Shown here in pieces: positions 1 to 64,000 of a stretch of 64,000 nucleotides of DNA. The notes beneath the pieces were generated by a model that saw nothing but the letters and a program-made list of their open reading frames with translations, was not told the DNA's origin and did not search any database. Numbering within the stretch: position 1 is the first letter of the stretch; each line of letters starts with the position of its first letter. The stretch comes from Terriglobia bacterium (lineage in GTDB: Bacteria; Acidobacteriota; Terriglobia; Bryobacterales; Bryobacteraceae), in assembly GCA_020073265.1 (NCBI GenBank), contig JAIQFN010000021.1, positions 1-64,000 on the forward strand, given 5' to 3'. Both the position numbers and the translations under genes were made by a program.

Positions 1-150
1 CCGGCCCAGCCTGCCGTACTCCTGTTCCACCAAGGTTCGCTCCACCCAGGCATACAGCTCTTGCCGATGGCTGGCTTGAAAACGCAGCTCCGAACTGCCT
101 TCCAGAAATGCCCGGATCTGCTCCAGGCTCAATCGTTGTCCTTCTAGCAC
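1..150 (-). mobile_element. IS transposase, N-terminal part (runs off the left edge)
   Basis: Reading the minus strand from a GTG at 150 gives 50 open codons to the window edge. The residues (VLEGQRLSLEQIRAF, later YAWVERTL and VEQEYGRLGR) resemble the N-terminus of integrase-core (rve/DDE) transposases common in Solibacter-like genomes. The catalytic domain lies outside the window, so the IS family cannot be fixed and it is unknown whether the element is intact. An in-frame TTG a few codons upstream is an alternative start. The element is oriented leftwards, and its outer end faces the DsbA-like gene at 290. Recognition is from memory of the family, not from a search. Confidence 0.6.
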
Positions 151-184
151 GCTGATCTTCAATCCCCAGCATGCGCAATCGCCC

Positions 185-242
185 CTTCAGGCTCATCTTG
201 TGTGAGAAACCGATTCCCGCTTCAGGCTCATCTTGCATGAGA
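185..242. repeat. Paired 23-bp direct repeats at the IS end
   Basis: CTTCAGGCTCATCTTG followed by nnTGAGA occurs at 185-207 and again at 220-242, 35 bp apart. Each copy contains a small inverted repeat; in the second, CTCAT and ATGAG flank CTTGC. They lie between the transposase start and the first host gene, where transposase-binding sites of an IS end would sit. The IS boundary is therefore probably near 242. The boundary and the target-site duplication cannot be confirmed, because the other end of the element is outside the window. Confidence 0.6.
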
Positions 243-277
243 TAAGACTCGCCATTCTCAGGCGCAAGAACCCACGC

Positions 278-283
278 TACAAT
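278..283 (+). promoter_or_regulatory. -10 box 6 nt before the DsbA-like gene
   Basis: TACAAT is followed by 6 nt (CAAGAT) and the ATG at 290. A TTCTCA at 255-260 gives a possible -35 with a 17-bp spacer, only about 13 bp inside the presumed IS end. There is no Shine-Dalgarno, so the transcript is expected to start at or next to the ATG. Confidence 0.55.
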
Positions 284-289
284 CAAGAT

Positions 290-1198
290 ATGCGTCTTGC
301 CATCGCCGCCGTCCTGTCTTTGTGCCTGCTTCCGGCTCAGGAAAAACCCAAGTCCGCGCTCGACAAAGCCGCCATGGAGGCCTACGTCCGGCACCTGCTG
401 GCGGTGATGCCGCAAGTTGAGGTCAAGATCGGCGACCCCACGCCGGGACCGGCTAGCCTGCAGCGCGTGGTGGTCCACTTCAGCTTCGGCACGCAGAGCC
501 AGGACGAAACTTTCTTCGTGAGCAAGGACGGCCAGACCATCGTCCGCGGCATGGTGTACGACGTCAACAAGAACCCCTTCCAGGAAGATCTCGACAAACT
601 GAAAACCGATCTTTCACCGAGCTTCGGCACCCCAGGCGCGCCGGTGGTGGTGGTGATGTTCGCGGATTTCGAATGCCCGGCCTGCAAGGCGGAAGCGGAG
701 TCGATGCGGCAGAACGCGCTCAAGACGTTCCCCAAGGAATTGCGCGTATACTTCAAGGATTTTCCGCTCGAATCGATCCACCCCTGGGCCAGGCAGGCGG
801 CCATCGCGGGACGCTGCGTTTTCCGCCAGGACCCCGCGGCGTTCTGGAAGTACTTCGACTGGATCTACGCACATCAATCCGAAATCACGCCCGAGAACCT
901 GAAAACCCAGGTGATGGATTTCGCCAAGGGCGCCTCCGAGCTGGATGGAATGCAGTTCGGCCGGTGCCTGGATTCCAAGGCGACCGAAGCCGAAGTGAAC
1001 GAGAACATCGCCCAGGGCAGAGCGCTGAACATTCACGGAACTCCGACCACCTTTGTGAACGGCCGCCGGCTGACCGACAGTCTGCCCTGGGCGAATTTCG
1101 AGGACTTGATCAATCAGGAGATGGACTATCAGAAAACCGCGAAGAACGCGGGCGAAAAGTGTTGCGAGATTAAAATTCCGTCGGCGCTGAATAAGTAA
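290..1198 (+). CDS. Secreted DsbA-like thioredoxin-fold protein
   Basis: 302 aa. A short hydrophobic signal sequence (MRLAIAAVLSLCLLPAQ) supports export. After a region of about 100 residues without a clear match comes a thioredoxin_4/DsbA-type domain with the redox motif CPAC at residues 129-132 and the cis-Pro loop GTPTTF near 250. The family oxidises or isomerises disulfides in the periplasm; the direction of electron flow cannot be read here. An in-frame ATG at 233 is open but lies inside the IS end repeat and would put 19 charged residues before the signal peptide, so 290 is preferred. The gene ends 1 bp before the M28 peptidase start, indicating one transcript. Confidence 0.85.
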   Translation: MRLAIAAVLSLCLLPAQEKPKSALDKAAMEAYVRHLLAVMPQVEVKIGDPTPGPASLQRVVVHFSFGTQSQDETFFVSKDGQTIVRGMVYDVNKNPFQEDLDKLKTDLSPSFGTPGAPVVVVMFADFECPACKAEAESMRQNALKTFPKELRVYFKDFPLESIHPWARQAAIAGRCVFRQDPAAFWKYFDWIYAHQSEITPENLKTQVMDFAKGASELDGMQFGRCLDSKATEAEVNENIAQGRALNIHGTPTTFVNGRRLTDSLPWANFEDLINQEMDYQKTAKNAGEKCCEIKIPSALNK

Positions 1199-1199
1199 C

Positions 1200-3011
1200 A
1201 TGCGAATCCCTGTTTTACTTGTGCTCGCGGGCGGCCTGGTTGCCGCCTCGCTGAGTCCCACCGAGTACATCGGTTACGTCAAGTTTCTGGCGTCCGAGGA
1301 TATGCGCGGGCGAGCCACCGGGTCGCCCGAGCTGGAGAAAGCGGCGTCCTATATCCGCGACCGTTTCCGATCCATGAATCTGAAGCCTCTCTCCGGCGAC
1401 AGCTATTACCAGGACTTCGAGGTCACCACCAGCGCCAGGCTCGGCGCGGACAACCAGATCAGCTACAGCAGCGGCCCGGAGAGAAAGCCGCTGGTGTTCC
1501 GGCAGGATTTCTCGCCACTCAATCTTTCTTCGGACGGCAGGGTCTCCGGCGGCGTGGTATTCGCCGGCTACGGCATCACGGCGCCCGAATACAACTACGA
1601 CGACTACGCGGGCCTGGACGTCAAGAACAAGATCGTCATCGTGCTGCGACACGAGCCGCAGGAATTCGACGACCATAGCGTGTTCGACGGCAAGGTCTAC
1701 ACCGCGCACGCCCAGATTTTCAGCAAGGCCTCGAACGCCAAGCTGCACGGCGCCAAAGCGGTGCTGCTGGTGAACGACGTCGCTGCGCATCCGAACGACG
1801 CCGACGAACTGGAGAAATTCGGCTCCACCGCCGGACCGGCCAACGCCGGCATCGAGTTTGTCCAGGTGAAGGCTCAGGTGATCGACGGCTGGCTCGCGCC
1901 GGAAGGCAAGAGCCTGGAGAGCCTGGAGGCCGGGATCGACAAGGATCTGCACTCGCGATCCTTCGCGCTGCCGGCCACTCTGAAAGTGGACCTGAACATC
2001 GACATCCGCCGCGAGGTGAAGACGGTGCACAACGTGGGCGCGTACCTGCCTGGCGAAACCTCACAGTACATCATCATCGGCGCGCACTACGATCACCTTG
2101 GACTCGGAGAGCAGTTCTCGCTGGCGCCCTCCAAGGTGGGCACCATCCACCCAGGCGCCGATGACAACGCTTCCGGAACCGCGGGCGTCCTGGAGCTGGC
2201 GCACTGGTTCTCGCATGAACCGAAGCACAAGCGCGGCATTCTGTTCTTGACGTTCGCCGGCGAGGAACTGGGACTGCTGGGTTCCAGTTACTACGTCAAC
2301 CATCCCGAGCGGCCGCTGGCCGACGCGGTCGCCATGATCAACATGGATATGATCGGGCGCATTCGCGAGAACAAGGTATACGTGGGCGGCGTCGGCACGG
2401 GCAGCACCTTCGCGCCGCTGCTCAAACAAGCCGCCAAAACCCACGATTTCGACGCGGACGTCACCGAGCGCGGCGGCTACGGATCGAGCGACCATACTTC
2501 GTTCACCGCCAAGCAGGTACCGGTGCTGTTCTTCTTCTCGGGACTGCACTCCGACTATCACAAGCCCAGCGACACCTGGGACAAGATCGACGCGCCCGAT
2601 GCGGTGCGGCTGCTGGACCTGGTGGCCGACGTGGCGGATCATCTCACGGATGGCTCGCCGCGGCCGCAGTTCGTACGTGTGGCTGAAGCTCAGGACCCCG
2701 GTGAAGTGGCGTCGCACTCCGGGAGCGGCGATACGTCCTCCGGATACGGCCCCGACTTCGGCAGCATCCCGGATTTCGCCGAACTGCCTAATGGCGTCCG
2801 GTTCGCCGACATCCGGCCCGGATCGCCAGCCTCTAAAGCGGGCCTTAAGGGCGGGGACGTGCTGATCGAATTCGACGGCAAGCCCATCCAGAACCTGTAC
2901 GATTTCACGTACGCGTTACGTGCCAAAAAGGCTGGACAGGAAGTACTTGTGAAAGTACTCCGCGGTACCCAAACAATTGAAGCCAAGGTACTACTGACCG
3001 AACGAAAGTAA
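1200..3011 (+). CDS. M28-family zinc aminopeptidase with PA and PDZ domains
   Basis: 603 aa with an N-terminal signal sequence (VLLVLAGGLVAASL-like). Residues of about 110-250 fit a protease-associated (PA) insert. The M28 catalytic core has GAHYDHLG near 295, the metal-bridging Asp in GADDNASG near 320, the Glu pair in AGEELGL near 355, NMDMIGR near 380 and SSDHTSF near 430, so the two-zinc site looks complete. A PDZ domain fills the last 80 or so residues (FADIRPGSPASKAGL). This is an exported exopeptidase, probably for peptide scavenging. It starts 1 bp after the DsbA-like gene; shared transcription would pair a secreted enzyme with a periplasmic redox protein. Confidence 0.9.
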   Translation: MRIPVLLVLAGGLVAASLSPTEYIGYVKFLASEDMRGRATGSPELEKAASYIRDRFRSMNLKPLSGDSYYQDFEVTTSARLGADNQISYSSGPERKPLVFRQDFSPLNLSSDGRVSGGVVFAGYGITAPEYNYDDYAGLDVKNKIVIVLRHEPQEFDDHSVFDGKVYTAHAQIFSKASNAKLHGAKAVLLVNDVAAHPNDADELEKFGSTAGPANAGIEFVQVKAQVIDGWLAPEGKSLESLEAGIDKDLHSRSFALPATLKVDLNIDIRREVKTVHNVGAYLPGETSQYIIIGAHYDHLGLGEQFSLAPSKVGTIHPGADDNASGTAGVLELAHWFSHEPKHKRGILFLTFAGEELGLLGSSYYVNHPERPLADAVAMINMDMIGRIRENKVYVGGVGTGSTFAPLLKQAAKTHDFDADVTERGGYGSSDHTSFTAKQVPVLFFFSGLHSDYHKPSDTWDKIDAPDAVRLLDLVADVADHLTDGSPRPQFVRVAEAQDPGEVASHSGSGDTSSGYGPDFGSIPDFAELPNGVRFADIRPGSPASKAGLKGGDVLIEFDGKPIQNLYDFTYALRAKKAGQEVLVKVLRGTQTIEAKVLLTERK

Positions 3012-3032
3012 GCCTACATACTGGGTCCAGAT

Positions 3033-3668
3033 ATGGCTCCCAGAATGTCGTTCGGTGAAGCACCCGCGGTCTCCGGCGGATGCACTTTCACACTTCCTCC
3101 TCTTATTCTTTATCCCTTCGCGGATGCCAACGGCCCCGGTCAACTGGTAGAAAGCTCGCGGGCCAGCTTGAAACTGCAAGGTCTCCTGCCTGCGGGCGAG
3201 GCAAGCCGCGAGGATCTCGACCGTTCGCTCCTCGAAGGACGGTACGCCGAGCTGCGCATGCTCTACTACGTTGGCAAGGATCTGGCGCGCTGGATCGATC
3301 AGTGCATGGAATTCGCCGAGCGCCACCGGGATCAACTGCCGCGAGCTATCTCCTCTCATAGTTTCGCGGACCTGTTGATTCAGGACGCGCCGGAAAGCGT
3401 CCAGACCAAACTGCGCAAATGGGGGGTGGGCGACTACCGCGCCATCTTTAGCCGCGCGCTGGGCTTGCACTGCCTTTTCGCCGACGCGCCGCCTCGAACC
3501 ATTCTCTCCGACGAATTCGTGCGCAACTACTTCCGTTACGCCGATCAGATTTTCTCCACCAAGCAAGGCGAAAGCCCCTTCGCCGCGCTCAACTCGAAGG
3601 ACTTCGTCTTCGAGCTGTATTCGTCCGGCGAGTACGCCCGCATGCTGGAACGCTCCTGGACCGAATAG
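3033..3668 (+). CDS. Conserved hypothetical protein
   Basis: 211 aa, with no domain I recognise. The sequence is soluble and mixed alpha-helical, with no signal peptide or membrane segment. The N-terminal 30 residues are hydrophobic or proline-containing (FTLPPLILYPFADANG), followed by helical charged segments and a region with several Phe/Tyr (DYRAIFSRALGLHCLF). A second in-frame ATG at 3045 is equally possible as a start. It follows the M28 gene by 21 bp, so it may be read through from that operon. Codon use looks like its neighbours and coding looks real. Confidence 0.65.
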   Translation: MAPRMSFGEAPAVSGGCTFTLPPLILYPFADANGPGQLVESSRASLKLQGLLPAGEASREDLDRSLLEGRYAELRMLYYVGKDLARWIDQCMEFAERHRDQLPRAISSHSFADLLIQDAPESVQTKLRKWGVGDYRAIFSRALGLHCLFADAPPRTILSDEFVRNYFRYADQIFSTKQGESPFAALNSKDFVFELYSSGEYARMLERSWTE

Positions 3669-3716
3669 CGGACAGACTACCGCTCCGGTTCCCCTCGGGC
3701 GCCGAATCGGCGAGAC

Positions 3717-4064
3717 TTACTGCGCCGGCGCAGCGGTGAGTGGTTCTTCCGCGCCGCGATGGCAGGTGTAGCAGGTGACGTGTTCCTTGCCATCCGGAAA
3801 CTTCGCGTTGATCTCGCGCATCATGGTGATCATGTGGCGGGCGATTTCCTTCTTCGGATTGTCGTCGCTGGAGAAGTCGCCTTGCACGTGGCAGTAAGTG
3901 CATTGCACGCCGAGCGCAGCGCGAAACGCGCCCATCATGGGCCGGATGTCGGAGGCCTGCAGCAGCTTCAAATTCTTGGGAGCCTGAGGCTGTTTCTTGG
4001 GCGCATCCTGTGCCAGCGCGGCAAAAAGCGATACCAAAACCACAAATGGAAGCAATAGACGCAT
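3717..4064 (-). CDS. Small periplasmic di-heme c-type cytochrome
   Basis: 115 aa: a signal peptide (MRLLLPFVVLVSLFAALAQ), then two heme-attachment motifs, CTYCH and CYTCH, about 40 residues apart. Between them is a helix with several Met (ARHMITMMREINAKF) that could supply axial ligands. The pattern matches the half-sized relatives of photosynthetic reaction-centre cytochrome c subunits found in acidobacteria and planctomycetes, which have no link to photosynthesis here. Its role is presumably periplasmic electron transfer; the partner is unknown. The ATG at 4064 is chosen over the upstream in-frame ATG because the signal peptide begins there and a -10 box sits 6 nt before it. It diverges from the MerR-TPR gene. 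Confidence 0.82.
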   Translation of the reverse strand: MRLLLPFVVLVSLFAALAQDAPKKQPQAPKNLKLLQASDIRPMMGAFRAALGVQCTYCHVQGDFSSDDNPKKEIARHMITMMREINAKFPDGKEHVTCYTCHRGAEEPLTAAPAQ

Positions 4065-4070
4065 AGGGAG

Positions 4071-4076
4071 ATCATA
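4071..4076 (-). promoter_or_regulatory. -10 box 6 nt before the cytochrome gene
   Basis: On the minus strand TATGAT is followed by 6 nt (CTCCCT) and the ATG at 4064. No Shine-Dalgarno is present and no convincing -35 is seen. Confidence 0.5.
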
Positions 4077-4132
4077 CAACGAATCCGAACCGGTTTGCTC
4101 ACTACCGGCGAAACGATCCGGAACATCAGTGG

Positions 4133-4138
4133 TACACT
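4133..4138 (+). promoter_or_regulatory. -10 box 6 nt before the MerR-TPR gene
   Basis: TACACT is followed by 6 nt (TTCACC) and the GTG at 4145. There is no Shine-Dalgarno and no clear -35. The divergent cytochrome promoter lies about 60 bp away, so a DNA-binding MerR-type protein could control both. Confidence 0.5.
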
Positions 4139-4144
4139 TTCACC

Positions 4145-5065
4145 GTGCCCGCTCCCGCCACCAAGCAGGCCTACTCGCGCGAGGAGGTCCTGCGCTTGTT
4201 GGATGTCTCCCCGCGCCAGCTACAGAGTTGGGAGCGCCAGGGTTTCGTTTCGTCCAGCGGATCGTTCAGTTTCTCGGACATCCTCGCGTTGCGGACGCTG
4301 ATCGGGCTGCGCGAGAACAAGATTCCGACCGCGAAGATCCGCTCCGCGCTGCACGCGCTCAGAGCCCGGCTGAAGGACATCCGAAACCCGCTCACCGAGC
4401 TCCGGATCTACTCCCAGGGCCGGAAGATCCAGGTGCAGTTGGCCGGCCAGCGGATGGAGCCGCTCTCGGGACAGTTGCTGCTGGACTTCGATCAGGCCGA
4501 GATCAACAAGCTGCTGTCGTTTCCCGGCCAGGCCGCCGAGAAGACCGCCAAACAGACGCACACGTCGCGCCGCGAGGCCGAGCACTGGTTCGAAAAAGGG
4601 CTGGAACTCGAGCAGACCGGCGCGTCCATGGATGAAGTCATCGGCGCCTATCGCAAGGCCTCGGAAATCGATCCTGGTTCGGCGGGAGCGCTGGTGAATC
4701 TGGGCACCATCTATTTCAACTTGCGGGACTGGCGACAAGCCGAGCAGAACTACAAGCGCGCGTTGGAAGTGGATCCGGACTACGCGCTGGCGCATTTCAA
4801 TCTGGGCAATCTATACGACGAGCGCGGCGACCGGTCGCAGGCGCTGTCGCACTACCTGGCAGCGATTCGCATTCATCCGCACTACGCGGACGCGCATTAC
4901 AACGTCGCGCTGCTACTCCAATCCAGCGGCCAGCCGCTCAAGGCCGTGCGTCACTGGAAGATGTATCTGAAGCTGGACCCCGGCAGCTCGTGGGCCGCGA
5001 TCGCGCGGCGCGAACTGGACAAGATCAGGGAATCGACCATCGTGCACGGGACCAAGGATATTTAG
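4145..5065 (+). CDS. MerR-type helix-turn-helix protein fused to TPR repeats
   Basis: 306 aa from a GTG start. Residues of about 8-75 form a MerR-like winged helix (YSREEVLRLLDVSPRQLQSWERQG, then a SFSDILALRTLIGLREN wing/helix). A linker of about 70 residues follows, then three to four TPR units from about 145 to 300 (repeated A-Y-NLG-Y--A spacing such as GALVNLGTIYFN and ALAHFNLGNLYDE). It is probably a DNA-binding regulator with a protein-protein interaction arm instead of a small-molecule sensor. Divergent from the cytochrome gene, which is a candidate target. The start is supported by the -10 box at fixed distance. The stop is followed by a triple hairpin. Confidence 0.8.
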   Translation: MPAPATKQAYSREEVLRLLDVSPRQLQSWERQGFVSSSGSFSFSDILALRTLIGLRENKIPTAKIRSALHALRARLKDIRNPLTELRIYSQGRKIQVQLAGQRMEPLSGQLLLDFDQAEINKLLSFPGQAAEKTAKQTHTSRREAEHWFEKGLELEQTGASMDEVIGAYRKASEIDPGSAGALVNLGTIYFNLRDWRQAEQNYKRALEVDPDYALAHFNLGNLYDERGDRSQALSHYLAAIRIHPHYADAHYNVALLLQSSGQPLKAVRHWKMYLKLDPGSSWAAIARRELDKIRESTIVHGTKDI

Positions 5066-5070
5066 TTGTG

Positions 5071-5140
5071 GCGGCCAATCCTGGCCGCTGCTAACTTTTG
5101 TGCGGGCCGGCTGAAGCCGGCTGCAGCCACGATTGGCTGC
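5071..5140. repeat. Triple hairpin between convergent genes
   Basis: Three perfect inverted repeats follow each other: GCGGCCA/TGGCCGC at 5071-5088 (loop ATCC), GCCGGC/GCCGGC at 5106-5121 (loop TGAA) and GCAGCCA/TGGCTGC at 5123-5140 (loop CGAT). The first and third have related stems. The element fills the 80-bp gap between the MerR-TPR stop (5065) and the ypdA stop (5146). It may end transcription from both sides, although there is no U-run, or it may be a REP-like mobile repeat. Confidence 0.7.
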
Positions 5141-5145
5141 CCCAC

Positions 5146-6132
5146 TCACGATGACAGGAGCGCCGCCGGGGACAGCGATTCCGCGATGGCTTCCGCGATC
5201 TTCTTGCCGTGGAAGCGCCCGTTTTCGATGAAGATTTCGTTGGTGTGCATTCCGGCCACGATGACGCCGGCCAGAAAGATGCCGGGGCGGTCGCTTTCGA
5301 GCGTGTCGGCGTTGGTGCGCGGCTTCTGCGACTCGGGCTCCAGGCGAATCCCCATGGACGCCAGGAACTCCAGATCGGGCCGATAGCCGGTCATGGCGAA
5401 AACGAAATCGTTCTTCAACGTAATGCGATCGTCCGGCGTCTGGATCACCACCGACTCCGGCAGGATCTCCACCAGGCGCGAGTTGAAGTAGGACTGAATC
5501 TCGCCGTTCTTGATCCGGTTCTCGATGTTGGGCTTGATCCAATACTTGACGCGGTCGGAAATCGATTTGCCGCGATGGATCAGCGTCACGCGCGCGCCGG
5601 TCCAGTACAGTTCCAGCGCCGCGATGGCTGCCGAGTTCTTGGCGCCCACCACCAGCACATCGTGATTGTAGTAGGGGTGCGGCTCCTTGTAGTAGTGAAT
5701 GACCTTGTCCAGATCCTCGCCGGGTACGTCCAGCTTGTTGGGCAGATCGTAGTATCCGGTGGCCAGCACGATTTTGCGCGCGCGATATTCGGCCTTGCTG
5801 GTAGCCACGTGAAAATCGCCGTCTCGTCCTGAAATCGAGAGCACCCGCTCGTACTGATGGATGTTGAGCTGGTAGTATTCAGCGACGCGGCGATAATACT
5901 TCAGCGCTTCGGTGCGGCCCGGCTTTTCGTTGAGCGACGTCATGGGCAGGCCGCCGATTTCGAGCAGTTCCGGCGTGGTGAAGAACACCATGTGCGTGGG
6001 ATAGTTGTAGAGCGAGTTGACCACGCAGCCCTTTTCGATCAGCAGCGTGTTGACGCCGCGCTGCTTGAGCTCGATTCCGCAAGCCAGGCCAGTGGGGCCG
6101 GCGCCGACCACGATGGCGTCGTACTGCTGCAC
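5146..6132 (-). CDS. ypdA: YpdA-family bacillithiol disulfide reductase (putative)
   Basis: 328 aa flavoprotein. The N-terminal Rossmann motif VVGAGPTGLACG (residues of about 8-19) binds FAD and a second one, VVGAKNSAA near 160, binds NAD(P)H. Long stretches (CVVNSLYNYPTHMVFFTTPELLEIGG) are typical of YpdA and absent from thioredoxin reductase. No CxxC redox pair is seen, as expected for YpdA. Known YpdA proteins reduce bacillithiol disulfide with NADPH, so the organism may use bacillithiol. The gene begins 2 bp after the alaS stop, so it is very likely co-transcribed with alaS. Confidence 0.85.
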   Translation of the reverse strand: MQQYDAIVVGAGPTGLACGIELKQRGVNTLLIEKGCVVNSLYNYPTHMVFFTTPELLEIGGLPMTSLNEKPGRTEALKYYRRVAEYYQLNIHQYERVLSISGRDGDFHVATSKAEYRARKIVLATGYYDLPNKLDVPGEDLDKVIHYYKEPHPYYNHDVLVVGAKNSAAIAALELYWTGARVTLIHRGKSISDRVKYWIKPNIENRIKNGEIQSYFNSRLVEILPESVVIQTPDDRITLKNDFVFAMTGYRPDLEFLASMGIRLEPESQKPRTNADTLESDRPGIFLAGVIVAGMHTNEIFIENGRFHGKKIAEAIAESLSPAALLSS

Positions 6133-6134
6133 CG

Positions 6135-8723
6135 TCAGAGCATCCCTTCCACGGTGCTGTAGACGGCGTCGAGCGCGCCCGCGAGCGCGGCGGGATTCTT
6201 GCCTCCGGCCTCGGCCATGTCCGGACGCCCGCCGCCTTTCCCTCCGACGGCCTGTGCGACGGCGCCTACCAGCTTGCCGGCGTGCACCTTCGAGGTCAGA
6301 TCCTTAGTGACGCCCGACACGATCGCGACGTTAGAGTCTTCCGATGACGCCAGCACCACCACCACGCTTTTCCACTTGGCGCGGAAGGAATCCACCAGCG
6401 TGCGCAGCTGCTCCCGGTCCATGCCGGCAACCTGCGCGGCCAGCACCTTCACGCCTTTCACTTCCTTCATCGAGCTTTCGAGTTCCGACACCTGCGCGCG
6501 CGCCAGCTTCTGCTTCATGTGCTCGAGCTGCTTTTCGAGCGTTTTCTTTTCTTCCAGCATTCTCTCGAGCTGGTCGATGACTTCGGGCTCGGGCGCATGC
6601 ACGATATCGGAGACGCGATGCAGCGAGTGAATGGTGTCCTGAAACTTCTTGAGCGCGGCTTCGCCGGTGATGGCCTCGATGCGACGCACGCCGGCCGAGA
6701 TGCTGCCTTCATAGACGATCTTGCAGATGCCGATATCGCCGGTGCGGTTGACGTGCGTGCCGCCGCACAGCTCCTTGCTGAAGCCGGGGACCGACACCAC
6801 GCGGACCCGGTCGCCGTACTTTTCGCCGAACAGCGCCATCGCTCCGGTGTTGAGCGCGTGGTCGAGATCCATCACGTCGGTGCGAACCTCGATGTTCTTC
6901 AGGATCTCCTCATTGGTGAGCTTTTCGATTTCGGCCAGCTCGTCGGAATCGGTGGCTGCGTAGTGCGTGAAGTCGAAACGCAGGCGGTTCGGATCCACCA
7001 CGCTGCCGGCCTGCTTGACGTGCGTGCCGAGCACGGTGCGCAGGGCCGCGTGCAGCAGGTGCGTGGCGGTGTGGTTGCGCATGGTGGAGTTGCGCAGCTC
7101 GGTGTCGACGCGGGCGATCAACTCGTCGCCTTCGCGGATGGGCGCCAGCGCTTCGATCTTGTGCACGGTGGCTCCGGGCGCGGGCTTGTAAGTGTCTAGA
7201 ACAATCGCGACCTTGTCGCCGGTGGAGCGAGCTAGCAGAACGCCGGTGTCGCCCACCTGCCCTCCGGCTTCGGCATAGAACGGCGTCCGATCGAGCACCA
7301 GCTCAGTCTTGCCGTCCTGCTCGATGACGCGCGCCACCTTCACGGGAGCGTCGAGCGCGTCGCGGCCGATGAACTCGGTGGGCGGAAGGTCGCGATAGAC
7401 GGGTGCGATCTGAGTCTTGTCGCCGCCCTTCCAGCTTGCCCGCGCGCGGGTGCGCTGCTTCTCCATCTCGGCGTCGAAGCCGGCGTGATCAATGCTCAGG
7501 CTGCGCTCGCGCGCCATTTCGTCCTGTTCGTCCAGGGCGAGACCGTAGGTGTCGTAGAGCTTGAAAGCCACCGGCCCCGGAATCACGCCGGCGGCGGCCG
7601 ACTTGGCTTCTTCGAGGAAAACCTTCTCGGCCACCTGGAACGTGGTCGCGTAACGATGCTCTTCGTCCTTGACGACGCGCGCCACGCGCTGCACGCTTTC
7701 CATCAACTCGGGATAGCCGGGCTTCATCAGCTCGGCGACGAAGCCGGTGAGCTCGAAGAGGTACGGGTCCTGCCGGCCGATCATGCGCGCATTGCGAATG
7801 GCGCGCCGCATGATCTTGCGCAACACGTAGCCGCGGCCTTCGTTAGACGGCAACACGCCATCGTGAATCAGAAACGTCGTCGCGCGGCTGTGGTCGGCAT
7901 TGATCCGCAGCGCCACGTCAGTGCGTGGATCATCGCCGTAACTGACTCCGATCAGCTCCGCGGCGCGATCGATCACCGGCCGCAGCAGGTCGGTGTCGTA
8001 ATTCGAAATCTTGCCCTGCAGCGCGCACGTAATGCGCTCCAGGCCCATTCCGGTGTCGATGGACGGACGCGGCAGCGGCGTCATCTGGCCGTCGGCAGAG
8101 CGCTCGAACTGCATGAACACCAGGTTCCAGACCTCGACGAAGCGCTCGGCCGGTTCGTCCGGCATGCGCCCGGGACCGGCCTCCGGTCCGAAGTCATAGT
8201 AAATCTCCGAGCACGGACCGCACGGGCCGGTGTCGCCCATCTGCCAGAAATTGTCCGCTTCGTCCAGGCGGAAAATCCGGCTCTTCGGCACGCCCGCCAC
8301 TTCCTGCCACAGCCGCTCGGCGTCGTCGTCCTCGCGAAACACGGTCACGTACAGCCGGTCTTTTGAAAGCGCGAAATCCTTGGTCAGCAGCTCCCAGGCG
8401 AACGCGATGGCCTCCTTCTTGAAGTAGTCGCCGAAGGAGAAATTGCCGAGCATCTCGAAGAAAGTCTGGTGGCGGCGCGTGTAGCCGACGTTATCCAAAT
8501 CGTTGTGCTTGCCGCCCGCGCGCACGCACTTCTGCGATGAGGCCGCGCGCGTGTAATCGCGCTTCTCCAGGCCGGTGAACACGTCCTTGAACTGGTTCAT
8601 CCCCGCGTTGGCGAACAGCAGCGTGGGGTCGTTGGCCGGCACCAGCGACGAACTGCGGACCATCTTGTGACCATGCGCCGCGAAGTAATCGAGAAACTTC
8701 TGGCGGATTTCGTTCCCTGTCAT
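6135..8723 (-). CDS. alaS: Alanine--tRNA ligase
   Basis: 862 aa, close to the usual length of about 875. Class II catalytic core at the N-terminus (MTGNEIRQKFLDYFAAHGH, NVGYTRRHQTFFEMLGNFSFGDYF in pieces), an editing domain with the metal-binding HTATHLLH and CGGTHV motifs, and a C-terminal coiled-coil/DHHA1 region ending in GGKGGGRPDMAEAGGK. It charges tRNA-Ala and clears Ser/Gly mischarging. All key motifs are present. On the minus strand CACAAT lies 8 nt before the ATG, a possible -10 box. It heads the alaS-ypdA unit and diverges from rel. Confidence 0.97.
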   Translation of the reverse strand: MTGNEIRQKFLDYFAAHGHKMVRSSSLVPANDPTLLFANAGMNQFKDVFTGLEKRDYTRAASSQKCVRAGGKHNDLDNVGYTRRHQTFFEMLGNFSFGDYFKKEAIAFAWELLTKDFALSKDRLYVTVFREDDDAERLWQEVAGVPKSRIFRLDEADNFWQMGDTGPCGPCSEIYYDFGPEAGPGRMPDEPAERFVEVWNLVFMQFERSADGQMTPLPRPSIDTGMGLERITCALQGKISNYDTDLLRPVIDRAAELIGVSYGDDPRTDVALRINADHSRATTFLIHDGVLPSNEGRGYVLRKIMRRAIRNARMIGRQDPYLFELTGFVAELMKPGYPELMESVQRVARVVKDEEHRYATTFQVAEKVFLEEAKSAAAGVIPGPVAFKLYDTYGLALDEQDEMARERSLSIDHAGFDAEMEKQRTRARASWKGGDKTQIAPVYRDLPPTEFIGRDALDAPVKVARVIEQDGKTELVLDRTPFYAEAGGQVGDTGVLLARSTGDKVAIVLDTYKPAPGATVHKIEALAPIREGDELIARVDTELRNSTMRNHTATHLLHAALRTVLGTHVKQAGSVVDPNRLRFDFTHYAATDSDELAEIEKLTNEEILKNIEVRTDVMDLDHALNTGAMALFGEKYGDRVRVVSVPGFSKELCGGTHVNRTGDIGICKIVYEGSISAGVRRIEAITGEAALKKFQDTIHSLHRVSDIVHAPEPEVIDQLERMLEEKKTLEKQLEHMKQKLARAQVSELESSMKEVKGVKVLAAQVAGMDREQLRTLVDSFRAKWKSVVVVLASSEDSNVAIVSGVTKDLTSKVHAGKLVGAVAQAVGGKGGGRPDMAEAGGKNPAALAGALDAVYSTVEGML

Positions 8724-8803
8724 GTATTTCTATTGTGACAGGTTGGCGGCGGCCAGGGCCGGGATTGGCGTCGCATTGGAGAACCAAGTACCCTAAAAGT
8801 AGG

Positions 8804-11001
<2,198 letters not shown>

Positions 11002-11005
<4 letters not shown>

Positions 11006-11361
11006 TCGAAACACAAGCCGAGCCGGAACACATCGCGATTTCGAAATCGAAAGGCATCCAGATCGACTGGAAGGACGGCCATCACAGCAGCTACGCGCTG
11101 GCGTATCTGCGCGACCGGTGTCCCTGCGCTACGTGCACCGGCGCGCACGGCACCGAGCCGCAGAAGAGCAATTATTCGGCTCCGCAGAACAGTCCCTTCC
11201 AGATGTTCACGCCCACGCTAAAGATGCTCAACGTGGAAGCGGTGGGGCACTACGCCGTTCGCATCGAGTGGAGCGACGGGCACAACACCGGGATTTATTC
11301 TTTCGATCACCTGCGCAAAATCTGCCCCTGCGAAGAGTGCAAGCAAGCGGCCGGGTCTTAA
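11002..11361 (+). CDS. DUF971 (GBBH-like N-terminal domain) protein
   Basis: 119 aa. The repeated pattern IDWKDGHHSSYALAYLRDRCPCATC and IEWSDGHNTGIYSFDHLRKICPCEEC matches the gamma-butyrobetaine-hydroxylase-like N-terminal (DUF971) fold, with two CPCxxC clusters that probably bind metal. Stand-alone members are often linked to Fe-S cluster handling; the exact role is not known. It overlaps the rel stop by 4 nt (ATGA), so translation is coupled to rel. The last 4 bp overlap the 3' end of the convergent methyltransferase-like gene. Confidence 0.85.
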
Positions 11362-11951
11362 CTTCGGAAGCGCGGCAGAAACCGGCCGGCGTGAGCGGCC
11401 CACACCTGGTACGCGTCTCCGAATCGGGCCGCCATCACAGCGTCTTCTTTGCTCACGCGCGAGATCATCACCGAAGTCAAGCCGCCCAGAAAGACCGCGC
11501 CGATGAACCAGTTCGCCGAGATCAGGAAGAACGCCAGCCCTACGCCGTAGAACGCCGTGTACATCGGATGCCGGACCCAGCGGTAGGGTCCCGACGTTAC
11601 CAGCGTGTGCTGCTCGCGCAGATGCAGCGTGCCGGAGAAATTCCGGCCGAGTTCATGATGAACTCGCCACAGCAAGATCACGGCCCCCGCGCCCAGCACC
11701 GCTCCGCTCCATCGCAGCCACGGCCACAACGGAACCGACGCCCAGGACATCCAATCGGGCTTCACCAAGTACAGAACGATCAAGCCCAACCCGCTGATTC
11801 CGGCTGTGGCGCGAAGCGCTATGTTGAGCGGGCTTTCGAACTGCTTCACCGGACCCGCGTGGCGCGATTGCGCATGATAATACATCCGCACCACGAACAA
11901 GCTGGCGATCACGGCGCCGAGCAAAGCGCGGAAGATCGCCTGGCCTTGCAT
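11358..11951 (-). CDS. Isoprenylcysteine carboxyl methyltransferase-like membrane protein
   Basis: 197 aa with four to five hydrophobic segments. The C-terminal half carries the ICMT/PEMT signature: LVTSGPYRWVRHPMY, an acidic segment (SKEDAVMAARFGDAYQVW) and a terminal FLP. Bacterial members are SAM-dependent membrane methyltransferases of unknown substrate. The start is 5 bp from the upstream tolC-type stop, with ATAGGTGAG ahead as a weak ribosome site, so it is the last gene of the three-gene TolC operon. Confidence 0.85.
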   Translation of the reverse strand: MQGQAIFRALLGAVIASLFVVRMYYHAQSRHAGPVKQFESPLNIALRATAGISGLGLIVLYLVKPDWMSWASVPLWPWLRWSGAVLGAGAVILLWRVHHELGRNFSGTLHLREQHTLVTSGPYRWVRHPMYTAFYGVGLAFFLISANWFIGAVFLGGLTSVMISRVSKEDAVMAARFGDAYQVWAAHAGRFLPRFRS

Positions 11952-11956
11952 CTCAC

Positions 11957-13849
11957 CTATCGACTGCTCCCAGCCACATCCGCCGGCGGCTTGGATTCCC
12001 GCGCAACACGCCCGGTCTGCGCTTCTTCGATCGAGATGTGGTTGGCCTCCAGCGTCTCGCCCAACACCTGGTCCAGCGATATGCGCGCGTGGCTGTAAGC
12101 CGAGAGAGCCGCCACCTCCGTCGATTCCGCGGCCAGCAGACTCTGCTGCGCCGCCACCACATCGGCGATCTTCGCGGTTCCGAATGAGAACATCTGCTGC
12201 TCCTTCTCGAGCAGCTCTTGCTGCAAAGCGCGGCTGTCGACCGCCTGCGAGTAGCGGGCCCGCGCCTGGCGCAGCGCCGTCATCTGATTCGAGATGTCCA
12301 CCACGATCTGGTTCATGTTGCGCCGCTCGATCAGGTCGCTCTGCTGCAACTGCAACTGGTCGATTCCATAGTCGCCCTGCGCGATGCGATTCTGCAACTG
12401 CCCCTGGAACAGAACCGCGCCCCGCTCGGTTGGAAAATTCCGGCGAAAAACCTGCCCGAGAGCGGCGCCCAGCCCTCCGACATAGTAGGAATCCACCGGA
12501 CCCGCTTCGGGCCGACCGGTGCCCGCCAGGCCGACGTCGGTAGTCGACGCGATGCCGCGCAGCACAGGCAGGATGCCGTTGGCCGTCCCCAGAGCGGAAA
12601 TCTTCGAGCTCTCATCGCCGATCTTCGCCAACGCCACGTCCGGCCGATGCGCCAGCGCTCTCGCCAACAATTCGCGCAACGCCGGCAGATTGTCTTGATC
12701 CGGAACCTGAATGCGATCCAGCGTCACCACTTCGGCGGCATCAATGATCGGATCCGCGAGTCCCGTGCGGCTCAGCGCGCTCTTCAACAGGTTCTCCTGC
12801 TGGCGCACCGTGGCTTCGGCGATCGCTAAATCCTGACGGCGCCCGGAGAGCTGCGCTTGGACGGCGTAGATGTCCACCCTCGGAATCGCGCCCAGGTCGA
12901 TCTGCTTCTGCGTATCGTCCACCACTTTCTGCGCCGCGTCCAGCGCGCGCTGCCTCACCTTGAGGTCGTCGCTGGCGGTGACCAGGTCCCAGTACAGATT
13001 CAAAACGTTCACCACCACGTTGAGCAACTGCGAGCGGAACGTTTCCCGCGCCGCGCCGATGCCCTTCTCCGCCACACGAATGAACCGGCTGTTCACGGCA
13101 ATGCCGAAGCCCTGCAGTAACTGGTGCGTAACGAAGAGCTGCACCACCGGAGCCACCGACGGATTCAGAAGGTCGGTGGGTGCGTTCTCCTTGAGGTACG
13201 ATTCGTTGGCCGCCACCTGCACGTAGCCGCCGGTGATCAGCCCCTGTTGGACAAGATTGTTGTACAAGTGGCGGCTATCGATCAGCTCGCTCACCCGGCT
13301 CTGCAACGGATTGGCTTGCGGCGCCGTGCTGTGAAAAAAACCGATGGTGCTCTGCAGCACCGGGTCCAGATTTTGCGTCACCGGCCCGATCTGTGAAATC
13401 ACCGCATTCGTGCCGCCGCCACCACCGCCACCGCCGTTCCCACTGACCCCCGCCGTCAACTGGCTTCCCGCGACGCCCTGGCCGCTGGTGGCCTGGTTGG
13501 CCAGTGTGTTGCCCGCCGTGACGCCCGGGAGCGCCCCGCCCGCCCGAAGACGCTCCAGGTTCCATTCCGCGCCGATGGGGCCGTAGCGGTCCAGCTCCAG
13601 GTCGAGATTGTTTTCGATCGCCACCGCGAGCGCGTCCTGCACCGTCAGATAAAGCTTCCCGGCGCGGATCAAGCTATAAATGCGGTCCGAGTTCTTCAAC
13701 CGAGCCGGAGGAAGCGTCGCTCCCTCGTACGGCCGTATCAAGACCCGCGCGTGCGGCCTTTGGACCATCTGTTCGGGCGCCTGCGCGCGCATTTCAAACA
13801 GCAGCGAGCTCCAGGCAACCAAGACGGCAATCGGTTTCTGTATTTTCAT
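11957..13849 (-). CDS. TolC-family outer-membrane protein with N-terminal extension (copy 2)
   Basis: 630 aa, against about 490 for E. coli TolC. A signal peptide (AVLVAWSSLLFEMRAQA) is followed by about 200 residues not found in TolC, including a poly-Gly stretch (GNGGGGGGGGTNAV). The two OEP repeats rich in Ala/Gln helices come next (SGRRQDLAIAEATVRQQENLL; QARARYSQAVDSRAL). The start at 13849 has GGAG 7 nt upstream. It is a paralogue of the gene immediately upstream (both have GQVFRRNFP and end in GRVAR). No inner-membrane pump or adaptor is encoded nearby, so the partner must be elsewhere. Confidence 0.85.
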   Translation of the reverse strand: MKIQKPIAVLVAWSSLLFEMRAQAPEQMVQRPHARVLIRPYEGATLPPARLKNSDRIYSLIRAGKLYLTVQDALAVAIENNLDLELDRYGPIGAEWNLERLRAGGALPGVTAGNTLANQATSGQGVAGSQLTAGVSGNGGGGGGGGTNAVISQIGPVTQNLDPVLQSTIGFFHSTAPQANPLQSRVSELIDSRHLYNNLVQQGLITGGYVQVAANESYLKENAPTDLLNPSVAPVVQLFVTHQLLQGFGIAVNSRFIRVAEKGIGAARETFRSQLLNVVVNVLNLYWDLVTASDDLKVRQRALDAAQKVVDDTQKQIDLGAIPRVDIYAVQAQLSGRRQDLAIAEATVRQQENLLKSALSRTGLADPIIDAAEVVTLDRIQVPDQDNLPALRELLARALAHRPDVALAKIGDESSKISALGTANGILPVLRGIASTTDVGLAGTGRPEAGPVDSYYVGGLGAALGQVFRRNFPTERGAVLFQGQLQNRIAQGDYGIDQLQLQQSDLIERRNMNQIVVDISNQMTALRQARARYSQAVDSRALQQELLEKEQQMFSFGTAKIADVVAAQQSLLAAESTEVAALSAYSHARISLDQVLGETLEANHISIEEAQTGRVARESKPPADVAGSSR

Positions 13850-13862
13850 CTTGATGCTCCGC

Positions 13863-15764
13863 TCACTTGTTCTCGCTGGGCAACGGATCCGGCAGAGCGG
13901 ACCGCCGCGCGACGCGTCCGGATACCGCCTCGTCCAGCGAGATTCTGTTCGACTCCAAAGTCTGGCCCACGGCTTGATCGAATGCGACCTTCGAGTGCGT
14001 ATAGTTCGCCATGGCCTGGATCTCCGCGCTCTGGGCGCTGGCCAGATCGCGCTGGGCCTGCACCACCTGCGAAATGGTCGACTCGCCGAACTTGAACCGG
14101 TTTTGTTCGGCCTCCAGCGTCTGCTGTGCAAGCTGTCGCGTGGCCACCGCCGTCTCATAGCGCGCCCGCGCCTGCTGCAAGCCGATCACGGCATTCTTCA
14201 CATCCACGCGAATCTGGCTGAGGACCTTCTGGAGCTGCAGCTCGCCCTGCCGCAGGCTGAGCTGGTCGGCCACGTAGTCGCCTTGCGCGGCCCGGTTGCG
14301 GAACGGGATGTTCAGCGAAAACCCGGCCGAGTAGTTGGGAAAATTGCGTCGAAAAACCTGCCCTAGCAGATTGCCGTACCCGCCCACGATGAACTGCGAA
14401 GGAACCTGGCTGGGGTTCAAAGAGTTCGGGTCGCCCGTCAGGGCGTTATTGGTGAACTCGACAAACGCCTGCAGCGTCGGCAGCAGCGCGTTCTTCGTGC
14501 CCGCCAGATTCATCCGCAGGCTCTCGGTGCTGATCTTGGTCTGCTCCAGTTCCGGCCGCGTGTCGAGCGCCTGCTGGATCAGATCCGGCGTGGGCTTCAG
14601 TTCTTCGGACGGCGGCACCACGATATGATCCAACGGCACTACGTGCACGTCGTCCAGCGATGCCGAGGCGACGCCGTTCCTGCTCAAGGCGTTCTTCAGA
14701 ACCGTTTCCTGCTGCGCGACGTTGGTCTGCGCGATGAGCAGCGCTTCCTTCGTCGAAGAAACTTCCGCCGCGGCCCGCGTCACTTCGATGGACGCCAGCG
14801 TGCCCAGCCGCACCTGCTGCTGGTTGTCATCCAGAAGTTTCTGCGCCGTCGCCACCGCTTGCTCCTTGATGCGGACATCATCGGCGAAGCTCACCAGGTC
14901 CCAATAAAGATTCAGTACCGCCGAAACCGTCGTGATCACCTGCCGCTTCAACTGCAGATCCGTGACCTTCATGTTGTTCTTCTGGACTCTGATGTTGCGG
15001 TTGTTGACCGAGACGCCGAAGCCCTGCATCAGGTTCTGCGTCACAAACAGATCCAGGAATCCGTTGGTGAACGGATTCAGGACAAAGGCCGGGCTGTTGA
15101 CGTGGTTGTAGCTGCTCGAAAAGAAGAGCTGCGCGCTGGTTCCGGTGATGAACGACTGAGCGTAGCCGAGCTGGAATTGCCGGCTGTCGTTCAACTGAAA
15201 CGGAATCTGCGCCAAAATCGTGTTGCTCAACGGCGTGGTGGCGTGCTGGAAATTGGCGAAGGCAAACAGCGTCGGATCCAGACCGGGCGGCGCCGTGCCG
15301 AGCTGAATGGTGATGCCGCCGCCCGATCCCACGCCCGATCCGCTCTCCGGCAAACCCACCGCGTTCACGCTGACGCCGGCCAGGCTGACGCTGGTCGGAC
15401 CGGGGCTGATGGGTTGACCGATATTGCGCAGCGCGCCGCCGCCTTCAGTGCGCAGCAGGACTTCCCGCGCCAGCGCCGGCGCGTAGCGCTGCACCGCGAT
15501 GTCCACGTTGTTCTCCAGCGTCAGCGCAATCACGTCCTGCACGTTCAGATAAAGATTGCCCGCGCGCACCAGCGTCTCCAGCCGCGGCGAATTGCCCAGG
15601 TTGGCCGGAGGCACAATGCGCCGCTCCAGATGGAATGGCTTCAGCACCGGCCCAACGTAGCGCACCGGCTTGGGCGTCTCCACGTACTCATCCGGCGCTT
15701 GGGCGAACGCACAACCGGCTAGGCTCACGAGCAAAACGATCCAATGTCTTCGAAGATTCATCAT
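13863..15764 (-). CDS. TolC-family outer-membrane protein with N-terminal extension (copy 1)
   Basis: 633 aa, first gene of the operon. A lipoprotein-like or signal sequence (HWIVLLVSLAGCAFAQA) is followed by an extension of about 200 residues with a domain beginning LYLNVQDVIALTLENNVD, then the helical OEP repeats (VIGLQQARARYETAVATRQLAQ). It forms, or resembles, an outer-membrane channel. Start at the double ATG 15764/15761; AGGA lies 10 nt upstream. The frame is open further upstream, but those residues do not look coding. The 13-bp gap to copy 2 and their shared motifs indicate tandem duplication followed by divergence. Confidence 0.85.
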   Translation of the reverse strand: MMNLRRHWIVLLVSLAGCAFAQAPDEYVETPKPVRYVGPVLKPFHLERRIVPPANLGNSPRLETLVRAGNLYLNVQDVIALTLENNVDIAVQRYAPALAREVLLRTEGGGALRNIGQPISPGPTSVSLAGVSVNAVGLPESGSGVGSGGGITIQLGTAPPGLDPTLFAFANFQHATTPLSNTILAQIPFQLNDSRQFQLGYAQSFITGTSAQLFFSSSYNHVNSPAFVLNPFTNGFLDLFVTQNLMQGFGVSVNNRNIRVQKNNMKVTDLQLKRQVITTVSAVLNLYWDLVSFADDVRIKEQAVATAQKLLDDNQQQVRLGTLASIEVTRAAAEVSSTKEALLIAQTNVAQQETVLKNALSRNGVASASLDDVHVVPLDHIVVPPSEELKPTPDLIQQALDTRPELEQTKISTESLRMNLAGTKNALLPTLQAFVEFTNNALTGDPNSLNPSQVPSQFIVGGYGNLLGQVFRRNFPNYSAGFSLNIPFRNRAAQGDYVADQLSLRQGELQLQKVLSQIRVDVKNAVIGLQQARARYETAVATRQLAQQTLEAEQNRFKFGESTISQVVQAQRDLASAQSAEIQAMANYTHSKVAFDQAVGQTLESNRISLDEAVSGRVARRSALPDPLPSENK

Positions 15765-16191
15765 GTGAATAGAGTCCTGACGCGAAGGATCCCGGGTTCT
15801 GGCCCGGCTTCCGGGTGAATCTTTAGTACTGTGGAAGGCTTGCAAAACTGCAATTTGGCTTCCACTTCGCCGGGGCGAAAATCAATCGCTTTATACAATG
15901 TTCCTGTCTCGGAATCGCCGGCGCGGCGAGAAGCCGATTTCAACTACTGTCCGGTTTCGCTACCCGCTGTTCGATTTTGCCACATGCGCGCCTGGCGAAA
16001 ACGGCGCGGCCAGTACTGGACGTGAGTAACATCGCGTCCCCGTAACCTGGCCAACGCACTAAGGCATTGACTCCGCCGGTTTTTCGTTCCACACTTGGGT
16101 GCACGGTGAAGCGGGTGGAATCTTGCCTGCAGGATTGGCGTGTGCCCACAATCCGAGAACCTGCCAATGAAATCGGGCCAAAGGAGTCTCC
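15765..16191. other. 427-bp divergent intergenic region with structured leader
   Basis: Between the TolC operon (minus) and the RRM gene (plus). No ORF is convincing. A TATAAA at 15890-15895 on the minus strand could be the TolC operon -10 box, but no -35 goes with it. On the plus strand TTGACT at 16067-16072 is a possible -35 with only a weak -10 (CACACT, 16090-16095). At 16132-16154 GGATT-GGC-GTGT-GCC-bulge-AATCC can form a bulged hairpin in the RRM leader. The rest shows nothing I can name. Confidence 0.4.
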
Positions 16192-16193
16192 TT
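16181..16193 (+). promoter_or_regulatory. Shine-Dalgarno/start-codon inverted repeat of the RRM gene
   Basis: AAGGAG at 16181-16186 is a strong ribosome-binding site for the TTG start at 16192. It is the left arm of an inverted repeat, AAGGAG-T-CTCCTT, whose right arm runs into the start codon. In RNA this allows a 5-bp stem with a GTC loop that would hide both the ribosome site and the start. The stem is short and its stability is doubtful. Confidence 0.5.
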
Positions 16194-16521
16194 GAAAAAA
16201 CTGTTTGTAGGCAACCTTCCCTATCAAGCCAGCGAAGCCGAGCTTCAGGATTGGTTCACGCGCGCCGGCTTCCAGGCTGATTCAGTTCAGATCATTCGCG
16301 ACAAGTTCACCGGCGATCCGCGCGGGTTCGGATTCGCCGAATTCAGCAACGACGAGGAAGCCGACCGGGCCGTGCAGACTTGCAACGGCCAGGATTTCCT
16401 CGGACGCTCGCTGGTGGTGAACGAAGCCCGGCCGATGCGTGAAGGCGGCGGCGGTGGCGGCGGTCGAGGACGTCCCTCGCACGGACGCGGCGGTGGCGGC
16501 GGACGCGGACGCGACCACTAG
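16192..16521 (+). CDS. RRM-domain RNA-binding protein with Gly/Arg-rich tail
   Basis: 109 aa. A single RNA-recognition motif fills residues 1-82, with RNP2 (LFVGNL, residues 4-9) and RNP1 (RGFGFAEF) intact. The tail is Gly-rich with Arg (GGGGGGGRGRPSHGRGGGGG), as in cyanobacterial cold-induced Rbp proteins and eukaryotic glycine-rich RNA-binding proteins. It probably acts as an RNA chaperone. The TTG start is chosen because of the AAGGAG 5 nt before it and because RNP2 needs the preceding MKK. A leader of at least 100 nt is likely, unlike the leaderless genes nearby. Confidence 0.92.
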   Translation: MKKLFVGNLPYQASEAELQDWFTRAGFQADSVQIIRDKFTGDPRGFGFAEFSNDEEADRAVQTCNGQDFLGRSLVVNEARPMREGGGGGGGRGRPSHGRGGGGGRGRDH

Positions 16522-16547
16522 CCCAGATCCCGAACACCTGCCTGCGC

Positions 16548-16553
16548 TAACAT
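16548..16553 (+). promoter_or_regulatory. -10 box 6 nt before the OPT transporter gene
   Basis: TAACAT is followed by 6 nt (GCTGTA) and the GTG at 16560. There is no Shine-Dalgarno and no -35. It lies in the 38-bp gap after the RRM gene, so the transporter may have its own promoter as well as read-through. Confidence 0.4.
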
Positions 16554-16559
16554 GCTGTA

Positions 16560-18530
16560 GTGCAAAACGGCGAAAAGCAACCGCCGGAGATGACCGTCAA
16601 GGCGGTCGCTCTCGGCCTCTTCCTGGCATTCGTTTTCGGATCGGCTAACGCCTATCTGGGAATGCGCGCCGGCCAAACCGTGGCCGCCACCATCCCGGCC
16701 GCGGTGATCGCGATGGCCCTGTTCCGCATCCCGGCCTTTCGCGGAAACCTGCTCGAACAGAACATCACCCGCACCGCTGCGTCCGTCGGCGAAGCGCTGG
16801 TGGCCGGCGCCATCTTCACCATCCCGGCGTTCATGATGGTGGAGCTCGACGGACACCGGCTCTGGACCGATCTGCGATCGCACTACTGGGAAGCCACGGT
16901 GGTGCTCCTGGCCGGCGGCTTGATCGGCGTGTTCTTCATCATTTTGCTGCGACGCCCGTTGTGCGTGGACGCGCCCCTGCCCTGGCCGGAAAGCGTGGCC
17001 AGCTACGAGATCGTGAAAGCCGGCGAAGCTTCGGCCACCAAGGCGCCCCGCTACATCTTCGGCGCGATGGGCTTCGGCGGGCTGATTCAGATTCTAAAAT
17101 CCGACAACGGCATCCAGCTCTTCCGCGAATACTCGGAGGGATTCCTGGCGTTTCCCAAATCCGTCATCCAGCATTTCAACTACGAAAAACAGCCCATCGG
17201 AAACGTTACGCATTTCGGCGGAATCCACTGGTCCACGCCCAGTCTTTCGCCGGCGCTGATGGGCATCGGCTACATCATCGGGCCGCAACTGGCTTCCATC
17301 AACGTGGCCGGCGGCATCATCGCGTGGTGGATCCTCATCCCGCTGCTGATGTTCTTCGATCCGGATCTCGCGCGCCGCATCGGCACCGGCGATTCCGGCA
17401 TCGCGTCCTATACGATTTGGTACAACGTCGTTCGTCCCATCGCCGTCGGCACCATGCTGGTGGGCGCGGCCAGCACCATGTTCTCCATGCGGGCATCGCT
17501 CGCCAGCTCGTTGCGCGGCATCTTCACCGCGTCCACCGCCGCGGCTCACGAAGCCAAGGCCCTGGATCGAACCGAGCGCGACATCCCGCCGCGCTGGGTG
17601 GTGCTCTCGACGCTCGTGCTGCTAATCCCCATCACCGCTATCTACTACTACTTCACCCACGGACTGGTTGCGGCCATCGTCTCCGCCGTCATCATGACCA
17701 TCACCGGATTTCTGCTGTCGGCCATCGGCGGATACCTGGTGGGATTGGTGGGCAGCTCCAATCAGCCGCTCTCCGGTCTCACGCTTGCGGCCTTGATCCT
17801 GGCGGCGCTGGTGATGCTGGCCATCGGCGTCAAAGGGCTCTCCGGCGTCGCGGCCGTGCTGGGCGTCGCAGCGGTGGTCTGCGTGGCTTGCTCGGTCTCC
17901 GGTTCGCTCATCCAGGACCTGAAAGCCGGCCACCTGCTGGGCGGCACACCCTGGAAGATGGAGCTGGTCGAAATCATCTCGGTGATCCTGCTGGCCTTCT
18001 TCCTGATGGGACCCATCATCGCGCTGCACGAAGCTAACCTGGCCACCGGCGGCATCGGCGGCCGCGCGCTGCCAGCTCCACAAGCCGGACTCATGGCTCA
18101 GTTGGCCAAAGGAATCGTGGGCGGCCAGATGGCTTGGGGATTGCTCGCCATCGGCGCCGCGTTCGGAGTGGCGCTGCTGCTGTGCGGCGCACGGTCGCCC
18201 ATGCTGATCGCGGTGGGAATGTATCTTCCTTTCGATACTTCCTCGGCCATTTTCGTGGGCGGCTTGCTGAAGTGGATCGTCGACCGCGCCTCCGCCAAGC
18301 GCACCGCCGAACAGAAGCTGGCTATCGAAGAGAAAGGCACGCTGCTCGCCTCGGGCTTGATCGCGGGCGAAGCCATCGTCGGAATTCTGCTGGCCGTGGT
18401 CTTCCTGGCCGGCATGCCCGCCCTCGCAACCTTCCGGTTCTATCCGGCCTGGGGCGGATGGCTTTCGCTGATCGGATTCGCCAGCCTCGCCTACGTGCTG
18501 ATCCGCATCCCGATGCGCGCGTCGGATTGA
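16560..18530 (+). CDS. OPT-family oligopeptide/metal-chelate transporter
   Basis: 656 aa with about 14-16 hydrophobic segments across its length. Recognisable OPT features are FVFGSANAYLGMRAGQTVAATIPAAVIAMALF near the N-terminus (quoted here as family context only), the NITRTAASVGEAL motif near residue 70, and a late segment, LLCGARSPMLIAVGMYLPF. The family imports oligopeptides or metal-chelate complexes, driven by protons, through the inner membrane. Substrate cannot be told from sequence. The gene starts at GTG 16560, 38 bp after the RRM gene, and its end is 8 bp from the convergent barrel gene. Confidence 0.9.
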   Translation: MQNGEKQPPEMTVKAVALGLFLAFVFGSANAYLGMRAGQTVAATIPAAVIAMALFRIPAFRGNLLEQNITRTAASVGEALVAGAIFTIPAFMMVELDGHRLWTDLRSHYWEATVVLLAGGLIGVFFIILLRRPLCVDAPLPWPESVASYEIVKAGEASATKAPRYIFGAMGFGGLIQILKSDNGIQLFREYSEGFLAFPKSVIQHFNYEKQPIGNVTHFGGIHWSTPSLSPALMGIGYIIGPQLASINVAGGIIAWWILIPLLMFFDPDLARRIGTGDSGIASYTIWYNVVRPIAVGTMLVGAASTMFSMRASLASSLRGIFTASTAAAHEAKALDRTERDIPPRWVVLSTLVLLIPITAIYYYFTHGLVAAIVSAVIMTITGFLLSAIGGYLVGLVGSSNQPLSGLTLAALILAALVMLAIGVKGLSGVAAVLGVAAVVCVACSVSGSLIQDLKAGHLLGGTPWKMELVEIISVILLAFFLMGPIIALHEANLATGGIGGRALPAPQAGLMAQLAKGIVGGQMAWGLLAIGAAFGVALLLCGARSPMLIAVGMYLPFDTSSAIFVGGLLKWIVDRASAKRTAEQKLAIEEKGTLLASGLIAGEAIVGILLAVVFLAGMPALATFRFYPAWGGWLSLIGFASLAYVLIRIPMRASD

Positions 18531-18538
18531 AGCAGCGC

Positions 18539-19141
18539 TCAGAGTGCGAACGCGAACCCGACCGAAATTTCGTTCTGGAACAATCGACCGCTCTGGTTCG
18601 GCAAGTTGAACGGCTTGCCGCTCTCGTACTGGCGGAAATCGCCGCGCACCAGCCAGTTGTCGCGGACCTTCACCTTCACGCCCAAGCCATAGTTGAAGCC
18701 GAACTTGTTGTCGCCTCCACCACTTGAAACAGACGAACCCGGCGGCACGAAATTGCTGTCCTGAATTCCAGCCGCCACGAACGGACGGATCCGCGATCCC
18801 TCCGAAGTAAGGTAGAACAACCCGTCGCCGAAGGGTTGATGCACCGCCATGCCGAGTTCGCTCACCGGCGGCCCGTCCAGATGAAGCTGAGTGCGGTTGT
18901 AGGCATATCCGAATTCCCATCCCAGGTAGCGATACGTGTTCAACGTGACGCGAAAACCGAAGCGAAACCCGTTCGTGAGACTGATGTTCGCCCCCGGCGC
19001 CGGACTGGCCGAAAGCACGTCGCTTCCGATGTTGGCTTTGTTGAGAATCGATTCTCCAAACGACATCCCGGCTTCAAACAACTGGCCGAAGGCAACCGAA
19101 GAACCACACAACAGGACCACCAACGCTGCAACCAGCTTCAT
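18539..19141 (-). CDS. Outer-membrane beta-barrel protein coupled to lutC
   Basis: 200 aa. A signal peptide (KLVAALVVLLCGSSVAFGQ) is followed by alternating strands rich in Gly/Phe/Tyr (FRFGFRVTLNTYRYLGWEFGYAYNRTQ) and a terminal strand ending in aromatic/hydrophobic residues (NEISVGFAFAL), all typical of an 8-stranded OmpA/OmpW-like barrel. Its ATG overlaps the lutC stop (ATGA), so it is the fourth gene of the lut operon and is probably translated by re-initiation. A role in lactate or anion uptake across the outer membrane is an inference from position only. Confidence 0.8.
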   Translation of the reverse strand: MKLVAALVVLLCGSSVAFGQLFEAGMSFGESILNKANIGSDVLSASPAPGANISLTNGFRFGFRVTLNTYRYLGWEFGYAYNRTQLHLDGPPVSELGMAVHQPFGDGLFYLTSEGSRIRPFVAAGIQDSNFVPPGSSVSSGGGDNKFGFNYGLGVKVKVRDNWLVRGDFRQYESGKPFNLPNQSGRLFQNEISVGFAFAL

Positions 19142-19788
19142 GAATTTTCTTCCTCCACAATGACGGCATACACTTCCCCCGGTCCGTGCACGCCGCGAAT
19201 CAGAATCTGCTCGATATCGGCCGTGCGGCTGGGACCGGTGATCAGCACCATCGAACTGGTCTGCTCGGCGGGCTGGGGAATTCGAGCGAGCAATTCGTCC
19301 AGGTTGCCTAAAATGCGCGATTTCGGAAAAACCGCGACGTGCACGGGCGGCAGCAGCGAGATGAGTCGCGCCTCTTGCGGGCTCGCGAGCATCACCAGGC
19401 TGCCCGTCGCCGCGAGCGCGTAATCGGCGCTGGTTATTCCCACGCCGGCCGTGGCGCAGGCCTGCCGTAGTGCTTCCGGTTCCGTGAAGCCGGACTCCAC
19501 CTGAGCCAGGCCGGTCACACCGCAAGCCGCGAGAAACGGCGCGTTTGACGCCACCGCGCGCTGGTCCTTCAGTAGAGCTTGGAGCATCGGAGCCACGGCT
19601 GCCGGATTGGGCACGATGAATGCTTTTCCCGCTAACTTTTCCAGATTTTGGACGAAGAGAGAGATATAGAGGTTGCGATCCATTTGCGGGTTTCGCAACA
19701 TTGGGGGCGCAAGAGGGGCCGGAGTTGCGTTACCGGCCCGCCCCAAAGCCGTCCGGATGTCCGCCAGGATCTGCTCGCGCGCGGTCAC
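19138..19788 (-). CDS. lutC: LutC-type lactate utilisation protein
   Basis: 216 aa, LUD domain. The late motif GITSADYALAATGSLVMLA, the PPVHVAVFPKSRIL segment and SSMVLITGPSRTADIEQILIRGVHGPGE are diagnostic of LutC/YkgG. It is the third subunit of the LutABC L-lactate oxidase, which feeds electrons to the quinone pool in the cytoplasm. It starts with GTG at 19788, overlapping the lutB stop (GTGA); the frame remains open upstream but overlaps lutB. The gene ends in the ATGA shared with the barrel gene. Confidence 0.92.
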   Translation of the reverse strand: MTAREQILADIRTALGRAGNATPAPLAPPMLRNPQMDRNLYISLFVQNLEKLAGKAFIVPNPAAVAPMLQALLKDQRAVASNAPFLAACGVTGLAQVESGFTEPEALRQACATAGVGITSADYALAATGSLVMLASPQEARLISLLPPVHVAVFPKSRILGNLDELLARIPQPAEQTSSMVLITGPSRTADIEQILIRGVHGPGEVYAVIVEEENS

Positions 19789-21179
19789 GACCGCCGCCTC
19801 TGGGCCCACCATCGGTGAAAGCTCTGGGACGCCATGGGCGGAAGCTCGCGCTGGCTGGTCCAGCTCCCCAGCGGCCCCACCTTGGGCAGCAGCCCCGCAG
19901 ACTTCGAACCCAGCCTCGCCAGCGCCAAGTACGTCTTGGGATGCGTCATCAGCCAGGCCCACACCCGGAAAGCAAACCGTTCCACGCCTCCCGATCCCTG
20001 CGCCCGCTTCGCCTCGGTGACCTCCGAGCGAAGTTTCAAGAGCAGCTTCGGAATTTCGATCTTCACCGGGCACACCTCCGCGCACGCGCCGCACAAGCTG
20101 GATGCGAACGGAAGCCAGCCGTCTTCGCTGACGCCGTGAAACTGCGGCGTGATGATCGCGCCAATCGGGCCTGAATACACCCACGGATAATTGTGCCCGC
20201 CGATCTTGCGGTACACCGGGCAGTGATTGAGACAAGCGCCGCAGCGGATGCAATAGAGCGACTGGCGCTTCTCGGGATCTTTGAGCAGCTTGGTGCGGCC
20301 GTTGTCGAGCAGCACCACGTAGAATTCATCCGGCCCGTCCAGCTCGCCCGCGCGGCGCGGTCCGGAAAGGAACGATGTGTATACCGTTAGCGGCTGACCG
20401 GTGGCGCTGCGGCCGAGCAGGTCCAGGAACACCGCCAGGTCCTGCGCGCGAGGAATCACCTTCTCGATGCCCGCCACGGCGATGTGAATCTTGGGCGCGG
20501 ACGTAGACAGCCGCGCGTTGCCTTCGTTCTCCACCAGCACCACCGCGCCCGAATCCGCCACCAGAAAATTCGCGCCCGTCACCCCGATGTCCGCCCCCAG
20601 AAACTTCTCGCGCAAGGTGGCCCGCGCGATCTTGGTTTGCTTTTCGGGCTCCACCTCTTTGGCGACTCCCAGAGTTTTGGTGAAAAGTTCGGCGACGTCG
20701 TACCGGGTCATGTGCAATGCCGGAGCCACGATGTGATACGGACGCTCATGCGCGAGCTGCAAGATGTACTCGCCCAGATCGGTCTCGACAGTCTCGAGCT
20801 GATGGCGCTCCAGCCGCTCGTTGAAATGCACCTCTTCGGTGGTCATCGACTTGGACTTGACGATAAGATGCGCCTTGCGCTCCTTGGCCAGCCCCAGCAC
20901 GAAATCCGACACGTCCTCGCCGGTCCGGCAATACACCACCTTTCCTCCGTGCGCCGCCACGTTGGATTCAAATTGCTCCAGATAGTGGTCCAGGTGCTCG
21001 ATGGTGTGCTGCTTGATCTGGTTCGCCCGCGTGCGAAGCTCCTGGTAATCGGGCAAGCGCTCCGATCCCACGGCGCCGGCCCGGTGCTCGATCAGGCGGC
21101 GCGTCGCCGAGTAGATGGCGAGCTGCAGCCTCGGATCGCCGATGGTCTGCTGGATGCCGCCTGTCGGGGTTCCTTGCAT
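19785..21179 (-). CDS. lutB: LutB-type iron-sulfur protein of lactate oxidation
   Basis: 464 aa. The N-terminal LUD-type domain (HLIVKSKSMTTEEVHFN; FLVADSGAVVLVENEGNARL) is followed by two ferredoxin-type 4Fe-4S clusters (CIRCGACLNHCPVYRKIGG and CGACAEVCPVKIEIP) and a C-terminal hydrophobic tail, in the order known for LutB. All cluster cysteines are present. It is the second gene of lutABC, starting 4 bp after the lutA stop. Lactate oxidation fits an organism that uses fermentation products in soil. Confidence 0.94.
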   Translation of the reverse strand: MQGTPTGGIQQTIGDPRLQLAIYSATRRLIEHRAGAVGSERLPDYQELRTRANQIKQHTIEHLDHYLEQFESNVAAHGGKVVYCRTGEDVSDFVLGLAKERKAHLIVKSKSMTTEEVHFNERLERHQLETVETDLGEYILQLAHERPYHIVAPALHMTRYDVAELFTKTLGVAKEVEPEKQTKIARATLREKFLGADIGVTGANFLVADSGAVVLVENEGNARLSTSAPKIHIAVAGIEKVIPRAQDLAVFLDLLGRSATGQPLTVYTSFLSGPRRAGELDGPDEFYVVLLDNGRTKLLKDPEKRQSLYCIRCGACLNHCPVYRKIGGHNYPWVYSGPIGAIITPQFHGVSEDGWLPFASSLCGACAEVCPVKIEIPKLLLKLRSEVTEAKRAQGSGGVERFAFRVWAWLMTHPKTYLALARLGSKSAGLLPKVGPLGSWTSQRELPPMASQSFHRWWAQRRRS

Positions 21180-21183
21180 GGCG

Positions 21184-21906
21184 TCACCGCGAAGCCAGCA
21201 CTTCGGCCAGGTGCAGAGTGCGGATGGGCAAGCCCGCGCGGTCGATCACACCTTGAAGCTGCATCAGGCAACTGGGATCGATGGAAACCACCGTGCCGGC
21301 TTCGGTTTTCTGAATCGAGTCGATCTTGGTGCGGGCCATTCCGCCGGACACCTCCGGGAATTTCACCGAGAACGTGCCCCCGAAACCGCAGCACTCTTCC
21401 GCCGCTTCCATCTCACGCAGCGTCAGGCCTTGCACTTTCCCGAGCAGCCGCCGGGGTCCTTCCTTGATGCGCAGTTCTCTCAACGCGTGGCAGCTATCAT
21501 GATACGTAACCACGCCGTCGAAACGCGCGCCCACGTCGTCGACTTTCGCAACTTCGAGCAGGAATCGCGAGAATTCCCAGACGCGCGGCGCCATCCGGTG
21601 AGCTTCCTCCCTTCGCCGGGAATCCTGCTGGAAAATATCCTCGTAATGGTGCGTGATCATGGACGTGCACGATCCCGACGGGACCACGATGCACTCGGCG
21701 TCCCGGAAGACATCCAGAAAATGGCGCGCCACCTTGCCCGCCTCCCCCGGATAGCCGCTGTTGAAGGCCGGCTGACCGCAGCAGGTCTGCGCCTCCGGAA
21801 AATCGATCTCATAACCCAGCCGCTCCAGCACCTCCGCCATGGCGATTCCGACTCGCGGGAAGAGCTGATCGACGATGCAGGTGACAAACAGGGAAACGCG
21901 CGCCAC
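21184..21906 (-). CDS. lutA: LutA-type (Fe-S)-binding lactate oxidase subunit
   Basis: 240 aa, matching the roughly 238 aa of known LutA. Two CCG-domain motifs are present: FPEAQTCCGQPAFNSGY and EMEAAEECCGFGGTFSVKF, the cysteine sets of this family. It starts RVSLFVTCIVDQLFP after a GTG at 21906, which aligns with the usual LutA N-terminus. The frame is open to 22161 but those residues overlap the divergent small gene. TACAAT lies 8 nt before the GTG on the minus strand, with GGAG between, so the leader is very short or absent. First gene of lutABC plus the barrel gene. Confidence 0.92.
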   Translation of the reverse strand: MARVSLFVTCIVDQLFPRVGIAMAEVLERLGYEIDFPEAQTCCGQPAFNSGYPGEAGKVARHFLDVFRDAECIVVPSGSCTSMITHHYEDIFQQDSRRREEAHRMAPRVWEFSRFLLEVAKVDDVGARFDGVVTYHDSCHALRELRIKEGPRRLLGKVQGLTLREMEAAEECCGFGGTFSVKFPEVSGGMARTKIDSIQKTEAGTVVSIDPSCLMQLQGVIDRAGLPIRTLHLAEVLASR

Positions 21907-21914
21907 GAACTCCA

Positions 21915-21920
21915 ATTGTA
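21915..21920 (-). promoter_or_regulatory. -10 box of the lut operon
   Basis: Minus-strand TACAAT, 8 nt before the lutA GTG. It sits about 27 bp from a plus-strand TATACT (21947-21952) that could serve the divergent small gene at 21964 with an 11-nt spacing. Confidence 0.4.
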
Positions 21921-21963
21921 GCGAGTGGCCGCCGATCGGGTGCGGGTATACTGAAATCAAGTC

Positions 21964-22290
21964 ATGAGCGAAGAAGCAAATCCCAACGACCCTCGCTTCG
22001 CCGAAATCGAGAGCACTCTGGAACGGCTGATCAACAGCCAGCGTCAACTCCTCCATGCGCAGGTCATCATGGCCGATGGGCTGAACAGAACGGAGAAGAA
22101 CCTGGAGAGGGTCTCCGAAGCGATAGCAGCCCAGGCTGAAGCAGGGAAACGAACGGACCAACGCCTCGAAGCGCTGGCCGAGCAGATCCAGAAGCTAGCC
22201 GACGGCCAAAAGCATTCCGACGAGCATATCGACGCCCTCGCCGACATCGTCCGCCAACTAATCGAGCGCAACGGCAAGAACGGGCACTGA
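21964..22290 (+). CDS. Small coiled-coil protein of unknown function
   Basis: 108 aa, highly charged and almost wholly helical. Heptad-like spacing of Leu/Ile runs from about residue 15 to 105 (IESTLERLINSQRQLLHAQVI; LEALAEQIQKLADGQKHSDE). There is no signal peptide or membrane segment. Similar short Gln/Asp/Leu-rich coiled coils occur in many genomes with no assigned role. It diverges from lutA with a 57-bp gap and is followed by the convergent DinB-type gene 5 bp away. Confidence 0.7.
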   Translation: MSEEANPNDPRFAEIESTLERLINSQRQLLHAQVIMADGLNRTEKNLERVSEAIAAQAEAGKRTDQRLEALAEQIQKLADGQKHSDEHIDALADIVRQLIERNGKNGH

Positions 22291-22295
22291 CCCGT

Positions 22296-22823
22296 CTAGA
22301 ACACGTACTCCGGCGGCTTGATCCCCTTCACCCGCAGGTACACTTCCGCCTGCCCGCGGTGGTGCGCCGTGTGCGTGAAATAGGCCCACAGCCATTCAAA
22401 CCCGGTCATCTTGCGGCCCTCCGGACCAACTTCGGCGCTCAGCTTCTCGGGCGTCATCGAAGCCACGGCCTGATTGCAGTAGTCGAACGAATCGGTCAGA
22501 AACTTGACCACGCTCGCCTTGTCCACCTCCAGCTTCTCCTCACGCACCGCCTGGAGAATTTTTGCCGGAATGGTCGGCCGCGGCAGACCGCTGGCGATGC
22601 TGCACGCGCTCACGTTGGCGCCGGCCACCTGGACCATCAACTGGCTGAAGCTCAGTTCCTCGGGAACCGGCCGGAAGCTGTAGCTGTCTTCGGGCATCAG
22701 CTTGGCCACCGCAATGGTGAACTCGCCGGTGACCTTCCAGTGTTTCGCCAACGCGTCTTTAACGCCCGTCTGCGCCATCGCCGGAACGGCCAGCGCCAGA
22801 ATCATCAGAAATTTGGTCTTCAT
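22296..22823 (-). CDS. Secreted DinB/YfiT-family metal-binding protein
   Basis: 175 aa. Signal peptide MKTKFLMILALAVPAMAQ, then a four-helix DinB fold: an N-terminal helix with KHWKVTGEFT, and a C-terminal metal motif YFTHTAHHRGQAEVYLR, the HxxHHRGQ signature. DinB-family enzymes include thiol-dependent S-transferases using bacillithiol or mycothiol, but the exported acidobacterial versions have no known substrate. The ATG at 22823 is fixed by the signal peptide; the longer open frame upstream runs antisense to lexA. It is divergent from lexA (102 bp apart). Confidence 0.85.
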   Translation of the reverse strand: MKTKFLMILALAVPAMAQTGVKDALAKHWKVTGEFTIAVAKLMPEDSYSFRPVPEELSFSQLMVQVAGANVSACSIASGLPRPTIPAKILQAVREEKLEVDKASVVKFLTDSFDYCNQAVASMTPEKLSAEVGPEGRKMTGFEWLWAYFTHTAHHRGQAEVYLRVKGIKPPEYVF

Positions 22824-22913
22824 GTTGGACTCTCGAACGCTTGTATCACGGGCGCCGCCGGGAATGCAAACCGTGAGCCTCACTCGGCGCTTGCTTTTCT
22901 CCTTTTCTTCGCC

Positions 22914-22919
22914 CACAAT
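22914..22919 (+). promoter_or_regulatory. Possible -10 box 6 nt before lexA
   Basis: CACAAT is followed by 6 nt (ATAAGC) and the lexA ATG. TTGCTT at 22891-22896 gives a 17-bp spacer. The first base departs from the TAnnnT pattern. No LexA operator I can recognise is present. Confidence 0.35.
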
Positions 22920-22925
22920 ATAAGC

Positions 22926-23555
22926 ATGGCCCTCACTAAGCGGCAGAAAGACGTCCTGGACTTCATCGCGGACTTCGTCGAACAAAACGGCTACAGCCCC
23001 AGTTACGAGGAACTCGCCCACGGGCTGAAGCTGGCCTCGCTGGCCACGGTTCACAAACACATCCAGGCGCTCGAATCCCGCAACTACCTGCGCCGGCTGT
23101 TCAATCAGAGCCGCTCGCTGGAGGTTTCCGCCAAGTACATGCAGGAGCGACGCCGCAACCGCCAAGCCCCGCGTCCACTGGAGATTCCGCTCGCAGGGCG
23201 GATCGCGGCCGGCGCGCCGGTGGAGGCCATCGAAGGCCAGGACACTTTGCAGTTCGCCGACTTCGCCGGCAAGGGAGACACCTTCGCGCTGCAGGTCAGC
23301 GGCGAGTCCATGATCGAAGATCACATCCAGAGCGGCGACTATGTTCTGGTGCAACGAACCTCCGAGGCCCGCGACGGCGAAATCGTGGTAGCGCTGGTCC
23401 AGGGCCTGGAGACGACGCTTAAGCGCCTGTATCACGAGCCGGACGGACGCATCCGCCTGCAACCCTCCAATTCCTCGATGCAGCCGATCTATGTGAATCC
23501 CGCCGACTTACAGCTCCAGGGCCGTGTGCTCGCTGTTTTGCGGAAGTACAAGTAG
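22926..23555 (+). CDS. lexA: LexA repressor
   Basis: 209 aa. The N-terminal winged helix (LTKRQKDVLDFIADFVEQNG, SYEELAHGLKLASLATVHKHI) binds SOS operators. The cleavage site is Ala95-Gly96 in RIAAGAPVEA. The catalytic Ser128 (SGESMIED) and Lys166 (TTLKRLY) complete the S24 autoprotease. RecA-stimulated self-cleavage would release the SOS regulon. The longer open frame from 22359 is antisense to the DinB gene and is rejected. The next gene starts 43 bp downstream in the same direction. Confidence 0.96.
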   Translation: MALTKRQKDVLDFIADFVEQNGYSPSYEELAHGLKLASLATVHKHIQALESRNYLRRLFNQSRSLEVSAKYMQERRRNRQAPRPLEIPLAGRIAAGAPVEAIEGQDTLQFADFAGKGDTFALQVSGESMIEDHIQSGDYVLVQRTSEARDGEIVVALVQGLETTLKRLYHEPDGRIRLQPSNSSMQPIYVNPADLQLQGRVLAVLRKYK

Positions 23556-23597
23556 TCGCGAACGCCACGCCGCCAATGTTAAACTGATAGCGTAAAC

Positions 23598-23954
23598 ATG
23601 CGTAGTTCGGTAAGCGGCCTTAAGCGTTTCTTGTTCTGGGACTATCCTCGCGCCGGCTGGCAGTACGATGTGATGGTCGGGTTAATTCTGGCTTTCATTT
23701 TCCTTACACCGCGGGCCTGGTTTCGCGATCAGCCGCGCGCCAGCAGCATCGTGATGCTGCCCGCCGAGCGTGGCGCCACCGTGTTCTGGATGGACGCCGA
23801 GCAGATTTCCAGAGTCGGGGAAGCCGAACAGGCTACTCAGGCCTCGGCCTTGATCAAGGCGCGCACCGGCAAGAAATATAACATCGTTCGCCTGGAACCA
23901 ATCATCGATTCCGAACAAGAGATCAAGGGGTATATGGCGTTCGCTACGCCGTAA
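23598..23954 (+). CDS. Small membrane-anchored hypothetical protein
   Basis: 118 aa. One clear membrane helix at about residues 24-38 (YDVMVGLILAFIFLTPRAWF) has an Arg/Lys-rich N-terminus before it, and a domain of about 75 residues follows (ASALIKARTGKKYNIVRLEPIID). I do not recognise the domain. It is followed 26 bp later by a LolA-like gene and then an acyltransferase-like gene, so it is probably part of a cell-envelope unit. TAAACT 12 nt before the ATG may be a -10 box. Confidence 0.7.
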   Translation: MRSSVSGLKRFLFWDYPRAGWQYDVMVGLILAFIFLTPRAWFRDQPRASSIVMLPAERGATVFWMDAEQISRVGEAEQATQASALIKARTGKKYNIVRLEPIIDSEQEIKGYMAFATP

Positions 23955-23980
23955 CTCTCACGGGCGCGCGATTCCATTTC

Positions 23981-24694
23981 ATGAAGCTGCACTTACATAC
24001 TGTTCCTGTATTCCTGGCCCTGATCGCACTGGTTTCCGCCCCGGCCGCGCCGTCTGGCTCCGAGAGCCTAAAGGCCCTGCTGGCCCGCATGGACAAAGCC
24101 GCCGGCGAATTCAAAGCCATGACGGCGCAATTCACCTATGTCACCCATACCGAGGTTCTCAACGAGGACAACACCGAGACCGGCACCACCATCATGAAAA
24201 AAGTACAGTCCGGCGAGGTGCAAGGCATCGTTGACTTCGTGAGCCCGGACAAGCACACGCTCACCTTCGAGAAACGTCGCGTCAAAATCTACTACCCCAA
24301 GATCCAATCCTTGGAGGTTTATGATCTGGACAAGCACGGCGAGCACGTGGACAAGTTCCTGATGGTCGGTTTCGGCACTTCCGGCGCTGAACTTGCAAGA
24401 GACTACGACATGAGCGTGGTGGCAACCGAAACGATGAAGGATCAGCCGGAGTTGCGGGCCATCCAGCTTCGATTGGTCCCCAAGTCCGGCGAGGCGCGGC
24501 AATACGTCAAGAGCATGGACCTCTGGATTCCCGAGCAGGGCGATCCGTATCCAGTGCGCGAGAAGATCCTGCTGCCATCCGGCGACTACCGGATCGTGAC
24601 CTACGCCGGCAAGAAAATCAATCCCCCTCTGCAACCGGACGCGCTGCAACTGAAATTGCCGCCCGGGGTTAAGACTGTGTATCCGGACAAATGA
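23981..24694 (+). CDS. LolA-like outer-membrane lipoprotein-sorting protein
   Basis: 237 aa. Signal peptide (HTVPVFLALIALVSAPAA), then the LolA/LolB half-barrel pattern: LLARMDKAAGEFKAMTAQFTYV at the start, VDFVSPDKHTLTFEKRRVKIYYPK in the middle, and LRLVPKSGEARQYVKSMDLWI toward the end. It probably carries lipids or lipoproteins across the periplasm. Several LolA-like paralogues usually exist in such genomes, so this need not be the housekeeping LolA. Its stop overlaps the next start (ATGA). Confidence 0.82.
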   Translation: MKLHLHTVPVFLALIALVSAPAAPSGSESLKALLARMDKAAGEFKAMTAQFTYVTHTEVLNEDNTETGTTIMKKVQSGEVQGIVDFVSPDKHTLTFEKRRVKIYYPKIQSLEVYDLDKHGEHVDKFLMVGFGTSGAELARDYDMSVVATETMKDQPELRAIQLRLVPKSGEARQYVKSMDLWIPEQGDPYPVREKILLPSGDYRIVTYAGKKINPPLQPDALQLKLPPGVKTVYPDK

Positions 24695-25809
24695 GACCAG
24701 CCAAGTTGAGTTCCAAACCGAACAATCGCGACACCGGCGGCCGGCTGAGCTTTTTGGATTGGTCGCGCGGCATGGCGGCCGTGATCATGCTGCAGGGCCA
24801 CGTTTTCCACTCCTTCGCGAAACCCGATCTCAGGAACGGCGGCCCCTTCGTGCTCTCGCAGTTCCTGGGCGGCATGGGGCCGGCGATTTTTCTGGTGCTC
24901 ACCGGAATCACCCTGGCGTTTCTGATGGACCGCAGCGAGCGCCAGGGTCTGGCTCCTCTGGCCCGCTGGAAGGCCGCGCTGCGCCGAGGCGCTTATCTGT
25001 TCTCGCTCGCCTTTCTCTTCCGCCTGCAGCTTTGGCTGTTCGGCCTTCCGTATAGCCCCTGGACCGATCTGTTCCGCGTCGACATCCTGAATTGCATGGG
25101 TTTTGCGATCGGGCTGATGTCGGTGATGGCCATCTTCACCACCGCCGATCGCGTGCGGCTGTGCGCGGGCCTGGGCCTGGCCATCGCGGCCGCCGCGCCG
25201 CTGGTCTCATCGGTGGACTGGAGCTGGCTGCCTCCGCAGGTTTCCGCTTACTTCGTGCCCAGCTACCAGTACTTCGCCTTCTTCCCCTGGGCCGCCTTCA
25301 TCGCTTTCGGCCTCAGCATCGGCAGCCTGCTGCGGCTGGCAAAACCGGTGCACATGAATCGCATCATGCAGTGGGGAACGCTGGCCGGCCTGGTGCTGAT
25401 TCTAGGCGGTCAGTATTTCTCGAATGTGCCGTACTCGCTGTACCCGAAATCGGAGTTTTGGCTCGACAGCCCCGGGCTGATCGTGATCAAGCTGGGTGTA
25501 GTGATGCTGATCATGGCGTTCTCGTTCCTCTGGACCGAGTTCGCGGTGGGAACTGCGTGGAGCTGGTTGCGCCAGCTCGGCACCACCTCGCTGCTGGTGT
25601 ACTGGGTGCACATTGAGCTGGTCTATGGACGCTGGTTCGGCGGTTTGAAGGGATCGTTGGGCAACGTCGAATGCGCCGTCGCCGCCGTGGTTGTGGTCGC
25701 GTCCATGATCGCCTTGTCGGTGGCGAAGACTCGCTGGCCCAGCATCGCGCCGGCGCTGGCGCAGTATTTCTCCTTCAGCGGCTCGCCACGCAGAGTTTCG
25801 GGCGACTAA
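24691..25809 (+). CDS. Heparan-alpha-glucosaminide N-acetyltransferase-like (DUF1624) membrane protein
   Basis: 372 aa, with nine to eleven hydrophobic segments. The N-terminal RLSFLDWSRGMAAVIMLQGH and the following GGMGPAIFLVLTGITLAFLM match the DUF1624/YeiB-HGSNAT acyltransferase group, where the conserved His in the first helix region takes part in acyl transfer across the membrane. The substrate is probably a sugar or lipid of the envelope. Translation is coupled to the LolA-like gene by an ATGA overlap, supporting a joint envelope role. It ends 4 bp from the convergent receptor gene. Confidence 0.82.
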   Translation: MRPAKLSSKPNNRDTGGRLSFLDWSRGMAAVIMLQGHVFHSFAKPDLRNGGPFVLSQFLGGMGPAIFLVLTGITLAFLMDRSERQGLAPLARWKAALRRGAYLFSLAFLFRLQLWLFGLPYSPWTDLFRVDILNCMGFAIGLMSVMAIFTTADRVRLCAGLGLAIAAAAPLVSSVDWSWLPPQVSAYFVPSYQYFAFFPWAAFIAFGLSIGSLLRLAKPVHMNRIMQWGTLAGLVLILGGQYFSNVPYSLYPKSEFWLDSPGLIVIKLGVVMLIMAFSFLWTEFAVGTAWSWLRQLGTTSLLVYWVHIELVYGRWFGGLKGSLGNVECAVAAVVVVASMIALSVAKTRWPSIAPALAQYFSFSGSPRRVSGD

Positions 25810-25813
25810 CTGG

Positions 25814-28800
25814 TCAGAAGCTCGCTCGGATCGCGAGCTGAATCTGTCGCGAAGTGGTGGTGGTCTGCGTGATCTGCCCGGCCGAAGCGACGGGTTGGCC
25901 AGTGCTCCCGAATAACTTCAGGCCACTAGGGATCTGAAAATTCGGGTGATTGGCGACGTTGAACATCTCCACGCGAAGATTGACTTGACGCTGCTCGCGC
26001 GCCCACAAGGTCCGGTGGACGGCGAGATCCAGATCCACCAGCCCCGGGCCGGTCAAGGTGTTGCGTCCCAGGTTGCCATACGTGCCGCTCGCTGGAATCG
26101 CAAACAGGTTCGGATTAAACCATTGCGCCGGGTCGCCCAGAATCAGGGGCGCTCCCGGAATCGGCACAAAGTCGGGCCGCTGCCCCAGAAAGATCGCGGT
26201 GTTGTCGCGCAGACCGGCGCGGTCGAATCCGATGATCGGATTGAACGGCGTCCCGGTTTGAGCCTGTAAGATCCCGTGCAATTCCCAGCCGCGCAGAAAG
26301 CCGCGGGGTTGCCAGGACCAGTCCGCGGCGAACACCTGCCGGATGTCGAAATTGGACGGCCCGCGATTGCTGCGGAAGTTGAGGGGATTCGGCACGTAGT
26401 CGCCATTCAAATAATCGTTGAGAATCGAGTTGGAGGATTCGTCGAGCACCTTGCCCCAGGCGTATTTTGCCTGCATGCGAAACCCGCCGGTGAGCCTCCG
26501 CTCGGCGTGCAACTGAAGTTGATTCGACCAGGAGGGGAACTGGGTCAGCCGCATTCCGATGCGTCCGAAATTGGGGTTCAACAAAGGCGCCGTCGGCGAA
26601 AAGTAAAGCTGTCCGCCCGGAAGAATGCTGGGCACCGGAATGTTGACGTCCCCGGCATACCCCGGCAGATGGACTCCATGAGACTCCGCGTAGCCAACCC
26701 GAACCATGGTTGCGCCCCATTGATGTTCGATCGCGGCTTGAATCTGCGTGACGTAAGGCTGGCTCTCGTAGTACTGCATGCCCTCGATCTGGAGCGGCCC
26801 GCCGTCGGCCCCGGCGATCGAGGCGAGGTTGGGAAACGGCGGCTTGGACGGCTGCACGCGAGCGTAGAAGGGCGGCATGCGATCTCCCGAATACGTCAGG
26901 TCGTCGGTGCTCAGCAGATCGTAGAAGATACCGGCGCCGGCGCGGAACACGGTGCGGCCATCGCCGAGCACATCCCAGGCCAGCGCGAGACGGGGGCCGA
27001 AGTTGGTTTTCGAAGGATTTCGAAACAGCGGGCCGCCCACGGTAACGGCCGGGTCGCGCAATGGATCCGGCAATGAGGCCACTTTTCCGTTCACCTCGGT
27101 GGGCGTTGAGTATGGCTCGTAGCGCAGGCCCGCGGTGATCTCCAGCCGTCGCGTCACGTGAAACTCGTCCTGCACGAACGCAAAGAACAGGTTCTGGCGC
27201 CATCCTCGCACCGTGGTGCTGCCGGGAATCTGGAGGGCTCCCGAGCTGGGGACTCCTTTCAAGAACGTAGCCAGGCTGGTGAATTGGTAGTCACCGAAGA
27301 GGTCCATGTCGGAATCCTGATTGAGCTGCACGCGGTCGAAACCCGCGCCGGCTTTCAAGCTGTGAGCGCCGCTGACGTGGCTGACATCGTAGTTCAACTG
27401 GTAGTCGTTAGTTACGTAATGCGTTGGCCGCTGACGCTGCGTAATTCCGCCGAGATCGGTGAGTCCGGTAACTTGAATGGCTCCCATGGGCTCACCGGGA
27501 AGAAAGGCCACACCCGCCGGCACCTGGCCGGTCTGGTTGGCCGAGTTCAGATTGTCAATCCGGCTGAATCCGGCATGCAGGTTGTGCAGTGTCGCTGGGG
27601 ACTCGACAAATTGTGCTTCCGTCTGCGCGAAGTGATACTGCGACTTGCTGTTGAACAGCCATAGCAGGTACGGATCGGGCGTCGAGGTCCCGGCACGGTC
27701 GAAAGCATAGCGAGTGGCGAAGCGCAGCCGTTCCGAGCGCAGGTAATCCACTTTTCCCACCGCGTAGTCTTCTTGTGAAGGCGTGTTGAGCTGAGCGATG
27801 TACTGGCCGGTTCCGTCCGAAAATAAGGCTCCGTTGGGAAGAGGATAGAGCTGCAGGAAAGGTGTGACGGCGGAAGAAACGGCCACGTTTCCGCCGGGCA
27901 ATTGGCCCGACCGCGCGGCCGCGCCGAGCGTGGTCGCGATCGAGGTTTGTCCGGACGTCGAACGGACTCCTTCGTAGTCCCCCAGGAAGAACCAGCGCTG
28001 CCGCACGATCGGGCCGCCGAGCAGCCCGCCGAACTGATTCCGTTTCAGCGGCGGAATGGGCGAAGACGGCGAATCGACGTAATTCTTCGCATCCATCGCG
28101 GAGTTCCGGAAAAAGTCGAAAATGCTGCCGTGCATCTCATTGGTGCCGGACTTCGACACGGCCGTGAACATGGCGCCCGCCGCTCTGCCGTATTCGGCCA
28201 GAAACGGGCTGGCTACCAGGCGCAGCTCCGCGACGGCTTCCACGCCGAGGGTCTGGCCCGTCGCGCTGGACGGCGCCGAGCCGGTAGTGTCATTTACGTA
28301 GATGCCGTCCACGCGATAACTGTTCTCGGTCGGCCGCGCGCCATTGACCGACATATGCAGCGCGGAGCCGTAATTGAGGCTGCGCGTCGAAGCGTATGAC
28401 AAGGTCGCGCCCGTTTCCAGCGCGGACAGATCGAACAGATCCCGGCCATGCAGCGGAAGGTTCTCCAGTCGCATCTGGCCTACCGAAGAACCCCAGTCGG
28501 CGGCACTCGGACTTACCAGCGAGGCGGTTGCATCCACCGCCACTCCCTGGCTGGTTTCGCCCAGTTGCAGTTGGAAATCAATGCGCAGACTTCGCCCTGC
28601 GTCCAGAATCACGCCCCGGCGTGTCACCGTCCGGAAGCCGGCATACTCCGCCTGGATGTCATAAACGCCCGGAGCCAGCCCTTGCGCGAAGTAGTAACCC
28701 GCGCCGCCGCTGGCGATGCGCCTCTCGGCGCCGGTGGTGGTTTCGAGCAGGCGGATGGACGCGCCGCGGATCGCCGCATCCGATGGGTCCGTGACCAACC

Positions 28801-28870
28801 CTTCGATGCCGCCGGTGGTCTGCGCGTGCGCGATACTCAGGAAGAAGATGGCTGCAGCGGTCACTCTCAT
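25814..28870 (-). CDS. Oar-type TonB-dependent receptor with carboxypeptidase-regulatory-like domain
   Basis: 1018 aa. Signal peptide (AAAIFFLSIAHAQ), an N-terminal carboxypeptidase-regulatory-like beta-sandwich (IEGLVTDPSDAAIRGASIRL, residues of about 20-105), a plug (NLPLHGRDLFDLSALETGA; SVNGARPTENSYRVDGIYVN) and a 22-strand-type barrel ending NLRVEMFNVANHPNFQIP and LAIRASF. No clear TonB box is seen. Such receptors import large substrates and are abundant in acidobacteria. The start overlaps the stop of the lipoprotein gene upstream (ATGA), so it is the last gene of a three-gene unit. Confidence 0.92.
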   Translation of the reverse strand: MRVTAAAIFFLSIAHAQTTGGIEGLVTDPSDAAIRGASIRLLETTTGAERRIASGGAGYYFAQGLAPGVYDIQAEYAGFRTVTRRGVILDAGRSLRIDFQLQLGETSQGVAVDATASLVSPSAADWGSSVGQMRLENLPLHGRDLFDLSALETGATLSYASTRSLNYGSALHMSVNGARPTENSYRVDGIYVNDTTGSAPSSATGQTLGVEAVAELRLVASPFLAEYGRAAGAMFTAVSKSGTNEMHGSIFDFFRNSAMDAKNYVDSPSSPIPPLKRNQFGGLLGGPIVRQRWFFLGDYEGVRSTSGQTSIATTLGAAARSGQLPGGNVAVSSAVTPFLQLYPLPNGALFSDGTGQYIAQLNTPSQEDYAVGKVDYLRSERLRFATRYAFDRAGTSTPDPYLLWLFNSKSQYHFAQTEAQFVESPATLHNLHAGFSRIDNLNSANQTGQVPAGVAFLPGEPMGAIQVTGLTDLGGITQRQRPTHYVTNDYQLNYDVSHVSGAHSLKAGAGFDRVQLNQDSDMDLFGDYQFTSLATFLKGVPSSGALQIPGSTTVRGWRQNLFFAFVQDEFHVTRRLEITAGLRYEPYSTPTEVNGKVASLPDPLRDPAVTVGGPLFRNPSKTNFGPRLALAWDVLGDGRTVFRAGAGIFYDLLSTDDLTYSGDRMPPFYARVQPSKPPFPNLASIAGADGGPLQIEGMQYYESQPYVTQIQAAIEHQWGATMVRVGYAESHGVHLPGYAGDVNIPVPSILPGGQLYFSPTAPLLNPNFGRIGMRLTQFPSWSNQLQLHAERRLTGGFRMQAKYAWGKVLDESSNSILNDYLNGDYVPNPLNFRSNRGPSNFDIRQVFAADWSWQPRGFLRGWELHGILQAQTGTPFNPIIGFDRAGLRDNTAIFLGQRPDFVPIPGAPLILGDPAQWFNPNLFAIPASGTYGNLGRNTLTGPGLVDLDLAVHRTLWAREQRQVNLRVEMFNVANHPNFQIPSGLKLFGSTGQPVASAGQITQTTTTSRQIQLAIRASF

Positions 28871-29859
28871 GCGTTACTCCAGGACTTCATTGCAAGCTCC
28901 CAATAGCGGGCGTCGATCAGCGGGTCGGCGGAGGTCGTGGCCGGAGAGTAGCCGCGAGCGATCGCCCATTGGACGATTCGAGCCACGCTCTTGCGATCGA
29001 CCTCGCCGTTTTGCGTAAAGGTGCGGCGGCATCCGTCGATCACATTCGCGCCCAGGTTGCTGGCGGCCGCGTAGTCCTTGAGAAACTGCGGCGTGGCGCC
29101 CGCCAGAAAATCCCGGCCAGCCCGCAGGTAAGCGGCCAGCAGAGCGGCGCCGGCCTTCGGATCACTTTCGATCAGACCTTTGCCAAACCAAATGTAGGAG
29201 AACTGGAGACCGGTCAGCGCTCTCAAGCCCGCGTCCTCCCGCACTATCTCGGGGTGAGAACTGAAATTGTACGGCACGTGTCCGGCATTCATCGCCGCGT
29301 CCACGCCGCCGGAAATAAGAGCCGCGACCATCTCGGGGTGGCCGAGATTCGTGCGCGGGGTTTTGCTGGGATCCAGGCCCACGGCGCTCAACTCGCTATC
29401 GAGGAAGAATTCCCCGAGCCCCGCGCGACCGACGGTGCTGAAGCGCTTTCCCTCCCACAGCCGGATGTCAGAGGTCCCCTTGGGAAAGGACTTCCGGCGC
29501 ACGTAGATGGCGCCCGCATCGCCGCAGGCCGGGGACACAACCTCCCGGCCGAGGACGATTCGAAGCGTGGCTCCCCCGCTTGCCAGGTTGAACAGCGCCG
29601 GCGAGGCGAAGGTGCACGCGCCGTCCACTTGTCCCGCTGCCAGCAGGGATGCCATGATCTGCGCGGTGGCGGCCACTTGCGGACGAACGTCGAAACCAGC
29701 GTCGCGAAAATATCCTTTCTCGAGCGCCAGGTAGAAGACGCTCATGTTGGGGAAGGGGTGCGCTCCAAACCGGATTTCGCGCAGCGGGCCGCTCTTCTTT
29801 CTTGCGCAGGATGAAAGGACGGCGGCGGCCGCCGGCAACAGCAGGTCCCTACGACGCAT
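28867..29859 (-). CDS. NMT1/THI5-like substrate-binding lipoprotein
   Basis: 330 aa. Twin-Arg-like start (MRRRDLLLP), then a lipobox-like LSSCARK, so it is probably a lipoprotein. The body follows the NMT1/SsuA/ThiY type-II binding-protein pattern: NMSVFYLALEKGYFRDAGFDV, AGQVDGACTFASPALFNLA, GEFFLDSELSAVGLDPSKT and GGVDAAMNAGHVPY. Family members bind sulfonates, thiamine precursors or similar small ligands. No permease or ATPase is nearby; instead it is sandwiched by overlap between an adenylating enzyme (11-bp overlap) and a TonB receptor. Confidence 0.85.
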   Translation of the reverse strand: MRRRDLLLPAAAAVLSSCARKKSGPLREIRFGAHPFPNMSVFYLALEKGYFRDAGFDVRPQVAATAQIMASLLAAGQVDGACTFASPALFNLASGGATLRIVLGREVVSPACGDAGAIYVRRKSFPKGTSDIRLWEGKRFSTVGRAGLGEFFLDSELSAVGLDPSKTPRTNLGHPEMVAALISGGVDAAMNAGHVPYNFSSHPEIVREDAGLRALTGLQFSYIWFGKGLIESDPKAGAALLAAYLRAGRDFLAGATPQFLKDYAAASNLGANVIDGCRRTFTQNGEVDRKSVARIVQWAIARGYSPATTSADPLIDARYWELAMKSWSNA

Positions 29860-31462
29860 CCACTGCTCCGGCAGCGGCGGTCAGTGGCTTACGCAGGCCC
29901 AACAGAACCAGTGGAAGGATCTTGCCGGTCCGGCCCACGATGGGCGGCTCCGCGAGGATTTCCAGTGAGCCGGCGTGTCGCCAAATTCGGTTCGCCAAGG
30001 TTCCCCCATACAGTTTGCTAATCTCGCCCAGAAAGCAATCGCGAATCTGGTCGGCGCGAACCTCGCCGATGCGCGGATTTACCCGCAGCGCGATGCGCGT
30101 GCCGCTTCCGGCGTCCTGTTCGACCAACTGATAATCCACCGGGCTGCCGCCGAAGCGGGCCGGAAGTACGCCCTCCAGAATCGCGACAATGCCGCTGGCG
30201 GGAAGTGTCATGCCGTGACTGGTGAGCTTGGTGTAGCTATACATGTCCGAAATCACGCTGGTGAACCCGAGCTTCGAAAACACGCAATCGCACTGCGAAG
30301 GCGACATCACTCCATGGTCGCCGATTTCCAGGTTGATGACAAAGCAGCGTGAGAACGGAAGGAGGCTGGTGAGCAACATCGAGTTGACCTCGATTTCCGA
30401 ATCAGCCGCTTGTGAGCGGCGAGTGACGATGGCCACGGCGTCGCGAAAATGGTGGACCGTGTTGATGCCGCCGTACCTGGAGCAGCTCAAGCCAATGGTG
30501 CCGAATTCGACTGTTTTATACGTGGCGAACACCTCGGCGCCGGCGTTGTGAATCACGGCGGCTTTGGCCGGGGTCAAAGCCTCGCCCGAGGTAACGAACC
30601 GGGCGCCCGAAATATCCAGCCCTCGCTCCAGCGCGGCGGCCGCGACCCGCACGCAGGAACTGGCCACGCCGGTCACGAAGCTGAGCCGGCCGCGCTGTCG
30701 CGCTTTGGCGATCGCCTCGGCGACCGGGCCGAAATCGTTTTGAGGAAGAAATTGAAGCGGGGGCATGCGGACCCCCATGGCTCGCGCTTCCAGCCAAAGC
30801 AGCCGCGTGACCGCCCGGTAGTGGCCCGAATCCTTGAAGGTCCCGGCGACCGCGTACCAACGCTCCGCAGGCAGCCCCATGTTGTGCCCGAAGAACGCGC
30901 GCGAAAACCCGTAGACCGAGGGTAGCGTGGGGGCCAGAATGAACCAGGACCGGTCCCACGCACCGAGGTCGCTGAACGCGAGAGATTCGTAGCAGCTCTG
31001 GTAAGCGCGGAGCTGCGGGTTGGTGCCGATCGAAGTCCCCCGGTTCAGCCCGCCGGATGAGCTGGTTTCCAGGCGGTTGGATACGAGCGGGTTGCGGAAA
31101 CTTCTGGTCGTCGCACTGATATGCCGGCCGTTGCGAACAATCGGCTGAGTACCTTTAAATTCGTCGTGAGACAAAAACACACCCGACTGGCGCAACGTTT
31201 CAAGAGCTCTATCGAGACCGCAACTCCGCACCAGACTCTCGACATCGGCGAAGCCGCAGCGGGCTTCCGCGAACATCTGGGCATATGGATGGCTTGGATC
31301 GCGGAACACGACTTTCGCGAGCAAGTCGAGAAAGCGGCGTTCGCGGTTCTGGAGCTGATCGGAAAGCACCGCCGCGGGGTCCGGGTGGGACGGCTCGCGA
31401 ATGGTCTCTCGCAATCCCCAGGCCATTCGCGCATAGTACGAACAGGCCTCAAACCAAAGCAT
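29849..31462 (-). CDS. PaaK/LuxE-like adenylate-forming enzyme (ANL superfamily)
   Basis: 537 aa. The phosphate-binding loop SSSGGLNRGTS (near residue 135), an A5-like ATYKTVEFGTIG, an acidic NLEIGDHG and a C-terminal VGRTGKILPL with the catalytic-type Lys suggest an ANL enzyme of the PaaK/CapK/LuxE branch. It would activate a carboxylate as an acyl-AMP. About 125 N-terminal residues precede the P-loop with no family match. The ATG at 31462 is preferred to a TTG at 31477 because of the promoter spacing. First gene of the unit with the binding lipoprotein and the TonB receptor. Substrate unknown. Confidence 0.7.
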   Translation of the reverse strand: MLWFEACSYYARMAWGLRETIREPSHPDPAAVLSDQLQNRERRFLDLLAKVVFRDPSHPYAQMFAEARCGFADVESLVRSCGLDRALETLRQSGVFLSHDEFKGTQPIVRNGRHISATTRSFRNPLVSNRLETSSSGGLNRGTSIGTNPQLRAYQSCYESLAFSDLGAWDRSWFILAPTLPSVYGFSRAFFGHNMGLPAERWYAVAGTFKDSGHYRAVTRLLWLEARAMGVRMPPLQFLPQNDFGPVAEAIAKARQRGRLSFVTGVASSCVRVAAAALERGLDISGARFVTSGEALTPAKAAVIHNAGAEVFATYKTVEFGTIGLSCSRYGGINTVHHFRDAVAIVTRRSQAADSEIEVNSMLLTSLLPFSRCFVINLEIGDHGVMSPSQCDCVFSKLGFTSVISDMYSYTKLTSHGMTLPASGIVAILEGVLPARFGGSPVDYQLVEQDAGSGTRIALRVNPRIGEVRADQIRDCFLGEISKLYGGTLANRIWRHAGSLEILAEPPIVGRTGKILPLVLLGLRKPLTAAAGAVDAS

Positions 31463-31468
31463 CGCTCT

Positions 31469-31497
31469 ATTGTACAAGGGCCTGCTGCGTTAGTGAA
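31469..31497 (-). promoter_or_regulatory. Promoter with -10 box 6 nt before the ANL gene
   Basis: Minus strand: TTCACT (31492-31497), 17-bp spacer, TACAAT (31469-31474), 6 nt (AGAGCG), ATG at 31462. It is the most complete promoter of the N6 class in the window. No Shine-Dalgarno. Confidence 0.6.
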
Positions 31498-31508
31498 TTG
31501 CCTCAGAC

Positions 31509-34016
31509 TCAGGCTGGAGACGCCGCGGGCTTGGAAAAGATCGCGTCCACAACCGCTTTTCCTTTGCGCATGATGAGTTCGGCCAGGTTCAGCGCGAGGG
31601 CCAGCGCCAGCAGTCCCGGCCAGAGGCGCAGCGTGGATGCCTCCGAGCGTCTTCCGGACTCGAAGACCTGGCTGGGCGCGGGATTGAATCGCCCGCCGGT
31701 AAATTCGGAAATGGAGCGCAGCAGAAACTTGTTCGAGCCGTAGTCGAGCAACTCCTGCTCCTGCCGGTAGTAACCAACTTCGGGAAACGCGCGCGATTCC
31801 TCAAGCGGCCGGATGCGGAACAGACCCTGTTGCTGTCCGATGTGAATCCGTCCGCGGTAGGACTTGTCCGCGAGTTCGGTGATGGGCATGGGATGCTGGA
31901 ATCCGCCGGGACCGAGAGCAAAAATGTTGGGCGCCTTCGGCGGCTGGGCGACATCGCGGCCAAGTTGATAGTTCACCACCAGATCGCCGCTGGCGCTATC
32001 GTACTCCACTTTCGCTTCGCCCACCTCGGCGTGTGGAAACAGGTCGCGAAAGATGTTGGTCCACAGCCGGTCGAAGCCCTTCCAGGTAACCCAGTCGGCC
32101 GCCCAGCGGCTCTTGGCGTCGGAAGTAAACACCACCGCGCGGCCCAATCCGTATTGCCAGCGCACCAGCAACGGGTCTTTTTGGTCGACTTTAAGGATGG
32201 TGTCGGAGGTCGGCTTGGCGATGAACTTCACGTAGCCCTTGAGCGCCGGAGCGGAATCGATGCCGACGCCATCCAGAATCTCGGCGTTCTTGCCGACGAT
32301 GGGGCGCAGCGTTTTCTCGACCGCGGTGGAGCCGGTATGTTCCATCACGTCCTTCAACAAAATCTGTTCGAGACCGGCCGGCTCGTTGAGAAAATACGAT
32401 TTGCCGTTGGCGACCGTGGCCACCTTTTCCAGATAAGCGCGGTTGACGTCCTGGCCGAGTCCGACGGTGGAGATGGTGACGTGCCGCGCGGCGGCTTCCT
32501 TGGAAAGATCCAGGCTATCGCCTTCCTCCGAGATTCCGTCGGTCAGCAACACGATGTGCTTGAAGGTGGCGCGCGAGGGAAGCACGCGGCGGTAGGCCTC
32601 CGTTAAAGCCGGGGCGATCTGCGTGCCGCCGTCCGGGACGATTCCCGAGATGAGCCGTTTGATCAAGGCTTTGTCTTCGGCTCGGCGCATCGGGACGGCC
32701 CACTGGAAGGAGTTGTCAAAGATGAGCACGCCGACCTGGTCGACTGGGCGCAGATTGTCAACCACGCCGATGGCGGCCAGCCGGGCCAGCTCGATCTTGC
32801 GGCCTTCCATGGAGGACGATTTGTCGATAATCAGCACCACCGCGGTGCCTTCCGGAGAGCGCGGTGGCGCGAGCTTGGCGGGCATGGTGCGATCCAGGGC
32901 GTCTTCGGCGGTCTTGGTGTCGTTATAGATGTTGCGCTCGCCGGCGATGACCAGCAGGCCGCCGCCTTCTTTCACGAACTTCTCGATTTCATCTTTCCGC
33001 GACGCTGGAAGACCCTCGAGATCCAGGTTGTTCAAAACCAGGAGCTGGTAACTCGCGAGATCCCCGTGCGCGGGATCGTTGCTTCGCTCGACATCGAATT
33101 GAGCGGCTGTCAGGGTCTGCATCAGGTTGGTCTCGGTGCCTTCGGGGTCCTGAGAAAGGTACAGGACCTTGGGCCTGCGCAACGTCATGGCGCGGTCGAA
33201 GCGGATTTCGCCGAGGCTGCCGGCGCGGATCGCACCCGCCAGATTCAACACGCCGGCTTCGGTGAGGCTGGCGTGAACGCGAACCTGGTTGCTGCCCTTC
33301 TCGAGCGGCACCGGATTGGATCCGAGCGGCTTGCCTTCCGCGCTGATTTCCACGCTGGCCGAGACGTTGGCGGGCGAGGAGACGTTCAAGTCGATGGGGA
33401 ATTTCTCGCCGGTGAAGGCCACGGTCGGAAGACTCACTGACTCAAGATGCAGGCCGGGCTGCGGCTTGCCTTCGAGCGGGATGGTATCGATGGGGATACC
33501 GAGATTCTGCGCCTGCCAGGTGGCGCGGGTGATGCTGCCGGCGTTTTCCTTGCCGTCGGAAATCAGCACGAGTCGCGGAACCAGTCCGGAGGGCAGCGAC
33601 GTGATGGCTTCGCGAACGGCGGCTTCGAGATCCGTGCCGCGGCCCTCTTCGCCGGCGGTGTATTTGAAATGCCAGCCGCGCTGTTGCTCTTCGGGCGCAA
33701 GATTGCGGACGGAACGCGCAAAGGGAAGCACCCGGATCCAATGGCGGCCGCGCGAGTTGTCCAGCGCCGTCGCGAGCTCGGAGGCGCGGGCCAGGTCCTG
33801 CGGCGCGATGCTGGCGGAGGTGTCCACCAGGACCGCGACGGCCATCTTGGTTTCGGGGATGGTCAGCTTGGGCTCGGCGAGAGCCAGCACAATGGCGATG
33901 ATGGTAAGCGTTTTCAGGAGCAGCGCGATGGTTCGGCGGGTGCGCCGCCATTCGAACAGCATCCACGCGAGCGGCAGGACGAGCAGCGCCAGGACCCAGG
34001 CTCGTTCGAAGGTCAT
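31509..34016 (-). CDS. Membrane VWA-domain protein of a MoxR/Bat-type operon
   Basis: 835 aa. Two N-terminal membrane helices (WVLALLVLPLAWMLFEW; LLLKTLTIIAIVLALAE), a first degenerate VWA-like region (AVAVLVDTSASIAP), a glutamine-amidotransferase-like segment (LLVIAGERNIYND), then a full VWA domain with the MIDAS motif DKSSSMEG near residue 395 and LLTDGISEEGD. One C-terminal helix (LWPGLLALALALNLAELIM). Such proteins work with MoxR ATPases in envelope maturation or stress. Last gene of the moxR operon; a double-hairpin repeat separates it from the BatA-like gene. Confidence 0.85.
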   Translation of the reverse strand: MTFERAWVLALLVLPLAWMLFEWRRTRRTIALLLKTLTIIAIVLALAEPKLTIPETKMAVAVLVDTSASIAPQDLARASELATALDNSRGRHWIRVLPFARSVRNLAPEEQQRGWHFKYTAGEEGRGTDLEAAVREAITSLPSGLVPRLVLISDGKENAGSITRATWQAQNLGIPIDTIPLEGKPQPGLHLESVSLPTVAFTGEKFPIDLNVSSPANVSASVEISAEGKPLGSNPVPLEKGSNQVRVHASLTEAGVLNLAGAIRAGSLGEIRFDRAMTLRRPKVLYLSQDPEGTETNLMQTLTAAQFDVERSNDPAHGDLASYQLLVLNNLDLEGLPASRKDEIEKFVKEGGGLLVIAGERNIYNDTKTAEDALDRTMPAKLAPPRSPEGTAVVLIIDKSSSMEGRKIELARLAAIGVVDNLRPVDQVGVLIFDNSFQWAVPMRRAEDKALIKRLISGIVPDGGTQIAPALTEAYRRVLPSRATFKHIVLLTDGISEEGDSLDLSKEAAARHVTISTVGLGQDVNRAYLEKVATVANGKSYFLNEPAGLEQILLKDVMEHTGSTAVEKTLRPIVGKNAEILDGVGIDSAPALKGYVKFIAKPTSDTILKVDQKDPLLVRWQYGLGRAVVFTSDAKSRWAADWVTWKGFDRLWTNIFRDLFPHAEVGEAKVEYDSASGDLVVNYQLGRDVAQPPKAPNIFALGPGGFQHPMPITELADKSYRGRIHIGQQQGLFRIRPLEESRAFPEVGYYRQEQELLDYGSNKFLLRSISEFTGGRFNPAPSQVFESGRRSEASTLRLWPGLLALALALNLAELIMRKGKAVVDAIFSKPAASPA

Positions 34017-34039
34017 GACTGGGGTTCTCCCGAGAACTG

Positions 34040-34085
34040 GCGTTCACACGAGCGTGAACGCGGCACGCAGGAGTGCGTGCGCCAC
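34040..34085 (-). repeat. 46-bp double-hairpin repeat, copy A
   Basis: Oriented on the minus strand. Read that way, a GCACGCA/TGCGTGC hairpin (34063-34080) is followed by a GCGTTCAC/GTGAACGC hairpin (34040-34061). It lies in the 76-bp gap between two operon genes, so it is transcribed with them. It differs from copy D by a few bases, one of them in a loop. Confidence 0.8.
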
Positions 34086-34092
34086 GTCGTCG

Positions 34093-35988
34093 TCATGAGG
34101 CTTTCCTCCAGGGCAGACGTGGCATGACTTGCGCCGCTGCCACCAGGCCCTTGCGCATGCGTCCGAACAGAATCCAATCGGCCACCAGGCCCAGGCCGCC
34201 GAGCAGCGCCAGCCATTGCCAGATATCTTTGGAAGCCGGTTCGTAGGGCGCGCGGCCAGGCAAGCCGTGCCTCACGTTGGCCGGCTTCCAGACCACGTCG
34301 CCCGGCTGCGGCAACGTCAGCGAATACACCAGCTCGCGGTCGCCGGTGAGAACTCGCACGATTCCCGAAGCGCCGGTGAAGAAACGCAGCGTCCGCCCTT
34401 CCAAGGTGAACGGCAGCGCCAGGCCGTCCTCGGTCTGGACGTGAATGGTGGAAGGATCGGCTTCCGATTCCAGGTCCACTTGCACGGTGCCGACTGTGCC
34501 GGCCGTCAGTTCCCAGGTGCGGAACGTGTCGGGCGCCATCCAGCGGATCATGTTGGCGAACATCAGCGGCGTGGTGAGCTCGTACTTCATGCCGGCCCGC
34601 ACCGGATGAAATCCCAACACTACGATTTTCGGTTTGGCTTGACGCGCGACGATGAGCGGGCCTGCGTCGGATTCGGCCACCACGGTATCCCCGGGCCCAG
34701 GGCGGAACAGTTCCGCGTTCGCAATTTCGGAGTCTTTCGCGCGCAGGCCGGCGCCCAGAGGATGATCCAGCCGCCAGCTTTTCAGCTTCACTTGCTTTCC
34801 GGAGCTCGCGACCGGGACGGGCGACTTATCGGGCGGCGGCTCCACCCAAATGGTTTCGGCCTGGGGCGGAGCCGATGGAGCGAAGCGATCCAGCACGACG
34901 ATGCCGCTCTGGATCTTGGGATCGTAGTTTGATACCGGCTGGAAGGTGGCTTGAACGCCCGGGATGGAATTGAGCACCGGACGCAGCAACTCGGGTTCCG
35001 CGGAATAAACCGTGACGGGAACCAGCCTTCGCGCGGGCAACTCGAGAATGGCGCGATGGTCCTGCGCGAAGGCATCTTGCATCAGCAGGCGCGCTTCGAG
35101 CCATCCAGCGGCGCGCGTTTTGAACCGGAAAGCGGCGTTCTCTTCGGCGCCGGGTTTTAATTCGAAGCGGTGCGTGCCCACCGGTCCGCCGCCAAACTGC
35201 ACTCCCAGCGGGGCCGAGCGAGACCGCGAGCCGTAGTTCTTCACGGCCACGAAGACTTCCCAGGTTTCCGGATCTTCCGGCGACCTGCGTACGCTGACTT
35301 TGCGCAAGCCGACGTGTTCCGCGGGGCTGGGAACGGCGATCACGCGCAGGTTCGCCGGCGCGTTCACCTGCGAGGCTTCGTCGCTGGAGATGCGCGCTGC
35401 GCCAACCAGCACGATCTCGCCGGCGCGCTGCGCATGGATCTTCTGAGCTTGCTGCGCGAATTGGAGCGCCTGCTGAATGTTGAGCGGTCCGGCGCCGGGT
35501 TGGGTCTGGTCGATGGCCTGTTGGATTTTCAACCGGTCGGATTCGAAAACCGTCGCCGGGGTAGCGAGCACGTCGGCGCGCAGCACCATCACGCGGTCGC
35601 TGGAGGGCAGCATGCGGAGGTAATTTCTGGCGGCGGCGCGCGCCTGGTCGATCATCCTGGCTTGGCCGGAGCGGCCGCCCATCCAGGCCGAGGTATCGAG
35701 AATCAGCACGTGATCGCGGGAGGAACGCGCCGGCGAGCCGAACCGAAGCTGCGCGATAGCGAGCAGCAGCAACAGCATGCTGATCAACTGCAACACCAGC
35801 GACCAGGGCTGTTGCAACTTCCGGCGATGCTTCAGCACCGGAGGCTTCTCGGCCAGCTCGAAGAAGCGCAAAGTCGAGACGGTGTGCTTCTTGCGCATGC
35901 GGTCCAGCAGGTAGAGCGCCACCACGACTCCGGAGAGCGATCCCAGGATCGCGAGAAATTCCGGCAGGCTGAGGTTTAGGAAAAACAT
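34093..35988 (-). CDS. BatA-domain membrane protein with degenerate VWA domain
   Basis: 631 aa. It begins with the BatA N-terminal signature (FFLNLSLPEFLAILGSLSGVVVALYLLDRMRKK) with two membrane helices; the second is VLQLISMLLLLLAIAQL. The VWA-like domain starts ILDTSAWMGG, where the MIDAS D-x-S-x-S is altered, so metal binding is doubtful. The C-terminus has another helix (ALLGGLGLVADWILFG). Probably a periplasmic scaffold of the MoxR-linked complex. Starts 7 bp after the DUF58 stop. The largest part of the middle (350-550) has no assignment. Confidence 0.8.
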   Translation of the reverse strand: MFFLNLSLPEFLAILGSLSGVVVALYLLDRMRKKHTVSTLRFFELAEKPPVLKHRRKLQQPWSLVLQLISMLLLLLAIAQLRFGSPARSSRDHVLILDTSAWMGGRSGQARMIDQARAAARNYLRMLPSSDRVMVLRADVLATPATVFESDRLKIQQAIDQTQPGAGPLNIQQALQFAQQAQKIHAQRAGEIVLVGAARISSDEASQVNAPANLRVIAVPSPAEHVGLRKVSVRRSPEDPETWEVFVAVKNYGSRSRSAPLGVQFGGGPVGTHRFELKPGAEENAAFRFKTRAAGWLEARLLMQDAFAQDHRAILELPARRLVPVTVYSAEPELLRPVLNSIPGVQATFQPVSNYDPKIQSGIVVLDRFAPSAPPQAETIWVEPPPDKSPVPVASSGKQVKLKSWRLDHPLGAGLRAKDSEIANAELFRPGPGDTVVAESDAGPLIVARQAKPKIVVLGFHPVRAGMKYELTTPLMFANMIRWMAPDTFRTWELTAGTVGTVQVDLESEADPSTIHVQTEDGLALPFTLEGRTLRFFTGASGIVRVLTGDRELVYSLTLPQPGDVVWKPANVRHGLPGRAPYEPASKDIWQWLALLGGLGLVADWILFGRMRKGLVAAAQVMPRLPWRKAS

Positions 35989-35995
35989 GACGCTG

Positions 35996-36876
35996 TTACT
36001 GGATGCCGCCGGTCCGCGCTATCGGGCCGAAGACCGCCTCCTCGATGGTTGTGGCCGTGGAGAGTCCCACGTAGCGCCCGCTGTTCCGCAGTCCGATGCG
36101 TTGGATGCTGCGGGAGAACTCATCGAAGGCCTGCGTGTAGTGCCGGCGCGCGGCGTCGTCGAATCCGATTTCGAGCATGCCGCCGGTCTCGGCGTCGGTC
36201 AGATCGAGTTGGCCTTCCCAGGGCGGCTCGCGATCCTCCTGGTCCCAGACGTGGAGCAGCATCAGCTCGTGTCCGAAGTCGGCCAGGAACTGGAGCGGCC
36301 GCTCGCAATCGTGTTCGTCGAGGAAATCGGAAATGATGATCAGCAGGCCGCGCTGCGGATACTTGGTGATGAACTGGCGGGCCACTTCGAAGTAGTTGGT
36401 GCGGCCGGATGGTTTCAGCCCTTCCAGGAAGTTGACAGCGGGGATGAAGCGATGGCGGCCGCCGCCGCACACGAACGAATCGCCCAGATTCTCGGCGAAC
36501 GGCTGGATGGAGATGGTGTCCAGCCGCACCAGGCCGATGTAGCACAGCGCGGCGGCGAGCCTGCGGGCGTAGTCAAATTTCGACACGCCGCCGGTGGCCA
36601 TGGAACCGCTGCAGTCGAGCAGGACCCGGACCGGAATGCGGGGCTCCACCTGGAACATTTTTAGAAACAGCTTTTCGAGGCGCAGGTAGGCACGCCAGTT
36701 GACGGCGCGCAGGTCGTCGCCATGGTGGAACTGGCGATGGTCCAGGAATTCCTGGCCGGGTCCGGCGAAGTGGGAGATGTTGTGGCCGCCCACCAGGCCG
36801 GGGAAGGATTTCTGCCACTGGATCGCGAGCCGCTCGAGCTTCTCGAGGAAAGCGCTATCGATCAGTGGTGCGGGTT

Positions 36877-36880
<4 letters not shown>
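35996..36880 (-). CDS. DUF58-domain protein
   Basis: 294 aa. The central motif HHGDDLRAVNWRAYLR and the following VRVLLDCSGSMATGG are characteristic of DUF58, a VWA-related domain always found beside MoxR ATPases. Here the D-x-S-G-S-M MIDAS-like motif is complete. The protein is soluble with no membrane segment. It overlaps the moxR stop by 4 nt (ATGA), the usual coupling of this pair, and precedes the BatA-like gene by 7 bp. Confidence 0.9.
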
Positions 36881-37869
<989 letters not shown>

Positions 37870-37875
37870 GTCTCT

Positions 37876-37881
37876 ATCTTA
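37876..37881 (-). promoter_or_regulatory. -10 box 6 nt before moxR
   Basis: Minus-strand TAAGAT followed by AGAGAC and the GTG at 37869. No Shine-Dalgarno; no -35 seen. Confidence 0.45.
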
Positions 37882-37937
37882 CCTTTGCACTGGATCGCTG
37901 CTGGGCAGACTTGGAGCTACTATAGCACCAGGGAGCC

Positions 37938-38351
37938 ATGCCAGCCAACGGTTCAAGCCCGGAGTCCATCCAGCAGCGGCTCACCGAGCTGCGCAACGGC
38001 CTGCTGGGGCTGCACAAGACACTGCTGGAATCGGAGCGCTCGACTTATGAACGGGACATCGCGCGCATCACGTCCAGCACCGAGCTGTTGAAGCTGGTGC
38101 TGTACGATTCGTGGTTCGCCTGGTTGCACGAGCTGTCGGAGTTCGTGGTGCTGATTGACGAGACGCTGGACGCCAAGGAACCGCCGGGCGGAATCGACGC
38201 CGAGCGGCTGATCGAGCAGGCCTGGGATTTGCTGGCGCCGGACGAGATGGGCACGGGGTTCGCGCGACGATACTTTGAGGCGTTGCAGCGCGATCCGGAC
38301 GTGGTGCTGGCGCACGCGAGGACCAGGAAGATGATGGAGGGGTTGGGCTAG
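37938..38351 (+). CDS. Conserved hypothetical helical protein
   Basis: 137 aa, all-helical and soluble. The N-terminal LTELRNGLLGLHKTLLESERSTYE looks like a coiled-coil arm; the rest (LVLYDSWFAWLHELSEFVVLIDETL) forms amphipathic helices. I do not recognise the family. It has a clear ribosome site (AGGGAG 2 nt before the ATG) and a TACTAT 14 nt upstream, so unlike many neighbours it has a normal leader. It is followed after 18 bp by the cupin gene. Confidence 0.7.
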   Translation: MPANGSSPESIQQRLTELRNGLLGLHKTLLESERSTYERDIARITSSTELLKLVLYDSWFAWLHELSEFVVLIDETLDAKEPPGGIDAERLIEQAWDLLAPDEMGTGFARRYFEALQRDPDVVLAHARTRKMMEGLG

Positions 38352-38369
38352 CGGCGCCGGACACATTGT

Positions 38370-38717
38370 ATGGTGATCAGATTAGGCCAATGCGAAGCGG
38401 AGCCGACGCGTCACGGCAACATCAAGCATGTGCTGGCGCGTGGTGGCGAGTTACCTAACATCACGCAGGTCGCGGTCGGGGTCTTTCCCGAGTTGTGCGA
38501 AACGGATCTGCACAGTCATCCAACGATGTACGAGGTGTACTTCGTCCTGGAGGGCAGCGCTACCTATACGATCGGTGAGCAGCGCTTCGACGTTTCAGAA
38601 GGCGACTTTATCATAGTGCCGCCGGGAGTGGTTCACAATCAAAAGGTCACCAAGGCGCCGCATCGCATTTTCTACTGGGGGATCGCCACCGACCAAGGTG
38701 CGCCCAGTCAATCCTGA
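38370..38717 (+). CDS. Cupin-domain protein
   Basis: 115 aa, a single cupin barrel. Motif 1 is DLHSHPTMYEVYFVLEG (His, His, Glu metal ligands present) and motif 2 is VPPGVVHNQ with the fourth His. Small cupins of this type include sugar isomerases, dioxygenases and binding proteins; no substrate can be assigned. No promoter or ribosome site is obvious before the ATG, which fits co-transcription with the hypothetical gene 18 bp upstream. An in-frame GTG directly after the ATG is an alternative start. Confidence 0.85.
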   Translation: MVIRLGQCEAEPTRHGNIKHVLARGGELPNITQVAVGVFPELCETDLHSHPTMYEVYFVLEGSATYTIGEQRFDVSEGDFIIVPPGVVHNQKVTKAPHRIFYWGIATDQGAPSQS

Positions 38718-38734
38718 CGCCGTTTCGGGAATTC

Positions 38735-39490
38735 TCAGACGCCCGCGCTCTCGTTCTTGCGGCTGAGTTCTTCGGAAAGAATGATGGCTTCGGCCAGCTC
38801 TTTCATGGGACGGCGCAGGCGGCGGCTCTCGTTGCGCAGGCGGAGATAGGCGTCCTCCTCGGTGAGGCCGTAGCGCTGCTGCAGAATTCCCTTGGCGCGC
38901 TCGACGACCTTGCGCGTCTCGAGCTGCCGTCTCATCTCCAGCGTTTCTTCGACCAGACGGGCGTTCTGCTCCGCCAACAGGGACTTTGAGATGGCGCCTC
39001 CCATTTGCTCGCCGACGAAGGTAAGCAGCGCGATCTCGTCGGGAGTGTGGGCGTGCTGCTGCCGATGATGCACGTTGATTACGCCGATGATGTCGCCGCC
39101 GCTGACCAGTGGGACCGACAGAAAAGCCTCGTAGGTGTCTTCAATCAGGGCTTGGAAGCGCTTGAAGCGCGCGTCGGAGCCGGCGTTGGACGGGAGCGCA
39201 ACCACCGACTTGTGCTCGGCCACCCAACCGGTCACGCCTTCGCCCATCTTCATACGCAGATTCCCGAGAGCGGAGGCATGCGGCAACTGCGATGCGCGCA
39301 GTACGATCTCGTCGCTGTCACGTTCAATCAGATACACCAGGCATGCGTCGCACTCCGTAACTTGCGCTGTGATCCCGATGATTTCCCCGAGCATTTCGTC
39401 GAGCGACAGCTCGGAGCTGACGATGCTGCTGATGCGATGTAAGAGTCCAACTTGGGAAGCCGATGGCTCCATAACTTGTGTGCTTGCCAT
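38735..39490 (-). CDS. GAF-ANTAR transcription antitermination regulator
   Basis: 251 aa. A GAF sensor (residues of about 20-165; DACLVYLIERDSDEIVLRAS, GEGVTGWVAEH, SVPLVSGGDIIGVINVHH), a helical linker, then an ANTAR RNA-binding domain (ETRKVVERAKGILQQRYGLTEEDAYLRLRNESRR). ANTAR proteins bind paired hexaloop hairpins in leader RNA to prevent termination. The GAF ligand is unknown. TACTCT lies 5 nt before the ATG, with GAGGT in between that could act as a ribosome site. No ANTAR target hairpin pair was found in the window. Confidence 0.88.
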   Translation of the reverse strand: MASTQVMEPSASQVGLLHRISSIVSSELSLDEMLGEIIGITAQVTECDACLVYLIERDSDEIVLRASQLPHASALGNLRMKMGEGVTGWVAEHKSVVALPSNAGSDARFKRFQALIEDTYEAFLSVPLVSGGDIIGVINVHHRQQHAHTPDEIALLTFVGEQMGGAISKSLLAEQNARLVEETLEMRRQLETRKVVERAKGILQQRYGLTEEDAYLRLRNESRRLRRPMKELAEAIILSEELSRKNESAGV

Positions 39491-39653
39491 ACCTCAGAGT
39501 AGGCGAGCTTCCGGGATTGGTCCAATCGAAAATTCCTATGGAGCTTATTGCCTTGCGGCTGATGCTTTTAATCGAATGCGAAGTATTTGAGCAGGTTGGA
39601 GTTCCGGGCATCGGCAGCAGGCTTGGGAGCCACGACACCCGCGCCGCAGACCA

Positions 39654-40826
39654 TTACAGGATGGTGACTAGCTGGTCCTGAGCTTGGCCTGTTACCTGGG
39701 CCTGACCCGGCGCCACATAGACGTTCACCTCGGAACGAATCCCGAATTCCGGCAGATAAACTCCGGGCTCGATGGAGAAGCAGGTGCCGGGGATGATGCG
39801 GCGCTCGTCGTGCGTTTCGAGATTGTCCATGTTGGCGCCGGTTCCGTGGACCTCTTCGCCGATGGAATGGCCGGTGCGATGGATGAAATATTCGCCGAAG
39901 CCCTTCTGTTGGATGTGGCCGCGGGCGGCGTCATCGACTTGGAATCCGTGAATGATTTCGTTGCGCGAGACTGCGTCTTGCACGCGGGTGATGGCGCGAT
40001 TCCGAGCGTCGCGCACGACTTCAAACACGTTTTGGATTTGGGACGGAGGCTGGGAACCGCAATAGCCGGTCCAGGTGATGTCGTAGAACACCGCTCTGGG
40101 GCGATCCAGCTTGGCCCACATATCGATCAGCACGGCATCGCCCTTTCGAATCGCCCGGCTGCTTTCCGCTTCCGGTTCGTAGTGCGGATTGGACATGTTG
40201 GCGTTGACGGCGACGATGGGTCCGTGGTCGGTGACCAGACCGGATTGATCGAAGGCGGCGCGGATGAACCGATTTATGTCCCACTCGGTGATGGTCCCTC
40301 CGCCGCTCAGCACCGATCCGATCTTCTGGAAGGCTTCGGCGCGAATGCGATCGACGCGGCGGCCTGCTTCGAGATGCATCTCCAGTTGCTGCGCGGTCCA
40401 GCGGGCTTCGAATAGCTGGATGAGATTGGCGGAGCTCACTACTTCGACGCCCGCGCCTCTGACCAACTCCAAGGTGCCGCCATCGACGAGGGAAACGTAC
40501 GGGATCGCGCAATTGGGCGAGTACTGCATGGCGACGCGGCGGCAGCCGGCGAGCATTTGTTTGATTCCCTCAGTTTGCGCTGGCCAGCTCGAATAGATGT
40601 GCATGCTTCCGGGCAGGCCGGACAGGACGCCGGACTCGATCGCATGCACCAATCCTTTCGGTTCGCCTTGTGCGGGGATGAGGTAATACCAGCGGCGCGT
40701 CACGGTGCGGCCGGGATTCAATCCCAAGACGCGGTAGGCCAGCGGGTCTCGCTGGTGGTGGTCGAAGAACAACCAGCCGTCCAGCTTTTCTTCTCGCAAC
40801 GTTTTCTGAATTTCATCCAGGTGCAT
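39654..40826 (-). CDS. M24-family metallopeptidase (Xaa-Pro aminopeptidase type)
   Basis: 390 aa. The creatinase-like N-terminal domain is followed by the pita-bread catalytic domain with all five metal ligands in order: Asp in LIDMWAKL, Asp in VFYDITWTG, His in HRTGHSIGEEVHG, Glu in FSIEPGVYL and Glu in IRSEVNVYV. It therefore looks active, probably cleaving X-Pro dipeptides or N-terminal X-Pro bonds in the cytoplasm. The gene follows the ABC ATPase by 21 bp, with GAGG about 9 nt before the ATG. Confidence 0.9.
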   Translation of the reverse strand: MHLDEIQKTLREEKLDGWLFFDHHQRDPLAYRVLGLNPGRTVTRRWYYLIPAQGEPKGLVHAIESGVLSGLPGSMHIYSSWPAQTEGIKQMLAGCRRVAMQYSPNCAIPYVSLVDGGTLELVRGAGVEVVSSANLIQLFEARWTAQQLEMHLEAGRRVDRIRAEAFQKIGSVLSGGGTITEWDINRFIRAAFDQSGLVTDHGPIVAVNANMSNPHYEPEAESSRAIRKGDAVLIDMWAKLDRPRAVFYDITWTGYCGSQPPSQIQNVFEVVRDARNRAITRVQDAVSRNEIIHGFQVDDAARGHIQQKGFGEYFIHRTGHSIGEEVHGTGANMDNLETHDERRIIPGTCFSIEPGVYLPEFGIRSEVNVYVAPGQAQVTGQAQDQLVTIL

Positions 40827-40847
40827 GATTAAGCCTCGAAGAGGATG

Positions 40848-42095
40848 TCAGGTACTGCCGGCGCCGCTCTGCTCTGAGCCGGACGGCGCCGCGAGTTTAC
40901 GATAGCGAACTCGAGTGTTCAGGTTCAGAACTCCCGCCACATCCTTGGTGTCGACGACCTGAAAATCGAGCACGTCGTCCAGCCAGTCCTGGCTGAGGCC
41001 GTTCGAATACTGAGTTGCGACGGTCAGCGTATATTCCTGGCGGCTCAGCAGACAATCCAACTCCAACTCGATTTGCAAAGTGTCGCCCGGCGCGAATTGC
41101 CCTAGCGGGACGCCCTCGAGGCGCGTATTGGTTCCAAACACATCCATGCCAATGCGATTTCGAATCAGCAGGCCAACTACCGGCTCTATAACAGCCTGAT
41201 GAAATACGGCCTGGACGCGAATGACGATCGATTCGCCAGGGCGGAAGGCGCGCGTAGCTTCACCGGCGCGATTCAACATGCGGACATCCACGATCCGGCT
41301 GGCGCCATCGCCGTGCCGAAAGCTGCTGGTCGCGGCGGCGCCTTCGATTGCGCCGTCCGTTTTGTTGGCGCGCTCCTGGTCCAAGGCAAAACCGACGTAG
41401 CGGTTTACGGCGTCCTTTGGTGATCCCTCCATCACGACCTTTCCGGCCAGCATGAAGGCGGCTCGGTCCGCCAATCGCTTCACCAGTCCCAGGTCGTGCG
41501 AGACCAGCAGGACGGTTGTCTTTCGCTGGCGCAACTCTTCAAATTTCTGGATGCACCGGCTGGCGAATATCGCGTCACCGACGGCCAATGCTTCATCGAC
41601 GATCAGGATCTCGGGATCGACGTGGATGGCAGTGGAGAACGCCAGGCGAACGTACATTCCCGTGGAGTACTCTTTCACCGGCCGATCGATGAATCTACCG
41701 ATTTCCGCGAAGGACTCGATTTTCGGAAAGGCTCGCTCCATTTCATTTCGGGACAGGCCCATGATCTCGCCGTTCAGATACACATTGTCGCGACCGCTGA
41801 ATTCGGGATTGAAGCCGGCGCCGAGTTCGAGGAGTGCTGCCACGCGTCCGCCCCGGAGTACGCGGCCAGTGGTTGGCTGCAGGATTCCGCAGATGATCTG
41901 AAGCAGTGTGCTCTTGCCCGAACCATTCGGCCCTATGATGGCGAAAACCTCGCCCTTTTCGACGCGAAAGTTCACGTTGCGCAAGGCATAGAACTCCGAA
42001 CTCCGCCGTTTCCGGTGGCCGAGGCCAGCGAGGATTCTATGGAATGGATGCTGGTAGAGGTGATAGACCTTGGAAACGTTCTGGACGGAGATCAC
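40848..42095 (-). CDS. Wzt-like polysaccharide export ABC ATPase
   Basis: 415 aa. ABC domain with Walker A GPNGSGKST, signature EYSTGMYVRLA, Walker B ILIVDEALAVGD and H-loop LVSHDLG, all of the O-antigen/teichoic-acid exporter type (GAGFNPEFSGRDNVYLNG is diagnostic). The C-terminal domain of about 170 residues is Wzt_C-like, which reads the capped end of a polysaccharide. No Wzm permease is encoded near it, so it must pair with one elsewhere or be a relic. The GTG at 42095 is the only suitable start; TACATT lies 11 nt ahead. Confidence 0.88.
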   Translation of the reverse strand: MISVQNVSKVYHLYQHPFHRILAGLGHRKRRSSEFYALRNVNFRVEKGEVFAIIGPNGSGKSTLLQIICGILQPTTGRVLRGGRVAALLELGAGFNPEFSGRDNVYLNGEIMGLSRNEMERAFPKIESFAEIGRFIDRPVKEYSTGMYVRLAFSTAIHVDPEILIVDEALAVGDAIFASRCIQKFEELRQRKTTVLLVSHDLGLVKRLADRAAFMLAGKVVMEGSPKDAVNRYVGFALDQERANKTDGAIEGAAATSSFRHGDGASRIVDVRMLNRAGEATRAFRPGESIVIRVQAVFHQAVIEPVVGLLIRNRIGMDVFGTNTRLEGVPLGQFAPGDTLQIELELDCLLSRQEYTLTVATQYSNGLSQDWLDDVLDFQVVDTKDVAGVLNLNTRVRYRKLAAPSGSEQSGAGST

Positions 42096-42286
42096 GGCGC
42101 ATTCTCAATGTACCGCGAACTCAGGAGGCGGCGGGCCTTTATCCGAGCCGGAGGCTGCGGCGCGCGCCTCGCGAGAGTGGCAGGGAATAAGTCGGCGCCC
42201 GATGTCAACCGCTTGAAAACACTAAGTAGATTTCTCGATATTTTTTGTCACCGTCGATTCCGGCTCTCACTTAGGCCGCCAGGCGA

Positions 42287-43897
42287 TCAGGCGGTCTGAA
42301 TTTCCGCCGCCGCCTCCAAACCCCGCTCCTTGATCTCCACCTCGCGCATTCGGAATTTCTGAATCTTTCCAGTCACCGTCATCGGAAACGAATCCACAAA
42401 CCGGATATACTGCGGAATCTTGAAGTGCGCGATCTTCCCCTTGCAGAACTCCCGAATCTCCTCTTCGTTCGCCGGCTCCTTCAGCCGGATCCACGCCGCC
42501 ACCGACTCTCCAAGCTTCGCGTCCGGTAGCCCGATGACCTGCACATCCGCCACCTTCGGATGCGTATACAGAAATTCCTCCACCTCGCGCGGATAAATGT
42601 TCTCGCCGCCTCGGATGATCATGTCCTTGGCTCGCCCCGTCACCCGGAAGTAGCCATCGGGCCGCATCGTCGCCAGGTCGCCGGTGTGCAGCCATCCGTC
42701 TTTGTCGATGGCGCGTTGCGTCGCCTCTGGCTCTTGATCGTAGCCTTTCATCACCAGGTACCCGCGCGTACAAAGCTCGCCTTGCTCGCCCACCGCGACC
42801 GGGTCGCCCGTTACCGAAACCGCGATCTTCACTTCCGTATTCGGACAAGCCCGCCCCACTGTCGACACCCGCCGCTCCAGACTGTCGTCGACGCTCGACA
42901 TCGTGATCACCGGCGAACTCTCGGTCTGCCCGTACATGATCGTCATCTCCGGGCAATGCATCTCCTTCACTACCCGCTTCATCACCTCGATCGGACACGG
43001 CGCTCCGGCCATCACCCCGGTGCGCAGCGAACTAAAGTCGAAGCGCTGGAACTCGGGATGTTCCAGCTCGGCGATGAACATCGTCGGCACTCCGTAGATC
43101 GTGGTGACCCGCTCCTCCTCGATAGCCTGCATCGTCGCCAACGCATCGAACGTCGGCGCCGGAAGAACCAGAGTCGCACCCGTCACCATGCACACCAAGG
43201 TTCCGCCCACGCACCCGAAACAGTGGTACAGCGGAACCGGCGCGCAAACCTTGTCTTTCTCGGTGATCTTCATCCCATCCGCGATCACCACCGCGTTGTT
43301 CAACAGATTTCGATGCGTCAGCAGCACGCCCTTCGGCGATCCCGTGGTACCGGAAGTGTATTGGATATTCGTAACATCCCTTGGCCGGATGTGTTGCTCC
43401 GGAATGTCGACGCCGCGCGCCAGCATCCGGTCCCAGGAATCGCTCCCAAAATACACCACATGCTTGAGCGGCAGGTTCTGTCCCGCGATCGCCTCCCGCA
43501 AGATCGATCCATAGTCCGATCGCGAATCCTTCTCCCACAGGAACAGCGCCTTCATGCCCGACTTGCGCAACACAAATTGCAGCTCGTAGGCGCGATACGC
43601 GGGATTGACGTTCACCAGCACCGCTCCGATTCGCGCACACGCCAGATGCAGGATCACCCACTCGGCGCAGTTGGTAGACCACACTCCGACGCGATCCTGC
43701 GCCCGCAATCCCAACCCCGCCAGTCCCCGCGCCGTCCGCTCCACCTCGTCCGCAAGCTGTGCGAACGTGAATCGCGCCTTCTGGTGCCGCACCACCAGCG
43801 CATCGTTACCGGGGAATCGTGACACGGTGCGCTGAAAAACCGCTGTGATGCTTTCCTCAATCAGCGGTACGTCAGGCCCTTTCGTATAGCTCAGCAT
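42287..43897 (-). CDS. Acyl-CoA synthetase (AMP-binding, medium/long chain type)
   Basis: 536 aa ANL enzyme. A3 motif YTSGTTGSPKG near 180, A5 TIMYGQTESSP, A7 WLHTGDLATM, A8 RAKDMIIRGGENIYPREVEE and A10 PMTVTGKIQKF with the catalytic Lys are all present. The order and length fit the fatty-acyl-CoA synthetase/ACSF2 branch, activating fatty acids for oxidation or lipid recycling. GGAGG lies about 12 nt before the ATG. It stands alone; the 191 bp behind it hold no gene I can see. Confidence 0.9.
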   Translation of the reverse strand: MLSYTKGPDVPLIEESITAVFQRTVSRFPGNDALVVRHQKARFTFAQLADEVERTARGLAGLGLRAQDRVGVWSTNCAEWVILHLACARIGAVLVNVNPAYRAYELQFVLRKSGMKALFLWEKDSRSDYGSILREAIAGQNLPLKHVVYFGSDSWDRMLARGVDIPEQHIRPRDVTNIQYTSGTTGSPKGVLLTHRNLLNNAVVIADGMKITEKDKVCAPVPLYHCFGCVGGTLVCMVTGATLVLPAPTFDALATMQAIEEERVTTIYGVPTMFIAELEHPEFQRFDFSSLRTGVMAGAPCPIEVMKRVVKEMHCPEMTIMYGQTESSPVITMSSVDDSLERRVSTVGRACPNTEVKIAVSVTGDPVAVGEQGELCTRGYLVMKGYDQEPEATQRAIDKDGWLHTGDLATMRPDGYFRVTGRAKDMIIRGGENIYPREVEEFLYTHPKVADVQVIGLPDAKLGESVAAWIRLKEPANEEEIREFCKGKIAHFKIPQYIRFVDSFPMTVTGKIQKFRMREVEIKERGLEAAAEIQTA

Positions 43898-43941
43898 GAA
43901 GCCGAATTACCTCCAAATCTGCGTCTCAGTGTATAACAGTC

Positions 43942-43985
43942 GTGATGCACGCACTTATGGGCCGCGTTCACACTCGTGCGAGCGC
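43942..43985 (+). repeat. Double-hairpin repeat, degenerate copy B
   Basis: 44 bp, aligned to the repeat by GCACGCACT and GCGTTCACACTCGTG. The first hairpin has lost its right arm (TATGGGC in place of CGTGCGTGC) and the second has two mismatches (GCGAGCGC for GTGAACGC). It lies between glpK (stop 43991) and the acyl-CoA synthetase (start 43897). Confidence 0.65.
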
Positions 43986-43990
43986 AATAT

Positions 43991-45472
43991 TCAGCCCGTA
44001 TACTTGCAGCGCGCCACTGCCTTCTTCCATCCCGCGAACAGTTCCTCTCTCTGCCCCGCCCCCATCCGCGGCTCGTACGTTCTCTCCGCCCGCCAGAATC
44101 GTTCCAGATCCTCGAGGCTCTTGAAGAAGCCCGTAGCCAATCCCGCCAGGTAGGCCGCACCCAGCGCCGTCGTCTCCGCGTCCACCGGACGCACGATCGG
44201 CTTGCCCAAAATATCCGCCTGGAACTGCATCAAAAAATCGCTGGCCGCCGCTCCTCCGTCCACCCGCAGCTCTCTCAGTTGCGCGCCGCCATCGGCCTCC
44301 ATCGCCTCCACCAATTCTCGAGTCTGGTACGCAATTGACTCCAGCGCCGCTCGCGCCACCTCCGCCCGCCCGGTCGCGGCCGTGATTCCAGTCAGCATGC
44401 CCCGCGCCGCTGAATCCCAATGCGGCGCGCCCAACCCGACTAAGGCGGGCACGAAATAAACCCCGCCGGTGTTGTCCACCGAACCTGCCAGTTCCCCGCT
44501 TTCGGCCGCGGTTTGAATGATACCCAGCTTGTCGCGCAGCCACTGCACCGCGGCGCCCGCAATGAAGATGGCCCCCTCAATCGCGAACTGCGGCCCGTCA
44601 ACCGACGCCGCCCTCGTCGCCAGCAGTCTGTTCTTCGACACCGGCCGATGCGAACCAGTGTGCAGCAGCGCAAAACATCCCGTTCCATACGTGTTCTTGG
44701 ACAACCCCGCGCGAAAACAGGCCTGGCCGAACAGCGCGGCCTGTTGATCGCCCGCGATTCCTGCAATCGGAATCTCCGCGCCCAGATGCTCACCCGCCGC
44801 CACACCTACCACGGTGCTCGACGACACAATGCGCGGCAGCATCGCGCGCGGCACACCGAACGTGTCCAGCAGCTCCGCATCCCATTCCCCCGTTCCCAGA
44901 TCCATCAGCAGCGTTCGCGATGCGTTGGAGTAGTCCGTTACGTGCACCGCCCCGTTGGTCAGCTTCCAGACCAACCACGTGTCCACGGTCCCAAAGAGCA
45001 GCTCGCCATCCAGCGCCCTGCTCCTGGCGTCCGGAACGTGCGCCAGAATCCATTGAATCTTGCTGCCGGAAAAGTAGGCGTCGATCACCAGCCCGGTCTT
45101 TCGCGTGATCTCGGCGGCCTTGGGGGACGAGGCCAGTTGGTTGCAGAAGTCAGCCGTGCGACGGCATTGCCATACGATCGCCGGAGCCACCGGTCTGCCG
45201 GTCTTGCGCTCCCACACGATGGTCGTTTCGCGCTGGTTCGTCAAACCCAGTCCCACCATCGACCCGGCCCCCCCGTGCGCCTGCGCCACAACCCGCCGGG
45301 CCGCGTCCATTTGCGCGCGCCAGATCTCCCCGGCGTCCTGTTCCACCCATCCCGGATGCGGATAGCGGCACTCGATCGGCGCCGACTCCATCCCTAGTCG
45401 CCGACCCTGCTCATCGTAGAGCGCGGCGCGGGCGCTCGTCGTTCCTTCATCCAAAGACAAGAGAAAAGGCAC
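43991..45472 (-). CDS. glpK: Glycerol kinase
   Basis: 493 aa (E. coli 502). FGGY-family fold; the N-terminal phosphate loop is SLDEGTTSARA, followed by the substrate segment LTNQRETTIVWERKTG, the ADVS-like linker IPIAGIAGDQQAALFGQACF and the C-terminal RVDGGAAASDFLMQ. It phosphorylates glycerol to glycerol-3-phosphate. Start: the GTG at 45472 aligns with the family N-terminus and has a perfect TATAAT 6 nt upstream. The longer frame to 45520 would overlap the divergent gene. No glycerol facilitator or glpD lies next to it. Confidence 0.93.
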   Translation of the reverse strand: MPFLLSLDEGTTSARAALYDEQGRRLGMESAPIECRYPHPGWVEQDAGEIWRAQMDAARRVVAQAHGGAGSMVGLGLTNQRETTIVWERKTGRPVAPAIVWQCRRTADFCNQLASSPKAAEITRKTGLVIDAYFSGSKIQWILAHVPDARSRALDGELLFGTVDTWLVWKLTNGAVHVTDYSNASRTLLMDLGTGEWDAELLDTFGVPRAMLPRIVSSSTVVGVAAGEHLGAEIPIAGIAGDQQAALFGQACFRAGLSKNTYGTGCFALLHTGSHRPVSKNRLLATRAASVDGPQFAIEGAIFIAGAAVQWLRDKLGIIQTAAESGELAGSVDNTGGVYFVPALVGLGAPHWDSAARGMLTGITAATGRAEVARAALESIAYQTRELVEAMEADGGAQLRELRVDGGAAASDFLMQFQADILGKPIVRPVDAETTALGAAYLAGLATGFFKSLEDLERFWRAERTYEPRMGAGQREELFAGWKKAVARCKYTG

Positions 45473-45478
45473 TCTGGC

Positions 45479-45486
45479 ATTATAGT
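45479..45486. promoter_or_regulatory. Overlapping divergent -10 boxes of glpK and the gene at 45494
   Basis: On the minus strand TATAAT occupies 45479-45484, followed by 6 nt and the glpK GTG. On the plus strand TATAGT occupies 45481-45486, followed by 7 nt and the ATG at 45494. The two boxes share four base pairs in a 21-bp gap. No leader of normal length is possible for both genes. Confidence 0.65.
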
Positions 45487-45493
45487 AAGTGAC

Positions 45494-45940
45494 ATGTTCT
45501 TCCGCCGAGAGAAGCCGCACGAACCCAGCTTCGCCGAGCGCATCGGCAACTTGAAGACCTTTGGATTCACGGCCAGGTCTCTCGATTCACAGCGCGCGCA
45601 GGCCACCCGCGACGGAATCGCCGCCGTCATCGAAGACCGCCCCGGCCAGCGCCCGCATGTCAACAAGGCCGGCCTCCTGATCGGCGACGACATCGGATCG
45701 CTGGTCAATCGCGGCTTCCAGGTTTTCTGGCGAACTTCGAGCGGCCGCAGCATCCCGGCGCACGCCTCGCATCTCAAGCTGCTTCACAATTTCGAGGAAG
45801 ACCTCAAGGAAGGCTTGGGATTGACGAGCCTCTACAACGAAAGTCTCGGAACCACCTCGGATCTGCATCTCTACGATCGGCTGGAAGACCGCGACCAGGG
45901 GATCCACAAACCCTGGGAAGGCAAGCCCGCCGGCGCTTGA
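45494..45940 (+). CDS. Conserved hypothetical protein
   Basis: 148 aa, soluble, rich in charged residues. The N-terminal part (FAERIGNLKTFGFTARSLDS) and the end (LHLYDRLEDRDQGIHKPWEGK) are distinctive, but I cannot assign a family. No signal peptide or membrane segment. Its start codon is 21 bp from the glpK start in the opposite direction, with a shared -10 region, so expression of the two may be mutually exclusive. It ends 9 bp from the convergent TPR lipoprotein gene. Confidence 0.7.
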   Translation: MFFRREKPHEPSFAERIGNLKTFGFTARSLDSQRAQATRDGIAAVIEDRPGQRPHVNKAGLLIGDDIGSLVNRGFQVFWRTSSGRSIPAHASHLKLLHNFEEDLKEGLGLTSLYNESLGTTSDLHLYDRLEDRDQGIHKPWEGKPAGA

Positions 45941-45949
45941 CGCCACCGC

Positions 45950-47785
45950 TCACAGCGCGCTGAGATTCCGCCGCGCTGTTGCTTCGTGCCCGAAAATGTC
46001 CGGAACATCCCCGGCGTACTTCAGATACAACTCGTACGCCGCCTTCGCCTCGGCACGCTTGCCCTGCTGCTGCAGGAACCGGCCGCGCAAGAACAGGTAG
46101 CGCGGAAAAATCAAGGGAGCAAACATCGGTTCCCCCGTATTAAGAGGCAACGGATAGGTACCCAGCAGCCGGTCGGCGTCGTGGATTCTATTCGTCTCCA
46201 CGTAGGCCCACGCCAGCAGCATGCGAATCTGTCCGTCCGTGGACGGCGTGGTCTCGCGATACAGCGCCTCCAGCAACGGCGTAGCTTCTGCATACTTGCG
46301 CGCGAACAGCAGCGCGTAGGCGTCCGCCAGCGGCGACCCAGACGGACTCGCCGGCGGCTTCGCCATCACCCGGCACACCGCGCTCAAACTGCGCGCCCTC
46401 GGACTGACAGCCCCGCTCGCCGCACGATCCGCCAGTTCCCCCGCCGCCTTCCGGTCGCCGGTCATCAGTTTCCATACCGAAAGCTGGCTCCATCCCTGCG
46501 ATTGACCGTCCGCATCCAGCGACGGAATGATTTTCTCGATCCCCTCCATCGCCGCTTTCCTGTGGCCTGTCAGAAACTCCCACTGCGTCAACTGGTACGC
46601 CCCCCGCCCCCGCTGATCGCCCTGGAAAAGCCCAGCGTACTTTTGAAAAAGCGCATCGCCGCCTTGAAGATCACCCGCCAGCGCGCGGGCCTGTGCGGCC
46701 TTCACCAGCTCGGCTCCTCCGAACTGACCGCGATTCTTCTGATCCGCGTCCAGGAAGTACTTGGCGGCTCCAGCGAAGTCCCTCAGATAAAAGCTCACTT
46801 CCCCCAGCGAGTCGAGGCCGTTCACATTTCCCTGCGGAATCAGTTGCTGATAGTGCTCCAGCGCCTGCTTGGCCCCCGGAAGATCTTGTGCATAGGCCAG
46901 CGCGTAACCCAGCTCGTTCCAGGTCTGCGCCTCGTCGGGGTCCAAGCGCGCCGCTGCATCGTAATTTCGCGCGGCTTCCCGAAATTCCCGATCAGAAACT
47001 TGCAGCTCCGCCAGCTCCCGGAACACCTTCGAGTCGGCTGGGGTCAGGCGTGTCAGAGCTTCCAGCGCGCTCTTCCGCGCCTTACGATCGCCTCGTATGG
47101 ACGCACCCGTGTAGTCGAGCTCCGCCCGCGCGATCGCGTCCGGCTGACCGTGTTCACCCGCCTCGATTACCCGCAGCGCTCCCGCGCGATCGCCGCTGGC
47201 TATGAGAACCCTGGCCCAATCCAGATAGGCCTGCGAGAATCGCGGGTCGGCCTTTGCAGCCGATTCGAACTCGCGCAGTATCTCCGATCGATCGCTCGCG
47301 CTTAGCGCCTTGCCATAAGCCCGAAAGGCGTCCTCATTGGCCGTCTGGAACGCACGAGCCGAGGGACTCAACTTCTTCGCAACTGCGTTCACCAGCGGAA
47401 GCACGCCCTGCGCCACAGGCCCGCTCACTTCCAGGCTGTCCAGGGTCCTGGTTTTCCCCGGATCTTCAACGGTGGCGCGAATCTCCAGCCGCCCGTTGCG
47501 CTGATAGAAATAACCTTCCACCACCCGCGAAGCCTGCATCGTGTAGGCCGCGTTGACCGAATCGGCCGGCTGCGCATAAAGAGCCGGCGACCCGTTCAAA
47601 TCGTTCACCACCGCCAGAGCGATGGCCCCACGCAGCCAATCCAGATCCGGATCCGCGCTCAAGTTTTCGAACGGAACCACGGCCAGCCGCTCCGGTCCCT
47701 CCGCCGCGCGGCGTGCGCAACCAGGAAGCCAGACCGCAAGTGAAACAGTGCTGAGGAGTACGACGCCTCTACACCTACAGAACAC
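45950..47785 (-). CDS. TPR-repeat lipoprotein
   Basis: 611 aa from the GTG at 47785. Signal sequence and lipobox (LSTVSLAVWLPGC) indicate a lipid-anchored periplasmic protein. An FlgO/TolB-like N-terminal segment follows (RLAVVPFENLSADPDLDWLRGAIALAVVNDL), then about 450 residues of TPR-like repeats (AQTWNELGYALAYAQDLPGAKQALEHY). It overlaps the end of the upstream TPR gene by 11 nt, so translation is probably coupled. The long open frame upstream of 47785 is antisense to nothing but lies within the other TPR gene, so it is not used. Confidence 0.8.
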   Translation of the reverse strand: MFCRCRGVVLLSTVSLAVWLPGCARRAAEGPERLAVVPFENLSADPDLDWLRGAIALAVVNDLNGSPALYAQPADSVNAAYTMQASRVVEGYFYQRNGRLEIRATVEDPGKTRTLDSLEVSGPVAQGVLPLVNAVAKKLSPSARAFQTANEDAFRAYGKALSASDRSEILREFESAAKADPRFSQAYLDWARVLIASGDRAGALRVIEAGEHGQPDAIARAELDYTGASIRGDRKARKSALEALTRLTPADSKVFRELAELQVSDREFREAARNYDAAARLDPDEAQTWNELGYALAYAQDLPGAKQALEHYQQLIPQGNVNGLDSLGEVSFYLRDFAGAAKYFLDADQKNRGQFGGAELVKAAQARALAGDLQGGDALFQKYAGLFQGDQRGRGAYQLTQWEFLTGHRKAAMEGIEKIIPSLDADGQSQGWSQLSVWKLMTGDRKAAGELADRAASGAVSPRARSLSAVCRVMAKPPASPSGSPLADAYALLFARKYAEATPLLEALYRETTPSTDGQIRMLLAWAYVETNRIHDADRLLGTYPLPLNTGEPMFAPLIFPRYLFLRGRFLQQQGKRAEAKAAYELYLKYAGDVPDIFGHEATARRNLSAL

Positions 47786-48572
47786 GCAGCTCCATCGCCA
47801 GCAGTTCCTTGAACTCCGGAAGATCCTTGAGCGCGGCGAAGGCCGGGTCCTCGGCAATCTTCTTCCGCTCCTTGTAACCTTCCTCCAGCGCTTTGCGAAT
47901 GTAGAGTAACGCCCGATCGTTTTGCCCGTTCCGGGCGTAGATCTGCGCCAGATAGTAGTGGAACTTGGCGCGCTCCTCCACGCTCCGCTCCTGAAGCAGG
48001 ACCCCTTGCGTGCTGTGGCTCTCGAAAACATCCGGATCCAGCGACAGCGCCTGCTGCCACGATTCGGCAGCGCGCTGGTAATCTCGCCGGGCGAAATAGC
48101 CGGTTCCCAGGTTGCTCCACACCGAAGCCGCCTTGGGATTAATCCGCAGCGCCTTCTTGTACTCGTTCACCGCGCGGCGAAAGCTCTTGTGAGCATAGTA
48201 GACCGTCCCCAGGTTGTTAATGGCTTCGGAATACTGCGGATTGATTCGAATCGCTTGCCGGTAGTATTTCTCCGCCATGTTCAGTTCCAGCAATTGGTGA
48301 TACGCGATCCCGGTCTTGTTCAAAAGCACGGCCGAATCCTTGGGACCTTCCTTATACGCCTCCGCCGCTTCCCGGTACATCTTGCGCGCCATGAGAATGT
48401 CGCCGCGCACCTCCGGCGTGATCGCCTGCTGAGGATTCTGCGGACGCGCGGGCGCCTGTCCCGGCGTGTCGCCTCTAAAGGAACTTTGCGCCGAAGCGGC
48501 CTCGAACGGGGCGCCGGGCAGCCATTGAACCGCCGCGATGCCAAAAACGATGCAGCACAGTTTGGAAGTCAC
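47775..48572 (-). CDS. Secreted TPR-repeat protein
   Basis: 265 aa. A signal sequence (LCCIVFGIAAVQWLPGAPFEAASA) is followed by at least four TPRs (NKTGIAYHQLLELNMAEKYYR, INNLGTVYYAHKSFRRAVNEY, WSNLGTGYFARRDYQRAAESW). Start is GTG at 48572, backed by a strong ribosome site GGGAGG 6 nt upstream. Probably a periplasmic scaffold acting with the TPR lipoprotein, whose start it overlaps. The 144 bp between it and the penicillin-binding protein gene contain no further gene. Confidence 0.85.
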   Translation of the reverse strand: MTSKLCCIVFGIAAVQWLPGAPFEAASAQSSFRGDTPGQAPARPQNPQQAITPEVRGDILMARKMYREAAEAYKEGPKDSAVLLNKTGIAYHQLLELNMAEKYYRQAIRINPQYSEAINNLGTVYYAHKSFRRAVNEYKKALRINPKAASVWSNLGTGYFARRDYQRAAESWQQALSLDPDVFESHSTQGVLLQERSVEERAKFHYYLAQIYARNGQNDRALLYIRKALEEGYKERKKIAEDPAFAALKDLPEFKELLAMELRVL

Positions 48573-48716
48573 AGCCAGCCTCCCGGCGACGCACCTTCCG
48601 ATGTCACGGAACCCGTTTCGCGCCGTATTCCGGCCTTGCGCGTGTTCCTCAAAAACATCAGACGTTCAATCCCGTAAATTGGTGCTTTCTTCCAGACTAG
48701 CAGGTCGGAAAAAAAC

Positions 48717-51227
48717 TTACCGGAATATGCCCCGAAGCCGTTGGAAGAAGCTTTTTCGCTTGGGCTGCTCGGGCGGGCGCGCGCCGGATTCAGGCGCCGC
48801 GGGCGGTGGAGTCTGTGCGGCGCGTTGTTGCAGTGAAGGAGCGGCCGGGCCCGCCGATGAAGCCTGATCGCCCGTGCGCGCCGGCGGCGCGGTCTCCCAG
48901 CTCGCCACCTGCGTAGCGCCTCCGCCATGCAATCTGCACGTCTCCACCGGCTGCGTGCCTTCGATGAAGTACTCGGTTCGCACCTTCGGACACGCCGCCG
49001 TGGCGATCTGCCCCGTCAACGGATCTATCGGCACGCTCACCACGCCCGGAGGCGGCTGATATTCGCTCACGTCCCGGTATTCGCGATGCTCGTGCGCCCT
49101 TTTCATAAATTCCGTCCACACCGGCAAAGCCGACTTGGCTCCCTCCAGGTTCAGCTCGCGATTGTCGTCGAAGCCCACCCACACGATGCAGATCAGCTTG
49201 GATGTGAACCCGGCGAACCACCCGTCGTGCGACGTGCCGGTCTTGCCAGCCACCGGAAAATTGATGCCCCGCGACCACACGCTGGCGCCCGTACCGCTCC
49301 GCACCACTTCCTCGAGAAGCTGGTCCATCAGGAACGCCACGCGCGGATCCAGCACGTCTCGATGTTCCGCCGTGTTCTGGAACATCTGCGTCCCGCGGTC
49401 GCTGGTGATGGTGTTGATGAAGTACGGCTTGGAATAAACACCGTGGTTCGCGAATATCGTGTACGCGCCCGCGATTTCGAGCGGCGTCACTTCGTAGGCG
49501 CCCAGCGCCACCGCCGGCGTGGGTTGGATATCCAGGTTCAAACCCGCCCGGCGCGCCAGGTCCACCACCGCGCCATAGCCGGTCTCGTCGGCCACCTTCA
49601 CCGTAGCCACGTTCAGCGAATGAGCCATGGCGTCGCGCAGCGACACCGCGCCGTAGAACTTGTGCTCGAAGTTGCTCGGTTCATAAGGCTTGCCATCGAA
49701 CCAGAACGTGGTCGGCTCATCCTGAATCATCGTCGCCGGCGTCAGCACCTGCCCCCCGCCCGAGAACGCGGTGTTCAAGGCCGCCGCGTAGACAATCGGC
49801 TTGAACGACGATCCGGGCTGCCGCTTCGCCAGAATTCGGTTGAGCTGGCTGGTCCCGTAGTTCCGGCCGCCGATCAGCGCGCGCACTTCCGCGGTCTGCG
49901 GATCCAAAGCGATCAAGGCGCACTGCGGGTCCGGATACTTCGGATCTTTCTTCTTCCGGTTTTGAATCCGCTTGTCCGCCTCTTCCATGCCGATCCGCAC
50001 CGCTTCGGCCGCGTCCCGCTGCAGGTTCATGTCCAGCGTCGTGTAAACGCGATAAGAATTGGATTGAAAATTGTAATCCGGGAATTTCTCGAGCAGCGCG
50101 TCGTTCACCAGGTCGACGAAATACGGAGCCTCGGCCGCCTCGCCGATCCCCTTCGCCAGAACCATGGGCGAAGCCGCCGCGCGATCGTGTTCTTCATCGC
50201 TGATGTACTTGTTCTCCCGCATCGCCTTCAACACCACGTTGCGGCGCGCGCGGGCACGGTCCGGCCAGCGGAACGGATTGATAAAACTGGGCTGCTGAAT
50301 CAATCCCGCCAGCGTCGCGGCCTCCGGCAGCGTCAGGCGCGTGATGTCTTTGCCGAAATATACTTCCGCCGCTTCTCCGAATCCGCGAATGCCGAAACTG
50401 CCCCGATTCCCCAGCGGCACCTGGTTGGCGTAATACTCGAAGATCTTCTCCTTGCTGAGCTTCTGCTCCAGATGCAGCGTGATCAGCACTTCGGGAATCT
50501 TGCGCCGCCAGGAGCGGTCGCTGCGGTTGAGAAACAGCATGCCGGCAAGCTGCATGCTGAGCGTGGAAGCGCCTTGCGCGTTCTGCCCGGTCTTCACATC
50601 CACGTACGCGGCCTTGATCACGCGAATCGGGTCAAACCCGGAGTGCTGGAAAAATCGCTTGTCCTCGGCCGACACCACCGCATGCACCAGCACCGGCGGA
50701 ATGTCTTCGTACTTCACCAGCCGGCGCTTCTCGCGGTTCTTGTCGAACAGGTTGGAGATCAGCACCGGCTCCAGCGTGTATTCGGTGCGCTCGGTGTTGT
50801 CGGCCAGCGAAATGATCTGCGACACCTTGCCGCCCCGCAGCTTGATCACACCCTCGTCGCGCTTGAAATAGGAGTCCGGCCCGGGATAGATGTCGATTTC
50901 GTCCGGCTTGAGAGTAAAGTACCCCATCCGGTTGTTGCGCGATTCGCTGTACCCGCTGTGCCGCAGTTCATTCGCGATTTCCGGCGGGCTGGTGGCATCC
51001 CCAACGGCCAATGTCCGCGGGGCCGCGAACAGCATGGACGTGTTCGCAAAAGGTCCCGCCTCCAGCTTGGCCTCGATGGCGCGCGCATAGCGGGAGTAAT
51101 AGTAGGTGAATACCGCCAAACCGGCGGTCACACTCAGAACCAGGATCGCAAGTATGATCTTGCCGGCCGGGTGTAGGGCGAAGCGTACGGCGGAGGCTTT
51201 CTTGGGGACCTGAACTTTTACTGCCAC
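48717..51227 (-). CDS. Class A penicillin-binding protein (PBP1B-like)
   Basis: 836 aa. A single membrane anchor (IILAILVLSVTAGLAVFTYYY), a UB2H-like segment, the GT51 glycosyltransferase domain (VVSAEDKRFFQHSGFDPIR with the catalytic Glu; GASTLSMQLAGM), and a transpeptidase with RQPGSSFKP (catalytic Ser), SLN and KTGTS. It polymerises and cross-links peptidoglycan in the periplasm. The C-terminus ends in a Pro/Ala-rich tail of about 70 residues (PARTGDQASSAG). The start is GTG at 51227; GATAGT lies 6 nt upstream. Confidence 0.93.
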   Translation of the reverse strand: MAVKVQVPKKASAVRFALHPAGKIILAILVLSVTAGLAVFTYYYSRYARAIEAKLEAGPFANTSMLFAAPRTLAVGDATSPPEIANELRHSGYSESRNNRMGYFTLKPDEIDIYPGPDSYFKRDEGVIKLRGGKVSQIISLADNTERTEYTLEPVLISNLFDKNREKRRLVKYEDIPPVLVHAVVSAEDKRFFQHSGFDPIRVIKAAYVDVKTGQNAQGASTLSMQLAGMLFLNRSDRSWRRKIPEVLITLHLEQKLSKEKIFEYYANQVPLGNRGSFGIRGFGEAAEVYFGKDITRLTLPEAATLAGLIQQPSFINPFRWPDRARARRNVVLKAMRENKYISDEEHDRAAASPMVLAKGIGEAAEAPYFVDLVNDALLEKFPDYNFQSNSYRVYTTLDMNLQRDAAEAVRIGMEEADKRIQNRKKKDPKYPDPQCALIALDPQTAEVRALIGGRNYGTSQLNRILAKRQPGSSFKPIVYAAALNTAFSGGGQVLTPATMIQDEPTTFWFDGKPYEPSNFEHKFYGAVSLRDAMAHSLNVATVKVADETGYGAVVDLARRAGLNLDIQPTPAVALGAYEVTPLEIAGAYTIFANHGVYSKPYFINTITSDRGTQMFQNTAEHRDVLDPRVAFLMDQLLEEVVRSGTGASVWSRGINFPVAGKTGTSHDGWFAGFTSKLICIVWVGFDDNRELNLEGAKSALPVWTEFMKRAHEHREYRDVSEYQPPPGVVSVPIDPLTGQIATAACPKVRTEYFIEGTQPVETCRLHGGGATQVASWETAPPARTGDQASSAGPAAPSLQQRAAQTPPPAAPESGARPPEQPKRKSFFQRLRGIFR

Positions 51228-51233
51228 TCCACT

Positions 51234-51239
51234 ACTATC
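51234..51239 (-). promoter_or_regulatory. Possible -10 box 6 nt before the PBP gene
   Basis: Minus-strand GATAGT followed by AGTGGA and the GTG at 51227. It departs from the TAnnnT pattern at the first base. The -35 position would fall inside double-hairpin repeat copy C. Confidence 0.35.
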
Positions 51240-51253
51240 TTCTCACGCCCCGG

Positions 51254-51295
51254 GTGGCGCACGCACTCGTGCGTGCCGGGATCGTTAACACGCTC
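51254..51295 (+). repeat. Double-hairpin repeat, copy C (second hairpin decayed)
   Basis: The first hairpin is intact (GCACGCA/TGCGTGC, 51259-51276, loop CTCG). The second is replaced by GGATCGTTAACACGCTC, which keeps only scattered bases of the other copies. It lies between the divergent PBP (GTG 51227) and SBBP (GTG 51331) genes, inside their promoter region. Confidence 0.7.
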
Positions 51296-51330
51296 CAAGA
51301 CGCGATGCCCGCAATACGCGAAAATGAATA

Positions 51331-53763
51331 GTGATGCGCCGGGTCGCTTTTCTTCTGGCTGCAATCGGTCTGTTGCGGGCCGACCCGCCGGGCATGGTGT
51401 TCGCCACCTACCTGGGCGGCGGCGGCGCCGAAGTCGTGGGATCGGTCGCCACCGATGCCGGCGGCAACATCTACATCGCCGGCCGCACCGACTCACCGGA
51501 CTTCCCCCTCCGCAACCCCATCCAGTCCGTCTCCCACGCGTTTTCCCAACTGTTCATCACGAAATTCAGCCCCTCCGGCGACCTGATCTATTCCACCTAC
51601 CTCGGCGGCTCGGCCAACGACGCCGCGGTTGCGATTGCCACCGACCCCGCCGGCAACGTGTACGTCACCGGCAACCTGCAGTCCGTCGATTTTCCCGTCA
51701 GTAACGCCTTCCAGCCCTCGAGCGGCGGCGGTGTCGACGCGTTCGTCCTCAAGCTGGACCCTAACGGCAACGTCCTCTACTCCACCTATCTCGGCGGCAA
51801 GCAAAACGATCTCGGCATGGCCATCACCGCCGACGCCCAGGGCAATGCCTACGTAACCGGCCGCACCGAGTCGCGCGATTTTCCGATCACTCCCGGCGCC
51901 TTCCAGGCCAAGGCCGGTACCAGTGTGCCCGATGCATTCGTCACCAAGCTCGACCCATCCGGCAAGCTGGTGTATTCCACTTTCCTCGGCGGAAGCGACG
52001 GCGACATCGCCTGGGGCATCGCCGTGGATGCCTCCGGACAGGCCCACATAGCCGGTGAAACAACGTCGCTCGATTTTCCGGTTACCCCTGACGCGTTCCA
52101 ACCCTGGAGCGGACGCGCCATTTCGCTCGGCGTCACCAGCTCCGATGCGTTCCTGACGAAACTCAGCGCCGACGGCTCCTCGCTGATCTACTCCACCTAT
52201 CTCGGCGGACCCGGAACGGACACCGCACGCGCGATCCGGCTGGATGCCAACGGAAACGCTTTCATCACCGGGACCACCAGCGACGCCCGTCTGCCGATCC
52301 TGGGCGGCCAGCAGCAATATCTCGGGGGCGATGTCTATCTACTCAGTAGCGACGGCGGCGCAAGCTTCACAACGCGGCGCACTGGTCTCGCCACCTCGTA
52401 TGTCGGTCCCATCGTCTTCGATCCCGCCGCGCCTCCACGTGTCTACGCCGGAACCGCCCAAGGCGTGCTCCGCAGCGACGACGGCGGCGCCAACTGGACT
52501 CCCGCCGGCCTGGACCAATTCACCATCGATCAACTCGCCATCGACCCCACTAACGGCGCACTCTACGCCGGCACCGATTACGGCGGCGGGCTCTTTCGCA
52601 GCACCGATCAAGGAGCCTCCTGGAAATCGCTCAACTCCGGCTTGCCCGGCATTACCGGCACCGCTCTCGAATCGATTGCCGTGGATCCATCCGGCTCCGG
52701 CACGGTCTACGTCTATGCCGGTTTTCACGGAACTGGAGCCGGATTCGACCAGCCGCTGTTTCGGGTCACCGACGACGGCGCAACCTGGACGCCAATCGGC
52801 AAAGGCCTACCCTCCACTCCCGAAGCGTTGCTCGTGAATCCCGCCGATGCAAGCGTGTTCGCCGGAACCACGGCGTTTTCCTTTTTCAGCTTCGGCGGCA
52901 GCGGCCTCAACATCCCCGGAACCGTCTATCACCGCCTCAACGACGATTGGCAGCAAAGCACCATCAACGACGACATCCACGCTCTGGCCGCCTCCTCCAC
53001 CACCGTGTATGCGGCCGGCCGCCAGTTCTTCAAGAGCGCCGACGGCGGCCAGACCTGGAGCTCCACGCCGCTCCCGGGCGATGGCCTGGTGCAGCAGTTG
53101 GCCATCGATCCGCGCAATCCATCCACCATCTACGCTCTCCGGGTGAACAACGACTCCCACGTCTCGCCACAACTGCTCCGCAGCGATGACGGCGGCGACA
53201 CCTGGCAGGGATCGGACGCCAGCAATCTCAACTCCATGGCAGTGAGCCCCTCGGACTCCACATTGCATGCCGGCACTTCCGCTTCCGCCGACGCGTTCAT
53301 CGCAGAATTCGATCCCAGCGGCGCGCTGGTGTACTCAACTTTCCTGGGCGGCCCCGCCGCTGAGCGCGGCGACGGCATTGCGGTCGACTCATCCGGCGCC
53401 GTCTATCTGATCGGATTCCTCGCCGACAACGTCGGCCCGGTCTCCACAAGTTTTGCGATCACTTACGACGGCGTCTCGTATCTGGCGCGCGCCGGCGACG
53501 GCGGCTATTCGATGCCCATCGGACGAACCACCAGCGCGACCGTCCTCAGTATTCCCAGTCGCGGCATAGCCATCGCTCCCGACGGCGGCATCATAACGGT
53601 CATGATGGCCGCCGCGGACGGCCTGCCTGTCCAGAACGCCGTCCAACAGAATCTCCATGGGATCTCGGACGCCTACCTGGTGAAGTGGATGCCGGACATG
53701 CTCATGATGCCGCCGATGGTTACGCCCGGCACCGGTCCAGCTCTTCGACGATCTTCAAAATAA
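51331..53763 (+). CDS. Secreted SBBP/BNR beta-propeller protein
   Basis: 810 aa. Signal peptide (VAFLLAAIGLLRA), then about five SBBP repeats with the recurring YSTYLGG / G-A--IA-D--GN-YVTG--S--FP pattern up to residue 320. A sialidase-like BNR/VPS10 propeller follows from about 330 to 650 (VLRSDDGGANWTP, LFRSTDQGASWK, FFKSADGGQTWS). One more SBBP unit (YSTFLGGPAAERGDGIAVDSSG) closes the propeller. Probably a surface or exported recognition protein. GTG 51331 or ATG 51334 is the start. Its last 44 bp overlap the convergent cysC gene. Confidence 0.85.
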   Translation: MMRRVAFLLAAIGLLRADPPGMVFATYLGGGGAEVVGSVATDAGGNIYIAGRTDSPDFPLRNPIQSVSHAFSQLFITKFSPSGDLIYSTYLGGSANDAAVAIATDPAGNVYVTGNLQSVDFPVSNAFQPSSGGGVDAFVLKLDPNGNVLYSTYLGGKQNDLGMAITADAQGNAYVTGRTESRDFPITPGAFQAKAGTSVPDAFVTKLDPSGKLVYSTFLGGSDGDIAWGIAVDASGQAHIAGETTSLDFPVTPDAFQPWSGRAISLGVTSSDAFLTKLSADGSSLIYSTYLGGPGTDTARAIRLDANGNAFITGTTSDARLPILGGQQQYLGGDVYLLSSDGGASFTTRRTGLATSYVGPIVFDPAAPPRVYAGTAQGVLRSDDGGANWTPAGLDQFTIDQLAIDPTNGALYAGTDYGGGLFRSTDQGASWKSLNSGLPGITGTALESIAVDPSGSGTVYVYAGFHGTGAGFDQPLFRVTDDGATWTPIGKGLPSTPEALLVNPADASVFAGTTAFSFFSFGGSGLNIPGTVYHRLNDDWQQSTINDDIHALAASSTTVYAAGRQFFKSADGGQTWSSTPLPGDGLVQQLAIDPRNPSTIYALRVNNDSHVSPQLLRSDDGGDTWQGSDASNLNSMAVSPSDSTLHAGTSASADAFIAEFDPSGALVYSTFLGGPAAERGDGIAVDSSGAVYLIGFLADNVGPVSTSFAITYDGVSYLARAGDGGYSMPIGRTTSATVLSIPSRGIAIAPDGGIITVMMAAADGLPVQNAVQQNLHGISDAYLVKWMPDMLMMPPMVTPGTGPALRRSSK

Positions 53764-54250
53764 CTTCGTCCGGATCGCCGATCCCGACGACGGCGACGTC
53801 CGGCCGCTCGGGCGGTTCGTAAGGATCGTTGACTCCGGTGAAATGCTCCAGCTTGCCGCTGCGAGCCAGCCGGTACAGCCCCTTCACGTCGCGAGCCTCG
53901 CAGATTTCCACTTGAGTGCTCACGTACACTTCGATGAAGCGCTCCGCACCCACCAGCCGGCGGGCTTCCTCGCGCGACTGGGCATACGGGCTGACCAGCG
54001 CGCAGATTGCGATCGCGCCGTCTGCGATCACATCACGCGCCGCCGCTGCCACCCTCAGAACGTTGGCGTGCCGGTGCTCGCGCGAGAACCCCAGGTCCGC
54101 CGACAGGCTGCTCCGAACCTGATCGCCGTCGAAGATCGCTACTCGCTCGCCCCGCGCCCGCAGATGTTCCGCCAGGTGCGTCGCCAGCGTGGTCTTGCCG
54201 GCGCAAGGCAGCCCCGTGAACCAGACGCACACCCCGCTCAAGGCAGCCAC
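53720..54250 (-). CDS. cysC: Adenylyl-sulfate (APS) kinase
   Basis: 176 aa. P-loop GLPCAGKTT at residues 13-21 (the usual GLSGAGKST altered but with the key Gly-Lys-Thr kept), FDGDQVR, and the LVSPYAQSRE segment with the phospho-acceptor-type Ser. The enzyme makes PAPS from APS. The GTG start at 54250 overlaps the end of the sulfotransferase by 13 nt, so the two are translated together. No ATP sulfurylase is in the window. The 3' end overlaps the convergent SBBP gene. Confidence 0.9.
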   Translation of the reverse strand: MAALSGVCVWFTGLPCAGKTTLATHLAEHLRARGERVAIFDGDQVRSSLSADLGFSREHRHANVLRVAAAARDVIADGAIAICALVSPYAQSREEARRLVGAERFIEVYVSTQVEICEARDVKGLYRLARSGKLEHFTGVNDPYEPPERPDVAVVGIGDPDEVILKIVEELDRCRA

Positions 54251-55065
54251 CGCGAGAGATCCCGATCCAGCAACGCCGCCAGGCGCTGCACGTCCTCGCG
54301 ATAGTAGCTGGCCAGGTACGCGCGGTCTCGAGCGTCCATGGTCGATCCCGGCTCGCGCCCGGCCAGATGTCTCCGCGACATATCGGGCGCAAATTCCGCG
54401 TCGACGCCCAGAAAGCGCAGCACGTCCGCGATCACTCCCGGCGCATCGTCCCGGTAGTCGTCATAAAACAAGATGCGCACATTCTCGAGCGGGAACAAAT
54501 CCAGATACCGTTTCACCTGCTCGTGGTACAGACCCATCTCCAGAAACGGATGCATCAGCTCGAACTTGCCGCCGCTGTTCCGCAGGCTCTGGTCCACTTG
54601 CTCGCGGAACGAGTGGCGAATCACACCCTTGGTCACCCATTGCATGTATTGCGAGAACGCCCGCTCGGCGGGATCGCGCAGGATCATCAGGATCCTGGCG
54701 TCCGGAATTTTCTGAAAAATGTTGGCCGCCGCGCTCTCCGACCACAAATAGCAGACGCTGGCTTCTCCGATGGCTTTTTCGTCCCGCGCGTTGCGGAACA
54801 ACTTCAAGTAGTCGTCCCATTCCAGCCCCAGCGCACCGAAGCGCTTCTCCGACATCGGCCCCTCGAGATAGCGCCGCTGCTCCTCGAGATCCCGCGCGAT
54901 CCGCTCCTGATGCTCTGCGTCGAAATTCTCCGCCCGGACTTCGGACGCGAAATAGTTCGGCTCCTTGATCGGGCTCATATAGACCTGCGGATGCTGATCC
55001 AGATAATGGTACAGCGAGGTTGTTCCGGCCTTAGGCGCGCCAACAATGAAAAAATTCGGCTGCAT
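54238..55065 (-). CDS. PAPS-dependent sulfotransferase
   Basis: 275 aa. The 5'-phosphosulfate loop VGAPKAGTTS (residues 8-17) and the 3'-phosphate motif LRDPAERAFSQY are intact. It transfers sulfate from PAPS to a carbohydrate or lipid, and the class resembles heparan/NodH-type sulfotransferases. The ATG at 55065 directly precedes the P-loop strand. An in-frame GTG at 55083 lies inside a hairpin repeat and is less likely. The overlapping APS kinase would supply PAPS at the same site. Confidence 0.88.
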   Translation of the reverse strand: MQPNFFIVGAPKAGTTSLYHYLDQHPQVYMSPIKEPNYFASEVRAENFDAEHQERIARDLEEQRRYLEGPMSEKRFGALGLEWDDYLKLFRNARDEKAIGEASVCYLWSESAAANIFQKIPDARILMILRDPAERAFSQYMQWVTKGVIRHSFREQVDQSLRNSGGKFELMHPFLEMGLYHEQVKRYLDLFPLENVRILFYDDYRDDAPGVIADVLRFLGVDAEFAPDMSRRHLAGREPGSTMDARDRAYLASYYREDVQRLAALLDRDLSRWLP

Positions 55066-55074
55066 TGTAGGGAT

Positions 55075-55120
55075 GTGGTGCACGCACTCGTGCGTGCCGC
55101 GTTCACACTCGTGTGAACGC
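55075..55120 (+). repeat. 46-bp double-hairpin repeat, copy D (most perfect)
   Basis: First hairpin GCACGCA/TGCGTGC (55080-55097, loop CTCG), second GCGTTCACA/TGTGAACGC (55099-55120, loop CTCG). Both stems are perfect and the two loops are identical. It fills nearly all the 54-bp gap between the sulfotransferase start and the M48 stop; its last base is part of the M48 stop codon. Confidence 0.85.
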
Positions 55121-56538
55121 TACTGAAATCTAACCGACCGCACAATCTCCTCAAACGTCGCTTGAACCGAATCGAATCTGCTCTGCGGCGCGACAAAAAC
55201 CATGTAGAAAAGCCCCTGCGGCCTCGCTACCGTCACCAGCACGTCCACTTCCTGCTCGCCGCGGTACGGCGACTGCGAATACAAGGTCGACAAAATCGCC
55301 GGCTTGCGGTCCACCTCAATCCTGCGCGCCTCCCGGCCGACGTGCATATCCGCATTGGACTCGCGGATGTGCTGAACCAAATCCCGCGTGTCGCGCTCCA
55401 GATCAGCCGGCCGACCCTGTGTGTCGTGGTAACTCACTTCCAACCCATAGCCGACCAACGTCTGCCCGCCCGACTCCAGCACGCCGCCGCGCGGCGCCAG
55501 CGTCACTACGTTCTCCTGACGCGAACCTTGAATCTGCCAGTTGTCGGGAAATTCCAGCGAGTATGACCGGCCGGCGTAGGAACGCACTCGTCCACTCGGC
55601 CGCTCGGCGGGCACAGCCGCGGACCCGCCGTCCTCGCCGGTATTCCCCCTCGCGTGCACTGGCGCGCCCAGATGCCGCACCAGCTCCTGAACATGACTGA
55701 ACTGGCCGGTCTCATCTTCGACATAGGCGCGCCGCGGCAGCCGCCGGATCTCATCGTTGATCGCTTCCGCTCGATTGCCCGGATTGGGATGATCCGACAA
55801 GAACTGAACCAGCGATCCCTGGCGCCCGCTCTTCCCTTCCAGAATTTCGAAAAACCGCGCCATCTCCAGCGGGTTGTATCCGGCGTCCGCCATGATCTCC
55901 GCGCCGTTGTAGTCGGCCTCCGCCTCGTCGGTCCGCGAAAACTTCAGCAGCGCCGAGTTGGCTCCAAAGCTGATTCCGATCTGCGTCAGCTGTCCCAACA
56001 AACTGTTGCCGGCCAGCGCGCCCGCCAGCAGAGCCGGCAGCGCGATCAGGTTCCGCTTGGACGCCTGGTTGGTGGAATGGCGCAGCACCACGTGCGACAT
56101 TTCGTGCGCCATCACTCCCGCCAGTTGCGCCTCGTTCTCGGCCGCCTGGATCACCGCGGTATTGACGAAAATCGGACCGCCCGGCAGCGAAAACGCGTTG
56201 ATGTTCTTGTCGTAAACCGCCTGGATCGTGAACGGGTAAAGCTCCGCGCGACGGCCGTCACGCTCCAGCGTCCGGGCGTAGCGCGACTGCTCCAGCTTTC
56301 GCAGAATGACATTCAGATAGTCGTCCAGCTCGCGGTTGTGCACCACCGGCGCCTGACGCTCGATCTCGGCGGCCGCCTCTTTGCCGAGCTGGACGTCCTG
56401 CTCGGCGGAGAACAGATTCCACCCCGGCCGCAGCTCCTTGAGTTGCGCCCAACCCGTGGCCGGCCCGAGCAGCGCCACCGCCAGCACTGTACCGACCAAG
56501 CGCCATCGCTTCTGTTCGCTATATCTAAACTGCATCAC
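55120..56538 (-). CDS. Secreted M48-family zinc metalloprotease
   Basis: 472 aa. Signal peptide ([18 protein letters not shown]), a pro/linker region, then the M48 core with HEMSH in [13 protein letters not shown] and a downstream [10 protein letters not shown] that supplies the third zinc ligand. The C-terminal 170 residues ([19 protein letters not shown]) form an extra beta-rich domain. Close in layout to BepA/YfgC outer-membrane quality-control proteases. Start is GTG 56538 or ATG 56535. Only 17 bp separate it from the divergent ilvE start. Confidence 0.87.
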
Positions 56539-56543
56539 AACGC

Positions 56544-56553
56544 TATAATTATC
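56544..56553. promoter_or_regulatory. Divergent -10 region of ilvE and the M48 gene
   Basis: Plus strand: perfect TATAAT (56544-56549), 6 nt (TATCGT), ilvE ATG at 56556. The boxes overlap the palindrome ATAATTAT (56545-56552). On the minus strand GATAAT (56548-56553) lies 9 nt before GTG 56538. The whole gap is 17 bp. Confidence 0.6.
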
Positions 56554-56555
56554 GT

Positions 56556-57497
56556 ATGTTGAAGCCCACGGAAAAGATCTGGCACAACGGCCGCTTTATC
56601 GGCTGGGAGGATGCTACCATTCACGTCCTCTCGCACGTCACCAGCTATGGCAGCTCGGTGTTTGAAGGCGTCCGTTGCTACGCGACTCCCTCGGGTCCGG
56701 CCATCTTCCGCGTGCGCGAACACCTCCGCCGCCTGCTCGACTCCGCCAAGATCTATCGTATCGAACTGAAGTACTCGATCGATCAACTCGCCGACGCCAT
56801 GGTGGAGCTGGTACGCGTGAATCATCTCGATTCCTGCTACTTCCGCCCGCTGGTGCTGCGCGGCTACGGTGACGTGGGAGTCCTTCCGTTCAACAACCCG
56901 ACCGAAACCTACATCGCATGCTGGGAGTGGGGAAAATATCTCGGGCCTGAGGCTCTGGCCCAGGGCGTGGACGTGTGCGTTTCCAGTTGGACCCGCATCG
57001 CGCCCAACACGCTTCCGGCGCTCGCCAAAGCCGGAGCCAATTACATGAACTCCCAGCTCATCCGCATGGAAGCCCAGCTCAACGGCTATGCCGAGGGCAT
57101 CGCTCTCGATACCGCCGGCTACGTCAGCGAAGGCTCGGGCGAGAACATCTTCGTGGTGCGCGACGGAAAAATCCTGACGCCGCCGCTGGGCGCTTCGGTG
57201 CTGCCCGGCATCACGCGCGACTCAGTCATGCAGCTGGCCGAATCGCTCGGCATTCCGGTGGTCGAAACGCTGGTGCCTCGTGAGATGCTGTACATCGCCG
57301 ACGAAGTTTTCTTCTCCGGAACCGCCGCCGAGATCACACCCATTCGTTCCGTGGATCGCATCCAGGTCGGCAAAGGATCGCGCGGCCCGGTGGCCGAAAA
57401 ACTGCAAAAGGCTTTCTTCGATATCGTGGATGGAAAAGTCCCGGATCGCTTCGGCTGGCTTATGCCGGTCGGAAAAAATGAACCCGTGACAGTGTGA
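56556..57497 (+). CDS. ilvE: Branched-chain amino acid aminotransferase
   Basis: 313 aa, class IV PLP aminotransferase. Signature segments: [14 protein letters not shown], the PLP Lys in [14 protein letters not shown], the [17 protein letters not shown] loop and [16 protein letters not shown]. Catalyses the last step of Val, Leu and Ile synthesis, or their breakdown. Starts at ATG 56556, 6 nt after TATAAT with no Shine-Dalgarno; the transcript is probably leaderless. Divergent from the M48 gene, and followed by 282 bp without a gene. Confidence 0.93.
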
Positions 57498-57518
57498 CAA
57501 CCATCACGGGCCCAGTGT

Positions 57519-57573
57519 TTCCGGAGGACTCCGGAAGACTACCTGTAGGACGTTGCGGAAGGACGATCCGCAA
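57519..57573 (+). other. Tandem hairpins with GGAC loops downstream of ilvE
   Basis: TTCCGGA/TCCGGAA (57519-57536, loop GGAC) is followed by TTGCGGA/TCCGCAA (57553-57573, loop AGGACGA); a GTAGGAC lies between them. The structures could be ilvE 3' elements or part of a small RNA with GGA loops, as in CsrA-binding RNAs. The remaining 57574-57779 shows a weak TGGT/ACCA hairpin followed by GAGATTTTT near 57660-57680 and nothing else I can name. Confidence 0.4.
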
Positions 57574-57779
57574 GTGCGATTCCAACAATTACCTCCCCCG
57601 AGATTAACCGCCAGAACCGCACTCGCAGGGGATCATGCATTCCTTTGTAGCAGGGCTTGGTTCCCGGTACCAGAGATTTTTCTACTTAGAACCGCCTTTT
57701 CAACAATTTTTTCTCTTCGTCAGGTCTTACACTTAGACTCCACAGGCTGTGGGAAACTTGTGAATAAATCGACACCCGA

Positions 57780-58952
57780 ATGAAATGTAACGGCATCAAT
57801 ATTGCCACAGGCGAGTTGGTCGAAGTTTCGTTCGATTCTCTCATCACCGCCGTTGATCCCCTGCTCCCGCCTGCTTCGGTGGCGGAGTTCCTTTCGCCCG
57901 GCTGGATCGATTTGCAGGTCAACGGTTTTGCCGGCGTCGATTACAATTCGCCTTCCGCCCCCGCCGCCGCGATCGGACATTCCATCCGCGAAATGTTCCG
58001 GACCGGAGTGACCCGCTTTTTCCCCACCGTGATCACCGCGTCGCCGGACGACATGGCGGGCGCGCTGCGGAATCTGGCCGCGGCGAAAGAGACCATTCCC
58101 GAAGGCGCCGCCATGGAAGCCTTCCACCTGGAAGGCCCCTACATTTCTCCCGAAGACGGACCGCGTGGAGCGCATCCGGCGCGCTGGACCAGGCCGCCCT
58201 CGCTCGACGAGTTTCACCGCTTCCAGGATGCCGCGCGCGGTCACATCCGCCTGGTCACGTTATCGCCCGAGTGGCCCGAGGCTCCGCGCTTCATCGAAGC
58301 CGTGGTTCGCGAAGGCGTGGCCGCGAGCATCGGCCATACCAAAGCCACTGCCGATCAAATCGCGGCTGCGGTCGACGCTGGCGCCACGCTCTCCACTCAC
58401 TTGGGCAATGGCGCTCACGCCGTGCTGCCGCGCCGGAATTACATCTGGGACCAACTGGCCGACGATCGCCTGGCCGCCAGCTTCATCGTCGACGGCATCC
58501 ACCTCAGCCAGCCTTTTCTCAAGGTCGCACTCCGCGCCAAGGGACTGGAGCGCTCCATCCTGGTCACCGACGCAGTGATGCCCGCGGGCTGCGATCCGGG
58601 CCGATACCGTCTGGGCGAAGTGGACGTGGAGCTGCACGAAGACGGCAGCGTGCGTTTGCTCGGCGGAACGCGGCTGGCCGGCTCGGCGCTCCACATGGAC
58701 CGCGCCATTCAGAACGTCATCCAGCTAGCCGGCTTGAATCTGCGCGACGCCATCGCACTCGCCACCCGCAACCCCGCCCGCGTCGGACGCATCCCCAATC
58801 GCCAGCGTGGCCTCGCGACCGGCGAGCGCGCCGACCTGGTCCGCTTCCGCTACGACCACCAGACCAAGGCGATTGAAGTTCTCGAAACCTACCTGAACGG
58901 CCGCCTGGTGTATGCCGCGCGCCCGGCGTCGTCAGCTACACCGAGTCGCTAG
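57780..58952 (+). CDS. nagA: N-acetylglucosamine-6-phosphate deacetylase
   Basis: 390 aa amidohydrolase. The start strand LSPGWIDLQVNGFAGVDYN, the Glu in AFHLEGPYISPEDG, His in VAASIGHTKAT, the HLGNGAH loop, the catalytic Asp in LVTDAVMPAG and the terminal GERADLVRF identify NagA. It removes acetate from GlcNAc-6-P, feeding amino sugars to glycolysis, and also supports cell-wall recycling. No nagB, nagE or regulator is nearby. The last 17 bp overlap the convergent histidine kinase gene. Confidence 0.92.
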   Translation: MKCNGINIATGELVEVSFDSLITAVDPLLPPASVAEFLSPGWIDLQVNGFAGVDYNSPSAPAAAIGHSIREMFRTGVTRFFPTVITASPDDMAGALRNLAAAKETIPEGAAMEAFHLEGPYISPEDGPRGAHPARWTRPPSLDEFHRFQDAARGHIRLVTLSPEWPEAPRFIEAVVREGVAASIGHTKATADQIAAAVDAGATLSTHLGNGAHAVLPRRNYIWDQLADDRLAASFIVDGIHLSQPFLKVALRAKGLERSILVTDAVMPAGCDPGRYRLGEVDVELHEDGSVRLLGGTRLAGSALHMDRAIQNVIQLAGLNLRDAIALATRNPARVGRIPNRQRGLATGERADLVRFRYDHQTKAIEVLETYLNGRLVYAARPASSATPSR

Positions 58953-61275
58953 GGTCGGCCGCCGACTCCACCGCTTTATAAAGCTGCGCCGGCTGGAACG
59001 GCTTGCTCACGAAGCCGTCCATACCCGCGGCATAACAACGATTCTCGTAGTCCTTCATCGCGTGCGCGGTCAGCGCCAGGATCGGAACGCGCCCTCCGCT
59101 GCCCTGCTCCTGTTTGCGAATCGCTTCCGTGGCCGTCCATCCGTCCATCTCCGGCATCTGCACGTCCATCAGCACTACATCAAAGCGCTTCGCTTCGGCC
59201 GCCTCCACGGCCTCCCGTCCGTTGCCCGCGATGGTGACACGGTGTCCGCGCTTCTCGAGCAGCGTGACGGCCAGCTTCTGATTCACGAAGTTGTCCTCGG
59301 CCAGCAGGATTGAAAGCTGCCGCAGGCTCTTGGAGAGATCCCTTCCGCCCGCCACTCGCTCCGCCGGCGCGTCACCGAGAGCGCGCAGCATCGATTCGCG
59401 CAGGGCCGTCCGCGAAACCGGCTTGGTCACATGACAGACGATCCCCAGTTGCCGGCAGCGCGGGATGTCGCTGCGCAGGTCCGAGGAACTCAGCATCATC
59501 ACCACCGGCCGCCTCCACTGCTCATCCTGCAGAATTCTTTCCGCCAGCATGAACCCGTCCATCCCGGGCATCTGCGCATCCAGGATCGCTAACTGAAACG
59601 GCCTCTGCTCCAGCTCCGCCCGCCGCAGCAACTCCAGCGCCTGCGGTCCCGATTCGGCGACTTGCGCGTCCACTCCTTCGGCGGCCAACATCTCGGCCAC
59701 CACGCGCCGGTTGATGCGATTGTCGTCTACGGCCAGCACCCGCATTCCTTTCAGCATCCCTCTAGCTCCGCTCGCAGACTGCCCGCGCTCCGTCTCCACG
59801 TGCCCAAAGCGGGCCGTGAAATGAAACCGGCTGCCTTTACCCACCTCGCTTTCCACCCAGATCCGGCCGCCCATGAGCTGGGTCAACTTCGACGCGATGG
59901 CCAAACCCAAGCCGGTCCCGCCATAAAACCGCGTAGTCGACCCGTCCGCCTGGGTGAAGGAATCGAAGATCGATCCCAGCTTGTCGGCGGGAATGCCGAT
60001 CCCGGTGTCCTCCACCAGAAAATGCAGCTCTTGGCCCGGCGGCTCTTCGCCCGGCGGTTCCGGCGTCCGGCTCACTTGAACCAGAACCTCGCCGCGCTCG
60101 GTGAACTTGATGGCATTGCCCAGCAGGTTCGCGAGCACCTGCCGCAGCCGGTTCGCATCGCCCAGCACCTGGAGCGGGACATCGGGCTGAATTTCCAGGA
60201 TGAGTTCCAGCTTCTTCTGGTGCGCCCGGAGCGCCAGCCCTCGCACCGCCAGGTCCAGCAGCTCGGCAACCGCAAAGGGCCGCGGGTCGAGATCCATCTT
60301 TCCGGCTTCGATTTTTGAAAAATCCAGGACATCGTTGATCACCGCCATCAGCGAGCCGGCGGACTCCATCACCGCCGCCAGGTATTCCCGCTGCACCGCG
60401 TCGAGCGGCGTGTCCAGAGCCAGCTCCGTCATGCCCATGATGCCGTTCATCGGCGTGCGGATCTCATGACTCATGTTGGCGACAAACTGGCTCTTGAGAC
60501 GGCTGGCTTCCCGCGCCTTCTCCACCAGCTCCAGCAATTCGCGCCGCGAAGCGTCCAACTGCGCAACCATGTCGTTGAAGGCCTTGGCCAGCTCGTCCAC
60601 CTCGTTCCAGGACCCCAGCGGCGCGCGTTGCTGCAAGTCACCCTGAGCCACCCGCCCGGTGAAATTCACCAGCCGCGCCAGGGGCCGGAGCAGCCGGCGC
60701 AGTTGCGTGTACTGGACCAGCAGCACCACGCACAATGCCAGCGCTCCCACCAGCAACACGTCCCGCGCGGTCCGCACGAATTGCGCCCGCTGCTTCTGCA
60801 TCGAGAAGCCCACCCGAACCGAACCCAACTGGCGGACACGCGTCCGGTCGCTCTCCCAATCCAGCAGTCCCTTGGCGCCGGATTCCTGAATGGTCCGCCG
60901 TACCTCAATATGCGGCGGCAGCGCCTGGTTCGAGTTCCCCGCCGGCGATGCCCGGCCGGCCTCGGCCACGGTTCGTCCCGCTTCGTCCGCCACCACCACG
61001 TACAGCACGTCTTCGTTGGTGGCCGCCGACCGGGCGATGCGCCCCAGTTCCGCCCGGTCGCCGATCAGCAGCGGAAAGTCGCACTGGCTGGCCAGGAATT
61101 CAGCCGACCCCTGGGCTCGCAGATTGAGCTGTTGGCTCAACGTGCTGCGTTCGGCCACCAATACCAGCGCCGTGATGCTCACCGCCGCGGCTACCATCAC
61201 CGCCACGTTGACCAGCGAGGCCTGCATCAACAGGCTTTTCCGCCGTGGCCGTCGCCCCATGCCCAGCCGCGTCAT
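58936..61275 (-). CDS. Hybrid sensor histidine kinase with two receiver domains
   Basis: 779 aa. First membrane helix (VNVAVMVAAAVSITALVLVAE), a CHASE8-like periplasmic domain (QGSAEFLASQCDFPLLIGDR...), a second helix (VLLVGALALCVVLLVQYTQ), HAMP, a HisKA with MSHEIRTPMNGIMGM (His near 269), HATPase_c (N, G1, G2 boxes present) and two receiver domains with Asp in LAILDAQMPGMDGF (near 566) and VVLMDVQMPEMDGW (near 702). It ends there without an output domain. It overlaps the upstream periplasmic protein by 4 nt (ATGA), which may be its ligand sensor partner. Confidence 0.92.
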   Translation of the reverse strand: MTRLGMGRRPRRKSLLMQASLVNVAVMVAAAVSITALVLVAERSTLSQQLNLRAQGSAEFLASQCDFPLLIGDRAELGRIARSAATNEDVLYVVVADEAGRTVAEAGRASPAGNSNQALPPHIEVRRTIQESGAKGLLDWESDRTRVRQLGSVRVGFSMQKQRAQFVRTARDVLLVGALALCVVLLVQYTQLRRLLRPLARLVNFTGRVAQGDLQQRAPLGSWNEVDELAKAFNDMVAQLDASRRELLELVEKAREASRLKSQFVANMSHEIRTPMNGIMGMTELALDTPLDAVQREYLAAVMESAGSLMAVINDVLDFSKIEAGKMDLDPRPFAVAELLDLAVRGLALRAHQKKLELILEIQPDVPLQVLGDANRLRQVLANLLGNAIKFTERGEVLVQVSRTPEPPGEEPPGQELHFLVEDTGIGIPADKLGSIFDSFTQADGSTTRFYGGTGLGLAIASKLTQLMGGRIWVESEVGKGSRFHFTARFGHVETERGQSASGARGMLKGMRVLAVDDNRINRRVVAEMLAAEGVDAQVAESGPQALELLRRAELEQRPFQLAILDAQMPGMDGFMLAERILQDEQWRRPVVMMLSSSDLRSDIPRCRQLGIVCHVTKPVSRTALRESMLRALGDAPAERVAGGRDLSKSLRQLSILLAEDNFVNQKLAVTLLEKRGHRVTIAGNGREAVEAAEAKRFDVVLMDVQMPEMDGWTATEAIRKQEQGSGGRVPILALTAHAMKDYENRCYAAGMDGFVSKPFQPAQLYKAVESAADPSDSV

Positions 61276-62189
61276 TCGATCACCACGATTCCAGGCTCGC
61301 CCCTCGAAGGCATCCGCAATCCCAGCAGCCGCGCCACCCGAGGGTTGGAAGCCACCCGGACCTTGCGAGGGTTTTCGATCACCGCCGGATTCGCGCCGCC
61401 CAGATATTTCCGCGCCAGTTCTCCGGCTTGCGCACCGACTTCCAGATAGTCCGGATACACGCCCGCTGCCGCACCGGCGCGAACAAAGCTGGCCGAAAAG
61501 CCCGCCACCGGCAGCCGGTTCTCGAGCGAAGCCAGTATCAACGGCTTCACGGTAGTGCCGTTATACAGCGTCGCGTCGGGCGGACACCAGACGAAGTCCA
61601 CCAGGTCGCGCAGCGAGAGAAACGCGTTCAACAGCTTTTCCGGACGAGGGCATTCCACCGCCTTCAGCGTCATGCCCGCGGCTTTGGCCTGCGCTTCCAA
61701 CGCCGCCGCCGGAGCGCCCCTCTGGTCGGGATTGCGGATCATTCCCACTCGCGTCTTGCCCGGAAACACCCTGGAAAGACCGGCCAGCACGTCCGCCAGC
61801 GCCACGTCCAACACCACCGCGCTGGATGGCGCCCGCCGGCCGGGCGCCGCCAGATCCGCACGCAGCACCATGGTTGCCACCATCGGAGCGCTTCCCAGCT
61901 GCGCCGCTTCATCCATGGCTTGGTTGCCGATGGTCAGCAGCACCGCAACATCCTTGCCGCTCAGTTGACCCCGTTCGGCTGGCCGCGCCGCCAGATCCAC
62001 CACCACCACCTTGACGCCGGAACCCAGGCCACGCCGGACGCCTTCGATGGCTTCAGCGAACGCCTCCACCGCCGAGGTGGTCACGATCATCACCACCGGC
62101 TGCTCGGCTGGCAAAGTCGGTCCGGCCGCCGCGGCCCCCAGCGGAGCCAGCGCGGCCAGCAGCGCGATGGCGAAAGCGCAATCGCTCAT
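61272..62189 (-). CDS. PF04392-like ABC-type periplasmic binding protein
   Basis: 305 aa from ATG 62189, with a signal sequence (CAFAIALLAALAPLGAAAAG). Type-I periplasmic binding fold of the ABC_sub_bind (PF04392) group: VKVVVVDLAARPAERGQLSGK, VGMIRNPDQRGAPAAALEAQAKAAG, and FVRAGAAAGVYPDYLEVGAQAGELARKYL. The ligand of this group is largely unknown. No transporter genes are present; the ATGA overlap with a hybrid kinase and the 4-bp gap to a TonB receptor suggest a sensing role. The ten codons before 62189 lack a signal peptide start and are rejected. Confidence 0.82.
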   Translation of the reverse strand: MSDCAFAIALLAALAPLGAAAAGPTLPAEQPVVMIVTTSAVEAFAEAIEGVRRGLGSGVKVVVVDLAARPAERGQLSGKDVAVLLTIGNQAMDEAAQLGSAPMVATMVLRADLAAPGRRAPSSAVVLDVALADVLAGLSRVFPGKTRVGMIRNPDQRGAPAAALEAQAKAAGMTLKAVECPRPEKLLNAFLSLRDLVDFVWCPPDATLYNGTTVKPLILASLENRLPVAGFSASFVRAGAAAGVYPDYLEVGAQAGELARKYLGGANPAVIENPRKVRVASNPRVARLLGLRMPSRGEPGIVVIE

Positions 62190-62193
62190 ACCG

Positions 62194-64000
62194 CTACGGC
62201 TCGAGGCGCTCGGCGGCATCCCCCGTTCCCGTCCTGTGGTGTTCAGCCGTCAGCGTGCGGGGCGCCCACGACAGCCGCAGAAAAACGCCGCAGCCGTCCT
62301 GTTCCTGAACATTTCCCTGCGCCACTCCCACCGGATCCCAGTAGCGGCGATTCAGCAGATTGTGGACTCCCAACTCCACCTCCATGTCCTTGGGCAGCCG
62401 CCGGCTGGTGAGCGACGCGTTGACTAGATAAACCGCCGGCACCGCACCCGTGAGGAACGTGTCCCGCTCGCTGAGATATTGCAGGCCCGCGCTCCACCAC
62501 CAGCGGTCCCCGAACAACGGACCTTCCACCAGCAGCTTGCCCACCCGCGCCGGCGAGTTGATGGCCTGATAGCCGTCGCTCGAGTAGTCGGACCGTTGCA
62601 CCGCCAGGCTGGCATCCGCCTTCAGCCGCGAAGTCAGTTGCCCTTTGGCTTCCACTTCGAAGCCGGTCGAATTGATCAACGCCGCGTTGCGATATTGCTG
62701 GGCCCCGTTTTCGAGCGGAACCGCGGTGATCAGGTTGTTCAGCCGGTAGTGGTACAGGTTCGCCGACAGCTCCAGCTTCTTCGCCAGCCGTTGCTCGAAA
62801 ACAGCTTCCCAGGTCTGCATGCGCTCATAGTCGACTCCCGGATTGGCGAACTGCGTCACGCCGTCTTCGTAGAATTGCTCGAAGGCGCTGGGATTTCGAA
62901 ACGACCGGCCATACAGCAGCTTCACCGCGCTGGCCTTGGATGGCTGGTAGATCAAGCCAATCCGCGGCGTGAGCGAGCCGTCGTTATTCCGGGAGTCGTC
63001 CAGGCGCCCGCCCAGGTATGCCTTCCAATGCCGCGAAAGCTCCCACTCCTGCTGGAAAAATACGGCGAACGAACGATCCGGGCGGTCGATCTCGATCAAC
63101 GGCTGGTACACGGGCGACTGGTAGTATGCGTACATGCTGGACCGCAGATCCACGCTGGCTTCGCTTCCGACCGTCAGGAATCCCAGCCGCGGCACGCGGA
63201 ACCGGTAGGTGAGCTGCGTTCCCAGCCAGTCCCCGTCGCCGCCCTGCCGGGCGTCCAACACTCCGACTTCACTTTCGAAATCGACGCGGTTCGCCGAGCG
63301 GTACTGATCGTAGTAGATCCGCCAGCGGATTTGCCCCTCCGCTCCCACGTTGCGCTGGTAGGCGGACTCCACGAAGCCCCGGCTGTCCATCATCTTGTTT
63401 CCCCGGTCCCCAAAAATCGATCCCCAGGCGCCGGTGGGGACTAGCTTTTCCCGGCTATTGAAGTAGGCCAAAACGCTCCAGTTCTGCCAGATCAGATTGG
63501 CGAACGTGTGGTAACCTTTCTCGCCGTCCGCATCGCTCACCCGGCCGTGGTTGGTATCCGGCGAATCGAACTGGGGGAAATAAAGCGATCCGCCGACGTT
63601 GTTGAAGACCGATGCCGAGACCAGCAGGTTGGCCCCGCGTCCCAGGTATTGCGATGTGGATAGCTGCAGCTTGCGTTCGCCGAAGCTGCCCGCCTCCGCC
63701 GACACCCGCAACGGTCCGTATTCCACCGGCGACTTGGTGACAATGTTGACGGTGGCGAACATCCCGTTGCTGCCATACAGCGCCGAGGACGGCCCCCGGA
63801 TGATCTCGATGCGCTTGATCAGATCCATGTCCAGGCCGAAATCCTCGCCAAAGTAACCGGCCGCGCTGTAGACGTTCTCGGTCAAGGAATGACCGTTGAT
63901 CATCACCAGGAAGCGCGTGTTGAGATCGCCCGGAATCGAGAACCCGCGCACCCCGACGTAGCGATAGATCCGGTCGTAGCTCACGAACATGCCGCGCGTG
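62194..64000 (-). CDS. TonB-dependent receptor, N-terminus cut by the window
   Basis: At least 601 aa, open to the right edge. The visible part starts in the plug: RGMFVSYDRIYRYVGVRGF, then VMINGHSLTENVYSAAGYFGE and RIEIIRGPSSALYGSNGMFATVNIVTK. A barrel with 20 or so strands follows (VYVNAS... LTSRRLPKDMEVELGVHNLLNRRYWDPVG near the end). It is a classical siderophore/vitamin-type receptor, distinct from the Oar-type one at 25814. First visible gene of a unit with the PF04392-like protein and hybrid kinase. The signal peptide and TonB box lie outside the window. Confidence 0.88.
   Translation of the reverse strand, partial: TRGMFVSYDRIYRYVGVRGFSIPGDLNTRFLVMINGHSLTENVYSAAGYFGEDFGLDMDLIKRIEIIRGPSSALYGSNGMFATVNIVTKSPVEYGPLRVSAEAGSFGERKLQLSTSQYLGRGANLLVSASVFNNVGGSLYFPQFDSPDTNHGRVSDADGEKGYHTFANLIWQNWSVLAYFNSREKLVPTGAWGSIFGDRGNKMMDSRGFVESAYQRNVGAEGQIRWRIYYDQYRSANRVDFESEVGVLDARQGGDGDWLGTQLTYRFRVPRLGFLTVGSEASVDLRSSMYAYYQSPVYQPLIEIDRPDRSFAVFFQQEWELSRHWKAYLGGRLDDSRNNDGSLTPRIGLIYQPSKASAVKLLYGRSFRNPSAFEQFYEDGVTQFANPGVDYERMQTWEAVFEQRLAKKLELSANLYHYRLNNLITAVPLENGAQQYRNAALINSTGFEVEAKGQLTSRLKADASLAVQRSDYSSDGYQAINSPARVGKLLVEGPLFGDRWWWSAGLQYLSERDTFLTGAVPAVYLVNASLTSRRLPKDMEVELGVHNLLNRRYWDPVGVAQGNVQEQDGCGVFLRLSWAPRTLTAEHHRTGTGDAAERLEP

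Follow-up and report, generated by a model that had tools for sequence, protein, structure and literature searches.

A recurrent gene set of an Oar-type receptor, a PaaK-like enzyme and varying importers, probably for carboxylate uptake and activation, with a truncated member in a Bryobacteraceae genome

Introduction

What might an outer-membrane receptor, a binding lipoprotein and an adenylate-forming enzyme do together when no gene for crossing the inner membrane stands beside them? This question is raised by three overlapping genes in the window, that is, the whole stretch of 64,000 nucleotides analysed here, from a contig of a Terriglobia bacterium of the Bryobacteraceae (JAIQFN010000021.1). 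PaaK-like enzymes, to which the ANL (adenylate-forming) enzyme of this unit had been likened, activate carboxylates, and to our knowledge the cargo of Oar-type receptors is generally unknown. The original prediction read the trio as one system for the uptake and activation of an acid, and the present study compares it with related loci.

Materials and Methods

The window unit was compared with 60 other ANL loci, mostly from Bryobacterales kin, of which 41 were discovery loci and 19 came from a wider search of the order; that search gave 20 further stretches, from which L180 was dropped as a duplicate of L099. Discovery and further loci were annotated by tblastn with system queries. L087 and L091, which have internal stops or broken frames, were counted among the loci and left out of the ANL trees. 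The trees (60 rows for ANL, 63 for Oar) were built by quick search, rooted at the midpoint and given SH-aLRT support values; the fragmented L055 Oar was omitted from the Oar trees, and the window's genome contributed 29 more Oars, drawn from the top 30 loci among 70 match rows.

Results

Layout of the three-gene unit

The minus strand of the window carries three overlapping ORFs, for the ANL enzyme, an NMT1-type lipoprotein and an Oar receptor, with the following features:

25814..28870, minus strand: Oar-type outer-membrane receptor, 1018 aa (CarboxypepD_reg, weak Plug signal, OMP_b-brl_4; in the clade of ANL-linked Oars)
28867..28870, minus strand: lipoprotein/Oar overlap, ATGA, 4 bp (ORF coordinates)
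28867..29859, minus strand: NMT1/THI5-type substrate-binding lipoprotein, 330 aa (Pfam NMT1, E 3e-11; model fold)
29806..29859, minus strand: RR-containing signal peptide with lipobox-like Cys18 (lipobox read by eye)
29849..29859, minus strand: ANL/lipoprotein overlap, 11 bp (identical length in L054, L060 and L099)
29849..31477, minus strand: PaaK-like ANL enzyme (ORF, family profile, structure model)
29921..29923, minus strand: Lys514 of the ANL, candidate C-terminal catalytic Lys (alignment of 60 rows)
30506..30520, minus strand: YKTVE of the ANL, opposite YGLSE of the PaaK-like L197 protein (hhalign)
31034..31066, minus strand: P-loop-like stretch TSSSGGLNRGT of the ANL (alignment of 60 rows)
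31469..31497, minus strand: sigma-70-like promoter TTCACT-17-TACAAT (consensus match; start site inferred)

The ORF coordinates confirm the overlaps first described for the unit (11 bp, then ATGA), and the ANL measures 542 aa from a TTG start or 537 aa from the first ATG at 31462. The promoter fared less well: what had been called one clear promoter is a weak consensus match scoring 9/12, the sole such site in the 500 bases scanned, with 0.1 expected from shuffles. It lies inside a 31-bp gap that separates the unit from an upstream VWA-domain gene on the same strand, and since the site is weak and the gap short, the unit may also be co-transcribed by read-through from the VWA gene. The -10 box ends six bases ahead of the ATG at 31462; RNA from this site would begin near that ATG, and the message is possibly leaderless.

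As originally stated, the unit has neither an ABC permease nor an ATPase: tblastn over window positions 20001-42000 with the system queries gave no permease match and, for the ATPase, one distant match only (73 bits, at 41397-41987), away from the unit.

Identity of the three proteins

Pfam, searched up to E 10, gave no match to the window ANL, so that its assignment to a Pfam family was rejected, and a single-sequence phmmer search of the PDB returned three matches, all with E 0.41 or worse and none of them an ANL. Because the protein escapes both searches, its assignment needed a family profile and a structure model. The 39-row family profile matched PaaK PDB chains at E 3.8e-10, and among its rows there were one weak AMP-binding match and a few matches to PaaK-like NCBIfam models. 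The model of the window protein (pLDDT 80.5) has a two-domain ANL fold and aligned with PaaK1 (2y27) over 397 residues (Z 24.1, 4.3 A); structures near to the model or profile include the PaaK-like NatL2, AjiA1 and ClxA. Profile and model together bear out the PaaK-like identity first proposed and place the window protein in the PaaK branch of the ANL superfamily, with adenylation as its predicted activity.

The ANL P-loop motif is (S/T)SG(S/T)xG, which the other family rows resemble, whereas the window reads SSSGGLNRG. At residue 138, the 60 ANL rows have S in 54, T in 4, a gap in 1 and G in the window alone, and the Leu139 and Asn140 that follow are, among the letters listed, likewise seen in the window only. 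Other conserved residues are kept: the Glu of YxxxE (residue 319) is E in 55 rows and D in the other 5, D382 is present in 59 with one gap, and the column of Lys514, presumably the position named A10, which falls outside the PaaK alignment, has K in 56, a gap in 3 and L in 1. By hhalign against the PaaK-like protein of the relative L197, YKTVE, H337, D382 and CxC face their counterparts. Thus the expectation that the enzyme binds ATP is favoured by the fold and most motif residues, but residue 138, unlike that in 58/58 other readable rows, speaks against it.

The lipoprotein signal is well kept, with M1, R3, R4, L7 and C18 invariant in 7/7 aligned rows. The fold neighbours of its model (pLDDT 84.7) are Thi5, ThiY, SsuA, CmpA, PqqT and a thiamin-binding protein, a range too broad, as judged from the model, to point to one ligand.

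The window Oar matched CarboxypepD_reg and OMP_b-brl_4 (E 4.3e-155), and both domains were above cut-off in 4/4 Oars examined; among these four, TonB_dep_Rec_b-barrel was above cut-off in L069 only, and Plug stayed below it, with E values of 0.073 for the window Oar and 0.00062 for that of L069. TonB_C matches exist in the window's genome, and the window Oar had no match among PDB sequences at E 0.01. The genome encodes dozens of Oar-type receptors, to which the window Oar shows at most 32% identity over the full length (partial stretches up to 38%), whereas its identity to full-length Oars from 10 ABC loci is 42.6-50.0%.

Distribution and gene neighbourhoods

The ANL family is patchily distributed. 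Of 101 close relatives, a set that contains the window's genome, 20 have a family member, and 16 of these 20 are in its own family. Members were also found in 11/297 genomes sampled from the phylum, again with the window's, and in 34/257 genomes of the order by profile search (E 1e-30). Eight named ANL-bearing records are MAGs, mostly of Acidobacteria, Bryobacterales or Bryobacteraceae, with one of Acidimicrobiia. A scan of genome contigs with the window ANL sequence returned 21 stretches and no relative. Plasmid spread was considered and set aside, the plasmid collection having no match to the window ANL.

Across the 60 other loci, a scored importer stands beside the ANL gene in 41 and a linked Oar in 30. 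The ABC set is present in whole or in part in 22, and ATPase, ANL, lipoprotein, permease and Oar are all present, in varying order, in 13, namely 10/41 discovery loci (L052, L054, L056, L057, L058, L060, L063, L065, L069 and L099) and 3/19 further loci (L181, L183 and L185). In sampled proteins, Pfam found BPD_transp_1 in 5/5 permeases and ABC_tran in 4/4 ATPases. The contiguous ANL-lipoprotein-Oar order of the window recurs in L057, L058, L181 and L183; the permease and ATPase of L181 are convergent behind this window-like unit, and the permease of L183 is located beyond the Oar. In relatives such as L054, L060, L063 and L099, a permease gene occupies the position of the window's ATGA overlap. 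Among the remaining ABC loci, the discovery loci L055 and L062 have all but the ATPase, no Oar was found in L066, L087 and L091 (discovery) or L179 and L182 (further), and L177, at a contig edge, has just the ATPase and lipoprotein with the ANL. Two further loci, L189 and L191, combine Oar and ANL with a two-permease ABC importer.

Other loci carry importers of other kinds. An NRAMP-like gene was found in 12/60 loci, 10 of them with Oar: nine discovery loci, seven with Oar (L076 and L088 being without), and L192-L194, in which tblastn gave the order Oar–ANL–NRAMP. The order Oar–ANL–TctC–TctA, with a TTT-type importer, was found by Pfam in L187 and L188, and a third ORF of L188 had no Pfam match and was not accepted as TctB. 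A DASS symporter gene lies beside the ANL in 3/41 discovery loci; in L053 and L059 it is divergent and no Oar was found, and L072 has an Oar close by, though on the opposite strand.

Of the 19 loci with no scored importer beside the ANL (13 discovery, 6 further), just four (L085, L178, L184 and L190) reach the end of the contig no more than about 110 bases from the ANL. L190 carries Oar–ANL at the contig edge, and no partner was found in L178, L184, L186, L195 and L196, of which L178 and L184 lie at contig edges. Loci scored in this way may hold other transporters; L071, for example, has two that were not counted as importers, a CitMHS gene located roughly 2 kb upstream and an MFS_2 gene convergent behind it. 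No catabolic family was found among the neighbour clusters recurring in at least 3 of 42 stretches.

These data uphold the view that the three genes form one system, the set recurring across genomes and the contiguous trio in four other loci. A chance neighbourhood is rejected by this recurrence, by the 11-bp overlap kept in L054, L060 and L099, and by the concordant trees.

Trees of the ANL and the Oar

In the ANL tree, a group of 30 rows (support 100) contains the ABC-type ANLs and the window, along with two DASS loci (L053 and L059), one NRAMP locus (L061) and six importer-less rows. Within it, L052, L054 and L183, which all bear ABC genes, form a group with the window (support 96). Placing the five importer labels on this tree takes at least 6 changes, against a possible minimum of 4. 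In one subclade of 9 rows (support 97), no ANL is accompanied by a linked Oar or by a scored importer, indicating that the enzyme family can work in other ways.

In the Oar tree, 30 ANL-linked Oars, including that of the window, form one clade (support 97). Two subgroups within it, an ABC-type one of 15 rows and an NRAMP-type one of 11, each have support 100, and the window stands with L052 and L183 (support 98). All 29 tested other Oars of the window's genome fall outside this clade, as does the L072 Oar, whose sister is OWNL113 from contig C5 of the window's genome. Pairwise identities of ANL and Oar correlate across 12 loci (r 0.70, from 66 non-independent pairs). In L061, an ANL of the ABC clade stands with an NRAMP gene and with an Oar of the NRAMP clade, the frame of this Oar being broken; the combination is a natural swap.

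NRAMP-like proteins

The NRAMP-like protein of L061 matched Pfam Nramp at E 1.1e-38, and proteins of this type matched the 10ky chain at E 7.6e-17. In 9/9 aligned rows, from 9 of the 12 loci, GPxD stands for DPGN, with Gly replacing the metal-binding Asp, and Ser or Ala occupies the metal-ligand Met position in 8/8 readable rows. PMC8806188 calls this Asp universally conserved in SLC11 proteins. Judged by an alignment that could be shifted, the NRAMP-like proteins would therefore be without the canonical metal ligands, and this lowers the likelihood of metal uptake as the common theme.

Loss of the ABC genes and state of the window copy

Since both trees nest the window among ABC-bearing loci, the permease and ATPase have been lost from the window copy. 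It had been suggested that the inner-membrane step was missing or was supplied by a distant transporter; it is indeed absent by secondary loss, and supply in trans is only a possibility. The 98%-complete assembly contains no close permease, the nearest being at 28% identity on contig C7, where it accompanies another NMT1 gene, and at 24% over part of its length on C56. A second copy of the system in the same genome, on contig C63 (L067), comprises an ATPase and most of an ANL (about 380 residues) before the contig ends, and the ANL search brought up no additional part of it. The lost step is possibly supplied in trans, or the window copy is failing.

Discussion

In the current study, we found that an Oar receptor, an importer and a PaaK-like enzyme form a real and recurrent system, of which the window carries a truncated member. 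Our reading, which we consider somewhat better than an even bet, is that the window unit is a shortened copy of a carboxylate import-and-activate system with a constant Oar-ANL core and an exchangeable importer. The TonB-type Oar receptor would move a scarce small carboxylate through the outer membrane, and the lipoprotein would pass it to an inner-membrane importer, originally an SsuBC-like permease/ATPase in the window lineage. In the cytoplasm, the PaaK-like enzyme would adenylate the acid with ATP and probably pass it to CoA or another acceptor, by which the acid would be trapped and pulled in. The import direction, cargo class, reaction and trapping are what we infer around the observed gene content, families, conservation, phylogeny and loss of the ABC genes.

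That unrelated gates serve one Oar–ANL pair suggests that they share an acidic cargo, activated as it enters the cell. Carboxylates are the classical cargo of DASS and TTT importers, and the association of these importers with the ANL makes uptake and activation of an acid, as originally proposed, still the best reading. Several observations count against it: the 19/60 loci without a scored importer; the divergence of the DASS genes and the missing or off-clade Oars in L053, L059 and L072; the altered window P-loop, the lack of a recurring catabolic family and of a close permease; and the fact that NRAMP members normally carry metals. We advance only tentatively, as an idea that may well prove wrong, the wider proposal of modular acid uptake in Acidobacteriota, in which the Oar and ANL would set the cargo, ABC, NRAMP-like, TTT and perhaps DASS importers would be swapped, and a member of the NRAMP superfamily would be a new organic-acid importer.

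A view compatible with the import-and-activate scheme is that the full system is real elsewhere and the window copy is a decaying, functionless remnant, which we regard as a serious but minority possibility. The permease and ATPase are lost, P-loop residues 138-140 are unlike the ANL family, and the window lipoprotein has the lowest mean identity to the others of 12 (0.338), but the gap is tiny, the next lowest being 0.342. Moreover, all three window frames are open with tight overlaps, the window ANL has a mean identity of 0.408, above the 0.404 of L065, its other conserved residues are retained, and the Oar branch length is ordinary. As read from the sequence, the altered P-loop together with the ABC loss suggests a weakened or changed activity of the window copy.

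It seems unlikely that the ANL instead makes a small secreted chelator or signal, as an amide or ester, whose loaded form is retrieved by the Oar and importer. NatL2, AjiA1 and ClxA, among the near ANL structures, serve metabolite making; a methyltransferase family occurs near 5/41 discovery loci, with an O-methyltransferase cluster in 3, an NRPS gene adjoins the L086 ANL convergently, and one importer type is NRAMP-like. Yet no exporter is found among the recurring neighbour clusters (at least 3 of 42 stretches), Gly takes the place of the metal Asp in all nine aligned NRAMP-like rows, and DASS and TTT importers fit free carboxylates better. Salvage of a cofactor or vitamin precursor, with the ANL processing the precursor acid, is quite improbable: pyrimidine and other precursors of cofactors are frequent ligands of THI5-type lipoproteins, and ThiY, Thi5, the thiamin-binding protein and PqqT are fold neighbours, but the same fold includes sulfonate, nitrate and bicarbonate binders, the importers vary among loci, DASS and TTT included, and no riboswitch scored above the Rfam gathering score in 14 loci (no match of any kind in 7 ABC loci; just a group II intron distant from the genes in 7 NRAMP loci).

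For the import-and-activate system, an Oar clade tied to one enzyme offers a direct handle from enzyme substrate to the cargo of receptor and importer. A single receptor/enzyme pair that works with unrelated importers would be one of the rare cases in which nature itself has tested what determines cargo, and the range of the NRAMP family would become broader if its fold does occur without metal ligands. Our search of the literature on the system and neighbouring topics, in the parts of the sources available, gave no description of an Oar–importer–ANL set, in agreement with the original statement that no system with these genes had been described.

Among known systems, FadL/FadD vectorial acylation resembles the scheme proposed here in that outer-membrane entry is followed by an ANL enzyme that traps the acid. 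It differs, as far as is known, in that FadL is not of the Oar type, there is no binding lipoprotein or dedicated importer, and FadD lies outside the PaaK-like branch of the window ANL. Another parallel is DdvT, whose cargo is a carboxylic acid. Described as a TonB-dependent receptor for a lignin-derived small aromatic compound in Sphingobium SYK-6 (PMC6874591), it is likened to the Oar by that description, and the text consulted mentions no ANL pairing.

The enzyme itself shares its fold with PaaK (2y27), NatL2, AjiA1 and ClxA (Z 21-24), but at 12-15% identity and with about 100 more residues, and unlike PaaK-like enzymes it has no Pfam match and is linked to Oar and importers; the YxxxE, H, D and CxC positions of the PaaK-like L197 protein nevertheless align with it. 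The NRAMP-like importers are akin to SLC11/NRAMP and NRMT proteins through the Pfam Nramp match of L061 and the match to the 10ky chain, and differ in the replacement of DPGN and Met. Finally, the NMT1 lipoprotein, BPD_transp_1 permease and ABC_tran ATPase of the relatives recall SsuABC, TauABC and ThiXYZ, whereas here the ABC set is joined to an ANL and an Oar, and in the window its permease and ATPase genes have been lost.

Further copies of the ANL gene

The window's genome carries the PaaK-like adenylate-forming (ANL) enzyme gene on other contigs as well. The system's second ATPase-ANL copy there (locus L067, C63:116000-131167, at 13267-15166 of that stretch) is interrupted by the contig end, and a third ANL copy, in L059 on contig C47, is adjoined by a divergent DASS symporter; a sister ANL in L053, from the same genus, likewise has a DASS symporter neighbour. 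Elsewhere, a tandem ANL pair (L068, 8359-11529) is flanked by Oar and NRAMP genes, and a fragmented second ANL copy (L054, 2257-3680, minus strand) adjoins the complete set of ATPase, ANL, lipoprotein, permease and Oar-type receptor.

Gene neighbours and the permease-Oar frame

A class I methyltransferase family recurred near ANL in L053, L054, L063, L064, and L069, with the gene placed immediately behind Oar in L063 and immediately behind ANL in L064. The L071 ANL, which belongs to the ABC clade of the ANL tree and lacks any of the scored importers (ABC, NRAMP-like, TctC/TctA, DASS), lies near a CitMHS-type transporter (4817-6625, plus strand) and an MFS_2 transporter (10445-11839, minus strand). 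In L052, a single open frame of 1278 aa (4086-7922, minus strand) spans the permease and Oar with no stop in between, representing either a fusion or a sequence error.

Genes around the unit in the window

The following genes surround the unit:

23981-24694, plus strand: LolA-like gene, matching the flexirubin LolA2 model below its cut-off
31509-36880, minus strand: a pair of genes with VWA domains, one of which also has a BatA domain, plus a DUF58 gene; all three lie closely upstream of the unit and on the same strand

The VWA-domain and DUF58 genes together resemble a Bat cluster.
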